Shown here piece after piece: positions 1 through 64,000 of a stretch of 64,000 nt of DNA (position 1 is its first letter; the number at the start of each line of letters is the position of its first letter). Origin of the DNA: Halichondria panicea (taxonomy: Eukaryota; Porifera; Demospongiae; Suberitida; Halichondriidae); the NCBI RefSeq assembly GCF_963675165.1, contig NC_087380.1, positions 3,587,803 to 3,651,802 of the forward strand, read 5' to 3'. The notes under the pieces are model-generated. The model was not told the origin of the DNA. It ran no database searches and was given only the letters and a program-made list of their open reading frames with translations. The position numbers and the translations under genes were made by a program.

Positions 1-3000
1 GCATACCTAACCCTGTCTGCCAGAGTCATAGATGTATGATTGCATGTTGTCTTGTAATATAGGTGCCGTTCGGGTGTGCTCTCCCACTGAGTTCTCACGG
101 ATTGGTGATGTTGTCCCTGTTGGGTGTACTGTTTGCATTCCGGAAGGACGTGTCGTAACGTTGAATTGCACCAGACAGAGTACCTTGGAGGTATCAGTTT
201 ACGAGTGGCGAAATGGTGCTGGTATAGTCGTGTCCACGTCACCTCTGCTCATTTCTGGCGCTAACAACAGCTACACTTGTAACACTACATACTTGGACCA
301 TTCTTCAGAAACCGTTGCCTCCGTGATTGCCTGTAAGTGAAAATCATTGGAGATTTTCATAATTTTCATGTGTCAGACTTCCATGAATTTGCTGCTATAG
401 CTACATAATTATTCACTCCATTGTTTGATTGGTAAACTCCACTATACAGACAGAGATGCTGTCACTTTCACTGCTCGAACTGCTGATGAATTTTTCTCTG
501 CACCCCTGATATACGATGGCTGCTCCAGGTATTCTGCTAACATAATTATATAGCCTTTGACATTACCAGGAGCAAATCATTCTAATATAATTATTGCTGT
601 GATGATTCTCAGGTTAAACAACCAGGTGGGACTTGAGAATATAGCTGTCTGTGCATTCGTTGGGGAGACGCTTGAACTAAACTGCGCTACTGATGACAAT
701 ATGGTTCCGTTAGAAATCACAGCTCCTGATGGGAGTATGGCCACTGGATCACTGATTGTGTCGAGTGTGGACATAGGTGACGAAGGAACTTACAGCTGTC
801 GACTGAGCAATGATCCAGGTCCTTGTGGGCTATCAACTGAGCAAAGAGAAGTGCGAGTATTCAGTTACTGTAAGTGCAATGCCACGAAAGGGTTTAACAC
901 ATACCTCAAACATCTTTTAGTAACCACGATATATTATCACCATCCCCATCTTCACTCCTATAGTCTTATCTTTGCGACACACTCGTGTTAATTCTTGGCA
1001 TAACTTCAGTAATTACAATTGACCTAATATGGCTTCTGTCAGCATCTTCATTGGTCATTGGTTAGGTCGACATCGTTGGCTCTCTGTTGCACATTCGTTA
1101 TGTATATAGAGTTCTCTAAACTGTTACAATTGACTAACTACAGCTCCCCATAATAAATTCTACATGAAATATCATCTTATGCTACTGTCTCATGCACTTT
1201 ATAATTGTAACTATAACAATTGTGTCTGTTTGGAATATGCCAGATAAGCGAGTGGATAAACCATACCTATAGTTTGTACATGTCCACCCACTCAACTGAG
1301 AAAATAGCGGGGCACATGATCGCATGCACAAATGATAACCACGCCCATAGCCATGGTAATGGTGCGCATTTAAGGGACATGCCTAATTATAGTAGAACTT
1401 TGACCCTGTTCAGAAATTAGCCGGATAATCGATTCTATGACTCCATACACACACATACAGATGTCCCTGAATCAATTAACCATACTGCTATCACTAGCAG
1501 CCTCATTTCCTTGCGTGCAGTGGAAATCACATTCATCATTCCAGCAGAAAATAATATCCCTATAGCTGAGTATCGCTACATCCTTTGCAGGAATGACTGT
1601 GCTAATTCCACAATTTCCACTGTAAGCACAGTGTCTAGGGGCAACAACATGCTTAGCTTCACTATCAGACAACTGATTCCAAACAGTCAGTATATTTTGA
1701 GGGTGTATGCTGTGAATGAGTTCACAGGCGGCACTACTCCTGTTGATGACGCTGATGCTCACATTTTCAATTCAGCAACTAAAGGTAAGAGATATCTTCA
1801 TGATTATGCTTGTACTGAATTGAGCAATAATTATGCTCGCTGCATCTATAACGCCTTGTTAGAATACACAACAGTACTACAGAACCGTATTTTATCGTTT
1901 ATCGTATTATATGCAGCTGATGGAAGACCAGTTAACCTGATAGTTTACTTATCTACTGACACTCATCTGGTATTGTCATGGACACTCCCAGCACTTGCAA
2001 CACAACCTGACGTCATCGTCATGGATTTCAACATCAGTTGGGGGAGGACTGGAGACCCATCGTCTAGTGATCTTCTACCATTCAGTCCCAGTACACCACA
2101 GCAAAGATTTGCTATACCCTCCATCCTTGAACCTTCCACTCGCTACACAATTGAAGTTATTGCTTACTACTCCGTTCCTTTCCTTATCAGTGATGGTGCT
2201 GCTATCATTGGAACAACACTGCCAAATGATCAAGGTAAAGTGAATGGCATTGTTATTTGATATTGTTACTTTCGATGTTCAATGCAGTACGTACTACTAC
2301 TTGTCCACCTGGTCGTGACTCCATCTGGGATGTCGAATGGCCTGAAACTGGAAGAAATGTGACTGTACAAGGAATATGTCCTCATCAGCTAGGCACAGAC
2401 GTTAGCGGTAAGCCAAAAAGACAGCTGTAACTTTTGCTATTATATTATTTACCGAGTATTGTAATGTTTATATAGGACAAGCCACTCGCTACTGTAACAG
2501 TGAAGGTGTGTGGGCTGACCCTGATGTACTACAATGTAAAAACATGGAGTTTATTAGTATTCTTGAGCAGGTATCTAAACAATACAAACAGATAATTATT
2601 TTGATTTGTGCCCAAATAGTTACATACAATGATCTTGATTGTTGTATATAGGTAACCAGTACTTCAAGCGAGGAGCTAGTAGAGCAAGCAGCTAATCTCA
2701 CCATGCAACTGGCCGCCATAACTCAGCCAAACGCGATCTCATTGCTTCCCTCCTCCCTAAATGCCACCAATCAAGTGCTAAGTCTGGTGATCAGTGCACT
2801 AAAAGAAGAGTCCACCACCACGGACGCTAATGAGGTAGGCGAGAAAAGGTAGTGTATATCTGGAGTATATACTGCATTGCTATATATAACAGTATAATCA
2901 TTTATACCACACTTACGTCACCACTAATTAATTTCATTGGTCAACAGCCCCGGGGCACAATATTTTTCATTTGTCCAAGAACAGAAAGGAGCCTTGCTTA

Positions 3001-6000
3001 ATGGTACTAAGACTCTAAAGCAACAGCAGAATCTGCTCTACAACAATATAGATTGCGTGCTAAGCCTCGACCCATGTACATTTTTGCCAAGAAGAGCTTG
3101 CATCTGCAGCAAAAGATGTTGAATGCACAATGCCAGTGGCAGATTCAGAAGGGGTTCTTCGGGTCCAATTGAACCCCCCATCTGAGACATAAGTGAGTGG
3201 GAGGCACTTAAGCAACTAGTTAGCAAGACGGTTTTCCTTTATTACTAGCACTTATCACTTATCTTTATTTCTTGTAAGTTTTGCAAAGCTTTGTTTGAGC
3301 AGTTTTTTACAAACTAAAAGGCTAAAAACTCTCTAGCGCATGCTGACTGTTTGAAGAAAGTGAAAACCTTTTTTTAGGTCAAGCGCATGCTCACTGTTTT
3401 GAACAACTGACGAGCCACTGGAACCCCCCTTTCAAGAATCCTAGATCCGCCACTGAATGCTCAGACTTAGGAAGCTCCTGAGCATCTGTACGAGTCGATT
3501 TGTTGCTTATAAGATGGTTAATGGCTGTAAAATCCGATATAGTCCTGCTCTTTTGCCGCAATATGCATCGTGTATTGGATTGTTGCTAGAGGGAGATCCT
3601 TTTATATAGTGCTGCGGTCACATGGTATATATAATATTATAAGTCAGATATAACTACACTTACCCAGACTCCGTATCTTGCTACCGTGGTTATATATCCC
3701 TCGGAGTATCCACAGTAGTTGAGGATATGTCAGAGTGCATATCCTCCTCGTAGGTGTGGTATATCCTATATACGTAGCAAAGATCACTGTTTTACATGAA
3801 GGTAGATCTATACCATCAAACAGGAAGCAAATTTAACCAGTAGAACGTTTTCACCAGCTTATAGTGGATGTTCTGAACAATGTGTTGGAGATAAACAACT
3901 CCCAGGGATGGAATGACTTACAGTCTGTAAGTCTATAGTATCAAATTAGAGTGTTATGCTAAAGACTTTCTCTTTCATGTAATATTATAGACTGATGCAG
4001 GAAGTCAAGTGTTGCTGGACAATGCTGAGAGACTGGGTGTTCTGTTGGCTAGGTCACAGAACGCTAATGGAACTATTGAGCCAGTTAGAGTGTCCAGGCC
4101 TAACATTGGTAAGAGGGTATAGTTATGATGTTCACTGCTCATTAATGGACACAGCCATTTCTTCAAGTTTGATTAACATCTCCAAAGACATCACGAAAGA
4201 CATCACTTTTCCTCAAATAGAAGATTTGGTCAATTACACAAACTCATCCACTCTGGTACCTGCCGCTATTCGGATATCCTCAGCATTGTTGGCAGACAGA
4301 CTGGACGAACAAAAAAACACTGGTACAGTAAATTTGGAAGTTATCATTAAAATAATATGCACTTATGAGTTTGGTTTTATAGCTATCCCAACTGTTTTCA
4401 TTCTCTTCCAAAACCTTGGCTCGTTTCTGCCTACCCCCACTGATGGTCTCAGTAATACCACCCAGGGGGCATCAGTTGTCATCTCATCTCAGGTAGGGGA
4501 GCGGGGGAATGGTCGACCCTCCCAGACACTCCAACAATCCCCTTTGTCTCTCAACTTCACTTTCAATGAAGTGAGCAACTGAGTCAAATTTTATGTGCCA
4601 TAATAAGATTATATTGATTCCACTTTAAATTATAGGTTGAAAACCCAGAAAATTATCGTTGCGTGTTCTGGAACTTCTCTGAGCCGTATGTTGCAAAATT
4701 AACACAGTCTGACTATTTATTGTGAAGCATGCAGAGTTGGCAATGGTGGCTGGATCAGTGATGGAGTATCAACTATCAACAATGCTACTGAGGGATCCAC
4801 AACTACTGTTCAGTGTTCTAGTACTCATCTCACTAGCTTTGCTGTCTTAGTGGATCTGGGAGGACCAAAGGTATCAATACAAATTATGCACTCCATATTG
4901 TACCAATATTTATTATGCATTTTTTTGCTAACAGAATAGTTCTCTTGTTGAACGCAAAATTCTTGATGTTGTTTCCTATGCCGGCTGCTCTATCTCTGTG
5001 GTCTGTCTCATAGTAGCTGTCATCTTTTTCCTTGCTCAAGGGTGTGTGTGAGCTCGTACTGTCATATACCATACATGTGGGCCTTACAAAATAATATACT
5101 GTGGTTGTCAGCTTACACACTATAGAGTGTATATATAGTGTTCTACTAAAAAATGTGGTGTGACTAAGATTTATATTAGATAAAAAGATATCTTTTTTAT
5201 GGCGTGTAATTTAAGTCAGTATTGTGCCGGTTATTTTTCCGGGGCAAAAAGGTTTTACTGGGACATTTGCCGCGGCAAAAAAGTTTGGTTTGCTAAATAC
5301 CAGGACGATTGCCCCGGCAAAAAGCAACATTTTTTGGATGGGTAAATACCGCTCCAGAATGCTTACTGAGCCATTTACCGTGGCAAAAAATTTACCAGGC
5401 CTTTTTCCACGGCAAAAATATTTACCAGGCCAGATCTAATCATCCCGTGATGTGCACCTGATCTGCCTCGTGGTGTACATTATTGTACTATGGATGTTGT
5501 GATCTCGTTATTGGCTGCCTTTCAGCTTTCAGAGAGTTAATAAGTAGATAATGTAGTCTTGTACAGCTCAAACCACCATGGATTGCATTTACTGGCACAG
5601 CTCAAACCACCATGGACTCCGTTTACTGGCAAGAGTATCATATCTGAAGCAAAACATTTATCTCTGTGACCCAACAAAGAAGTTGTGTTAATCGTTTCTT
5701 TGTTTTATAAAAGTGAACAACAAAAACTGTACACCCAATCAATATATAATCGGGATTAATGAGGGAAGGAGGAGAGACAGGAAAACAATGGGGAAGTACA
5801 ATTCTTTAGCAGACAAAAAGTCTGCGGCAACTGGCCTGGTAAATGTTTTTGCGGTTGCAAACATTCTGGAGCGGAATTTACCCATCCACAAAATTTTGAT
5901 TTTTTGCCGCGGCAATCGTCCCGGTATTTAGCGAGCCAAACCGTTTTGCCACGGCAATTTTCCCGGCAAATGTCCCAGTAAAACCTTTTTACCCCGGCAC

Positions 6001-7686
6001 AATACTGACTCAAATTACACGCCATATCTTTTACACACATGCAGAAAACAACTCTTCAACAAAGTCCACTACTTTGTTCATCTCAACTTCTCCATTTCTT
6101 TGTTGCTGGCTTTCTTAGTGTTTATTGTTGGAATTGACACTGCAGTTGGAAATAGGGTAACAGGCAATGGCCAAGCCAATAAAGTTTGTTATCAGAAAGT
6201 CTTTTCTTCTCTTAGGTTGGCTGTGCCTTTGTGACTGCCCTCCTTCATTACCTATTCCTGGCAGTGTTCTGTTGGATGTTGTGTGAGGGAGTCATGCTCT
6301 ATCTATTGTTGGTGGCCGTGTTCAGTGCAGTAACACGGAAGTGGTGGTTTTTTCTTATGCTTGGATACTGTAAGTAATGCCAATTGTTGCTATGACTGCA
6401 TGTGTATATATACTACATATTCCCTTTAGTACTTCCCCTGCCCTTTGTGTTAGTCACTGTGGCCGTTAGGTGGCGCTACTATGGTATAGCAGAAACTGAA
6501 CAATCAGAATTGTGAGTGATTGATAGTCTGTATTTTCTCATGACTCTGTTGTGAATGCAGCTGCTGGTTGACAACTCGGGATGGGACAATCTTTGGTTTT
6601 GTTGCTCCAATGCTGGCAGTTATTGTGGTGAGTGTACACCACAATCTATTATACTTGTGATCTATACACTATCAACACTCTCAGATCAACATCGTTTTTT
6701 TGGTATTCATTTTGAAGTCGCTTTGGAAGAACAAAAAAAGTGCTGCTAAGCGAATGGAAAAGGAGGAGAGTAATTTTGAACTTGTCAAGTTAAGCAATAA
6801 TGCTATATTACTGCATGTGCTAGCTCATGAATATATTGCAGGTCTCTACTGCAGGGCGTAGTTGTTCTCCAGCCCCTGCTGGGCCTCACATGGGCATTTG
6901 GACTGCTCACACTCGTCAGAAACACTTCAGCTTTCGTCTGGATATTCACCATCCTCAATTCACTCCAGGTGAAGTGACAACTCTAGTGTTATCATTGACT
7001 TGATACTTAATAATTTTTATATAGGGAGTGGCTGTTTTGTTCTTCCATGTTATAAGGAATGATCAGGTAAGGTGAATAGTATATTTATAATTGCTGCACC
7101 ATTTTGTACAAAGGTGAAGCAAAAGATCAACTACTGGTGCATGAAGTTGTTCCGTCCTTCTACAATTTCAAGATATGATACCGTAAGTGTTAAATCGCCT
7201 TGGATAAATTTTAACATGCTCTTCTTTACTGCAGACTGGAATGTCTAACCTTACAAGTGAAAGCTTAAAAGGTAGATTTTTGATGTAGAATAATTAAGCA
7301 CCTCTTATGCACAGTAGCTAATTGAACACCAAATTTTTGCAGACACAAGCACCCTAAAATCCACTCTCCCAAGCGGAATAACGCTGCCCCTATCTGAGCA
7401 TTCGGAGCAGTCACAGTACTCTCAGCTTCCTATCACTGAAACCAAGATGGAACTAGCAAATGAGGCTGATGACGTAATGGTGGGACAATTACAACCTGTC
7501 TAATATTACAACTGATTGTATTTTTATGTAAAGGAGGCTGTTGCTGATTCACTGGACACTAAGGTCGATCTTAAGCATGATAGTAATGCTACAGAGGACC
7601 TCAGTAATCTAGTGGACTCTAAGGATGACGAAAAAATGGACATGATTGTGGACAAGACAACAACTCTCACTAATAAAGATGTCTAG
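1..7686 (+). CDS. Adhesion GPCR A1 (Ig-FN3-HormR-GAIN-7TM), 5' part off window
   Basis: Predicted plasma-membrane adhesion-class (B2) GPCR, joined from 26 exons with consistent phases: 63-332, 450-528, 613-869, 1461-1784, 1917-2234, 2288-2407, 2476-2570, 2652-2834, 3858-3926, 3991-4108, 4155-4322, 4383-4570, 4636-4685, 4735-4870, 4935-5041, 6045-6156, 6216-6369, 6430-6511, 6561-6627, 6685-6788, 6842-6968, 7025-7066, 7114-7182, 7235-7271, 7343-7479, 7534-7686. The first and third exons encode Ig-like domains (Cys...Trp...Tyr-x-Cys), the fourth and fifth FN3 domains, the sixth and seventh a HormR-like Cys/Trp module, then a GAIN domain. The GPS reads ...QCSSTHLTSFAVLVD, so the HL/T cleavage site and tethered-agonist region are present. 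Seven TM segments follow with WMLCEG in TM3, FCWL in ECL2 and LLGLTWAFG in TM6. The tail is acidic. The signal peptide and first three exons seen in A2 lie left of the window. The donor at 6789 (GTTAAG) is weak. Confidence 0.85.
3134..3455. mobile_element. CAGTGG-type MITE in A1 intron
   Basis: A 322-bp element whose ends are inverted copies beginning CAGTGGCRGAT and leading into a run of G. It is flanked on both sides by AATGC, a likely 5-bp target-site duplication. No coding capacity. The same insertion sits in A2 (37779-38098), so it predates the inverted duplication. Confidence 0.75.
3456..3857. other. A1 intron segment, no gene seen
   Basis: About 400 bp of AT-rich intron between the MITE and the next A1 exon. 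It holds short inverted stretches around ATATCC/GGATAT (3695-3775) and is shared with A2. I see no coding exon or classifiable element. Confidence 0.5.
5199..6025. mobile_element. Foldback element with GCGGCAAA motifs in A1 TM1/TM2 intron
   Basis: An 827-bp element bounded by ATGGCGTGTAATTTAAGTC and its inverted copy. Both arms carry degenerate repeats around CCGCGGCAAAAA and GGTAAATATTTTTGCC. An imperfect 8-bp target duplication (ATCTTTTW) flanks it, clearest in the A2 copy. The centre (about 5420-5720) is ordinary AT-rich sequence. No transposase ORF. The family is not recognised; hAT- or P-like mobilisation would fit an 8-bp duplication. Confidence 0.7.
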
Positions 7687-8310
7687 TAGCTTTGTTGGTG
7701 AAAACAATATATAGTGCATGGACAAAGAAATCTAACAATTAATGCTGCAGATTGCAGAAGCTGCCAGAAAGGATTGTATGCATGTGTGACTGAATTTAAG
7801 TTTAGCATAATTATATCTAGAGTACAAAATTAGTGTGTTTAGCATAATATTATACGTATAATATAGAGCGTAAATTTTGTGGAATGGCCTCCAAAAGCGT
7901 TTCCTTTAATAAGTTTCGTGGGTTGACTGCTTATCGAAAACACTCCCAGGCCATGCCTTGATCTTTCTAGAATAATTTTTGTGTAGGATTGCTAACCCAC
8001 GAAAACAGCAAAAATGAAAAGTTCGCGCTATAGTGACCGGCGGTGCATGTGTTACACTAGACATTTGATAGACAAAATGCATTGTTGTACCTTCAACTTA
8101 ATGTTTGATAATCATCATCTATAATAGTACCGGCTTGATTTGGCCATATGTGACTCCTCTTGACTATACCATACTATATTTAAATTACATACAAAAGCAA
8201 CAGTTTATGTTTATTTCCAGATTGATGTGGTGAACTGATCTAACAGTATAATTATACAACCCTTAATTGAGTATTTTTAGGTGTTACATTATAATATATA
8301 CAGACTCTAT

Positions 8311-8660
8311 AGCCCTGTTTACACCAGGCCTTTAATCCGGGTTGGAATCTGGATTAAACCTAACCGCGTTCGTGTACGGCCTTAATTATCCGGGTTCTAA
8401 TCCGGATTAGCCAACCCACTTCTGGAGGTGGTGCAGTTGTGTCAGAAGCGGTTTAGCTGTGAGTAAGCACAAAGGCTATAAGCTTATAACTAGCTAATTC
8501 TGAGGTGTTGTACTGTTCGTGGGTGTTTTTAGAGTAAGCCTGTAGCTTCCTATCAGCCAATGTTTGCGCAAATGCAATTAGTGGTCGTTTTACTATGCCC
8601 ACTACTAAAAAAAATCTGACTCTCATTCAACCCAGATTAGGTGTCGTGTAAACGGGGCTT
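8311..8660. mobile_element. AGCCCTGTTTACAC MITE
   Basis: Ends are inverted: AGCCCTGTTTACAC on the left and GTGTAAACGGGGCT on the right, with TA-rich flanks. Inside are diverged copies of TAATCCGGRTT. A 3' fragment of the same family (GCGTGTAAACAGGGCT) lies in the B introns near 15200-15285 and 50475-50533. Confidence 0.65.
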
Positions 8661-9359
8661 ATAGTACCCTGTTTAGTTGTGAACAAGAGGAAGATAAGAT
8701 TGTGGAAAGTCATGCAGTGTAATGCTGCATGCATAACTCTCAGCAAATCTCCCTCAAAATAGTTACTACTATATATAGGCGCTGCATATAATTATGTCCA
8801 ACAGTCGATTTTTCAGACAGTAGAATGAGACATGTAGACATTTTAAGCTCCTGAAGATTATTTGTAGCCTTTTTTGCATACATACAAGAAGTATGCTTAT
8901 TCATACATTATCACATGCTTGTTTCCTTACAGGATATCGCAGCCTTACTAATTAAAGACCGTGAATACTATATACAACTGAAATTTGTGGTTGATAACTT
9001 ATATAGATCTAGACGTCTAGATGATTTCATGCCTATAGTATATAAGTGTATAATCCCAAATGATAGCACTGCATGTGCTTGTTATGGATATAACCTCAAC
9101 ACAACAAGGCAGTAGTTTCAAATTTGGCAGATTTTGATGTTAATGCTTCGTTGTTTAATAAAGCGAGCAGAAGTTAAGAACCTGCACGTTGGCCTAGATG
9201 TACACGTGGCTTGGACTCAAGGCTGCGTGTAGACTCACTTAAATTAATGCCGAGGGTTTGCACTTCAGTGCTCTAGTGCATATTGACTGCTCACAATAAT
9301 TGTAAACTATAGTTATAATCATCTCACTTTCATCAGCCTTAGACATTCTTACAATTAAA

Positions 9360-9492
9360 TTTTGTGATCATGTCAGTATCAGTGCAGTTGCCAAATTATC
9401 AAGAATTGAAAGCCAAAATGTTTATGTCAGTATCCGAGGAATTGTAACATTATCAAGAATTGAAAGCCAAAATATTTATATTATGTCAGTGT
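9360..9492. repeat. About 60-bp tandem repeat (B1 upstream)
   Basis: Two to three copies of a unit containing ATGTCAGTATCCGAGGAATT and TATCAAGAATTGAAAGCCAA. The corresponding block before B2 (44560-44740) has an extra, more regular unit, so the array differs in copy number between duplicates. Confidence 0.65.
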
Positions 9493-10028
9493 CTGAGGAC
9501 AAACATACGTGCGTCACATTCATTGTTTACAATAGATGTGTGCGCATGCATAATTATAGGTGGATTAATGTATATAGCCCACCAGTGGGTCTGTTTGTCT
9601 CTGCTCTGTATATGGCATCACTACCATAGCAACCATATATTGCACTGCATTATATGGCACTAATGCACTGCAGGGATTATAATGCTTTTGGGACTTATGC
9701 CCCACTGTCCCACCCAATAACTCATTAATTTGGGTCCCTTTTATAGGCTACTATACCCACTACCTTTTCCATTAGAATTTACTCTGGAATTCATGTATTC
9801 ACTAAAATTCACTCAAAACACATGTCTTTTATAGGGAAAAAACTTGACTAATCAGAAGAGTTTGACGTCATTGGGCAACAAGTTAGTTATTGCAAGTGCC
9901 CTCTGCGGCCCTCGGGCATTATGTCATCCAGTGCAATATAATTATGGCATGTTGCACTCGTGCTGGACAATAACTAATACATAAAGCACTACAGCCAAGT
10001 GGCCCGAGTACCATATTTTGTATGCTCC

Positions 10029-10290
10029 ATGCAAGCTCTCTGCTGTAATACTAATCATCAGATCTAGCTTATAGAGTGCATGTCTAATTAGCTTATACAC
10101 TGCTATACAATTTGCACAGCACTCCACCCGTTGTGAGACATTCTATAGAACCACTGCCTGCGGGCTCTCTGCTGTAATACTAATCATCAGTGCATGTCTA
10201 ATTAGCACATACACTATGACACTACACAATTTGCACAGCACTCCAGGACCACGGACCACGATTGTGAGACATTCTATAGAACCACTGCAG
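10029..10290. repeat. 130-bp tandem duplication
   Basis: Two adjacent units each run from CTCTCTGCTGTAATACTAAT to GACATTCTATAGAACCACTG, with small indels between them. The pair is preserved upstream of B2 (about 45298-45552), so it predates the segmental duplication. Confidence 0.75.
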
Positions 10291-10350
10291 ACAGTTTAGC
10301 ACTATACTTGGGCTTTATGTAAGTTAGACGTTGTTGAAAAGATAATTATA

Positions 10351-10552
10351 CAGTGGAACCTCCGTTAACAACTACCTCCGAATAAAGGCCAGCTGCTATA
10401 TAACGGCCAGGCACCCAGGTCCTAAATGAACAGTTTGTGTACAAAACAACCTCTCAACAAAGACCAAAACATTGTATAAAGGCCAAAACATTGTATAAAG
10501 GCCAAAACATTGTTCCCTAAAGGTGTCTGCATGTTATAGAGAGGTTCCACTG
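10351..10552. mobile_element. Tigger/pogo-like MITE (CAGTGGAACCTC)
   Basis: Terminal inverted repeats CAGTGGAACCTC / GAGGTTCCACTG with TA on both flanks, typical of Tc1/mariner-pogo non-autonomous elements. Inside are repeats of AAAGGCCAAAACATTGT. The orthologous insertion is at 45617-45807. It sits just upstream of the B1 promoter region. Confidence 0.75.
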
Positions 10553-10622
10553 TATCTACAATAATGTGTGGCTTATAAAACGTTCAGATTTGTGCGGTTG
10601 ATAGAAGTATAGTGAGAGTTAG

Positions 10623-10632
10623 TATATAAATA
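10623..10632 (+). promoter_or_regulatory. TATA-box candidate for B1
   Basis: TATATAAATA about 56-65 bp before the B1 start codon. The same motif at the same spacing precedes B2 (45878-45887). Confidence 0.45.
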
Positions 10633-10687
10633 GCAATCCAACTGCATGTGCACATACATGCATGGACATGTTATATCATACTATAGA

Positions 10688-13600
10688 ATGAGTTTCAAGC
10701 ACCATTTTTTCCTCTTTTTACTTTTGGGAAACGTGTCTTTTGTGTGGAGCCAAACTCAGAGTGAGTCATTTTAAAGTAAAACGTCTCATGTCTATGTGAT
10801 GAACCATTAATTTTTTGTTCTTATTGTAAGTCTATAGTGTGTAACTTTATCAATGGTACTCAAATAACGGCCTGGGAGATTATGCAGAACTTTAGCCATG
10901 CTGACGATCTGGAGTAGTTAGTGAACGTGTTCAACCCCATGCATGCAGGCACATAGGTGGCTTGCATTATAATTATATAGTCTGCATGTCAGTGTGTCTT
11001 TGCCTGCCTGCCTGCTGTCTGTCTGTCTGGTTCTGCTTATTAATTTTATATAGTCTTGATTTAGATTGGCTAGAGATCATGGCTTTTTTAAATAAACTCT
11101 TATGTTTATGTGCACCCTACAAGCCTATACAAACCTATTATGTTAATACTCCAACTAGTAAAGGCTTCCTTGCCGGACTCTGTTGAGATACCATATACTG
11201 TCTCAGTGCATCGCCTAAAACTGCAGCAGTGCTACATGCCATTTTAAAACTTGCCCCAACTGTATATGGCTAAATTTCATAGAATTGCAACACACATGAC
11301 TATTAAAATGCATGTGTCTTGCATGCTGGTCATTCATAATTATATAGGACTGATTATGATTTCTTGTGTGTAAATTAAAAGCCTTAAATTGTCCATTAAC
11401 CCTATATAGATGTGACCTTATCAAGTGTTGGCAACAAATTTGTAGTCGGTTTTCCCAGAAGTAATGGTCACGGAGAAAACCAGTTGTTTGTCGCAAACAC
11501 TGGGTCGATTAATGTTAGTTTCACAGTCACACCAATTAATGTTAGTGGGAGCGTTTCAACTTCTTCAACTACGGTAGTAAACATTCCATCTATTTTTGAG
11601 GTTTCTTCTATCAATGAAAGGAATAAGGGAATCCTTGTTGAAGCTGATGGAAACGTCAATGTGTATAGGATATCTTTTGCCACTTCAGCTACTGCAGATG
11701 CTTATTTGGCATTGCCATGTAATGAAATGGTAGTGTATGAATACGAATATTATGGAATCTCGTATATTTCCCCTGGTAGTGACTTTCCTAGTGTGATTTT
11801 GATGGTGGCTTGTGAAAATGAAACTGTTGTCAATTTTGAATACTCAATAATAACACTCAATAGTATGGAAACGTATCAGATTGAAAGTGGTACTGATCTG
11901 ACAGGAACAAGAATAACAAGTTCCAAACCCTTATCTGTATTTAGTGGATCTGATTGTGCTAATGTTCCCCGAGATGTAGACTTTTGTGACCAACTGGTTG
12001 AACAAGTGCCTCCAACTGTGACATGGGGCTCAAAATTCTTCGTAGCTTCTCTCGAGGGTAGATCTACTGGTGAACGTATTCGTGTTCTTAGTGCCCGAGC
12101 AGCAAATGTAGCTGTGAACTGCAACACTGTGGTATCTGTCAGGGAATTCCAGTTGCAGAGTGGAGGGAGTTTCAGAGAATTTGAAATCCCTGTTAACAGT
12201 TTCTGTAGCATTGAATCCACTTCTCCAGTACTTGTTGCTCAGTATGCATATGGTAGTCAGAGTGAGAGTAAAAGATGTGGTGTGGGAGACCCATTTATGA
12301 TGATAATTCCTCCAATTGAACAGTTTACAAACAACTATTTAATAGAGACATTCGCTCGTTTAGAATACAGCTATGTCACTATGTATGTTGCTTCTGAGTT
12401 TTTTCAACCTGAACACATTTTATTGGACAATTCTGTTGTTTCTGGTTGGCATAATGTTAGCTGTTTAAGTGGAGAGGTTTGCGATTACGTAAGTAGAGTG
12501 AATGTGTCCACTGGAGGCCATTCTATTCGCCATCAAAACAGCTTAGCCGTTCTAGGCGTTTCAGTATACGGATTCGACTTGTGCAATTCTTATGGTTACC
12601 CTGGAGGCATGAGGTTGTCTCCCATACAATGCAGCTGTGGTCCAAATTCTACTTGTCTGAATAACATGAGGAACTTCAACTGCAAACGTGAGTTTTAAGT
12701 AGTCTATATATAGTTTCTATAAACAAGAAGAAAAGTTGGATCAGTTTTATGTGCCCTGCTCTTATTACAATCCCACGAGTGGTTCCGCAGCCATGTGACA
12801 TATAATCCTCAAATGCATGGCCATACAATTTAAGGTGAAGGGGACACATTGTAACACTTCAATATAATTATACCTATTGTAGAGTGCGTAGGCACCACTT
12901 GTTGCCCACCTGGTCGTGATTCTATCTGGGGTATTGAATGGCCTGAAACTGAGAGAAATGCATCGATACAAAGAGATTGTCCTAGGGAAGACATTAGTGG
13001 TAAGTCAAACTGTTGGAATTTTTATTGATTTTATTGCTGTTAATAGGACAAGCCACTCGCTACTGTAACAGTGAAGGTGTGTGGGCTGACCTTGATGTCG
13101 TACAATGTAAAAACATTGAGTTTGTTAGCATTCTTGAGCAGGTAAGTATCCAAACAATACACACAGTCTAAGCTATTATAAGTCTTTTTGACTTGTGTCT
13201 AACTCACTGAAATTGCATGTATATGTTTATTATAGGTAACCAGTATTTCAAGCCACGAGCTAGTAGAGCAAGCAGCTAATCTCACCATGCAACTGGCCGC
13301 CATAACTAAGCCAAACATTGTCTCATTACTACCCTCTTCCCTGAACACAACCAACCAAGTACTCAGTTTGGTGATCAGGGCCCTAGAGGAACAGTCAGAA
13401 AATTCTACCACTGATGCTATTGAGGTATAAGTAAGAAATAAAATCTAGCTGAATGCATGTTAGATATCCATGTAGCAATGACATGCATGTTACAGTATCC
13501 AACATTGAACTTTGCAAGTGCTAATGGAATTAAGATCGCAATAATCTACTACATAATTTATAGCTTTTTGCGAGATTGCAAATGTCACATTTTTTTGCTG

Positions 13601-16600
13601 AACTGGCTGATTTACATGCAATGTTTACATTTACAAAACCCTATAATTGTCCCTCAACAAAATTAATTTTAAGCAAATCACATTTTCCATGCATAGCCAA
13701 TAGTGGATGTACTGAGCAATATGCTTGAGGTGACCAACTGTCAAGGAATGAATGACCTGCAGTCTGTAAGTATATATAGTGCTGTATCACATTGTAAAGG
13801 TTTGCAATATTTATAATTATACATAACTATAGAGTGATGCAGGTAGTCAAATGTTGCTGGACAATGCTGAGAGACTGGGTGTTCTGTTGGCTAGGTCACA
13901 GAACGCTAATGCAACCATTGAGCCAGTTAGAGTGTCCAGGCCTAACATTGGTAAGAGGGTATAGTTATGATGTTCACTGCTCATAATGGACATGCATCAT
14001 GCAGCCATTTCATCAAATGTGATTGATACTTCTAAGGCCTTCACAGAAGACATAACTTTCCCTAAAAAAGAAGATTTGGTCAATTTCACAAACACATCCA
14101 TTTCGGTACCTGCCGCTATTCGAACAACCTCAGCATTTTTGACAGAAATACAGAGTGAACGAAACAACACAGGTGCAATTTCTTTATAAGTGGTTAATGC
14201 AATTATGAATTTGGTTTCTGCTTATTACAATTATAGCTATCCCAACTGTTTTCATCATTTTCCAAAATCTAGGCTCGTTTTTGCCTACCCCCACTGGTGG
14301 TTTCAGTAACACCACCCAGGGGGCATCAATTGTCATCTCATCTCAGGTAGGGGAGCGGGGGAATGGTCGACCCTCCCAGACACTCCAACAATCCCCTTTG
14401 TCTCTCAACTTCACTTTCAATAAAGTAAGCAACAGGCCGATTTTATGTAAATTGATCATGATTGTACTTTCCTATAGGTTGAAAATTCCGAAAGTTATCG
14501 CTGCGTGTTCTGGAACTTCTCTGAGCCGTATGTTGCAAAATTAACACAGTCTGACTATTTATTGTGAAGCATGCAGAGTTGGCAATGGTGGCTGGATCAG
14601 TGATGGAGTATCAACTGTTGGCAATGCTACTGAGGGATCCACAACTACTGTTCAGTGTTCTAGTACTCATCTCACTAGCTTTGCTGTCTTAGTGGATCTG
14701 GGAGATGGGTTGAAGGTATCAAAACCCACTTCATTGTACTATAACAAGTAGTCCATTGTTCATTCTGCCAACAGAATATTTCTGAAGTAGAGAGCATAAT
14801 TCTTGATGTTGTTTCTTATGCTGGCTGCTCTATCTCTGTGCTCTGTCTGATAGTAACCGTTGTCTTCTTCCTTGCTCAAGGGTGTGTGTGTGAGCTATTT
14901 CACTGCCAGTAGTTAAAATTACTTACTTATGTGTATGTGATTGTAATCGTAAAACAATAAACGATGACCGGAGTGTGTAATGATACCGTGTACGAGGGTA
15001 CAGCAGGGCATTGATTGATTGACGTGTAAATATGTACCTGTGTGACTACGTATGTATATCATTTACATGCAGGAGACAACTTTTCAACAAAATCCACTAT
15101 TTTGTTCATCTTAACCTCTCCATTTCTCTGCTGTTGGCTTACTTTGTGTTCAGTGTTGGAATTGAAACTGCAGTTGGAAATACGGTAAAGCATGATGTGT
15201 AGATATAATTAGATAATGCACTAATGCGCATTATCTAATCTGGATTACAATGCGCATTACTTTGCGTGTAAACAGGGCTATATAGTCAGAACTTTCTTCC
15301 CTCTCTAATAGGTTGGCTGTGCTTTTGTGACTGCCCTCCTTCACTATCTGTTCTTGGCAGTATTCTGTTGGATGTTGTGTGAGGGAGTCATGCTCTATCT
15401 GATGTTGGTGGCCGTATTCAGTGCAGTAACAAAGAAATGGTGGTTTTTTCTTATGCTTGGATACTGTAAGTATTATATAATGTCAATCTTTATGCCTGCA
15501 TAATTATACTTGATTTTATTTCCCTTTAGTGCTTCCCCTGCCCTTTGTGTTGACCACTGTGGCTGTTAGGTGGTACTACTATGGTGTGACGGAGACAAAA
15601 AAGTCAGAATTGTGAGTGGTTATATATAGATATTTGTACTTTTTCATGACTGTATGCAGTTGCTGGTTGACAACTAAGGATGGGACAATCTTTGGATTTG
15701 TTGCTCCAATGCTGGCAGTTCTTGTGGTGAGTGTATATCACAATCTATCATCATAACATGAACTGTGTCAGATCAACGTGGTCTTCCTGGGATTCATTCT
15801 GAGGGTGCTGTGGAATGACAAAACAAGAGCTGCTAGCAAACAGAGTGATGAGAAGAGAAATGTGACGAAACTTGCCAAGTAAGGCTAATAAAGCAACAGT
15901 GTTATAATGTTATTGTTCTTGACAATTTAAACAGGTCACTACTGAAGGGCGTAGTTGTTCTCCTGCCACTACTTGGCCTCACTTGGGCATTTGGACTGCT
16001 CACTCTTGTCAGCAACACTTCAGCTTTTGCTTGGATCTTCACCATCCTCAACTCATTCCAGGTGAAAGGAATACTCAACTTCATAATAGTTTGATATTAT
16101 CATCTTGTTTCGATAGGGAGTGACTATTTTGTTTTTTCATGTTATAAGGAATGATAAGGTATACCATTACTGCACACAATTCTATTGTATTTAACTGTAC
16201 CGGTTGAAGGTAAGGGGAGAAATCAAGATCGGCTACTGGTATAGAAAGTTTTGCCGTACCTCTGCAGTTTCAAGCGATACAGTGAGTGTTAATAATCGAA
16301 TTGTAATTTAACATGTTCTCTATAATGCAGACATCTGGAATGCCTACCCTCGTAAGGCAAAGCTCAAAAGGTAGATTCTACATTGTACACTGAAAACTCA
16401 CTTTCTGAGCAGTATAGATCTAGTATCTAGTATAGAGCACCTTAGATATATATTTTTGCAGACACCAGCACGCTCAAATCCACTCTCCCAAGAGGAGGAA
16501 CGCTGCTCCCATCTGAACATTCGGAGCAGTCACAGTACTCTCAGCTTCCAATATTTATGGTGAGACATTTACAACCAATGGCTATGACATTGCATGTGAT

Positions 16601-16744
16601 TGTTTTTTGTTTATGAAGGAGGCTACTGGGGATTCAATGGACACTAAGGTCAATCTTGAGCACATTGTTGAGCAGGATAGTGATGCGGCTAACGAGGACC
16701 TCAAGACAGCAACTCTCATTGATGGAGATGCTGGTGAAAACTGA
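10688..16744 (+). CDS. Adhesion GPCR B1 with IgGFc-binding ectodomain
   Basis: Complete predicted receptor, 23 exons, about 1205 aa: 10688-10760, 11410-12687, 12883-12999, 13047-13141, 13236-13424, 13697-13765, 13833-13950, 14005-14172, 14237-14424, 14478-14527, 14577-14715, 14775-14881, 15073-15184, 15312-15465, 15530-15611, 15660-15726, 15772-15878, 15935-16061, 16117-16158, 16210-16281, 16331-16370, 16462-16559, 16619-16744. A signal peptide (residues 1-23) is followed by one large exon with an IgGFc-binding-protein N-terminal domain (about 30-420; GSDCANVP and LVEQVPP motifs), an EGF-like Cys cluster (430-455), a HormR-like module (to 521), GAIN/GPS (cleavage predicted L814/T815), 7TM (to about 1094) and a Ser/acidic tail. 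From HormR onward it is a paralog of gene A; the ectodomain is unrelated. The only donor of concern is GTGCAA at 14173. Start choice: first ATG, with signal peptide, just after a TATA-like box. Confidence 0.88.
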
Positions 16745-16971
16745 ATTATAGTTAGACTGGCTTCAAAAAGAAAGTATAAGATCTAGTTGTTAGATTTAGT
16801 CGTGTGCTGCATGTTTTGTAGTTAAGTTTTGTTAGCCTGACTGATAAAATTATGGTAAGGTCATTGCATGGGCCAGGAGTTCTTACCTATACCTGCATGA
16901 AGATTGACGGGTAGTAATTTTGCTCTGTTTTTTAGGGTACTCTATAATTTTGGCGGATTATTCATTAGCAC

Positions 16972-16977
16972 AATAAA
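16972..16977 (+). terminator. Polyadenylation signal candidate, B1
   Basis: AATAAA 228 bp past the B1 stop, conserved 228 bp past the B2 stop (52222). Confidence 0.4.
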
Positions 16978-17271
16978 AAGTAGATAGAAAAGGACAACAG
17001 GGGCAGGATCCGAAAAGAGGGGGCAATTTACAGAAACATTTTTACTAAAAAAAGGTTAACTGTTTTTTTCAAGCCCTAGCTTTTCTGGTCATGGGTTGAT
17101 TGATGTCTACAACATGAGACATAGAGTACAAGAAGGGCTGGGGTTATTTATATAGCCAGGAGTCTCTTCACTAACAACGATGGTCAATAGTGAAAGCAAA
17201 ACATTTCAAGTGATAAGTGTTTTGTTTGCAGCTAATGCTAGATTTTAGTGATTGCATTGATTTGGATTATA

Positions 17272-17324
17272 TTAATACTTCCCCTGTCTCATATAAAATT
17301 AATATGAGACAGGGAAAGTATTAA
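17272..17324. repeat. Short inverted repeat downstream of B1
   Basis: Two 23-nt arms (TTAATACTTCCCCTGTCTC...) match at 22 of 23 positions around a loop of a few bases. Conserved at 52522-52576. Confidence 0.65.
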
Positions 17325-17705
17325 TACGAGCCGGACCCAATAATTGGCTACGTCTGGCATATCTTATGTTGAAATACAGTCCTTCTCTTGTCTATAAAAA
17401 CAGTTACTCTTGTGGTACATGTAACAGATACCAGTGAATTTTACTTTAAACTATTTCAAAATGTTTCCAAGTAATTTACAGTGCGGACATGTAAATTCTG
17501 GCAAACTATAATTGTGGTACTCTCTGTCAACACAAGCATGCATTGCATACAACTCCTGATTACTATATACTTACTATAATTAATTGCAGAAAGAATAGCT
17601 GAAGGAATCTTTGCTGTCTCATAATTGGTACCATCTCACAATACTCTAGCTCTAGCATGCAGGAGTGCATGAATACATTCCTGGTAAGTAGCAAAAGACT
17701 GATAT

Positions 17706-17741
17706 AGATCTAGATATAGCAGGAATGCTATATCTAGATCT
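17706..17741. repeat. Perfect 16-bp-arm palindrome upstream of C1
   Basis: AGATCTAGATATAGCA, a 4-base spacer, then its exact reverse complement. Conserved at 52957-52992. Confidence 0.7.
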
Positions 17742-20334
17742 GCATGAAGGCATCTGGCTCAGCTTCATTCAGCCTTGAAAAGTGTACTAGATGGATGGGT
17801 CTGCTATTCTGCATGCAAAGACTTCTATCAGAGTGGTTAATTAGACCCCTTGAAAATTATTAAACATGTATGGTAAACCGTAAAGGGTTGTTACATTTAT
17901 AACAAAAAAACTAAAGACTTGGACCCAGGCCACATCGAGGCCACATGGCCTAGCCTGCCAGATCAGACACAATGGAATCAAGCAAGCCCACTTTAGCTGC
18001 TGTATTAAATGAGCTAGTTCCGATTGAAGACAAATGGCAGGACATTGGGATACAGCTGAACCTGAAAGATGAAATATTGCTGGGAAACCTACCAACACAC
18101 GCTCTCAGTTGCAAGAAATGATTCGCCATTGGCTGGACACTAGTAAGGCTTCTTGGACTGACCTAGTTTCTGTTTTGAGTACACGTTTAGTGTCAGAGGA
18201 AACCATAGCAGGTGTACTGAGCTTTACGTATTGCTATGATCATGAACCCCTCAATACTGATGGAGGGGAAAGCCGCAAAGATTCGTTGGAGAGAGAGCCT
18301 CGTCTCAATGGCAACCATCGCTCTGAAGCTAGAACTAAGTCAATCGTAGTGAGAGTCAAAGGTCGAAATGTACCCCGTGAAGTTACATCACGGCTCGAAA
18401 AGACAGTTCCAGAGTGTGATGGCACAGAGCATAGTCTTGGAAACTATGAGGTGGATAAAGGTCACACCCATAAATCTCATCGTCACTCAATTTCAAGCGC
18501 TTCAGGCATGTTTCTAAGATAATGTTATCAATTTTAATGTTTCTCCACCTGTATAGAACTTCTAAAAAGTGAGGTTGGAAAGTCGCTGAGAAGAAAATTG
18601 CTGAGTGATGTTAAATCTGCTAGAAGACACCTGGTAAGAAGATTTATGTGCATGTATAGCAAAATGTTTGTTTTCCCACCGGTGTGCAATTGCTATATAC
18701 TGATTGTGACTGTCACCTCAGAATGGTCACTCTGAACCAGTAGTGATTGACTCAAGATCAAAGCACACCCCAGAGGGAAATCCTGACCTACAGGATCGTA
18801 TACGAGGTATGACTAGGAAGAAATACTGTTGAGGTAGTTAGAATCTGTAATGGCGTGAATGTCTCGTAGATTATTGCCCTTTGCTTTAATGTACATGTGC
18901 AACAACTGCAGTTCTTCATATTCCTCCAAACCACAGGCTCATACTCGGAAGGCACAACGGAAACTCCCAACTCAAGATTGAAATCGAGGCAGACCAGAGT
19001 CGTTGAAAACACACAAAGAGATTACACAAAACAACTGGTATCATCCACTGACAAACGTAAGAGTCAATTCTTACCTGAGAAGGAGAAACATACTCCAAGA
19101 CGACCAGACAAAGACATGGCGGCCGTTAGTTGATTCAATAACTCATCATCGCCAAATCGTTTCTCGAGAAGATCCATAGACGTGAAAAATACGACAGATA
19201 GATCAAGAAAGGCTCCAGAACTCTTAAAAAATGCTCACACTCAAATTGTATGCTCAAAAACACCTGAGAGTATTCTGAACCGGAACAGAATAGCGGCTGC
19301 AATTTGTGACACTGTGAAGACAACTCTAAACGAGAATAAATGTGACAAGCAAAAGGTGAGATCAGATGCACCTAAAAAACGAGCAAGTTTTGTTTCGATT
19401 GAGTCACCCTGTGACCTGTTCGAAGGTTTGATAAAGCTGTGAAATCCCTTATGAAGAGTAGTTCAAAACATTTTAAAAGTGTGGAAAGAAACGTGAAAGT
19501 GTCTGATATAGATTAAACCTCAGAAAACAACTCTCACTGTCACTCCACTCATTCTGAGCACTCAACGTCCAGCTCACATTACCCCACAAAGAATACTTCA
19601 GACACAAAAATGTCAAAAGAAGGATCTGATTTGGAGATAGCCTCAAGAAAATCTAAATACAAACACTCTACAAAATCACCTGTTGAAAGAGAGTGTAAAT
19701 CCCGGTCAAGTAAAGTGGTCAAGATTGAGGTGACTAGTGACGGTTCTCCCTCTCAAAAGATCAAGAAGAGCTCTTACCACTACTCCAGTGACTCAGAACT
19801 TACGAAGTGCAAATCAAAACACACTAAAAATAAATCCGAAAAAAGTGCGGAGAGAAAGAGGAAATCTGAAGAAGAGTCCGACTCAGAAACTGTTCCAAGC
19901 GCTCACACTTGACTAAATCTCCTCTTCAAAATGAAAGTGACTCCTTGCCAAGTAAGGTGATCAAAATTGAGGTGTCCAGTGATATAGAAGTGTCAACCCG
20001 CCGAAAGATAAAAAAGAGCTCACACAAATACTCTAGTGATTCTGACAGTACAAAGAAACAATCTGAAAAGCATGCAGATAAAAAGAAGAAATTGGAAGCA
20101 GAAAAAGAGGCTGAACCAGAATCGACCTCAAGATGTGAAAATTATGATATTCATAACTTTTCAAAACTCCTCACGAGTAGCTTTTATTTCCAAATTATCT
20201 GTGAGTACACGTTTTTACGATTTTACTTTCATTCACAAACGTAGTGAATGTTAATACCCACAAAATGTTTTGTTGTCTTTTAAGGTACATGAATGGTATA
20301 AATGTTTTGGTCTAGCCCTATAGTCATAGTTATT

Positions 20335-20864
20335 ATGCCTCGGTGCGCATGCGCAAGCGAGGTAAGGTAGTGTGTTTGTGTGTCTGTGTGTGTGTCTGTG
20401 TGTGTGTCTGTGTAGACTGCTACAGCTGCTCCAGGATGAATCAAGTGCAAGTAAGAGTTTCTATAGGCTTCTAGTCATGTTTACTTGGATTTTAATTCGT
20501 GGATTTGCAAAATAATGCTTCGTTCTCGAGTTATGCCTAGTTTTGCTTACTTGGAATGCCATTGCAGCCTTTTCAGTAGAGCACGTGGCCAAACTTGCTT
20601 ACCGAGTGTTGCTACTCTACTTAGTAGTTAGCTCTGCACTAGAACGCTAGCTATTGGTAGCTGCAAAGGTGACAAGAGAGCTTCAAGGCTCTGCTAATGC
20701 AGCCATTAATTTTAGACTTTAACTTTTGGCATAGATCGTTTTTAACAACAATCATGGGCGGTCATTACCCACTCTGTGAGTTTTTGCATGCAGCAAAATT
20801 AAATTGTTTTATCATGTGTATAAAAGCTTTATGTTATGTAGCTTTGGCATCTCCACCGAGGCAT
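20335..20864. mobile_element. ATGCCTCGGTG MITE, copy 1 (C1 intron)
   Basis: About 530 bp bounded by ATGCCTCGGTG and CACCGAGGCAT, with a TG-rich stretch near the 5' end (20371-20412) and internal CTGCTACAGCTGCTC. No ORF. A different MITE occupies nearly the same intron position in C2 (56448-56959). Confidence 0.75.
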
Positions 20865-21169
20865 CAGCACCTGTGGTGCTTTCATTGGTACATGATTCTC
20901 AATCAGTATCGATTGACTCCTTTCCTTTCTATACAGATACCTTCCCATATCGTTTCCATCAGTTAGCGAGACCACCCCCTACAAACACGACAGACAGCAA
21001 GCAGCTGTTCCAGATGTCCTCCACCCCAAACCTTCTAATGTAACTTTGGGCGAATAATAATAATCTTAGCTAATTTTGTCCGGCTATATTTAGGTACTCA
21101 TTATATAATTAATTTATATATATGTACCCCCTACAAAGAAAATCGCATGTATTCATCGTAACTTATATA

Positions 21170-21300
21170 CGGAGGAACCCTTGTTATAACGGCCACCCTT
21201 GAAGAAATGCCAGTCACCCAGGTCCAATTTGCATACAAAACAACCCCTTGACAAAACGCTACCTCTGTATAACTTGTTCCCCAAATCAATGTCTGCTCAA
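21170..21300. mobile_element. Degraded Tigger-like MITE in C1
   Basis: Contains AACGGCCACC, CACCCAGGTCC and ACAAAACAACC in the same order as the MITE at 10351-10552, but the ends are eroded. The corresponding C2 copy is about 57236-57356. Confidence 0.5.
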
Positions 21301-21724
21301 AATGGTGAAAATTAATGATCATTATTCATTACTTCCCAAATCTCCTCGCACATTTTCCCTATAGATTAGTGTACCATCTTTTGTGGAGATCTCTTCTGAA
21401 TCATCAGTCGGCAAGGCTACACCTGGCAAACATGACAGACTGGGAGCACCTGATCCCAATACCTTTCAACCAACACCTTCTAAGGTAGACATACTGACAG
21501 TGCATGTGCATCATCCTAAGGATCATCTCTTTCCTGTACTAACAGTGTATAGTCTATGTAGTGCTCAATTATATGTCCCTATTGTTACCTGAGGCCGTGC
21601 CGCGGCCAGCGGGTATAGTAGTCTGTTGATTTGTCTGTTTGTGACATCTGAGTCTACTCCCCTGGATACCATAGCACTGCATTTACAGCATGGATAGCCT
21701 TCACACAACAAGTAATTATTAGTT

Positions 21725-22248
21725 ATGCCTCGGTGCGCATGCGCAACCGAGGTATACGGTAGTGTGTTTGTGTGTGTCTGTCTGTGTGTGCGTAGACTGC
21801 TACAGCTGCTCAAGGATCAATGAAGTGCAAGTAAGAGTTTCTATAATGTATCTAGTAATGTTTTCTTAGATTTTAATTTGTGGATTTGCAAAATATGCTT
21901 CGTTCTTGAGCTATGCTTACTTGGAATGCCAATGCAGCCTTTTCAGAAGAGTGCATAGCAAAACTTATTCACCGAGTGTTGCTACTCTAATTAGTAGTTA
22001 GCTCTGTACTAAAATGCTAGCTATTGGTAGCTGCAAGAGTGAGATGAGAGCTGCAAGAGTGAGATGAGAGCTGCAAGGCACTGCGCTGCGCTGATGCAGC
22101 CATTAATTACTTGAACTTTTGGCATCGATCGTTTTAACAACAATCATGATTGATCATTACCCACTCTTTGAGCAACAAAATTAATGCATTTTCTAATGTG
22201 TGTATAATAGTTTTATGTTATGTAGCTCTGGCATCTCCACCGAGGCAT
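21725..22248. mobile_element. ATGCCTCGGTG MITE, copy 2 (C1 intron)
   Basis: A second 524-bp copy of the same family with both ends intact. The matching insertion in C2 (57788-58012) is only 225 bp because of an internal deletion. Confidence 0.75.
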
Positions 22249-22299
22249 CATGATAAAAGGTGTGCTCCATTATTCTCTCCTCACCGTACCCCATATGTT

Positions 22300-22317
22300 C
22301 CCCCCCCCCCCCCCCCC
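22300..22317 (+). repeat. Poly-C run
   Basis: Eighteen C in a row within the last C1 intron; the C2 equivalent is an interrupted CCTCACTCCCCC. Likely slippage or read error. Confidence 0.6.
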
Positions 22318-23269
22318 ACTGCTTCTTCATTCTTCACTCACGGAGTGGCATCTGTGCCAGCTTTAATTGGCTTAAAATACATTGGCTTTGTGGTGATAGT
22401 GACCGGTCCTTAATTACTGTATATATACTATCTATACTGTCACATCCATTAACTGCCATACAGATACGTAAAGTGTCCTCAGGGACCAAAACTAAATCAT
22501 CAGAGAAACCACCAAATTCTCCCAAACCAAACGCTGACGAATTTAATGTTCCCTCGACATTTGGCGATGGAGATTGTGCCAAGAGACAGTTTATTGCTCG
22601 GAAGTGTGTCAAATGCAAACGTTTGCCCAGAAAGCCCAAGCGTTCACGATGCTGTCTCCTCTTGTATTGTGAGCCATGTTCCATGGATACCAAGTACCAG
22701 CTGTGCAGTATGTGTGGCAGGAAACAAGTGTTCAAACTCGATTCTGAACTCAACAACAAGATACCCAAACTAACTGTCTTCTGCAAGCACAACTCGGGAG
22801 GTTGCGATTGGAAGGGCAAACTGTACAAGCTCAAAGACCATCTTTTACACAAATGTGAGGTCCCCTGTCTGTACAGCTCTTTTGGTTGCCAAGCAACGGT
22901 TACCAATGACAACTACAATAATCACATTGAGAAATTAGCTTTAGTGCACCTTGAACTGTATAAAAAGAGCAGGAATAAATCAGCTGACAGTTAATGTAAT
23001 GTGATGTGCTGTGATGTACATGTACGTATATAATTATAGTTATTGTGTTTGTACTATTGCATGCAGTTGCATGATTGTCAGATACATAATAATATTTTTT
23101 GCTATCTCAAACAAAATGATTCATGTAAATTATTATGATTATTGTGACAAATTGTTCCGAATTAGTCTTAATCCAATTCAAATTGTAACGCTTGGCCAAT
23201 TTGATGCAATGCTTTTGGAGTTAAACTATATAATTATGGCTAGCTATGTCAATCAGAAAGTTCCAAAAT

Positions 23270-24440
23270 GCGTCTAAGATCTCGTAATTATGCTTTGAGG
23301 TAGCCACACAAGGATGTCTATAGAGTCCATGAAGATAATCAGTATAATGGACCAATTGGTTGTGAGGGACAGAATCAAATACTTTCCTCAAATCTGCATG
23401 CTCCTATACTTGTGTATTTGAGTATTTCATCCCAGTAATTTGTGACGTACATTGACTGCCTATATAGCAGTGCTTCTTGAGTTGAGAAACCAGATCTAAA
23501 TCCGAATTGATTGTCAGAGAGTAATTTGTTTGGTTATTTCAATTCTCTCTAGTATACTAGAGGAAGGAGTGAAATTGGTCTGTAGTTCGCGACAGCAGAT
23601 TTGTCACCATCAGCTTTGTGGAAGGTGATAGTTTCCATGGCAAAAGAACTTTCCCTTGATTGTCGAACAAAGCTGACAATTAACTGAGGTGCTATTGAGT
23701 TTTCTAGCATAATGGTTGATATTCTAAGGTCCAGGTGTATGTTGAGATATGACATGCTTCAATTGAGATGGTTGAGAGAAGCAAGTTGTTGAATAGGTTT
23801 GCCTTCTGTTTGGGTATGTTAGTGTGACATGTGGTGGGATCCTTTTATTGTTTTGTGATAATAATAAAGCAAACCAGAAGGTGTTTTAATGTATATTGGA
23901 TATAGACTTGTTTTTAGCTGATCTTAGGGCATAATTACGTCTACATTTATTGTAGTTTGATCGTGATAGGGTAGTGTTAATGCGTTCAGCTTTTTTGATT
24001 AAGATCTCAATTTCTTTTGTGATTGTCTCTTAATTGTTATTATATGGTAATTGTTCCTTGTTGGAGATCTCGTTGTAGGTATGAACTTTGTCATAATTGC
24101 CATGCATTGAGTTATACCATAATTATGTTGTCAACATTGACAACATCTGCACTTGATGATCATGAGTTTGGCTGAATATTCTTGTATTTGCAGAATCGAA
24201 ATCTGCTAACCCCATAGATTTCTGCGTGGTACCTTAGCCCTTTTAGTTGGTGTCAGATCAGTAAGATGTTTTAGTGGCGGCCCAACCTCACAGGACAGAA
24301 TTGTTTGCTTAATTAATAGATGTGCATTTGGTAAAGAGACAACTTGTTTCAATGAAAGTTTGTCACTAATTGTTGTATAATTATGATGCATTAGGGAATC
24401 CTTTGAGTTTGAGATGTACGTAGTCATGCATGCATTCCAA
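23270..24440 (-). mobile_element. Non-LTR retrotransposon RT remnant
   Basis: On the minus strand, fragments of a LINE-type reverse transcriptase appear in order across frameshifts: a pre-RT segment (about 24000-23880), HKADGDKSAVANYRPISLLP (about 23630-23560), a block like LSDNQFGFRSGFSTQEALLY (about 23525-23460) and a palm block resembling DLRKVFDSVPHNQL (about 23395-23350) that keeps the first catalytic Asp. Stops and frameshifts show it is dead. It separates C1 from gene D. Confidence 0.8.
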
Positions 24441-24800
24441 CTTATTAGGTAGTATATAGTGTCTCAAGTGAGGCTTGCGCTTGTTACTAACAAATTATAC
24501 TCTCCCATATTTACTAAAGGTGTACCCAATGCTTGCACACAATTGGCAAAGCTTATACTGGGAAATTCTGAGTCTACCCAAATATGTCTAATCATAAATT
24601 ACAGTACAGGTGGTTATATGGTTGAGCTGGTGCTTTACTGAAACTCCCCTGGATCTAATAAGTGCATGCATAGGATGTGGAAAATCAAATGTTGGCTATA
24701 AGTAAACTCTAAACAGAACCTGAGAGTGCAGCCTAATAAATATCCATATGGCCATTAAACAAGTGAGTTAAATCTATAGGGCATGCAATGTATACACAGC

Positions 24801-24808
24801 TATAAATA
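24801..24808 (+). promoter_or_regulatory. TATA-box candidate for gene D
   Basis: TATAAATA 50 bp before the first ATG of D and 80 bp before the second. Confidence 0.4.
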
Positions 24809-24850
24809 CTAAATTGTTCCATTCAAAATGCCTCATCATTGTGTACATGA

Positions 24851-27800
24851 TTGTATGCACTTCAGATATGCACTTCAGATATGCTGTCTAGAAGTATTTG
24901 GTTAGTGCTGCTACTGACCCTAGCTACTGTTACCAGGAGCGAGCACTATCACATTGTGCCAGTGGATTCAACTGACTTGTGTCATGACTATCGAAATGGA
25001 AATTGTTTCACTCTCGAGCAACTTGTTCAAAGAGACCTGTTATCTGGTGGAGACAATCTCACCTTGAGCTTCCTACCAGGAGATCATGTGCTAACGGAGC
25101 ATTTATTGATTTGTAACTTCTCGCATGTGCATATCATTGGCCAAAACGAAAGTCCTGCTGTAGTCAGATTCGATAGCAATAGTGCGATACTTTTTGCTAG
25201 TACTACTGAATTAAATATTGAGCACTTAGGTTTTGTTGGAGCGAATGTTGGACCACAAAACGTTGAAATTTTGATCATTGACAGTGCCTATGATATCTAC
25301 ATCAATCACTGCTATTTTTCAGATTTTAAATTACTCAATCAAGTGGAAAACCACCTAGTTAAGATTGCTAATACTCAAGCTGCAACGATAGAGAGCACTC
25401 TCTTTATGAACAACACTGGTCGGGTACTGCACGTTGTGGCTCATGATGTTTACATAACAAATAATGAGTTCACTGGAAATAATGGAGGTGCAGTTGACAT
25501 TGAATCAAACAACACACTGATTAACAACACAGAGTTCAACTACAACAGTGCTTGGAGCGGAGGAGCAGTAGCAGTGGTATCTGGTACTGTAGTGATCACT
25601 TGGTGTAACTTCACAAATAACAAAGCTTTCCACTGTGGTGGAGCGATTGCTGTTGTCTCAGGCAGTGTGTCCATCTCAGATTGTGAACTAACAAACAACA
25701 GAGCTGACAGAAGTGGTGGAGCGATCCTTGTTAATTCAGGCAGTAATGTGTCCATCTCAGACAGTGTGCTAACAAACAACAGAGCTGACAGGAGTGGTGG
25801 AGCAATTGATGTTGACTCAGGCAGTAGTGTGTCCATTTCCGACAGTACACTGATAAACAACAGAGCTGATAAAAGTGGTGGAGCGATTGATATTGACTCA
25901 GGTAGTAGTGTGTCCATCTCCGACAGTACACTGACAAACAACAGAGCTGACAGAAGCGGTGGAGGAGCGATTGATGTTGACTCAAGCAGTGTGTCCATCT
26001 CGGACAGTATGCTGACAAATAACAGAGCTGACGGGAGTGGTGGAGCGATTTCCGCTTACTCAGGCAGTGTGTTCGTTTCCAACAGTACACTGACAAATAA
26101 TAAAGCTGACGTGAGTGGTGGAGCAATTTATACTCACTCAGGCAGTATTGTATCCATTTTCAACAGTACACTCACAGACAACAGAGCTGACAGGAATGGT
26201 GGAGCGATTGATGTTAACTCAGGCAATGTGTCCATCTGGAACAGCATACTGACAAAAAACAGAGCTAACAGGAAGGGTGGAGTGATTGCTATTTACTCAG
26301 GCAGTAGGGTGTCTATTTCCAGTATATCTATCTCGGACAGCACACTGACAAACAACAGAGCTAACAATGGTGGAGCGATTAGTGTTGACTTAAGCATTGT
26401 GTCTCTCTCTGATAGCACACTGACAAACAACAGTGCTGGAGCGATTTATTCCTTTGACAGTAATGTGACCATCTCAGACAGCACACTGTCAAATAACAGT
26501 GCTAGTGGGACAATTATTGTTGACTTACACAGTAGTGTGATAATATCAGACAGTACACTGACACACAATAGTGCTAATGAGGGTGGATCAATTGATGTCT
26601 TCCAATCTTCCACCTTGATCATCAACAACACTAGTGTTACTAACAACATGATGAGTTTGAACATTTCACAGTCAAATGTGACATTTACTGGAATGAATAT
26701 TGTCAGCAATAACCATGGTCCCATCTATGCTTTCAATAGTCGAGTCGAGTTTAATGGACCTACAACTCTCAGTAACAATTGTGGTGTATTTGGTGGAGCT
26801 ATCAGCATTGTCCAGAGTGAAATGTACATTAACACGAAAGGGGTGATCATCACCAACAACACAGCTACCTCTGGAGGAGGGATATTTCTAAGAGAAAGTA
26901 CACTCTTTGTAAATGAGCCAATAGAGATCAATCTCAACACAGCACAGAATGGTGGAGGGATTTATGCATATTCTAGCAAAATTGAGTTTCAATCATCAGG
27001 ATCAGTGGTAAGTGATTATCCACTTCCTCTAAATAAACAAAGTAAGATTGCTGACAACATTGCTGAGAATGGTGGAGGTATTTATGCAGTTGCTACATCC
27101 ATTAAACTTACTCAATCATATGTCAACATTGACACAAACACAGCAACCGCTGAAGGTGGTGGAGTGTATCTACAGCAAAATTCGAAACTTTACCTTTTTA
27201 AAAAAGACATTGAATATCCGATGTCTAGGCCTCGGGATCAATTATTTGTCAAGTTAATGATTAATAACAACTCGGCTCGGTACGGAGGTGGGATATTCGT
27301 GGCAGATGACACTGAGAGTGGTGCGTGCAGAGGAGGGGCCACTGAAACAAATACTACTCAGACCATTTTTTCTGACTGCTTCATTCAAACAATTAAACAG
27401 TATAGAAAGAGATTTGCTACTCCAAACTATTTCAATTCATTCATGACTAACAACATAGCTACCCAGTCAGGAGCAGACATTTACGGAGGTTTGTTTGACA
27501 GGTGTACAGCAAGTCAAAATGCTGAATATCACATTTCTTCAAACGAATCTCTATCAGATTACGTAAGGAAAACAGTAAAATTTTCTTCGATATCCTCTAG
27601 GCCTATTCAAGTAATTTTATGTAACCATTCACAAAGTGACAATATTTCCACAAAAAAGGGACATGTGATTATAGTAAGTGTTACGGCTGTTGACCAAGTT
27701 GGAAATTCATTGAATGCCACAATTCGAAGTTCTGTTATCACTGAGAGTAGAGTTGGTCGTCTTAAAGAAGGACAAGCAGAACAAACAGTTGGCAATCAGT

Positions 27801-29680
27801 GCACAGAATTAGAGTATAATGTATTCTCACAAGATAGATCTGCTCAAGTGGTACTCTATGCTGATGGTCCATGCATCAATTTGGGAATTTCAAGACAAAT
27901 TATCAATATATCTTTTCTACCATGTACATGCCCCTTTGGGCTCAAGCCAATTCAGTCTCCAATTGAGTGCAAGTGTGACTGTGATCCAGTCTTGCAACAA
28001 AGATATCATATAACAAACTGTTTTGAGGAAAATGGGACCATTGAAGTGAACAACATATGGATAGAAGTCATAAATACCACCAACGGAACAGGTTATGTTG
28101 CTAGTAACTGTACATTTGACTATTGTGTACAAAAACCAATCAATATCAGCCTAAGCAACCCTGACAAACAGTGTGCCTACAATCGAAGTGGTGTCTTGTG
28201 TGGAGAATGTGAACCAGGACTCAGTCTTGTGTTGGCTACGTCAAGATGTGAACAATGCTCTAATATTTACCTTCTTCTTTTAATTCCATTTGCACTGGCA
28301 GGCATATTGCTAGTTGCTTTAATTCTCGTGCTCAACATTACTATAGCAACTGGAACGATTCATGGCCTCATTTTCTATGCTAACATGCTAGCAGCTAATA
28401 GATCGATTTTCTTACCTAACTTAAACAACTTTTTAACAGTTTTCATATCATGGGTGAATCTTGACTTGGGAATCGAGACATGCTTTTACAATGGAATGAA
28501 CTCTCAAGCAAAAGTACTCCTTCAACTTGTCTTTTCAGCTTACATGTTTCTTCTGATGTTCTTAATAATCATTTTGAGCAAGTACTTTGACTCATTTGCA
28601 AAGCTCCTCTCCAACAGGAACCCAGTTGCTGCCCTAGGCACACTCTTCCTACTCTCTTATTCCAAACTCTTACGATTTATCATTGCTGCACTACAATACA
28701 GGGTCTTAGATTATCCTGATCATACAAATGATATAGTTTGGCTGTACGATGGCAATGTGCAATACTTCACTCCAAAACACATCCCTCAATTTGTAGCTGC
28801 CGTCATAATCCTCATTGTCGGTGGATTGTTCACTGTACTGCTTTTCTTTGGACAATGGTTTCCACGCTGTTCTAAGGTTATGAAATGGACCAAGAACACA
28901 AAATACATTGGTTTTATGGATGCATACCATGCTCCATTCACTCCCAAGCATCGCTATTGGGTGGGACTGCTCCTCTTTGCTTTGATTACTCATAATCTAG
29001 TAACTGCTATGGCTCCAAACACTTCTCTCCCTATTCTATCAGCTGGGGTTCTTTCAGCTGGAATTATTGTCTGGAAACTACTAAATAATCGCTTGTATAA
29101 AAACACATTATGTGGTTCCTTCGAAACTCTCTATCTATTCAATGTTGCTATTCTTGCATTTGGCACCTTTTTTGTCAGAGATACAAAGAAAAATCAGTCA
29201 GCACTAGCCAAAACTTCAATGGCTATATCATTCACTTTAGTTGTGATAATACTCTGCTACCACTTTTACCAATCTATACTCAAGAAAAGTAATACATGGC
29301 TGAAGATAAAGGACATTATAAGGAAATTATGTGTTGATGTTGCAGACAGACGAGCTAACAATGGCTGGGAAATGTATCGTCCGGTAGTCGATGAAAATGA
29401 TGACGATGAATTACTTGAAGTAGTAGACGACTATGAACAAAGAGACCCGGTGGACCCACCTTACACTGGTGGAGCCGTGGAAGAAGCTGACCCTGATCGC
29501 TACATCACTCCTCCCATCATCAGACCAGCCACGAGGCCTGACCAGCTGAGACTATCCTACATGGATGAACTAGCCCCCCTCACCGCAGAAGACCACAGAC
29601 AAGTCCCTCCCCCTCCAAGAGTCAACTGTCATCCCGTTGTTACACACACAGAAGTCGGTCCCATACACAATAAAGTGTGA
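24851..29680 (+). CDS. Gene D: beta-helix repeat ectodomain with multi-pass membrane domain
   Basis: Single-exon ORF of 1609 aa. Met11 (24881) immediately precedes a good signal peptide (IWLVLLLTLATVT) and may be the real start. Residues about 60-830 form a right-handed parallel beta-helix (pectin-lyase-like/Pmp-like) ectodomain rich in NNRADRSGGAI and SISDSTLTNN; about 250-590 is a near-perfect array of roughly 25-residue rungs. A Cys-rich segment (about 1020-1135; CSC/CDC, then CGECEPGLSLV) precedes the membrane region. From about 1137 to 1495 there are about eight to ten hydrophobic segments, then a Pro/acidic cytoplasmic tail with PPPP. Family: extracellular beta-helix plus polytopic membrane proteins known from sponges and protists, function not established. 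It is not a class B2 GPCR: no GPS and no WxFG-type TM6. No counterpart elsewhere in the window. Confidence 0.9.
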   Translation: MYALQICTSDMLSRSIWLVLLLTLATVTRSEHYHIVPVDSTDLCHDYRNGNCFTLEQLVQRDLLSGGDNLTLSFLPGDHVLTEHLLICNFSHVHIIGQNESPAVVRFDSNSAILFASTTELNIEHLGFVGANVGPQNVEILIIDSAYDIYINHCYFSDFKLLNQVENHLVKIANTQAATIESTLFMNNTGRVLHVVAHDVYITNNEFTGNNGGAVDIESNNTLINNTEFNYNSAWSGGAVAVVSGTVVITWCNFTNNKAFHCGGAIAVVSGSVSISDCELTNNRADRSGGAILVNSGSNVSISDSVLTNNRADRSGGAIDVDSGSSVSISDSTLINNRADKSGGAIDIDSGSSVSISDSTLTNNRADRSGGGAIDVDSSSVSISDSMLTNNRADGSGGAISAYSGSVFVSNSTLTNNKADVSGGAIYTHSGSIVSIFNSTLTDNRADRNGGAIDVNSGNVSIWNSILTKNRANRKGGVIAIYSGSRVSISSISISDSTLTNNRANNGGAISVDLSIVSLSDSTLTNNSAGAIYSFDSNVTISDSTLSNNSASGTIIVDLHSSVIISDSTLTHNSANEGGSIDVFQSSTLIINNTSVTNNMMSLNISQSNVTFTGMNIVSNNHGPIYAFNSRVEFNGPTTLSNNCGVFGGAISIVQSEMYINTKGVIITNNTATSGGGIFLRESTLFVNEPIEINLNTAQNGGGIYAYSSKIEFQSSGSVVSDYPLPLNKQSKIADNIAENGGGIYAVATSIKLTQSYVNIDTNTATAEGGGVYLQQNSKLYLFKKDIEYPMSRPRDQLFVKLMINNNSARYGGGIFVADDTESGACRGGATETNTTQTIFSDCFIQTIKQYRKRFATPNYFNSFMTNNIATQSGADIYGGLFDRCTASQNAEYHISSNESLSDYVRKTVKFSSISSRPIQVILCNHSQSDNISTKKGHVIIVSVTAVDQVGNSLNATIRSSVITESRVGRLKEGQAEQTVGNQCTELEYNVFSQDRSAQVVLYADGPCINLGISRQIINISFLPCTCPFGLKPIQSPIECKCDCDPVLQQRYHITNCFEENGTIEVNNIWIEVINTTNGTGYVASNCTFDYCVQKPINISLSNPDKQCAYNRSGVLCGECEPGLSLVLATSRCEQCSNIYLLLLIPFALAGILLVALILVLNITIATGTIHGLIFYANMLAANRSIFLPNLNNFLTVFISWVNLDLGIETCFYNGMNSQAKVLLQLVFSAYMFLLMFLIIILSKYFDSFAKLLSNRNPVAALGTLFLLSYSKLLRFIIAALQYRVLDYPDHTNDIVWLYDGNVQYFTPKHIPQFVAAVIILIVGGLFTVLLFFGQWFPRCSKVMKWTKNTKYIGFMDAYHAPFTPKHRYWVGLLLFALITHNLVTAMAPNTSLPILSAGVLSAGIIVWKLLNNRLYKNTLCGSFETLYLFNVAILAFGTFFVRDTKKNQSALAKTSMAISFTLVVIILCYHFYQSILKKSNTWLKIKDIIRKLCVDVADRRANNGWEMYRPVVDENDDDELLEVVDDYEQRDPVDPPYTGGAVEEADPDRYITPPIIRPATRPDQLRLSYMDELAPLTAEDHRQVPPPPRVNCHPVVTHTEVGPIHNKV
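25670..26590 (+). repeat. Coding minisatellite in gene D
   Basis: About a dozen in-frame units of roughly 70-80 bp, each with ACAAACAACAGAGCTGACAG, GGTGGAGCGATTG and TCCATCTCNGACAGTACACT. Unit length varies by whole codons (3 or 6 bp), so the frame is kept. Confidence 0.9.
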
Positions 29681-29710
29681 ACTGTCTTATAATTATAGCT
29701 ACATGGTACC

Positions 29711-29716
29711 AATAAA
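29711..29716 (+). terminator. Polyadenylation signal candidate, gene D
   Basis: AATAAA 31 bp after the stop codon of D. Confidence 0.5.
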
Positions 29717-30727
29717 CTTTCGTAGGTTATCCATATAACTGCATGTACTTTACACTTTGATTATTATTTTTGTGTTCATATACAATAGCTATGATTCTAA
29801 GTTGGCTATCATCAATACGTACCACTATAGCTCTCTTATGGGGTCAATTACAGCAAAAATGCATAATTATGAATTAATCTGTACCACCAGCATACGCGTG
29901 CTAATGTTTCAGGTGTGCTACAACTAGCCTATAGAATAGGATTTCTACTGGCGTTTCAGTGGTGGATCTAGAAAAAGGTGTATAGGTGCTGAGCAAGAGA
30001 AAAGGATCCTCCTGCGCGGTAGCGCCCGAAAATCGAGGATTACCGCCACCTTTTGACGTCATTTTCGGTGTGTGTGGTATCAATCAGAGGAGGTCCAACA
30101 TGCGTGCACGAATCACTACAAGTGCTAGTGCATTTGGCCTGGACGTTATCACGTGACCGCAATGCACTGAACTTATAGTGATTCGTGCACACATGTCAAA
30201 CCTTTTCTGGGTATCAATGTCATTAGTCTTTTTTTTATTAGGTGTGGTTTGCATTGCAGTGGTTCTTGCACTAGATTAGTTGCATGTGCACCACCATAAT
30301 ATTTTAAATTAGCGACTTTTTGGGTTAAAAATGATCGCATGCTTTGGGCGCTGTATAAACTATACGTTCACTACACACTCAGTTTGGGGCAAATGGTAAA
30401 TTTCAAAACTACTTGAGATAAGTGTATAACAGTTTTCCTTTGGTTTCATTGTTTACATAATTATAACGTATAAACTATAGCTGTTAATTTTTTTTTCCCC
30501 CTAACTTGAAAAGTCGAAGCTAGCTGTGACCTTTGCTTGTTCATCATTCGTTCGTGGTTACTAAAGCTATGATCATACTAGGGCCCTTCACCTATTCTTT
30601 AATTAATGTGCCTATATATATTTCTCATAAAAATCTGAAAAATGTGACATAATAATTACAGACAAAATGAAAGCACCACAGGTGCTGATACCTCGGTGGA
30701 GTTTTTGTTCGACGTATCACTCAATTA

Positions 30728-30800
30728 AGGGAAAGTTCTTTTGCCATGGAAACTATCAAACCTTACACCTTCCACAAAGCTGATGGTGACAAATTAATTT
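30728..30800 (+). mobile_element. Short RT-element fragment
   Basis: GGGAAAGTTCTTTTGCCATG through AAAGCTGATGGTGACAAAT repeats, in the opposite orientation, a piece of the RT remnant at 23590-23660, with a few inserted bases. Too short to code. Confidence 0.7.
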
Positions 30801-30982
30801 ATCAGGGTTGTGCAAAGGCACTGCATGACTAAACGAGTGTTGCAAGCGTGCGCTTGCTAATGCCTCTCGCCATAAGAAAGAGGTGTTCACATTTAATATA
30901 TAGTGTATACTGGTCGTCTTAAATGGCCTGTAGCCAAACAGTGGGAGCAAACCTTTGTCAAAGGCATATAGTCATGCAGTAG

Positions 30983-31130
30983 CCTAGCCTCGATTCCAGG
31001 CCGAGTTGTTTCTAGCTAGGCCGACAACTCCGTTCTATTAAAAAAAAATCGGCCTGGGACTGAGGCTAGCAGAAGCCTCGATTCTAGGCCGATTAAGATA
31101 CATTTTAATCGGTCTTGAATCGAGGCTAGT
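30983..31130. repeat. Two tandem hairpins (GCCTCGATTCYAGGCCGA)
   Basis: First hairpin: TAGCCTCGATTCCAGGCCGA pairing with TCGGCCTGGGACTGAGGCTA. Second: AGCCTCGATTCTAGGCCGAT pairing with a complement ending AATCGAGGCT. Both are built on the same unit, suggesting head-to-head copies of a small element. Confidence 0.6.
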
Positions 31131-31439
31131 CATGCAGTAGTCTGTGAATAAGTACAATTCAATCACAGAATTAAATCAACGATACTGAAGCAACTGCATG
31201 TTATTTAAATGGCCTGTAGCCAAACAGTGCAAAGGCACAGAGTAAGAGAGAATTTAAGCGTAGTATAGCACAGACAGTATAGTATATAAACAAGCAGAAA
31301 GTGTGTATCTAATAATTATACTGAGAAGAAAAGACTTGTGTACATGTATATTGTTATCGACTTATGCATGTACATGAATCTATTGTTATCTAGTCATTTG
31401 TTTTGTGGCTTACCGGTATACCAGGACCTCAAGAAAAAT

Positions 31440-33267
31440 TGAGTTTGTTAGCATTCTTGAGCAGGTATATCCAAACAATACACACACTCAGTTTAAGCTA
31501 TTATATATAAGATCATTCTTTTTTATAGTCTTTTTGACTTGTTTCTAACTCACTGAAATTGCATGTATGTTTATAAGGTAACCAGTATTTCAAGCCATGA
31601 GCTAGTGGAACAAGCAGCTAATCTCACCATATGCAACTGGCCGCCATCACTCAGCCAAACATGGTCTCATTACAACCCTCCTCCCTGAACACAACCAACC
31701 AAGTACTCAGTTTGGTGATCAGGGCCCTAAAGGAATAGTCAGAAAATTCGACCACTGATGCTATTGAGGTAAGTAAGAAATCAAATCTAGCTGAATGCAT
31801 GTTATAGATATTTGGATATCCATGTAGCAATGACATGCATGTTACAGTATATATTTTTCCAACATTGAACTTTGCAAGTGCTAATGGCTTGGTAAAATTA
31901 AGATCGCAATAATCTACTACATAATAGCTTTTTGCGAGATTGCAAATGTCACATTTTTGCTGAACTGGCTAATTCACAATGTTTACATTTACAAAACCAT
32001 TGTACTATAATTGTCCGTCAACAAATTTTAAGCAAATCACGTTTTTCCATGCATAGCCAATAGTGGATGTACTTAGCAATATGCTTGAGGTGACCAACTA
32101 TCAAGGATGGAATGACCTGCAGTCTGTAAGTATATATAGTGCTGTATGACATTGTAAAGGTTTGAAATATTTATATACATAACTATAGAGTGATGCAGCT
32201 AGGTAGTCAAGTGTTGCTGGACAATGCTGAGAGACTGGGTGTTCTGTTGGCTAGGTCACAGAACGCTAATGCAACCATTGAGCCAGTTAGAGTGTCCAGG
32301 CCTAACATTAGTAAGAGGGTATAGTTATGATGTTCACTGCTCATAATGGACATGCATCATGCAGCCATTTCTTCAAATGTGATTGATACTTCTAAGGCCT
32401 TCACAGAAGACATAACTTTCCCTAAAAAAGAAGATTTGATCAATTTCACAAACACATCCATTTCGGTACCTGCCGCTATTCGAACAACCTCAGCATTTTT
32501 GACAGAAATACAGAGTGAACGAAACAACACAGGTGCAATTTCTTTTAAGTGGTTAATGCAATTATGAATTTGGTTTCTGTTTATTACAATTATAGCTATC
32601 CCAACTGTTTTCATCATTTTTCAAAATCTGGGCTCGTTTTTGCCTACCCCCACTGGTGGTTTCAGTAACACCACCCAGGGGGCATCAATTGTCATCTCAT
32701 CTCAGGTAGGGGAGCGGGGGAATGGTCGACCCTCCCAGACACTCCAACAATCCCCTTTGTCTCCCAACTTCACTTTCAATAAAGTAAGCAACAGGCCGAT
32801 TTTATGTAAATTGATCATGATTGTACTTTCCTATAGGTTGAAAATTCCGAAAGTTATCGCTGCGTGTTTTGGAACTTCTCTGAGCCGTATGTTGCAAAAT
32901 TAACACAGTCTGATTATTTATTGTGAAGCATGCAGAGTTGGCAATGGTGGCTGGATCAGTGATGGAGTATCAACTGTTGGCAATGCTACTGAGGGATCCA
33001 CAACTACTGTTCAGTGTTCTAGTACTCATCTCACTAGCTTTGCTGTCTTAGTGGATCTGGGAGATGGGTTGAAGGTATCAAAACCCACTTCATTGTACTA
33101 TAACAAGTAGTCCATTGTTCATTCTGCCAACAGAATATTTCTGAAGTAGAGAGCATAATTCTTGATGTTGTTTCTTATGCTGGCTGCTCTATCTCTGTGC
33201 TCTGTCTGATAGTAACCGTCGTCTTCTTCCTTGTTCAAGGGTGTGTGTGTGAGCTATTTCACTGCCA
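31440..33267 (+). pseudogene. B3: broken fragment of a B-type adhesion GPCR
   Basis: Matches B1 from about 13116 to 14907 (end of HormR through GAIN, GPS and TM1), including introns. It is non-functional: a 2-bp insertion in the first full exon (ACCATATGCAACTGG, near 31629), an in-frame TAG near 31736 where B1 has CAG, and a 4-bp insertion near 32199. It has no start exon and no TM2-TM7. It ends abruptly in the intron after TM1, where the A2 inverted arm begins. Confidence 0.85.
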
Positions 33268-33553
33268 TATTCTAGAAAGATGAAGGCATGGCCTGGGAGT
33301 GTTTTTGATAAGCAGTCAACCCACGAAATTTATTAAAGGAAACGCTTTTGGAGGCCATTCCACAAAATTTACGCTCTATATTATACGTATATGCTAAACA
33401 CACTAATTTTGTACTCTAGATATAATTATGCTAAACTTAAATTCAGTCACACATGCATACAATCCTTTCTGGCAGCTTCTGCAATCTGCAGTATTAATTG
33501 TTAGATTTGTTTGTCCATGCACTATAATTATATTCTTTTCACCAACAAAGCTA

Positions 33554-36500
33554 CTAGACATCTTTATTAGTGAGAGTTGTTGTCTTGTCCACAATCACGT
33601 CCATTTTTTCGTCATCCTTAGAGTCCACTAGATTACTGAGGTCCTCTGTAGCATTACTATCATGCTTAAGATCGACCTTAGTGTCCAGTGAATCAGCAAC
33701 AGCCTCCTTCACATAAAAATACAATCAGTTGTAATATTAGACAGGTTGTAATTGTCCCACCATTACGTCATCAGCCTCATTTGCTAGTTCCATCTTGGTT
33801 TCAGTGATAGGAAGCTGAGAGCACTGTGACTGCTCCGAATGCTCAGATAGGGGCAGCGTTATTCTGCTTGGGAGAGTGGATTTTAGGGTGCTTGTGTCTG
33901 CAAAAATTTGGTGTTCAATTAGCTACTGTGCATGAGGTGCTTAATTATTCTACATCAAAAATCTACCTTTTGAGCTTTCACTTGTAAGGTTAGACATTCC
34001 AGTCTGCAGTAAAGAAGAGCATGTTAAAATTTATCCAAGGCGATTTAACACTTACATTATCATATCTTGAAATTGTAGAAGGACGGAACAACTTCATGCA
34101 CCAGTAGTTGATCTTTTGCTTCACCTTTGTACAAAATGGTGCAGCAATTATAAATATACTATTCACCGTACCTGATCATTCCTTATAACATGGAAGAACA
34201 AAACAGCCACTCCCTATATAAAATTATTAAGTATCAAGTCAATGATAACACTAGAGTTGTCACTTCACCTGGAGTGAATTGAGGATGGTGAATATCCAGA
34301 CGAAAGCTGAAGTGTTTCTGACGAGTGTGAGCAGTCCAAATGCCCATGTGAGGCCCAGCAGGGGCTGGAGAACAACTACGCCCTGCAGTAGAGACCTGCA
34401 ATATATTTATGAGCTAGCACATGCAGTAATATAGCATTATTGCTTAACTTGACAAGTTCAAAATTACTCTCCTCCTTTTCCATTCGCTTAGCAGCACTTT
34501 TTTTGTTCTTCCAAAGCGACTTCAAAACGAATACCAAAAAAACGATGTTGATCTGAGAGTGTTGATAGTGTATAGATCACAAGTATAATAGATTGTGGTG
34601 TACACTCACCACAATAACTGCCAGCATTGGAGCAACAAAACCAAAGATTGTCCCATCCCGAGTTGTCAACCAGCAGCTGCATCCACAACAGAGTCATGAG
34701 AAAATACAGACTACCAATCACTCACAATTCTGATTGTTCAGTTTCTGCTATACCATAGTAGCGCCACCTAACGGCCACAGTGACTAACACAAAGGGCAGG
34801 GGAAGTACTAAAGGGAATATGTAGTATATATACACATGCAGTCATAGCAACAATTGGCGTTACTTACAGTATCCAAGCATAAGAAAAAACCACCACTTCC
34901 TTGTTACTGCACTGAACACGGCCACCAACAATAGATAGAGCATGACTCCCTCACACAACATCCAACAGAACACTGCCAGGAATAGGTAATGAAGGAGGGC
35001 AGTCACAAAGGCACAGCCAACCTAAGAGAAGAAAAGACTTTCTGATAACGAACTTTATTGGCTTGGCCATTGCCTGTTACCCTATTTCCAACTGCAGTGT
35101 CAATTCCAACAATAAACACTAAGAAAGCCAATAACAAAGAAATGGAGAAGTTGAGATGAACAAAGTAGTGGACTTTATTGAAGAGTTGTTTTCTGCATGT
35201 GTGTAAAAGATATGGCGTGTAATTTGAGTCAGTATTGTGCCGGGGCAAAAAGGTTTTACTGGGACATTTGCCGGGAAAATTGCCGTGGCAAAACGGTTTG
35301 GCTCGCTAAATACCGGGACGATTGCCGCGGCAAAAATCAAAATTTTGTGGATGGGTAAATTCCGCTCCAGAATGTTTGCCACCGCAAAAACATTTACCAG
35401 GCCAGTTGCCGCAGACTTTCTGTCTGCTAAAGAGTTGTACTTCACCATTGTTTTCCTGTCTCTCCTCCTTCCCTCATTAATCCCGATTATATATTGATTG
35501 GGTGTACAGTTTTTGTTGTTCACTTTTATAAAACAAAGAAACGATTATAACTATAAATCAATACACTTGATAAACACAACTTCTTTGTTGGGTCACAGAG
35601 ATAAATGTTTTGCTTCAGATATGATACTCTTGCCAGTAAACGGAGTCCATGGTGGTTTGAGCTGTGCCAGTAAATGCAATCCATGGTGGTTTGAGCTGTA
35701 CAAGACTACATTATCTACTTGTTAACTCTCTGAAAGCTGAAAGGCAGCCAATAACGAAATCACAACATCCATAGCACAATAATGTACACCACGAGGCAGA
35801 TCAGGTGCACATCACGTGATGATTAGATCTGGCCTGGTAAATATTTTTGCCGTGGCAAAAGGCCCGGTAAATATTTTTGCCACAGTAAATGGCTCAGTAA
35901 ACATTCTGGAGCGGTATTTACCTACCCATCCAAAAAATGTTGCTTTTTGCCGGGGCAATCGTCCCGGTATTTAGCAAACCAAACTTTTTTGCCGCGGCAA
36001 ATGTCCCAGTAAAACCTTTTTGCCCCGGCAAAATAACCGGCACAATACTGACTCAAATTACACGCCATAAAAAGATATCTTTTTATCTAATATAAATCTT
36101 AGTCACACCACATTTTTAGTAGAACACTATATATACACTCTATAGTGTGTAAGCTGACAACCACAGTATATTATTTTGTAAGGCCCACATGTATGGTATA
36201 TGACAGTACGAGCTCACACACACCCTTGAGCAAGGAAAAAGATGACAGCTACTATGAGACAGACCACAGAGATAGAGCAGCCGGCATAGGAAACAACATC
36301 AAGAATTTTGCGTTCAACAAGAGAACTATTCTGTTAGCAAAAAAATGCATAATTGAATATGGAGTGCATTGATACCTTTGGTCCTCCCAGATCCACTAAG
36401 ACAGCAAAGCTAGTGAGATGAGTACTAGAACACTGAACAGTAGTTGTGGATCCCTCAGTAGCATTGTCGATAGTTGATACTCCATCACTGATCCAGCCAC

Positions 36501-39500
36501 CATTGCCAACTCTGCATGCTTCACAATAAATAGTCAGACTGTGTTAATTTTGCAACATACGGCTCAGAGAAGTTCCAGAACACGCAGCGATAATTTTCTG
36601 GATTTTCAACCTATAATTTAAAGTGGAGTCAATATAATCTTATTATGGCACATAAAATTTGACTCAGTTGCTCACTTCATTGAAAGTGAAGTTGAGAGAC
36701 AAAGGGGATTGTTGGAGTGTCTGGGAGGGTGGACCATTCCCCTGCTCCCCTACCTGAGATGAGATGACAACTGATGCCCCCTGGATGGTATTACTGAGAC
36801 CACCAGTGGGGGTAGGCAGAAACGAGCCAAGGTTTTGGAAGAGAATGAAAACAATTGGGATAGCTATAAAGCCAAACTCATAAGTGCATATTTAATGATA
36901 ACTTCCAAATTTACTGTACCAGTGTTTTTTTGTTCGTCCAGTCTTTCTGCCAACAATGCTGAGGATATCCGAATAGCGGCAGGTACCAGAGTGGATGAGT
37001 TTGTGTAATTGACCAAATCTTCTATTTGAGGAAAAGTGATGTCTTCCGTGATGTCTTTGGAGATGTTGCTCAAACTTGAAGAAATGGCTGTGTCCATTAA
37101 TGAGCAGTGAACATCATAACTATACCCTCTTACCAATGTTAGGCCTGGACACTCTAACTGGCTCAATGGTTCCATTAGCATTCTGTGACCTAGCCAACAG
37201 AACACCCAGTCTCTCAGCATTGTCCAGCAACACTTGACTTCCTGCATCAGTCTATATTACATAGAAAGAGAAAGTCTTTAGCATAACACTCTAATTTGAT
37301 ACTATAGACTTACAGACTGTAAGTCATTCCATCCGTGGGAGTTGTTTATCTCCAACACATTGTTCAGAACATCCACTATAAGCTGGGGAAAACATTCTAC
37401 TGGTTAAATTTGCTTCCTGTGTGATGGTATAGATCTACCTTCATGTAAAACAGCGATCTTTGCTACGTATATAGGATATACCACACCTACGAGGAGGATA
37501 TGCACTCTGACATATCCTCCACTACTGTGGATACTCCGAGGGATATATAACCACGGTAGCAAGATACGGGGTCTGGATAAGTGTAGTATTATATCTGACT
37601 TATATATACCATGTGACCGCAGCACTATATAAAAGGATCTCCCTCTAGCAACAATCCAATACACGATGCATATTGCGGCAAAAGAGCGGGACTATACCGG
37701 ATTTTGCAGCCATCAACCATCTTATAAGCAACAAATCGACTCGTACAGATGCTCAGGAGCTTCCTAAGTCTGAGCATTCCGTGGCGGATCTAGGATTCTT
37801 GAAAGGGGGGTTCCAGTGGCTCGTCACTTGTTTGAAACAGTGAGCATGCGCTTGACCTAAAAAAAGGTTTTCACTTTCTTCAAACAGTCAGCATGCGCTA
37901 GAGAGTTTTTAGCCTTTTAGTTTGTAAAACTGCTCAAACAAAGCTTTGCAGAACTTACAAGAAATAAAGATAAGTGATAAGTGCTAGTAATAAAGGAAAA
38001 CCGTCTTGCTAACTAGTTGCTTAAGTGCCTCCCACCCACTTATGTCTCAGAGGGGGGGTTCAATTGGACCCGAAGAACCCCCTCTGAATCCGCCACTGGC
38101 ATTGTGCATTCAACGTCTTTTGCTGCAGATGCAAGCTCTTCTTGGCAAAAATGTACATGGGTCGAGGCTTAGCACGCAATCTATATTGTTGTAGAGCAGA
38201 TTCTGCTGTTGCTTTAGAGTCTTAGTACCGTTAAGCAAGGCTCCTTTCTGTTCTTGGACAAATGAAAAATATTGTGCCCTGGGGCTGTTGACCAATGAAA
38301 TTAATTAGTGGTGACGTAAGTGTGGTATAAATGATTATACTGTTATAATTATATAGCAATGCAGTATATACTCCAGATATACACTACCTTTTCTCGCCTA
38401 CCTCATTAGCGTCCGTGGTGGTGGACTCCTCTTGTAGTGCACTGATCACCAGACTTAGCACTTGATTGGTGGCATTTAGGGAGGAGGGAAGCAATGAGAT
38501 CGCGTTTGGCTGAGTTATGGCGGCCAGTTGCATGGTGAGATTAGCTGCTTGCTCTACTAGCTCCTCGCTTGAAGTACTGGTTACCTATACACAACAATCA
38601 AGATCATTGTATGTAACTATTTGGGCACAAATCAAAATAATTATCTGTTTGTATTGTTTAGATACCTGCTCAAGAATACTAACAAACTCCATGTTTTTAC
38701 ATTGTAGTACATCAGGGTCAGCCCATACACCTTCACTGTTACAGTAGCGAGTGGCTTGTCCTATATAAACATTACAATACTCGGTAAATAATATAATAGC
38801 AAAAGTTACAGCTGTCTTTTTGGCTTACCGCTAACGTCTGTGCCTAGCTGATGAGGACATATTCCTTGTACAGTCACATTTCTTCCAGTTTCAGGCCATT
38901 CGACATCCCAGATGGAGTCACGACCAGGTGGACAAGTAGTAGTACGTACTGCATTGAACATCGAAAGTAACAATATCAAATAACAATGCCATTCACTTTA
39001 CCTTGATCATTTGGCAGTGTTGTTCCAATGATAGCAGCACCATCACTGATAAGGAAAGGAACAGAGTAGTAAGCAATAACTTCAATTGTGTAGCGAGTGG
39101 AAGGTTCAAGGATGGAGGGTATAGCGAATCTTTGCTGTGGTGTACTGGGACTGAATGGTAGAAGATCACTAGACGATGGGTCTCCAGTCCTCCCCCAACT
39201 GATGTTGAAATCCATGACGATGACGTCAGGTTGTGTTGCAAGTGCTGGGAGTGTCCATGACAATACCAGATGAGTGTCAATAGATAAGGAAACTATCAGG
39301 TTAACTGGTCTTCCATCAGCTGCATATAATACGATAAACGATAAAATACGGTTCTGTAGTACTGTTGTGTAGTCTAACAAGGCGTTATAGATGCAGCGAG
39401 CATAATTATTGCTCAATTCAGTACAAGCATAATCATGAAGATATCTCTTACCTTTAGTTGCTGAATTGAAAATGTGAGCATCAGCGTCATCAACAGGAGT

Positions 39501-42500
39501 AGTGCCGCCTGTGAACTCATTCACAGCATACACCCTCAAAATATACTGACTGTTTGGAATCAGTTGTCTGATAGTGAAGCTAAGCATGTTGTTGCCCCTA
39601 GACACTGTGCTTACAGTGGAAATTGTGGAATTAGCACAGTCATTCCTGCAAAGGATGTAGCGATACTCAGCTATAGGGATATTATTTTCTGCTGGAATGA
39701 TGAATGTGATTTCCACTGCACGCAAGGAAATGAGGCTGCTAGTGATAGCAGTATGGTTAATTGATTCAGGGACATCTGTATGTGTGTGTATGGAGTCATA
39801 GAATCGATTATCCGGCTAATTTCTGAACAGGGTCAAAGTTCTACTATAATCAGGCATGTCCCTTATGTGCGCACCATTACCATGGCTATGGGCGTGGTTA
39901 TCATTTGTGCATGCGATCATGTGCCCCGCTATTTTATCAGTTGAGTGGGTGGACATGTACAAACTATAGGCATGGTTTATCCACTCGATTATCTGGTATA
40001 TTCCAAACAGACACAATTGTTATAGTTACAATTATGTAACAATTTAGAGAACTCTATATACATAACGAATGTGCAACAGAGAGCCAACGATGTCGACCTA
40101 ACCAATGACCAATGAAGATGCTGACAGAATACATTTTTAGTCAATTGTAATTACTGAAGTTATGCCAAGAATTAACACGAGTGTGTCGCAAAGATAAGAC
40201 TATAGGAGTGAAGATGGGGATGGTGATAATATATCGTGGTTACTAAAGAGTTTATTTGTTTGAGGTATGTGTTAAGCCCTTTCGTGGCATTGCACTTACA
40301 GTAACTGAATACTCGCACTTCTCTCTGCTCAGTTGATAGCCCACAAGGACCTGGATCATTGCTCAGTCGACAGCTGTAAGTTCCTTCGTCACCTATGTCC
40401 ACACTCGACACAATCAGTGATCCAGTGGCCATACTCCCATCAGGAGCTGTGATTTCTAACGGAACCATATTGTCATCAGTAGTGCAGTTTAGTTCAAGTG
40501 TCTCCCCAACAAATGCACAGACAGCTATATTCTCAAGTCCCACCTGGTTGTTCAACCTGAGAATCATCACAGCAATAATTATATTAGAATGATTTGCTCC
40601 TGGTAATGTCGAAGGCTATATAATTATGTTAGCAGAATACCTAGAGCAGCCATCGTATATCAGGGGTGCAGAGAAAAATTCATCAGCAGTTCGAGCAGTG
40701 AAAGTGACAGCATCTCTGTCTGTATAGTGGAGTTTACCAATCAAACAATGGAGTGAATAATTATGTAGCTATAGCAGCAAATTCATGGAAGTCTGACACA
40801 TGAAAATCTCCAATGATTTTCACTTACAGGCAATCACGGAGGCAACGGTTTCTGAAGAATGGTCCAAGTATGTAGTGTTACAAGTGTAGCTGTCGTTAGC
40901 GCCAGAAATGAGCAGAGGTGACGTGGACACGACTATACCAGCACCATTCCGCCACTCGTAAACTGATACCTCAAAGGTACTCCGTCTGGTGCAGTTCAAC
41001 GTTACGACATGTCCTTCTGGAATGCAAACAGTACACCCAACAGGGACAACATCACCAATCCGTGATAACTCAGTGGGAGAGCACACCCGAACGGCACCTA
41101 TATTACAAGACAACATACAATCATACATCTGTAACTCTGGCAGACAGGGTTAGGTATGCAAACGCCCAATAGGAATGTACGACATACAAATTCTGACGTT
41201 TGAAGTTGCCATGTCTGATCCAAATGTGTTGTTTGCCCAACAAGTCCAAGCTCCGACCACAGCCCGGTAAGCTGCCCTCCTTGCTGCCTCAAGAGAGTCA
41301 AATAAAGGAGCAAATGTTGCATTAAACAGTTGAAAGTCCAATTGAATTGCACCCTGCCGACGACCCACAGTTGGAGTTGTAAGTATCGGTACCGGAAAGA
41401 AATATTGTGACATCAACACCATACGTTGCACAGACGTAGAAAAAAAGTCTATGTTATCCATAATGTTTGGAGAAGCGGTATTTAATTCTGAGTAGAGTAA
41501 GTCCCCATCGAGTGACCATGAACGGAATGGAACAGGAAAGGCTCGTGATACATTCAGGACATTGTCTGATTCAGCATTGACTATTTGGCAGAGAACAGTA
41601 ACAGTTCCTCGGAAGTTTGGGTCAATGCAAAAATCAGATCCTATCTTGTACTCGATATCAGCTGTGAGTTCCGTTGTACCAGCTATACTAAAAGGATCTG
41701 CAAAACAAATTTTGTGTATAAGAATTCTCACATGAGACAGACTAATAACAGACTGCCGTTAGCGCGAAATTTTTGAGGAGTTCAGTGCTCTAGATAGCGT
41801 CCGGTCACCGAACAATTTCCGGTCAATAATTGCAATTGTGTAAGCTTGTCTGGGCATTCGCGGTCAGTTTTCCTAGCGTGAAAATTTATTAATATTAAAT
41901 TGGTAAAATGGAGAGAAACCGAGCTACAGCTAGTGATATAAGTACTGATGATGCATCTAGTAGTAGTAGTAGTAGCTCTACATATTATTTTGTGTTCCTA
42001 AGAGAAGAGCAGTGTCTACAAAAACAGTAGATAAGTGGATTATCGAACATGAAAAGGCTCTGAACACTTTAACCTGGCTCAGTGGAATATGAACAATCCG
42101 ATTGTTTGGATAGCCTTCTTCGCATCAGAATCGAAGGACCCCCCCCTAGAGCAGTGGACTAGTGAGAATGCAGTAAAGCTTTGGTGGGGAGACAAGACTC
42201 GCCGAGTAAACCGCAGTGAGCCCAGTACCAGTTCTGGTGTTTCCAGTAGCCAAGTAGCATCTCAAAGTAAGCCACCCACATGGACACTCGACGACTGGGA
42301 CACTTGGCTAGACTCAGACTGATCTTTATTATTATGTGTTTAGCTTAGTTTGTTATTTCTAGCAGACTGATGATTACATTTTTTTAAGCTTGGTTCTATT
42401 AAAAAAAATTTGTCCTGTCATTTCCTGCAATGCCCTTTCAATTAAGTACTTGTCAGGACATTTTGTCCTACTAATTAAAAATTATCTAGAGCACTGGGAG

Positions 42501-43376
42501 TTAGCAATCTTCCACGAAAATTAGCCACGAAATTGCTTAGCTAAATAAACGGAAGACACAACGTCATGATTCTAGAGGAAGTTTAAAATTTCGCGCTATA
42601 CAGTATTTCATGACCATGCACCTAGTTAATATGCATGTGATGCTTAAACCAAAACTTACTGTTGTCAGTAGCAACGTTAAGAATAGGAGGACCTCCAATA
42701 ACTTGCAGGGAGGTATTAGCCAAATGACACTCTTTAAATTCTGTACCACGGGAAACGCAAACTTCACAAATGTACAAGCCGTTGGAAGTTAATGAAGCGC
42801 CTACACCGAACGTTGTCGTTATATTGAGCCATTCATTAAATTCTCCACCGATTTGCTGACTCTGTTCAGAAAGTATCTGATTAAGAGTGGCTCCTGGATG
42901 AGACTCTCCTATAGGAAAGGAAAGTATAGTGTGTATAAATATATACATACAGCTAAAGCCTAAAGCTCATGCGTGTGTAGTGTGTTCCAGTCCATATACT
43001 ATACATGCAACGATCAAATGTCATCGGAGTGATCATCTGCATACCTACTGTAGTTAGTATACTCACCAGTGAATATATCTTTACTCTGGAACAACCATCG
43101 GATCGATCCTCCAGGAAACCTCTGCAGCCAAGGCAGGCACCAGAAATTGGCATTGACATTCTCTTGTACAACAGCAAGAACTATAGGATCATCAATTACA
43201 ATTATTACTGACTCCAAAGTCAAAGCAGCAAATTCGAGAAGTTCGGGATTTTGACCTAGCTTCAATAGTTGGATCTCGGGGCCTGACAGTGTAATATTTC
43301 TTTCGCTAGCGCCTACGATGCCTGTCACTGCGACGATGCCAAGTACTAGGGTTAGTTGAAGAACCTTGGAGACCAT
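33554..43376 (-). CDS. Adhesion GPCR A2, complete (Ig-FN3-HormR-GAIN-7TM)
   Basis: Full-length inverted copy of A1; 29 exons, about 1544 aa if exon lengths equal those of A1. The 5' exons absent from A1 are 43067-43376 (signal peptide and start of an Ig-like domain), 42660-42908 (rest of that domain, Tyr-x-Cys motif) and 41188-41697 (a second Ig-like domain with a long insert); 40828-41097 is the next Ig. The last exon is 33554-33706. Order: Ig about 60-186, Ig 187-356, Ig 357-446, linker, Ig 473-558, FN3 559-666 and 667-772, HormR to 844, GAIN/GPS to 1148 (cleavage predicted L1135/T1136), 7TM to about 1413, acidic tail. I found no stop or frameshift. It is transcribed away from B2, with about 2.6 kb between start codons. 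Relative to A1 it has several replacements in the 40828-41097 Ig domain. Confidence 0.88.
35212..36068. mobile_element. Foldback element copy in A2 intron
   Basis: Inverted counterpart of 5199-6025 with ATGGCGTG...CACGCCAT ends. Flanks TAAAAGAT and AAAAAGAT give an 8-bp target duplication with one mismatch. Small indels distinguish the copies. Confidence 0.7.
37779..38098. mobile_element. CAGTGG-type MITE copy in A2 intron
   Basis: Counterpart of 3134-3455; flanked by GCATT on both sides. Confidence 0.75.
41759..42600. mobile_element. TIR element with ORF fragment in A2 intron 2
   Basis: Ends are inverted: TTAGCGCGAAATTTTTG and AAAATTTCGCGCTATA, about 840 bp. Inside, from ATG 41908 on the plus strand, runs a Ser-rich peptide, then after a frame change a segment with STKTVDKWI and ALNTLTWL, then a 77-aa ORF (42089-42322) ending in WTLDDWDTWLDSD. 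This looks like a decayed protein of a DNA transposon of unknown family rather than a host gene. Confidence 0.6.
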
Positions 43377-43809
43377 GGCTGAATGCAGATAGGGCAATGA
43401 ATAAATCTAGCTGAAAATGCAAGCTTATATCACTGAATTTGAAACAGAGCTATCACAAGGACATAGATGTGATAACTTGAACAGAAGTAGTGTTCAAGCT
43501 GGCGCTGTGCTAATGCCTCTCGCCATGTTTTTGCTTTCGCTCAAAAGTATTAGAGTGTTATATTAGTTTCTATAATGAATTTTATATTAAAGTTAGCTTA
43601 TCTATATAAAGTCACTGAGAAGAAAAGACTTATTTACATGCATCTATTGTTGTTATTTATTGTATTATGTGGCTTACCAGGACCTCAAGAAAGAAGAAAA
43701 TTGATTCTTCCAGGATCTGTAGTTCAGTGTATATATAATATCTAAGAAGAAAAGACCTGTGTACATGCATATTGTTATCTATATTGTTATATTTTCTGAG
43801 TATTGTACC

Positions 43810-44124
43810 TAACAAAAAGCTAGCGCTTTAGTGCAAAGCTAACTCATATGTTGAATAGAAAGTTTGTGCGGACAGATGATGCTATGAAAGATTCTGAAGA
43901 GACTGCAACAGCCTTCAATGTGAGTCAAACTAGCCATAACTCGAGAAAAAAGCTTTAGTTTGCTAATCCACAAATCAAATCCAAGAGAACGTGGCTAGAA
44001 GCCTATAGAAGCTGTTAGCTTTTGTCGCATTGCAACCGTTGAGCAGTTACAGCTGGAACAGACACACAGACACACAGTCAGCTTTACCGTATCCCTTGTG
44101 CGGCTACGCCTCGAGGCATAATAA
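43810..44124 (-). mobile_element. Diverged ATGCCTCG-family MITE fragment
   Basis: On the minus strand it begins TTATTATGCCTCGAGGCGTA and continues with TG-rich sequence and CTTCTATAGGCTTCTAG as in 20335-20864, at lower identity. The far inverted end is not evident. Confidence 0.5.
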
Positions 44125-44559
44125 GAACAATCTAGTAGGCAATAACCAAATAAGGACGCCAAAACAGGACGTAACATGACAGCACATCAGCACTTGTCTT
44201 ACTTCTTCACAATAATTGAGTGTTTCTTGGGAACCTGATACCACTAACAAGGCTAAATGTTTACACAGTTACTCTCCATATCCATTACATAATATTGTAC
44301 TTAACATAATATACTGAAATCATACCCCAAGCCCACAATGGTATCCTCAAAGCAAAATGTGCTGCAGCAGGTGCTTCTACTGACTCACTACTCAGCTATG
44401 TTTAGCAAAGATGAAGTTTAAGGAGCCCTTACAGACAGCGTTTGGTAAATTGTAGTGATGGACTTGCGTAAATAACTTCTTGAATGTCGAGTCTAAACTA
44501 TAGTCATAAAATCATCTCACTTTCATCAGCCTTAGACATTCTTACGATTAAATTTTGTG

Positions 44560-44740
44560 ATCATGTCAGTGTCAGTGCTTGCCAAATTATCAAGAATTGA
44601 AAGCCAAAATATTTATGTCAGTATCCGAGGAATTATCAACATTATCAAGAATTGAAAACCAAAATATTTATGTCAGTATCCGAGGAATTATCAACATTAT
44701 CAAGAATTGAAAGCCAAAATATTTATATTATGTCAGTGTC
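44560..44740. repeat. About 60-bp tandem repeat (B2 upstream)
   Basis: Three to four units of TATTTATGTCAGTATCCGAG...ATTATCAAGAATTGAAARCC, two of them nearly identical; expanded relative to 9360-9492. Confidence 0.7.
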
Positions 44741-45616
44741 CGAGGACAAACATACATGCGTCACATTCATTGTTTACAATAGATGTACGCATGCATATAA
44801 TTATAGGTGGATTAATGTATATAGCCCACCAGGGGGTCTGTTTGTCTCTGCTCTGTATATGGCATCACTACCATAGCAACCATATATTGCACTGCATTAT
44901 ATGGCACTAATGCACTGCAGGGATTATAATGCTTTTGGACTTATGCCCCACTGTCCCACCCAATAACTCATTAATTTGGGTCCCTTTTATAGGCTACTAT
45001 ACCCACTACCTTTTTCCATTAGTTGTGGGAACGAAACCTAAGAATTTACTCTGGAATTCATGTATTCACTAAAATTCACTCAAAACACATGTCTTTTATT
45101 AGGGAAAAAACTTGACCAATCAGAAGAGTTTGACGATATTGGGCAACAACTTAGTTATTGCAAGTGCCCTCTGCGGCCCTCGGGCATTATGTCATCCAGT
45201 GCAATATACGGCATGTTGCACTCGTGCTAGACAATAACTAATACATAAAGCACTACAGCCACGTGGCCCGAGTACCATATTTTGTATGCTCCATGCAAGC
45301 TCTCTGCTGTAATACTAATCATCAGATCTAGCTTATAGAGTGCATGTCTAATTAGCTTATACACTGCTATACAATTTGCACAGCACTCCACCCGTTGTGA
45401 GACATTCTATAGAACCACTGCCTACGGGCTCTCTGCTGTAATACTAATCATCAGTGCATGTCTAATTAGCACATACACTATGACACTACACAATTTGCAC
45501 AGCACTCCAGGACCACGGACCACGATTGTGAGACATTCTATAGAACCACTGCAGACAGTTTAGCACTATACTTCAGGGCTTTATGTAAGTTAGACGTTGT
45601 TGAAAAGATAATTATA

Positions 45617-45807
45617 CAGTAGAACCTCCGTTAACAACCACCTCCGAATAAAGGCCAGCTGCTATATAACGGCCAGGCACCCAGGTCCTAAATGAACAGT
45701 TTGTGTACAAAACAACCTCTCAACAAAGGCCACCTCTGTATAAAGCTTAATTAAGGCCAAAACATTGTTCCCCAAAGGTGTCTGCATGTTATAGAGAGGT
45801 TCCACTG
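45617..45807. mobile_element. Tigger/pogo-like MITE, B2 copy
   Basis: Same insertion as 10351-10552, with CAGTAGAACCTC / GAGGTTCCACTG ends and TA flanks, differing in internal repeats. Confidence 0.75.
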
Positions 45808-45877
45808 TATCTATACAATAATGTGTGGCTTATAAAACGTTCAGATTTGTGAGGTTGATAGAAGTAGCGAGAGTTAG

Positions 45878-45887
45878 TATATAAATA
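45878..45887 (+). promoter_or_regulatory. TATA-box candidate for B2
   Basis: TATATAAATA 60 bp before the B2 start codon, as in B1. Confidence 0.45.
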
Positions 45888-45946
45888 GCAATCCAACTGC
45901 ATGTACACATACATGCATGGACATAATTATTATATCATACTACAGA

Positions 45947-48900
45947 ATGAGTTTCAAGCACCATTTTTTCCTCTTTTTACTTTTGGGAAATGTGTCTTTC
46001 GTGTGGAGCCAAACTCAGAGTGAGTCATTATAATCTATTTTAAAGTAAAACATCTCATGTATATGTGATGAACCATTAATTTAATTTTTTGTTCTTATTG
46101 CAAGTCTATAGTGTGTAACTTTATCAATGGTACTCAAATAACGGCCTGGGAGATCATGCAGAACTTTAGCCATGCTGACGATCTGGAGTAGTTAGTGAAC
46201 GTGTTCAACCCCATGCAGGCACATAGGTGGCTTGCATTATATATAGTCTGCATGTCAGTGTGTCTTTTCCTGCCTGCCTGCTGTCTGTCTGTCTGGTTCT
46301 GCTTATTAATTTTGTATAGCCTTGATTTAGATTGGCTAGAGATCATGGCTTTTTTAAATAAACTCTTATGTTTATGTGCACCCTACAATTATACAAACCT
46401 ATTATGCTAATACTCCAGCTAGTAAAGGCTTCCTTGCCGGACTCTGTTGAGATACCATACTGTCTCAGTGCATCGCCTAAAACTGCAGCAGTGCTACATG
46501 CCATTTTAAAACTTGCCCCAACTGTATATGGCTAAATTTCATAGAATTGCAACACACATGACTATTAAAATGCATGTGTCTTGCATGCTGGTCATTCATA
46601 ATTATATAGGACTGATCATGATTTCTTGTGTGTAAATTAAAAGCCTTAAATTGTCCATTAACCCTATATAGATGTGACCTTATCAAGTGTTGGCAACAAA
46701 TTTGTAGTCGGTTTTCCCAGAAGTAATGGTCATGGAGAAAACCAGTTGTTTGTCGCAAACACTGGGTCGATTAATGTTAGTTTCACAGTCACACCAATTA
46801 ATGTTAGTGGGAGCGTTTCAACTTCTTCAACTACAGTAGTAAACATTCCATCTATTTTTGAGGTTTCTTCTATCAATGAAAGGAATAAGGGAATCCTTGT
46901 TGAAGCTGATGAAAACGTCAATGTGTATGGGATATCTTTTGCCACTTCAGCTACTGCAGATGCTTATTTGGCATTGCCATGTAATGAAATGGTAGTGTAT
47001 GAATACGAATATTATGGAATCTCATATATTTCCCCTGGTAGTGACTTTCCTAGTGTGATTTTGATGGTGGCTTGTGAAAATGAAACTGTTGTCAATTTTG
47101 AATACTCAACAATAACACTCAATAGTATGGAAACGTATCAGGTTGAAAGTGGTACTGATCTGACAGGAACAAGAATAACAAGTTCCAAACCCTTATCTGT
47201 ATTTAGTGGATCTGATTGTGCTAATGTTCCCCGAGATGTAGACTTTTGTGACCAACTGGTTGAACAAGTGCCTCCAACTGTGACATGGGGCTCAAAATTC
47301 TTCGTAGCTTCTCTCGAGGGTAGATCTACTGGTGAACGTATTCGTGTTCTTAGTGCCCGAGCAGCAAATGTAGCTGTGAACTGCAACACTGTGGTATCTG
47401 TCAGGGAATTCCAGTTGCAGAGTGGAGGGAGCTTCAGAGAATTTGAAATCCCTGTTAACAGTTTCTGTAGCATTGAATCCACTTCTCCAGTACTTGTTGC
47501 TCAGTATGCATATGGTAGTCAGAGTGAGAGTAAAAGATGTGGTGTGGGAGACCCATTTATGATGATAATTCCTCCAATTGAACAGTTTACAAACAACTAT
47601 TTAATAGAGACATTCGCTCGTTTAGAATACAGCTATGTCACTATGTATGTTGCTTCTGAGTTTTTTCAACCTGAACACATTTTATTGGACAATTCTGTTG
47701 TTTCTGGTTGGCATAATGTTAGCTGTTTAAGTGGAGAGGTTTGCGGTTACGTAAGTAGAGTGAATGTGTCCACTGGAGGCCATTCTATTCGCCATCAAAA
47801 CAGTTTAGCCGTTCTAGGCGTTTCAGTATACGGATTCGACTTGTGCAATTCTTATGGTTACCCTGGAGGCATGAGGTTGTCTCCCATACAATGCAGCTGT
47901 GGTCCAAATTCTACTTGTCTGAATAACATGAGGAACTTCAACTGCAAACGTGAGTTTTAATTAGTATATAGTTCCTATAAACAAGAAGAAAAGTTGGATC
48001 AGTTTTATGTGCCCTGCTCATATTACAATCCCACGAGTGGTTCCGCAGCCATGTGACATATAATCCTTTCAAATGCATGTCCATACAATTTAAGGTGAAG
48101 GTAACACTTCAATATAATTATACCTATTGTAGAGTGCGTAGGCACCACTTGTTGCCCACCTGGTCGTGATTCTATCTGGGGTATTGAATGGCCTGAAACT
48201 GAGAGAAATGCATCGATACAAAGAGATTGTCCTAGGGAAGACATTAGTGGTAAGTCAAACTGTTGGAATTTTTATTGATTTTATTGCTGTTAATAGGACA
48301 AGCCACTCGCTACTGTAACAGTGAAGGTGTGTGGGCTGACCCTGATGTCGTACAATGTAAAAACATTGAGTTTGTTAGCATTCTTGAGCAGGTAAGTATC
48401 CAAACAATACACACAGTCTAAGCTATTATAAGTCTTTTTGACTTGTGTCTAACTCACTGAAATTGCATGTATGTTTATTATAGGTAACCAGTATTTCAAG
48501 CCACGAGCTAGTAGAGCAAGCAGCTAATCTCACCATGCAACTGGCCGCCATAACTAAGCCAAACATAGTCTCATTACTACCCTCTTCCCTGAACACAACC
48601 AACCAAGTACTCAGTTTGGTGATCAGGGCCCTAGAGGAACAGTCAGAAAATTCTACCACTGATGCTATTGAGGTAAGTAAGAAATCAAATCTAGCTGAAT
48701 GCATGTTAGATATCCATGTAGCAATGACATGCATGTTACAGTATCCAACATTGAACTTTGCAAGTGCTAATGGCTTGGTAAAATTAAGATCGCAATAATC
48801 TACTACATAATTTATAGCTTTTTGCGAGATTGCAAATGTCACATTTTTTTGCTGAACTGGCTAATTCACAATGTTTACATTTGCAAAACCATTGTACTAT

Positions 48901-51900
48901 AATTGTTCCTCAACAAATTTTAAGCAAATCATGTTTTTCCATGCATAGCCAATAGTGGATGTACTTAGCAATATGCTTGAGGTGACCAACTATCAAGGAT
49001 GGAATGACCTGCAGTCTGTAAGTATATATAGTGCTGTATCACATTGTAAAGGTTTGCAATATTTATATACATAACTATAGAGTGATGCAGGTAGTCAAGT
49101 TTTGCTGGACAATGCTGAGAGACTGGGTGTTCTGTTGGCTAGGTCACAGAACGCTAATAATGCAACCATTGAGCCAGTTAGAGTGTCCAGGCCTAACATT
49201 GGTAAGAGGGTATAGTTATGATGTTCACTGCTCATAATGGACATGCATGCATCATGCAGCCATTTCTTCAAATGTGATTGATACTTCTAAGGCCTTCACA
49301 GAAGACATAACTTTTCCTAAAAAAGAAGATTTGGTCAATTTCACAAACACATCCATTTCGGTGTCTGCCGCTATTCGAACAACCTCAGCATTTTTGACAG
49401 AAATACAGAGTGAACGAAACAACACAGGTGCAATTTCTTTATAAGTGGTTAATGCAATTATGAATTTGGTTTCTGTTTATTACAATTATAGCTATCCCAA
49501 CTGTTTTCATCATTTTCCAAAATCTGGGCTCGTTTTTGCCTACCCCCACTGGTGGTTTCAGTAACACCACCCAGGGGGCATCAATTGTCATCTCATCTCA
49601 GGTAGGGGAGCGGGGGAATGGTCGACCCTCCCAGACACTCCAACAATCCCCTTTGTCTCTCAACTTCACTTTCAATAAAGTAAGCAACAGGCCGATTTTA
49701 TGTAAATTGATCATGATTGCACTTTCCTATAGGTTGAAAATTCCGAAAGTTATCGCTGCGTGTTCTGGAACTTCTCTGAGCCGTATGTTGCAAAATTAAC
49801 ACAGTCTGACTATTTATTGTGAAGGATGCAGAGTTGGCAATGGTGGCTGGATCAGTGATGGCGTATCAACTGTTGGCAATGCTACTGAGGGATCCACAAC
49901 TACTGTTCAGTGTTCTAGTACTCATCTCACTAGCTTTGCTGTCTTAGTGGATCTGGGAGATGGGTTGAAGGTACCACTTCATTGTGCTAAAGCAAGTAGT
50001 CCATTGTTCATTCTGCCAACAGAATATTTCTGAAGTAGAGAGCATAATTCTTGATGTTGTTTCTTATGCTGGCTGCTCTATCTCTGTGCTCTGTCTGATA
50101 GTAACCGTCGTCTTCTTCCTTGCTCAAGGGTGTGTGTGTGTGTGAGCTATTTCACTGCCAGTAGTTAAAATTACTTACTTATGTGTATGTGATTATAATC
50201 GTAAAATAATAAACGATGACCGGAGTGTGTAATGATACCGTGTACGAGGGTACAGCAGGGCATTGATTGATTGACGCGTAAATATGTACCTGTGTGACTA
50301 CGTATGTATATCATTTACATGCAGGAGACAACTTTTCAACAAAATCCACTATTTTGTTCATCTTAACCTCTCCATTTCTCTGCTGTTGGCTTACTTTGTG
50401 TTCAGTGTTGGAATTGAAACTGCAGTTGGAAATACGGTAAAGCATGATGTGTAGATATAATTAGATAATGCACTAATGCGCATTATCTAATCTGGATTAC
50501 AATGCGCATTACTTTGCGTGTAAACAGGGCTATAGTCAGAACTTTCTTCCCTCTCTAATAGGTTGGCTGTGCTTTTGTGACTGCCCTCCTTCACTATCTG
50601 TTCTTGGCAGTGTTCTGTTGGATGTTGTGTGAGGGAGTCATGCTCTATCTGATGTTGGTGGCCGTGTTCAGTGCAGTAACAAAGAAATGGTGGTTTTTTC
50701 TTATGCTTGGATACTGTAAGTATTATATAATGTCAATCTTTATGCCTGCATAATTATACTTGATTTTATTTCCCTTTAGTGCTTCCCCTGCCCTTTGTGT
50801 TGACCACTGTGGCTGTTAGGTGGTACTACTATGGTGTGACGGAGACAAAAAAGTCAGAATTGTGAGTGGTTATATATAGATATTTGTACTTTTTCATGAC
50901 TGTATGCAGTTGCTGGTTGACAACTAAGGATGGGACAATCTTTGGATTTGTTGCTCCAATGCTGGCAGTTCTTGTGGTGAGTGTATATCACAATCTATCA
51001 TCATAACATGAACTGTGTCAGATCAACGTGGTCTTCCTGGGATTCATTCTGAGGGTGCTGTGGAATGACAAAACAAGAGCTGCTAGCAAACAGAGTGATG
51101 AGAAGAGAAATGTGACGAAACTTGCCAAGTAAGGCTAATAAAGCAACAGTGTTATAATGTTATTGTTCTTGACAATTTAAACAGGTCACTACTGAAGGGC
51201 GTAGTTGTTCTCCTGCCACTACTTGGCCTCACTTGGGCATTTGGACTGCTCACTCTTGTCAGCAACACTTCAGCTTTTGCTTGGATCTTCACCATCCTCA
51301 ACTCATTCCAGGTGAAAGGAATACTCAACTTCATAATAGTTTGATATTATCATCTTGTTTCGATAGGGAGTGACTATTTTGTTTTTTGATGTTATAAGGA
51401 ATGATAAGGTATACCATTACTGCACACAATTCTATTGTATTTAACTGTACCGGTTGAAGGTAAGGGGAGAAATCAAGATCGGCTACTGGTATAGAAAGTT
51501 TTGCCGTACCTCTGCAGTTTCAAGCGATACAGTGAGTGTTAATAATCGAATTGTAATTTAACATGTTCTCTATAATGCAGACATCTGGAATGCCTACCCT
51601 CGTAAGGCAAAGCTCAAAAGGTAGATTCTACATTGTACACTGAAAACTCACTTTCTGAGCAGTATAGATCTAGTATCTAGTATAGAGCACCTTAGATATA
51701 TATTTTTGCAGACACCAGCACGCTCAAATCCACTCTCCCAAGAGCAGGAACGCTGCTCCTATCTGAACATTCGGAGCAGTCACAGTACTCTCAGCTTCCA
51801 ATAATTATGGTGAGACATTTACAACCAATGGCTATGACATTGCATGTGATTGTTTTTTGTTTATGAAGGAGGCTACTGGGGATTCAATGGACACTAAGGT

Positions 51901-51994
51901 CAATCTTGAGCACATTGTTGAGCAGGATAGTGATGCGGCTAACGAGGACCTCAAGACAGCAACTCTCATTGATGGAGATACTGGTGAAAACTGA
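45947..51994 (+). CDS. Adhesion GPCR B2 with IgGFc-binding ectodomain
   Basis: Direct duplicate of B1 with the same 23-exon structure and all splice sites retained. The signal-peptide exon starts at 45947, the large IgGFc-binding exon runs from about 46672 to 47949, and the tail exon ends at 51994. The ectodomain differs from B1 at only a handful of residues (for example G for D in the CxYVS motif near 47745). One extra Asn codon occurs in the GAIN region near 49160. In TM7 a His of B1 (FFHVIRND) is Asp here (near 51388), an unusual charge change inside a membrane helix. GPS HL/T site and 7TM motifs are intact. Both copies look functional. A2 is divergent upstream and C2 follows downstream, as C1 follows B1. 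Confidence 0.88.
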
Positions 51995-52221
51995 ATTATA
52001 GTTAGACTGGCTTCAAAAAGAAAGTATAAGATCTAGTTGTTAGATTTAGTCGTGTGCTGCATGTTTTGTAGTTAAGTTTTGTTAGCCTGACTGATAAAAT
52101 TATGGTAAGGTCATTGCATGGGCCAGGAGTTCTTACCTATACCTGCATGAAGATTGACGGGTAGTAATTTTGCTCTGTTTTTTAGGGTACTCTATAATTT
52201 TGGCGGATTATTCATTAGCAC

Positions 52222-52227
52222 AATAAA
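52222..52227 (+). terminator. Polyadenylation signal candidate, B2
   Basis: AATAAA 228 bp past the B2 stop, as in B1. Confidence 0.4.
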
Positions 52228-52521
52228 AAGTAGATAGAAAAGGACAACAGGGGCAGGATCCGAAAAGAGGGGGCAATTTACAGAAACATTTTTACTAAAA
52301 AAAGGTTAACTGTTTTTTTCAAGCCCTAGCTTTTCTGGTCATGGGTTGATTGATGTCTACAACATGAGACATAGAGTACAAGAAGGGCTGGGGCTATTTA
52401 TATAGCCAGGTGTCTCTTCACTAACAACGATGGTCAATAGTGAAAGCAAAACATTTCAAGTGATAAGTGTTTTGTTTGCAGCTAATGCTAGATTTTAGTG
52501 ATTGCATTGATTTGGATTATA

Positions 52522-52576
52522 TTAATACTTCCCCTGTCTCATATATAAAATTAATATGAGACAGGGAAAGTATTAA
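52522..52576. repeat. Short inverted repeat downstream of B2
   Basis: Counterpart of 17272-17324 with a 2-bp longer loop (extra TA). Confidence 0.65.
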
Positions 52577-52956
52577 TACGAGCCGGACCCAATAATTGGC
52601 TACGTCTGGCATATCTTATGTTGAAATACAGTCCTTCTCTTGTCTATAAAAACAGTTACTCTTGTGGTACATGTAACAGATACCAGTGAATTTTACTTTA
52701 AACTATTTCAAAATGTTTCCAAGTAATTTACAGTGCGACATGTAAATTCTGGCAAACTATAATTGTGGTACTCTCTGTCAACACAAGCATGCATTGCATA
52801 CAACTCCTAATTACTATATACTTACTATAATTAATTGCAGAAAGAATAGCTGAAGGAATCTTTGTTGTCTCATAATTGGTACCGTCTCACAATACTCTAG
52901 CTCTAGCATGCAGGAGTGCATGAATACACTCCTGGTAAGTAGCAAAAGACTGATAT

Positions 52957-52992
52957 AGATCTAGATATAGCAGGAATGCTATATCTAGATCT
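52957..52992. repeat. 16-bp-arm palindrome upstream of C2
   Basis: Exact counterpart of 17706-17741. Confidence 0.7.
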
Positions 52993-53249
52993 GCATGAAG
53001 GCATCTGGCTCAGCTTCATTCAGCCTTGAAAAGTGTACTAGATGGGTCTGCTATTCTGCATGCAAAGACTTCTATCAGAGTGGTGTCACCGCCGCGCCAG
53101 TGGGTGTACATTGTACACTGCATGTAATTACCCCTTGAAAAATTATTAAACATCGTATGGTAAAGGGTTGTTACATTTATAACCAGAAAACTAGAGTCTA
53201 CTTTCACTCACATCAAGGCCACATGGCCTAGCCTGTCAGATCAGACACA

Positions 53250-56200
53250 ATGGAATCAAGCAAGCCCACTTTAGCTGCTGTATTAAATGAGCTAGTTCCG
53301 ATTGAAGACAAATGGCAGGACATTGGGATACAGCTGAACCTGAAAGATGAAATATTGCTGGAAATCGAGAGAAAACCCACCAACACACGCTCTCAGTTGC
53401 GAGAAATGATTCGCCATTGGCTGGACACTAGTAAGGCTTCTTGGACTGACCTAGTTTCTGCTTTGAGTACACGTTTAGTCTCAGAGGAAACCATAGCAGG
53501 TGTACTGAGCTCTACGTATTGCTGTGAACCCCTCAATACTGATGGAGGGGAAAGCCGCAAAGATTCGTTGGAGAGAGAGCCTCATCTCAATGGCAACTAT
53601 CGCTCTGAAGCTACAACTAAGTCAATTGTAGTGAGAGTCAAAGGTCGAAATGTACCCCGTGAAATTATATCACGGCTCGAAAAGACAGTTCCAGAGTGTG
53701 ATGGCACAGAGCTTAGTCTTGGAAACTATGAGGTGGATAAGGGTCACACCCATAAATCTCATCGTCACTCAATTTCAAGCGCTTCAGGCATGTTTCTAAG
53801 ATAACGTTGTCAATTTTAATGTTTCTCCACCTGTATAGAGCTTCTAAAAAGTGAGGTTGGAAAGTCGCTGAGAAGAAAATCGCTGAGTGATGTTAAATCT
53901 GCTAGAAGACACCTGGTAAGAAGATTTATGTGCATGTATAGCAAAATGTTTGTTTTCCCACCGGTGTGCAATTGCTATATACTGATTGTGACTGTCACCT
54001 CAGAATGGTCACTCTGAACCAGTAGTGATTGACTCAAGGTCAAAGCACACCCCAGAGGGAAATCCTGACCTACAGGATCGTATACGAGGTATGACTAGAA
54101 AGAAATACTGTTGAGGTAGTTCGAATCTGTAATGGCGTGAATGTCTCGTAGATTATTGCCCTTTGCTTTAATGTACATGTGCAACAACTGCAGTTCTTCA
54201 TATTCCTCCAAACCACAGGCTCATACTCAGAAGGTACAACGGAAACTCCCAACTCAAGATTGAAGTCGAGGCAGACCAGAGTCGTTGAACACACACCAAG
54301 AGATTACACAAAACAACTGGTATCATCCACTGACAAACGTAAGAGTCAATTCTTACCTGAGAAGGAGAAACATACTCCAAGACGACCAGACAAAGACATG
54401 GCGACCGTTAGTCGATTCAATAACTCATCATCGCCAAATCGTTCCTCAAAAAGATCCATAGACGTGAAAAATATGACAGATAGATCAATAAAGGCTCCAG
54501 AACTCTTAAAAGATGCTCACATTCTGAACCGGAATGGAATAGCGGCTGCAATTTGTGACACTGTGAAGACAACTCTAAACGAAAATAAATATGACAAGCA
54601 AAAAATATTGAAGGTGGAATCAGATGCACCTAAAAAACGAGCGAGTCTGGATTCGATTGAGTCACCCTGTGAAAAGACGGCTACAAAGCCTGTTAGAAGG
54701 TTTGATGAAGCTGTGAAATCCCTTATGAAGAGTAGTAGTTTAAAACATTCTAAAAGTGTGGAAAGAAACGTGAAAGTGTCTGATACAGATTCAACCTCAG
54801 AAAACAACAAAATCTCTCACTGTCACTCCACTCATTCTGAGCGCTCAACGTCCAGCTCACATTACCCCACAAAGAAAACTTCAGACACAAAAATGAAAGT
54901 GAAATCAAAAGAAGGATCTGATTTGGAGATAGCCTCTAAATACAAACACTCTACAAAATCACCTGTTGAAAGAGAGCGCAAATCCCGGTCAAGTAAAGTG
55001 GTCAAGATTGAGGTGACTAGTGACGGTTCTCCCTCTCAAAAGATCAAGAAGAGCTCTCACCACCACTCTAGTGACTCAGAACTTGCGAAGTGCAAATCAA
55101 AACACACTAAAAATAAATCCGAAAAAAGTGCAGAGAGAAAGAGGAAATCTGAAGAAGAGTCCGGCTCAGAAACTGTTTCAAAAAAATCCAAGCGCTCACA
55201 CTTGACTAAATCTCCTCTTCAAAATGAAAGTGACTCCTTGCCGAGTAAGGTGATCAAAATTGAGGTGTCCAGTGATATAGAAGTATCAACCCGCCGAAAG
55301 ATAAAAAAGAGCTCGCACAAATACTCTAGTGATTCTGACAGTACAAAGAAACAATCTGAAAAGCATGCAGTTAAAAAAAAGAAATTGGAAGCAGAAAAAG
55401 AGGCTGAACCAGAATCGACCTCCAAGAAATCCAGGCACTCAAAGATGTTACCTGTTTCGACTCCTTCAAATAAGATGATCAAACTCGAGGTAGCAAGTGA
55501 CACTGACTCTCTGCCCAAAAAGAGCACAAAGCCTCACTCACTCTCTACTACTGCCCTCCCCCTCTCACTCACAAAGCGTATCAAAACTGAAGTACTCTCT
55601 GACTTGGAAAATGAATATACACCCGAAAATGAAGTTTATAGAATTTCTGTTCCAGTCGCAAATGTAATAAAACCGAACGCTAAAGTGTCTAACTATGAAC
55701 ATAATACTGATTCTGTCGTTAAACATATGGCTGATTCGAGAACCCCACAAGAGAGATATGCTTCTTCCACTGTCATGCCGGCTCAAACCACCACTACACT
55801 ACTACCACATTTCCAACAGGTGCGGCCGCTGATCCCACATATAAACTCATTCCCCATGACTGGACCTACTGCTCCCATTGTTCCCTATGTGCCAGTTGGC
55901 AGAGTACCATCTTATTATCAACCTCTGCTGCCAATCCCTGCCAAGGTATGACAGAAATTATTACTTTGTACTAAAATGACACTACTGTATAGGGGGTAAT
56001 TTTTGTGGGGTAAAAAATTCGTTTTTGGCGGTCATTTTCGTGAGTAACAATTTATTTTGCTACATTGCCTGCACTGCGCAATGCAATGCCTCAATAAAAA
56101 TGTTATCCACAAAAAGGTAGCCGGTATGCGTTCCAGCTACCTTTTTGTGATAACATTTTTGTCGAGGTCAGTTTTCCCATGAAAATAATGAATATCTTAC

Positions 56201-59081
56201 CACATGAAATTACTCCTATAATTATTTCCGGTAATCTTAATGTTTTGTCTGCTCAAGATGTGAAAATTATAACTTCCCAAATCTCCTCGCGAGTAGCTTT
56301 TGTTTCCAAATTATCTGTGAGTACACGTTTTTACGATTTTACTCTCATTCGCAAACGTAGTGAATGTTAATGCCCACAAAATGTTTTGTCGTCTTTTAAG
56401 GTACATGTATGGCAAATGTTTTTGGTCTAGCCCTATAGTCATAGTTATGCACTTGTTAAAGTAATGCCCCACCTCCCCCCTACCGGGGATAAGTGGGGAT
56501 TAGTTGGGGATTAGACTTGAAGTTGCTCCCCTACCTAGGAGAATTAGACAGATCACCTGATGCATGCGTTGGGTCAAAGGTCAATTAAAGATCACATGAT
56601 GTCTGCCACACTCTTCCTTCCAACACATGCTGAGTACAGTGAGAGCAAAATTTACAGTTTATTGATCCCGAGCAATCTCTGCCTTCTTGACTTCACTAGC
56701 TCTATAGGAGTATAGCTCTATAGGAGTATAGCTGTCAATATTTATATAGTAATTCTGATACTTCAAATAATCTGTTTATCTTCTCGCTAGAGTGTGATAC
56801 AGGTCTAATCCCCACATCACCCCCATGTTGTACTAGGGGCTACCAGGGGATTAGACCAAATAACATGCCCAAAGGTAGGGGTATTAGATCAGGTGATTGG
56901 TCTAATCCCCACCTATCCCCGGTATGGGGGGGGGGTGGGGCATTAGATTGACAAGTGCATTATTGGTATATGATTCTCAATCAGTATCGATTGACTCCTT
57001 TCCTTTCTATACAGATACCTTCCCTTATGGACATATCGTTTCCATCAGTTAGCGAGACCACCCCCTACAAACACAGCAGACAGCAAACAGCTGTTTCGGA
57101 TGCCCTCCACCCCAAACCCTCTAATGTAACTTTGGGCGAATAATATCTTAGCTAATTTTGTCCGGCTATTTCGGTACTCATTATAATTTATATGTACCCC
57201 CTACAAAGAAAATTGCATGTATTCATCGTAACTTTTATACGGAGAAACCCTTGTTAACGGCCACCCTTGAAGAAATGCCAGTCACCCAGGGGTCCAATTT
57301 GCATACAAAACAACCCTTGACAAAATGCTACCTCTGTATAACTTGTTCCCTAAATCACTAATCTTAATGTTTTGTCTGCTCAAGATTGTGAAAATTAGTG
57401 ATAATTATTCATTACTTCCCAAACCTCCTCGTACATTTTCCCTACAGATTAGTGTACCATCTTTTGTGGATATCTCTTCTGAATCATCAGTCGGCAAGGC
57501 TACACCTGGCAAACATGACAGACTGGGAGCACCTGATCCCAACACCTTTCAACCAACGCCTTCTAAGGTACACATACTGACAGTGCATGTGCATCATCCT
57601 AAGGATCATCTCTTTCCTGTACTAACAGTGTATAGTCTATGTAGTGCTCAATTATATGTCCCTATTGTTACCCGAGGCCGTGCCGCGGCCAGCGGGTATA
57701 GTAGTACGTTGGTTTGTTTGTTTGTGACATCTGAGTCTACTCCCCTGGATACCATAACCAGCGTGGATAGCCTTCACACAACAAGTTATGCCTCGGTGCG
57801 CATGCGCAAGCGAGGTATACGGTTGTGTGTGTGTGTAGACTGCTACAGCTGCTCAAGGATCAATTGAGTGGAAGTAAGAGATTCTATAAGCTTCTAGATT
57901 ACCCCCTCTTTGAGTTTGCATGCAGCAAATGTTTATCGTGATAATTATAATGTGTGTATAAAAGCTATTAGTAGCTTTATGTTATGTAGCTTTGGCATCT
58001 CCACCGAGGCATCAGCACCTGCGATGCTTTCATTATTTAAAGTGGCAGATTTGATGTTAAAGCCTCGTTGTAGAATAAAAGCCAGTAAGAAGCTTGAACT
58101 TGCACGTTGGCTAGCTAGCTAACACACGTCATTTATTCGAGGTAGATCTATACATAATTATTTGCAGCTGAAGTGATCCTTTACCCTAACTGAACACTCC
58201 TCTGGGTTTTATAGATCCTATTTATTCATGTCAACAGCCGAGGGTTAGCACTTCAGTGCTGTAGTGTACTGTAGTTATAATTATTGGCTACATGTTAACA
58301 TAATTATGATAAAAGGTGTGCTCCATCATTCTCTCCTCATCGTCCCCCATATGTTTCCTCACTCCCCCATTGCTTCCTCATTCTCCCCTCGTACTTCCCT
58401 CACGGAGTGGCATCTGTGCCGGCCAGCTTTAATTGGTTGAAAATACATTGGCTTTGTGGTGATAGTGACCGGTCCTTAATTACTGTACATGTATATACTA
58501 AACTAAGTGCTATCTATACTGTCACATATCCATTCAACTGCAATTTTTCCGTGCAGGTACGTAAAGTGTCCTCAGGCACCAAATCATCAGAGAAACCACC
58601 AAACTCTCCCAAACCAAACGCTGACGAATTTAATGTTCCCTCAACATTTGGCGATGAAGATTGTGCCAAGAGACAGTTTATTGCTCGGAAGTGTGTCAAA
58701 TGCAAACGTTTGCCCAGAAAGCCCAAGCGTTCACGATGCTGTCTCCTCTTGTATTGTGAGCCATGTTCCATGGATACCAAGTACCAGCTGTGTAGCGTGT
58801 GTAGGAGGAAACAAGTGTTCAAACTCGATTCTGAACTCAACAACAAGATACCCAAACTAACTGTCTTCTGTAAGCACAACTCAGGAGGTTGCAATTGGAA
58901 GGGCAAACTGTACAAGCTCAAAAACCATCTTTTACACGAATGCGAGGTCCCCTGTCCGTACAGCTCGTTTGGTTGCCAAGCAACGGTCACCAATGACAAC
59001 TACAAGAGTCACATTGAGAAGTTAGCTTTAGTGCACCTTGAACTGTACAAGAAGAGCAGGAATGAACCAGCTGACAGTTAA
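53250..59081 (+). CDS. C2: Death domain / RING-like / TRAF-type zinc-finger protein
   Basis: Seven exons, about 1060 aa: 53250-53787, 53839-53915, 54004-54088, 54219-55945, 57015-57125, 57448-57567, 58557-59081; phases close exactly. Residues 1-90 match a Death domain (W-x2-IG, LKDEILLEIE, WLDTSKASWTDL). Residues 234-809 are a single exon of Ser/Lys/Glu-rich disordered sequence with many basic KKS/KRK clusters and repeated SPSQKIKKSS-like units. Residues about 932-972 form a RING-like Cys cluster in which the usual His is Leu (CLLLYCEPC), followed by a TRAF-type zinc finger (about 990-1050; GCNWKG, NHLLHECEVPC, FGCQATV). Predicted intracellular signalling adaptor of Death/TRAF type; nuclear localisation is possible from the basic tracts. 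Intron 1 appears to use a GC donor. It ends 118 bp from the 3' end of convergent ZNG1. Confidence 0.85.
56089..56167. repeat. Hairpin inverted repeat in C2 intron 4
   Basis: Arms CCTCAATAAAAATGTTATCC...AAAAGGTAGC and their near complement around a loop of about 15 nt; part of a small element that begins near 55990. Deleted from C1. Confidence 0.6.
56448..56959. mobile_element. TGCACTTGT MITE in C2 intron 4
   Basis: 512 bp bounded by TGCACTTGTTAAAGTAATGC and GCATTAGATTGACAAGTGCA, with CCCCACCTCCCCCC/GGGGGGTGGGG just inside each end. Internal repeats of GGGGATTAGAC. No ORF. Confidence 0.7.
57788..58012. mobile_element. Internally deleted ATGCCTCGGTG MITE in C2
   Basis: Shares both ends and insertion context with the 524-bp copy at 21725-22248 but lacks the centre. 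Confidence 0.7.
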
Positions 59082-59199
59082 TGTGATGTGATATGTGATG
59101 TGATGTGATGTGATGTATACATGTACGTGTGTTTGGCAGTTGCATGATTATCAGATATATATTTTTTTCAAAATGATTCATCTAATATTATTGTGACAA

Positions 59200-62100
59200 T
59201 TAAAGACAAGCAGTTCTGAATGAGTCCATTAAGATGTCTTTATCCAAATTGTAACCTGCAACGATGAGAATAAAAAAATCACAACAATGTCAAGCACAGT
59301 ACAGTTACAGTGAATAGGTAGGCCAAACCACACCCAAAACGTCGTATCTGGCTGTAATAAAATTACAAGCATTTAGTATATGTAGCGAGTCACATTTCAG
59401 GGCAAGTTTTGTTCAGTATGATCAAGCTAACAATCTGTGCCAAACGATACCGAGGTAACCGTACTTCAGAGAGCCGTATTAGCGAGAGTACTGTATAAAT
59501 CAACTGAAGGTGCACTCACCAATAAACACGAGCCTGTTGATCCTTCTCTCACTACCCCACTCAGTGGAGGGCTCCTTCTCAAACAGCTCGTATACCCCTT
59601 GCACGATCACACGTCTGGTCTCCCCGACGACTGACAAAACGCCCTGGGGGGGGGGGGGGGGGGGTGGGGTGGGGTGATGGGGAAACATTAGCACAGTGTT
59701 GTGGGTGACTGGGGGAAGGATGGTACCCCAATAACGCATGTCTGGCATCTAAAATTATGCATGACAGATACACTGTGAGGGCCATTATCAATTAATGAGG
59801 ACATTCATAGGCCAGCAATGCTCAGCTGTGGAGCACATCCATTACCTGGCTGTATTATAATTAAATGCGTATAGCCTTACATGTTTGCACTTGGAAGGCA
59901 ATACGTTCACTGCAGGGTGTCTTACAGAATTTTGAAGTAAGAGGGGGGGAATAGGCCACGCAGAGTGTATCGCCAATTAGGGGGTCTGGCTCGAAAAATG
60001 GTTGTTAAGAAGGTAGTCTGAGGTGAATATTCTGGTGGGTTTTGGGCATTAAATTTAGTATTGTCGTATATCGTACGTAAATTATTTTTGGCAACTTAAT
60101 GCACATTTTAGGGGGATTTGAACCAGGGGGATACACCCTTCCCCCTCTACGACACGTACCCCTGCATTGTATATGATAGTCACAGTAACATGCATAACAT
60201 GCCACAAATCACGGTACATGTACCTTCATCCGCATAATCTCCATGGTCCTGCCCTCTCTGTCACGCCCACTCTTTTCCCATAGCAATTCCTATAGGGGGC
60301 ATACAGTGGCGATAAGGACACCTCTTTCAACAAAAATGCGGGCCACACAAACTCTTCTCAGGCCCGCCCATTTAACTTTCGCTTGCTCCTAATGGGCTGT
60401 AAAGATCGTGACAATAAGCTTTTGACATTTTTATGCATGTTGGCCTTTGACCTTTTTTATGTACGCTTGTAAAAAAATCCACATCCTGTATCAATGAGAA
60501 ACTAGAAAGTTAGTTGTATGGCCCAATCCTTTGCGCTACAGCTCTGCCACATACGTACTTGGAGCCAGCTGTCCAGTTTGTCCTCCAAGACATCTTGCTC
60601 AACTTCAAATGTCACTGTACGCACCGCCTAGAAAAATAAAAATGTACAGTATACTTTAGCTGGAAGAGAATACTGCGCTTACATCGTTGATATGTCCATC
60701 ATTGGAATGGGACGATTGAGTACATGGAATGGACCTTGACGTACTATCGTAAGCATGCAGATCCAGAATGAGACCCAGGTCGATTTTGGAACGGAGTGTT
60801 TCCACCATTTTAGCCATACTGTTGATGTCACTACGCAGGAGAAATCAAAACATTGTGTAATCAATCTACAAACTAGCCTCCTTCACACAGGCGAGGAGGT
60901 GGGCATGTTGGACCGAAGCTATCTCTACAAACACATGGTAGCTAGAGACAGACATCTAGACAGTTTGATACTACTGGGGTGAACAGGTGAACAGATAACC
61001 ATGCAATCTCACATAATAAGGCTATGAAATTGTCTGGATTGTGGGTGCTATAAAACATACCTTATTCTACTTTTAATGGCCTCCAGTTGTTGCTTAGTGA
61101 CCAAGTCTGTCTTGTTGACCAGAATAATGTCTGCAAGAGCGACTTGTCTGTAGAAAATAAACTCAGAAAATGTCACAGAGCAATATTGATGATAAGAGAC
61201 TGACCTAATGGCTTCATTGACAGAACCATCTTGTTTCTTTTCATCCAGCTGCTGGCTACAATGCTTGGAGTCTATTACAGTTACTATACCTGGGAGAAAA
61301 GTACATGAAAACTATCAGAGGTACATGTAGGAATAGCGGCTAAGTGAGCACAGAGTTAAAAAGTATTTGTAGCCAATGTACATGTAAACAGGCACAATTG
61401 ATATTAATTATGAAGTACTTTTTAACGTACCCCCACGGCCACCATACCCTCACCCACTCACCATCAAGATAGATCTCGCTCCCCAGACCCTCGTCGAGCC
61501 AAAAAATAGAGGCAATGGGACCCGGGTCGGCCAGGCCAGTGGTCTCCAAGAGAATGTAGTCAAACTTGCCCTTCTTCTCCATCAAGCTCTCTATTGCCTT
61601 CACGCCAACATCTCTAGGTGTGTGTGAGGAGGCGTTATACGTATAATACAAGTAGGCTTCAGTAGTCCACTTTTAGAGAGAAATCCTCAAAGGGTTTGGT
61701 CCCAAAATTCTCCACCAACACTCCTTTACTAGACAAAACGAACATACATGTACATGTAGACAGCCGCTCCTGAACTTACACCCTGCACCCCCACACACAC
61801 TCTCACTTGACGGAGAGCAGCATAGAGAGCCGTTCCTGAGCAACACCTCACACCCATACCCACACACATCACACCCCACACCCCACACACACCCTCACTT
61901 GACGGAGCCGCATAGAGAGCCGTTCCTGAGCAATACCTCACACCCACACACATCACACCCACACACACCCTCACTTGACGGAGCAGCATAGACAGCCATT
62001 CCTGAGCTCCAGCCACTCTTCAAACAGCTCTCCAGACTGACCTACTGACATAGACTTCTCCACTGCACTACCTGTGAGAGGAGTAGTGCTTTACACATAA

Positions 62101-62559
62101 CTACGATCTTTTGTATAGGATACTCTTACAGATTGTAAAAAAAATTTTTTACACATAATTACCATGCCAGTATCAAGATACAAATCTAAAACCTTATTAC
62201 CACCTACGCATTATTAATTATGACTGTATAGATCTCTAAACTGACTTTGGAATTATTAACCTTTCGAAGCATATCTCAATATTCTGATACCTCACCTTCC
62301 CCGAACTCGTTCAGGATGACGGCTATCTTCTTCTGATGCTGTTCAGTGAGGATGTAGTTCAACAGAGTCGTCTTACCAGCACCTGCATGATAGGGGGGCA
62401 CAAGATCAATTCTACCACCCACAGGATCGGAGTACAGGGCACAGTATTATTAAAGTTCTTCCAAAACCTACCCAGAAACCCAGTAATTATTGTGACAGGA
62501 ATTTTGACTATGGGAGGTATAGGTACCAGCTCTGGGACATCATCTTCTGAGTCTGACAT
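59200..62559 (-). CDS. ZNG1: ZNG1 / COBW-domain zinc metallochaperone GTPase
   Basis: Eleven exons, 352 aa, minus strand: 62472-62559, 62296-62382, 61975-62071, 61462-61613, 61205-61289, 61061-61147, 60683-60830, 60559-60627, 60224-60289, 59520-59643, 59200-59255. G3E-family GTPase: Walker A GAGKTT (30-35), CxCC metal motif NGCLCCSVK (Cys85, Cys87, Cys88), switch-region [14 protein letters not shown] (181-184) for guanine specificity, and a C-terminal COBW domain ([11 protein letters not shown]). In animals ZNG1 delivers zinc to METAP1. The N-terminal docking motif usually written CPELVPI reads VPELVPI here (residues 8-14). It is shorter than the human protein (about 395 aa) by a truncated C-terminus. 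Oddities: the exon 3 end is tandemly repeated in the next intron, and the exon 10 acceptor is preceded by a poly-C tract. Confidence 0.93.
59646..59664. repeat. Poly-G run (poly-C on coding strand) at ZNG1 acceptor
   Basis: Nineteen G in a row followed by GGGGT units, directly against the exon 10 acceptor. It serves as a C-only polypyrimidine tract for ZNG1. Confidence 0.75.
61790..62012 (-). repeat. Tandem copies of a ZNG1 exon-3/intron-3 boundary
   Basis: About 3 units of GCTCAGGAACGGCTCTCTAT, GCTGCTCCGTCAAGTGAGGG and GTGTGTGGG-rich spacer. The first (rightmost) is the genuine exon 3 end with its GTGAGG donor; two further units near 61920 and 61840 repeat both exon end and donor, and a partial one lies near 61775. 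Confidence 0.8.
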
Positions 62560-62834
62560 GACTTTGACCAGAGCAAGTCTTTTTTTACTTTTCTGGGACT
62601 CAAAGGTGGGTGGGGATTGGATAAAAGGGGAGTGGCTCAGTTGCTGCTGAGCTCAGTTTTGATCGAGTGTGCGATCCTCTTTCTCTAAGATCTAATTGCC
62701 GGAATCTAGATGATCTGTTGCTCTGTTGCAGTTCAGTATGAGTGGAAATGTTCTTCTGGTGAAAAACAGGAGTCAAGTAAAAGGAATAAGGTAGATCTAT
62801 ATCTATAGAGTAGTATCTAGACTATTAATAATTA

Positions 62835-63634
62835 ATTTTATATCGATAGATACCGTACTGTATAGAGTAAACAATGGAACTTCGAACAACACGGATTTTT
62901 GAACGATTTAGCACCACGGTAAGCAAAAACAAACAGCGATATGCAGAATCTGACCCTACACAAGCCGACTTACATGCCTTAGGAACAAGCTGGGTTGAAT
63001 AGCAACATCGTAGCTCTTGCAATGATGACGTAATAATCCAGAAAACAAAAGTGTGCGATAGTTGGAATTTCGAAAAAAGTAATGTATCCCCGAACCGAGG
63101 TACTTGCCGCTTTAATTAGCTAATATCGAGCTTCCCATCAGCTTTAGTATGTCCTATTTAGGTATGTAGTGAACATAAGCAACACACTAAAATTACTTCA
63201 CTGCTACTCAAAACTGTATACAACCATCCACGTGGGTGTTAAAAGTGCTGATTCAGCACTTACTGTTCGAAAGTTTATTGTTTGTTTTGAGTAGCAGTGA
63301 AGTAATTTTAGTGTTGCTTATGTTCACTACATACTAAATAGGACATACTAAATAGCTGATGGGAAGCTCGATATTAGCTAATTAAAGCGGCAAGTACCTC
63401 TGTTCGGGGATACATTACTCTTTCCGAAATTCCAACTATCGCACACTTTTGTTTTCTGGATTATTACGTCATCATTGCAAGAGCTACGACGTTGCTATTC
63501 AACCCAGCTTGTTCCTAAGGCATGTAAGTTGGCTTGTGTAGGGTCAGATTCTGCATATCGCTGTTTGTTTTTGCTTACCGTGGTGCTAAATCGTTCGAAA
63601 ATCCGTGTTGTTTGAAGTTCCATTGTTTACTCTA
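62835..63634. repeat. Large palindrome with about 350-bp arms
   Basis: Arm 62867-63214 is about 97% identical to the reverse complement of 63284-63634; the loop is about 69 nt. A further outer block (TATATCGATAGATAC, 62840-62855) pairs with 63894-63910 once the nested MITE is removed. Could be a foldback element or an inverted duplication of a promoter segment. Each arm holds a short ATG-initiated stretch (15 codons from 62873) followed by GTAAGC, like a first exon. Confidence 0.85.
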
Positions 63635-63888
63635 GCGGGTATATTTCGAGGGTAAAAATTCTACCTGTATCATGTGTACATGTACCGTATAGAGGGTATA
63701 TTTCGAGAGTATAAAAATGTTCGTGGTTTTCGCAGATTAAGCATGTACCGCGAACATTTATAACCGCGAATTTAATATCGCATGCATAATTATATGCTGC
63801 AAAAGGCTGCTATTCCATGAAAATGAAATCCGCAAAAACCTTTCTAAAGGCATTTTCATGAACATTTTTACCCTCGAAATATACCCGC
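63635..63888. mobile_element. Tc1/mariner-like MITE nested in the palindrome
   Basis: 254 bp with 24-bp terminal inverted repeats starting GCGGGTATATTTCGAGGGTA and TA on both flanks (63633-63634, 63889-63890). Subterminal repeats contain GAACATTT. It interrupts the outer part of the right palindrome arm, so it is younger. Confidence 0.8.
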
Positions 63889-63972
63889 TATACAGTATCT
63901 ATCGATATAAATTATTGTAAACTGTTAGATTAATGTTTTACTTCAGGAACCTTCTTGAGGGGTCTGGTTACT

Positions 63973-64000
63973 ATGACAGATCCCGTTGCATTCAGCATAT
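63973..64000 (+). other. Possible 5' coding start cut by window end
   Basis: After an acceptor-like TTTTACTTCAG (about 63937-63947), an ATG at 63973 opens MTDPVAFSI to the edge. Too short to identify; may be noise. Confidence 0.2.

Follow-up and report, generated by a model that had tools for sequence, protein, structure and literature searches.

Ectodomain shuffling of adhesion GPCRs (class B2) is known in general, and it has usually been inferred from old, saturated sequences. A HormR domain is common, though not universal, in these receptors. The IgGFc-binding protein FCGBP, which is secreted, carries an IgGFc_binding domain at its N-terminus, followed by VWD-type repeats.

Many adhesion GPCRs with GPS, HRM and SRCR ectodomains have been described from Amphimedon queenslandica (PMC4302439); the Figure 4 legend of that paper does not name IgGFc, and 'igg' occurs 0 times in its main text. 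For pattern-recognition receptors of Halichondria panicea, a Figure 1 legend lists IgGFc-binding, GAIN, GPS and 7TM among the domains of receptor transcripts (PMC8242945). These are the domain names of the gene described here as copy A, but the legend does not place IgGFc on a GPCR. Extensive ectodomain shuffling was inferred by the authors for choanoflagellate adhesion GPCRs (PMC12716839), in a text where 'iggfc' occurs 0 times; the 7TM groups discussed there tend to agree with the ectodomains, whereas in our case 7TM and ectodomain conflict. Neither an IgGFc head on an adhesion GPCR nor a dated swap of that kind was found in the literature searched.

Copy A lies in a 64,000-nucleotide stretch of the Halichondria panicea genome, analysed at its full length and called the window below. 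Like ADGRL3, its predicted product has the HormR-GAIN-GPS-7TM order (with HormR a candidate domain), an HLT site and a hydrophobic tethered-agonist stretch. In this comparison the IgGFc_binding head is a feature of copy A, and of the 4 GPS cysteines that the ADGRL3 alignment shows, 2 are, by eye, missing from copy A. The N-terminal IgGFc_binding domain is shared with FCGBP, but copy A has no VWD match at E 1 (Pfam) and would be a 7TM membrane receptor.

Two predicted receptor genes with an IgGFc domain

The features of the window are collected in Table 1. All borders of the 23 exons modelled for copy A are GT-AG, including those originally predicted around the first two introns, whose coordinates hold. 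Moreover, the splice phases are consistent and the joined frame, with zero internal stops, encodes 1205 aa, in agreement with the predicted joining of the signal-peptide, IgGFc and downstream exons. Copy B has the same number of exons and an open frame of 1206 aa, so that two intact copies do exist. The two proteins are identical at 1190 of 1205 aligned residues, and the DNA at 97% over 8.5 kb; silent divergence between their receptor bodies, or chassis, is 0.02. Part of this likeness could derive from the assembly.

Table 1. Positions of copies A and B, their parts and neighbouring receptors, counted from the first letter of the window
Feature	Position	Strand	Remarks
W1	1-7182	+	Chassis as in copy A, HormR exon from 2288; matches to fn3 and, weakly, to Ig; IgGFc domain absent; 5' end beyond the window
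Copy A, whole gene	10688-16744	+	23 exons
Copy A exon 1	10688-10760	+	Signal-peptide-like start; sole support is the A/B pair
Widest DNA shared with C1 loci	11379-12685	+	80-82% identity
Copy A exon 2	11410-12687	+	IgGFc_binding head of 1278 nt; symmetric, with phase 1 at either border
Copy A intron 2	12688-12882	+	Join zone; 195 bp
Copy A exons 3-4	12883-13141	+	HormR/HRM-like, below the Pfam cut-off; first exon 12883-12999
Copy A exons 5-11	13236-14715	+	GAIN and GPS; HLT site, TSFAVLVDLGDG stretch
Copy A exons 12-19	14775-16158	+	7TM (7tm_2)
Copy A exons 20-23	16210-16744	+	Cytoplasmic tail up to the stop; AATAAA at 16972
GAIN/GPS fragment	31523-33267	+	Left over from another copy; 94-95% to A and B
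W2	34056-43406	-	Inverted W1 copy, 97% DNA over 6.8 kb; no IgGFc domain; 5' end by ORF reading only
Copy B, whole gene	45947-51994	+	23 exons
Copy B IgGFc exon	46672-47949	+	

The Pfam search that had been proposed was run on the spliced copy A product. IgGFc_binding (residues 121-412, E 1.6e-49, 169.2 bits, full profile 1-297 covered), GAIN (534-740, E 1.1e-16, 61.4 bits), GPS (773-820, E 1.3e-10, 42.0 bits) and 7tm_2 (838-1084, E 3.1e-48, 164.6 bits against a cut-off of 20.6) came out above their cut-offs as anticipated, while HRM (457-511) reached 22.7 bits and fell short of its 26.2; the HRM stretch is covered by the ADGRL3 alignment. An EGF-like part had also been predicted. No EGF model matched the protein at E 1, but the IgGFc exon ends in four cysteines, where C1 relatives have what we judged by eye to be a six-cysteine EGF-like module. 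Among solved structures the best match was latrophilin-3/ADGRL3 (7wy5, E 5.6e-65), and a search with the IgGFc exon gave 0 matches at E 1. AlphaFold models of this exon from four sequences had a mean pLDDT of 47.7 and a pTM of 0.38. The HL/T cleavage triad, CSSTHLTSFAVLVD, is present in A, B, W1 and W2; HLT also occurs in C3_3.34 and C1_4.52, and HFT in the remaining 11 modelled C1 bodies.

Together, the phases, the Pfam matches, the two open copies, 17 further places where IgGFc and GPS stand in line and an intron 2 that lacks a polyadenylation signal provide good support for predicting that A and B encode adhesion GPCRs with an IgGFc ectodomain. The name of the domain is by itself no evidence for IgG-Fc receptor function.

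Relatives of the head and of the body

A point absent from the original prediction, and in our reading the main one, is that head and body are of separate ancestry. We compared copy A with IgGFc-adhesion GPCR loci on contig C1, namely those of 12 with a modellable exon 2, C1_4.52 aside. At 8 of these 8 loci, DNA homology was limited to the shared stretch of Table 1, which reaches 17-31 nt back into the 3' end of copy A intron 1, and to one 7TM exon. No clear match to C1 family DNA was found for exon 1. When a wider 5' homology, of intron 1 to the C1 signal exon, was scored at nine loci, 0, 2, 5, 8, 12, 26, 71, 90 and 159 of 500 shuffles reached the score. From 12888 on, copy A DNA matches neighbouring receptors whose ectodomains are of the Ig/Fn3 or SRCR/Sushi/Fn3 type, the homology beginning at 12888 for W1 and at 12902 for L043, a neighbour on contig C4. 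Intron 2 has a significant match to neither the C1 family nor the C4 neighbours. A search for Fn3 or Ig relics at 8000-13000 of the window found none (best E 1.5).

Sequence identities divide in the same place. The IgGFc domain of copy A is 72.9-76.0% identical to those of the 8 C1 loci and 31.6% to that of C3_3.34; its chassis is 36.7-40.2% identical to 11 C1 loci, 53.9% to C3_3.34 and 80.2-80.7% to W1/W2. Silent divergence of the IgGFc exon from three C1 loci is 0.34-0.39. For five 7TM exons against the same three loci it is 1.47-1.61, which is near or past saturation, so that the chassis value is a rough lower bound only. The copy A chassis differs from W1 by 0.33 and from L043 by 0.29 at silent sites. 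In the one C1 pair measured, chassis dS (0.11) was not above IgGFc dS (0.19).

On a 28-locus 7TM tree, which omits C1_14.63 and C1_17.66 for too few columns, grouping A and B with C1 was rejected (lnL 213.6 lower, AU p 1.5e-11); two AU tests of narrower scope gave weak results (p 0.044 and 0.024), and the groups for AU tests were picked after the identities had been seen. The IgGFc label requires 6 changes on this tree, 4 of them forced. The full chassis tree was built without C1_4.52 and C5_4.28, and the IgGFc trees without exon 2 of C1_16.55, 17.60 and 17.63 (stops or breaks), the second also without C5_4.28. In the IgGFc tree of C1, an AU test of where exactly C4 belongs did not separate the alternatives (p 0.25). 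For L043 outside A and the W receptors, protein AU tests were not decisive (p 0.26 and 0.084), and the DNA tree places L043 outside (98/99). The direction of the swap rests on outgroups.

A probable origin by ectodomain swap, and its alternatives

From these comparisons we consider it very probable that A and B arose by an ectodomain swap that set a C1-type IgGFc head on a C4 receptor body, followed by duplication. The silent divergences (0.34-0.39 for the IgGFc exon, 0.29-0.33 between chassis and neighbours and about 1.5 for 7TM against C1) make the swap appear recent enough for silent DNA changes to show the separate origins. The starting point would have been a receptor of the contig C4 cluster with Fn3 domains ahead of HormR-GAIN-7TM. 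In one duplicate, a C1-type IgGFc exon, together with 17-31 nt from the end of the intron before it, would have been joined ahead of the HormR exon. At its right edge, the transferred piece would have stopped inside the EGF-like end of the C1 exon, about 60 nt before the C1 donor, where a different GTGAGT donor would have come into use. With phase 1 to either side of the junction, the reading frame would have been kept. The chimeric gene would then have duplicated into A and B.

Alternatively, the IgGFc exon may be ancestral to all these receptors and lost in W1, W2 and L043, with later gene conversion aligning the C4 and C1 exons. A diverged IgGFc exon does lie upstream of the related C3 chassis, and an old IgGFc exon that underwent gene conversion would carry marks like those of a swap; so little silent divergence (dS about 0.02) separates the members of each pair, A/B and W1/W2, that exchange within the cluster is plausible. 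But homologous Fn3 beside HormR is common to W1, W2 and L043 (by Pfam in W1 and L043, and in W2 through Ig/Fn3 frames near-identical to those of W1), the C3 IgGFc is far less like that of copy A than the C3 chassis is, and exchange of DNA between contigs would still be required. We therefore regard an ancestral exon as unlikely. A search for Fn3 or Ig relics at 8000-13000 of the window found none (best E 1.5).

More improbable still is a pair of independent genes, one for a secreted IgGFc protein that ends shortly past 12687 and one for a GPCR that starts downstream. The frame of the IgGFc exon does meet a stop three codons beyond the donor, but a scan of the 195 bp of intron 2 found no AATAAA or ATTAAA, the phase of the GTGAGT donor agrees with the HormR exon, no start codon stands at the HormR exon border, and the IgGFc-GPS order is repeated at 18 places besides copy A. 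Least credible is a single old fusion with a slow IgGFc domain and a fast chassis, because, while constraint can differ between the two, silent sites show the contrast too, the order is reversed for C3_3.34, and W1/W2 have the chassis without the head.

Under the preferred origin by swap, known adhesion GPCRs serve as the model from which we infer ligand and signalling of A and B. Specifically, the protein would be cut at HL/T, the IgGFc head would bind an extracellular partner, and removal of or strain on the head would expose the tethered agonist for G-protein signalling.

IgGFc exons across the genome

A census of the 131-Mb genome counted 113 IgGFc places. At 19 of them, A and B included, a GPS follows on the same strand no more than 20 kb downstream, the distance that defined linkage; copy A is thus one member of a family. 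With GPS strands flipped, 0 of the 113 were linked, and 200 random rotations gave a mean of 0.97 and a maximum of 6; the linkage is more than chance. Neither C3_3.34 nor C5_4.28 shows a matching donor close to the modelled IgGFc exon end, and for this reason their fusions are proposed from order alone.

IgGFc domains had been described as otherwise known from secreted mucin-like proteins, which is too narrow for this genome: the exon type also stands upstream of Sushi exons, with one TM-like stretch, at the single such locus read. Six other, distant IgGFc matches sit upstream of VWD. Dozens of copies of the exon lie on contig C1, and pN/pS averaged 0.50 in 9 C1 exons. A Sushi census listed 4112 candidates, of which only 150 were scored, and was set aside. 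A prokaryote scan with one peptide pattern returned 26 stretches and 2 relatives, one a Kapabacteria protein and the other probably host DNA inside a symbiont bin.

The exon is symmetric (phase 1-1) and, judged by position, may occur with as many as five 7TM lineages, besides one Sushi single-pass type. This tentatively suggests that in this animal it might be a plug-in recognition head put repeatedly on unrelated bodies; new surface receptors would be built by head swaps with the signalling bodies kept, in a way that would resemble an innate recognition repertoire.

In A and B, head and body are each still alignable at the DNA level with separate relatives; a single intron of 195 bp contains the join, and the timing of the probable swap relative to gene duplications can be read from silent sites. 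The IgGFc domain, which has no sequence match among solved structures, is now tied to a predicted receptor with a cleavage site. These genes would serve as natural chimeras for asking whether one body signals alike under IgGFc, Ig/Fn3 and SRCR/Sushi/Fn3 heads.

Gene models and surroundings of copies A and B

Copy A is modelled from sequence as 23 exons with GT-AG borders and consistent phases, which splice to a single reading frame that stays open for 1205 codons up to its stop and thereby bear out the original prediction of an IgGFc adhesion GPCR (aGPCR) gene at these coordinates. In Pfam order, its product carries IgGFc_binding, HRM, GAIN, GPS and 7tm_2; the domains expected in the spliced protein were recovered except that HRM scored under its cut-off. 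Among solved structures, latrophilin-3 matches 661 residues of copy A that run from the HormR region to shortly after TM7 (E 5.6e-65), and the IgGFc exon had no match at E 1. That exon (exon 2) is 1278 nt long and symmetric 1-1. The claim of two intact copies also held: copy B is open, encodes 1206 aa, and is identical to A at 1190 of 1205 aligned residues. Without gaps, exons 2-20 of the two are 99.1% identical and the introns between these exons 98.6%, while identity across the entire 8.5-kb block is 96.9%. Their dN/dS is 0.10-0.29, resting on few changes. The observation of an aGPCR gene with an IgGFc ectodomain is confirmed.

Features of the window, in window coordinates
Feature	Position	Strand	Remarks
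Copy A	10688-16744	+	
Copy B	45947-51994		
W1, neighbour with the same chassis	1-7182	+	
W2, neighbour with the same chassis	34056-43406	-	
GAIN/GPS-only fragment	31523-33267	+	94-95% identity to A and B
Large duplication around A and B	9370-23030 and 44615-59119		88-97% in blocks
1609-aa single open frame	24851-29680	+	Right-handed beta-helix and Chlam_PMP repeats (Pfam)
TRAF-type zinc finger match in open frame	22257-22994	+	Just under Pfam cut-off

The large duplication is either real or an assembly product, and W2, an inverted 97% copy of W1 with near-identical frames, sits between its two halves. By eye, the 1609-aa frame has several TM stretches near its C-terminus.

Predicted joining of the IgGFc exon to the receptor exons

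Neither AATAAA nor ATTAAA is present in the 195-bp intron 2 of copy A, and the sole such signal in the 656 nt past the stop lies at 16972. Copy A's phases were imposed when exon models of relatives were built. Read with phase not imposed, the IgGFc exon is closed by a phase-1 donor of the GTAAGT or GTGAGT type in 9 of 12 loci on contig C1, and two of these nine additionally have an overlapping phase-2 site; in two of the remaining three the exon is broken, and the third was not part of the readout. No such donor was found at the IgGFc exon ends of C3_3.34 and C5_4.28, loci on contigs C3 and C5. Genome-wide, 122 IgGFc hits merge into 113 places, and at 19 of these a GPS follows on the same strand no more than 20 kb away, ahead of the next IgGFc (family counts of this kind are lower bounds). 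When GPS strands were flipped as a control none of the 113 paired, and 200 random rotations gave a mean of 0.97 and a maximum of 6 pairings. The original interpretation of the gene is supported at the sequence level.

The IgGFc domain also occurs in other settings. At L029 (C1:15067000-15072400), the one locus read among 22 IgGFc hits at C1 14.98-15.12 Mb, downstream of a C1-type IgGFc exon lie Sushi exons, two of them confirmed with Pfam and another recognised by eye, and one hydrophobic TM-like stretch. Six distant IgGFc hits, compared by eye, have a same-strand VWD hit 2.3-4.7 kb downstream, a pairing that resembles FCGBP. Among bacterial records, an IgGFc frame lies in a symbiont bin (L042, a contig filed as Cycloclasticus symbiont of a Poecilosclerida sponge) and may be host DNA; a 992-aa protein of Candidatus Kapabacteria (L041) has an IgGFc region 36% identical to that of copy A in alignment.

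Mosaic origin of head and chassis

The chief addition to the original account is the mosaic origin of the gene. The head DNA of copy A is 80-82% identical to all eight C1 IgGFc-aGPCR loci compared, with matches starting at 11379-11393 and ending at 12682-12685; at one locus the match extends also to the IgGFc exon of the next gene. Outside the head, a single 7TM exon matches these loci (75-78%). The match of the chassis, the HormR-GAIN-GPS-7TM part, begins at 12888 against W1 and at 12902 against L043, an aGPCR directly upstream of the window (C4:3574000-3583000), and continues at 76-83% and 74-80%, respectively. Intron 2 had no significant DNA match to the C1 loci or to W1 and L043. W1 has fn3 domains, Ig matches under cut-off and no IgGFc; in L043 the A/B chassis is combined with an ectodomain of SRCR, Sushi and two fn3 domains. 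One chassis therefore bears three kinds of head (Ig-Fn3, SRCR/Sushi/fn3 and IgGFc) within ~70 kb.

An 18-row IgGFc tree places A and B inside the C1 family (support 98/95 with C1_4.52, 87/94 without) and C3_3.34 and six other rows outside it; in a 20-row tree, all C1 except A and B, their exact position was not fixed (AU p 0.25). In a 28-row 7TM tree, W1 and W2 are sister to A and B (100/99), and 11 C1 loci form a separate clade (100/100) together with two loci without IgGFc, meaning no nearby PF17517 hit in the profile search rather than a full gene model. The IgGFc label requires six changes on this tree, four forced by well-supported branches. Constraining A, B and C1 together was 213.6 log units worse (AU p 1.5e-11), two prior AU tests on smaller sets having been marginal (p 0.044 and 0.024). 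In a DNA tree rooted on C3, L043 falls outside A, B, W1 and W2 (98/99), which suggests that Fn3 is the older head; protein AU tests of this placement were not decisive (p 0.26 and 0.084).

Silent divergence (Nei-Gojobori with Jukes-Cantor) between copy A and three C1 loci is 0.34-0.39 for the IgGFc exon and 1.47-1.61 for five 7TM exons. Across exons 3-18 it reaches 3.1 to C1_17.64 and is infinite, that is saturated, to C3_3.34. The chassis of copy A stands at 0.33 from W1 and 0.29 from L043, and A and B differ by 0.02. In the single C1 pair measured, the chassis (0.11) was not faster than the head (0.19).

Our literature search, partial in coverage, spanned IgGFc/FCGBP with GPCRs, sponges and immunity, aGPCRs of Amphimedon and choanoflagellates, and exon shuffling; it returned no description of IgGFc on an aGPCR, though one may be in print elsewhere. 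The nearest report is PMC8242945, whose Figure 1 legend gives IgGFc-binding as one of the domains found on receptor transcripts of a sponge. Domain shuffling of aGPCRs is stated in general in PMC12716839.

Putative cleavage site and variability of the head

A, B, W1 and W2 all contain the motifs HLT and TSFAVLVDLG, and C3_3.34 and C1_4.52 likewise read HLT. HFT replaces HLT in the GPS of all 11 other modelled bodies among the C1 IgGFc-aGPCR loci (L011-L022), so cleavage may differ in that family. By analogy with known aGPCRs, the receptor would undergo autoproteolysis, its head fragment would stay non-covalently attached, and exposure of the tethered agonist would lead to activation. Across nine C1 IgGFc exons pN/pS averages 0.50, with values of 0.56-0.78 for windows over residues 25-139, 0.83 for the single window 179-217, 0.22-0.41 over 218-396 and ~0.5 over 377-449; a variable N-terminal face of the head would fit these windows.
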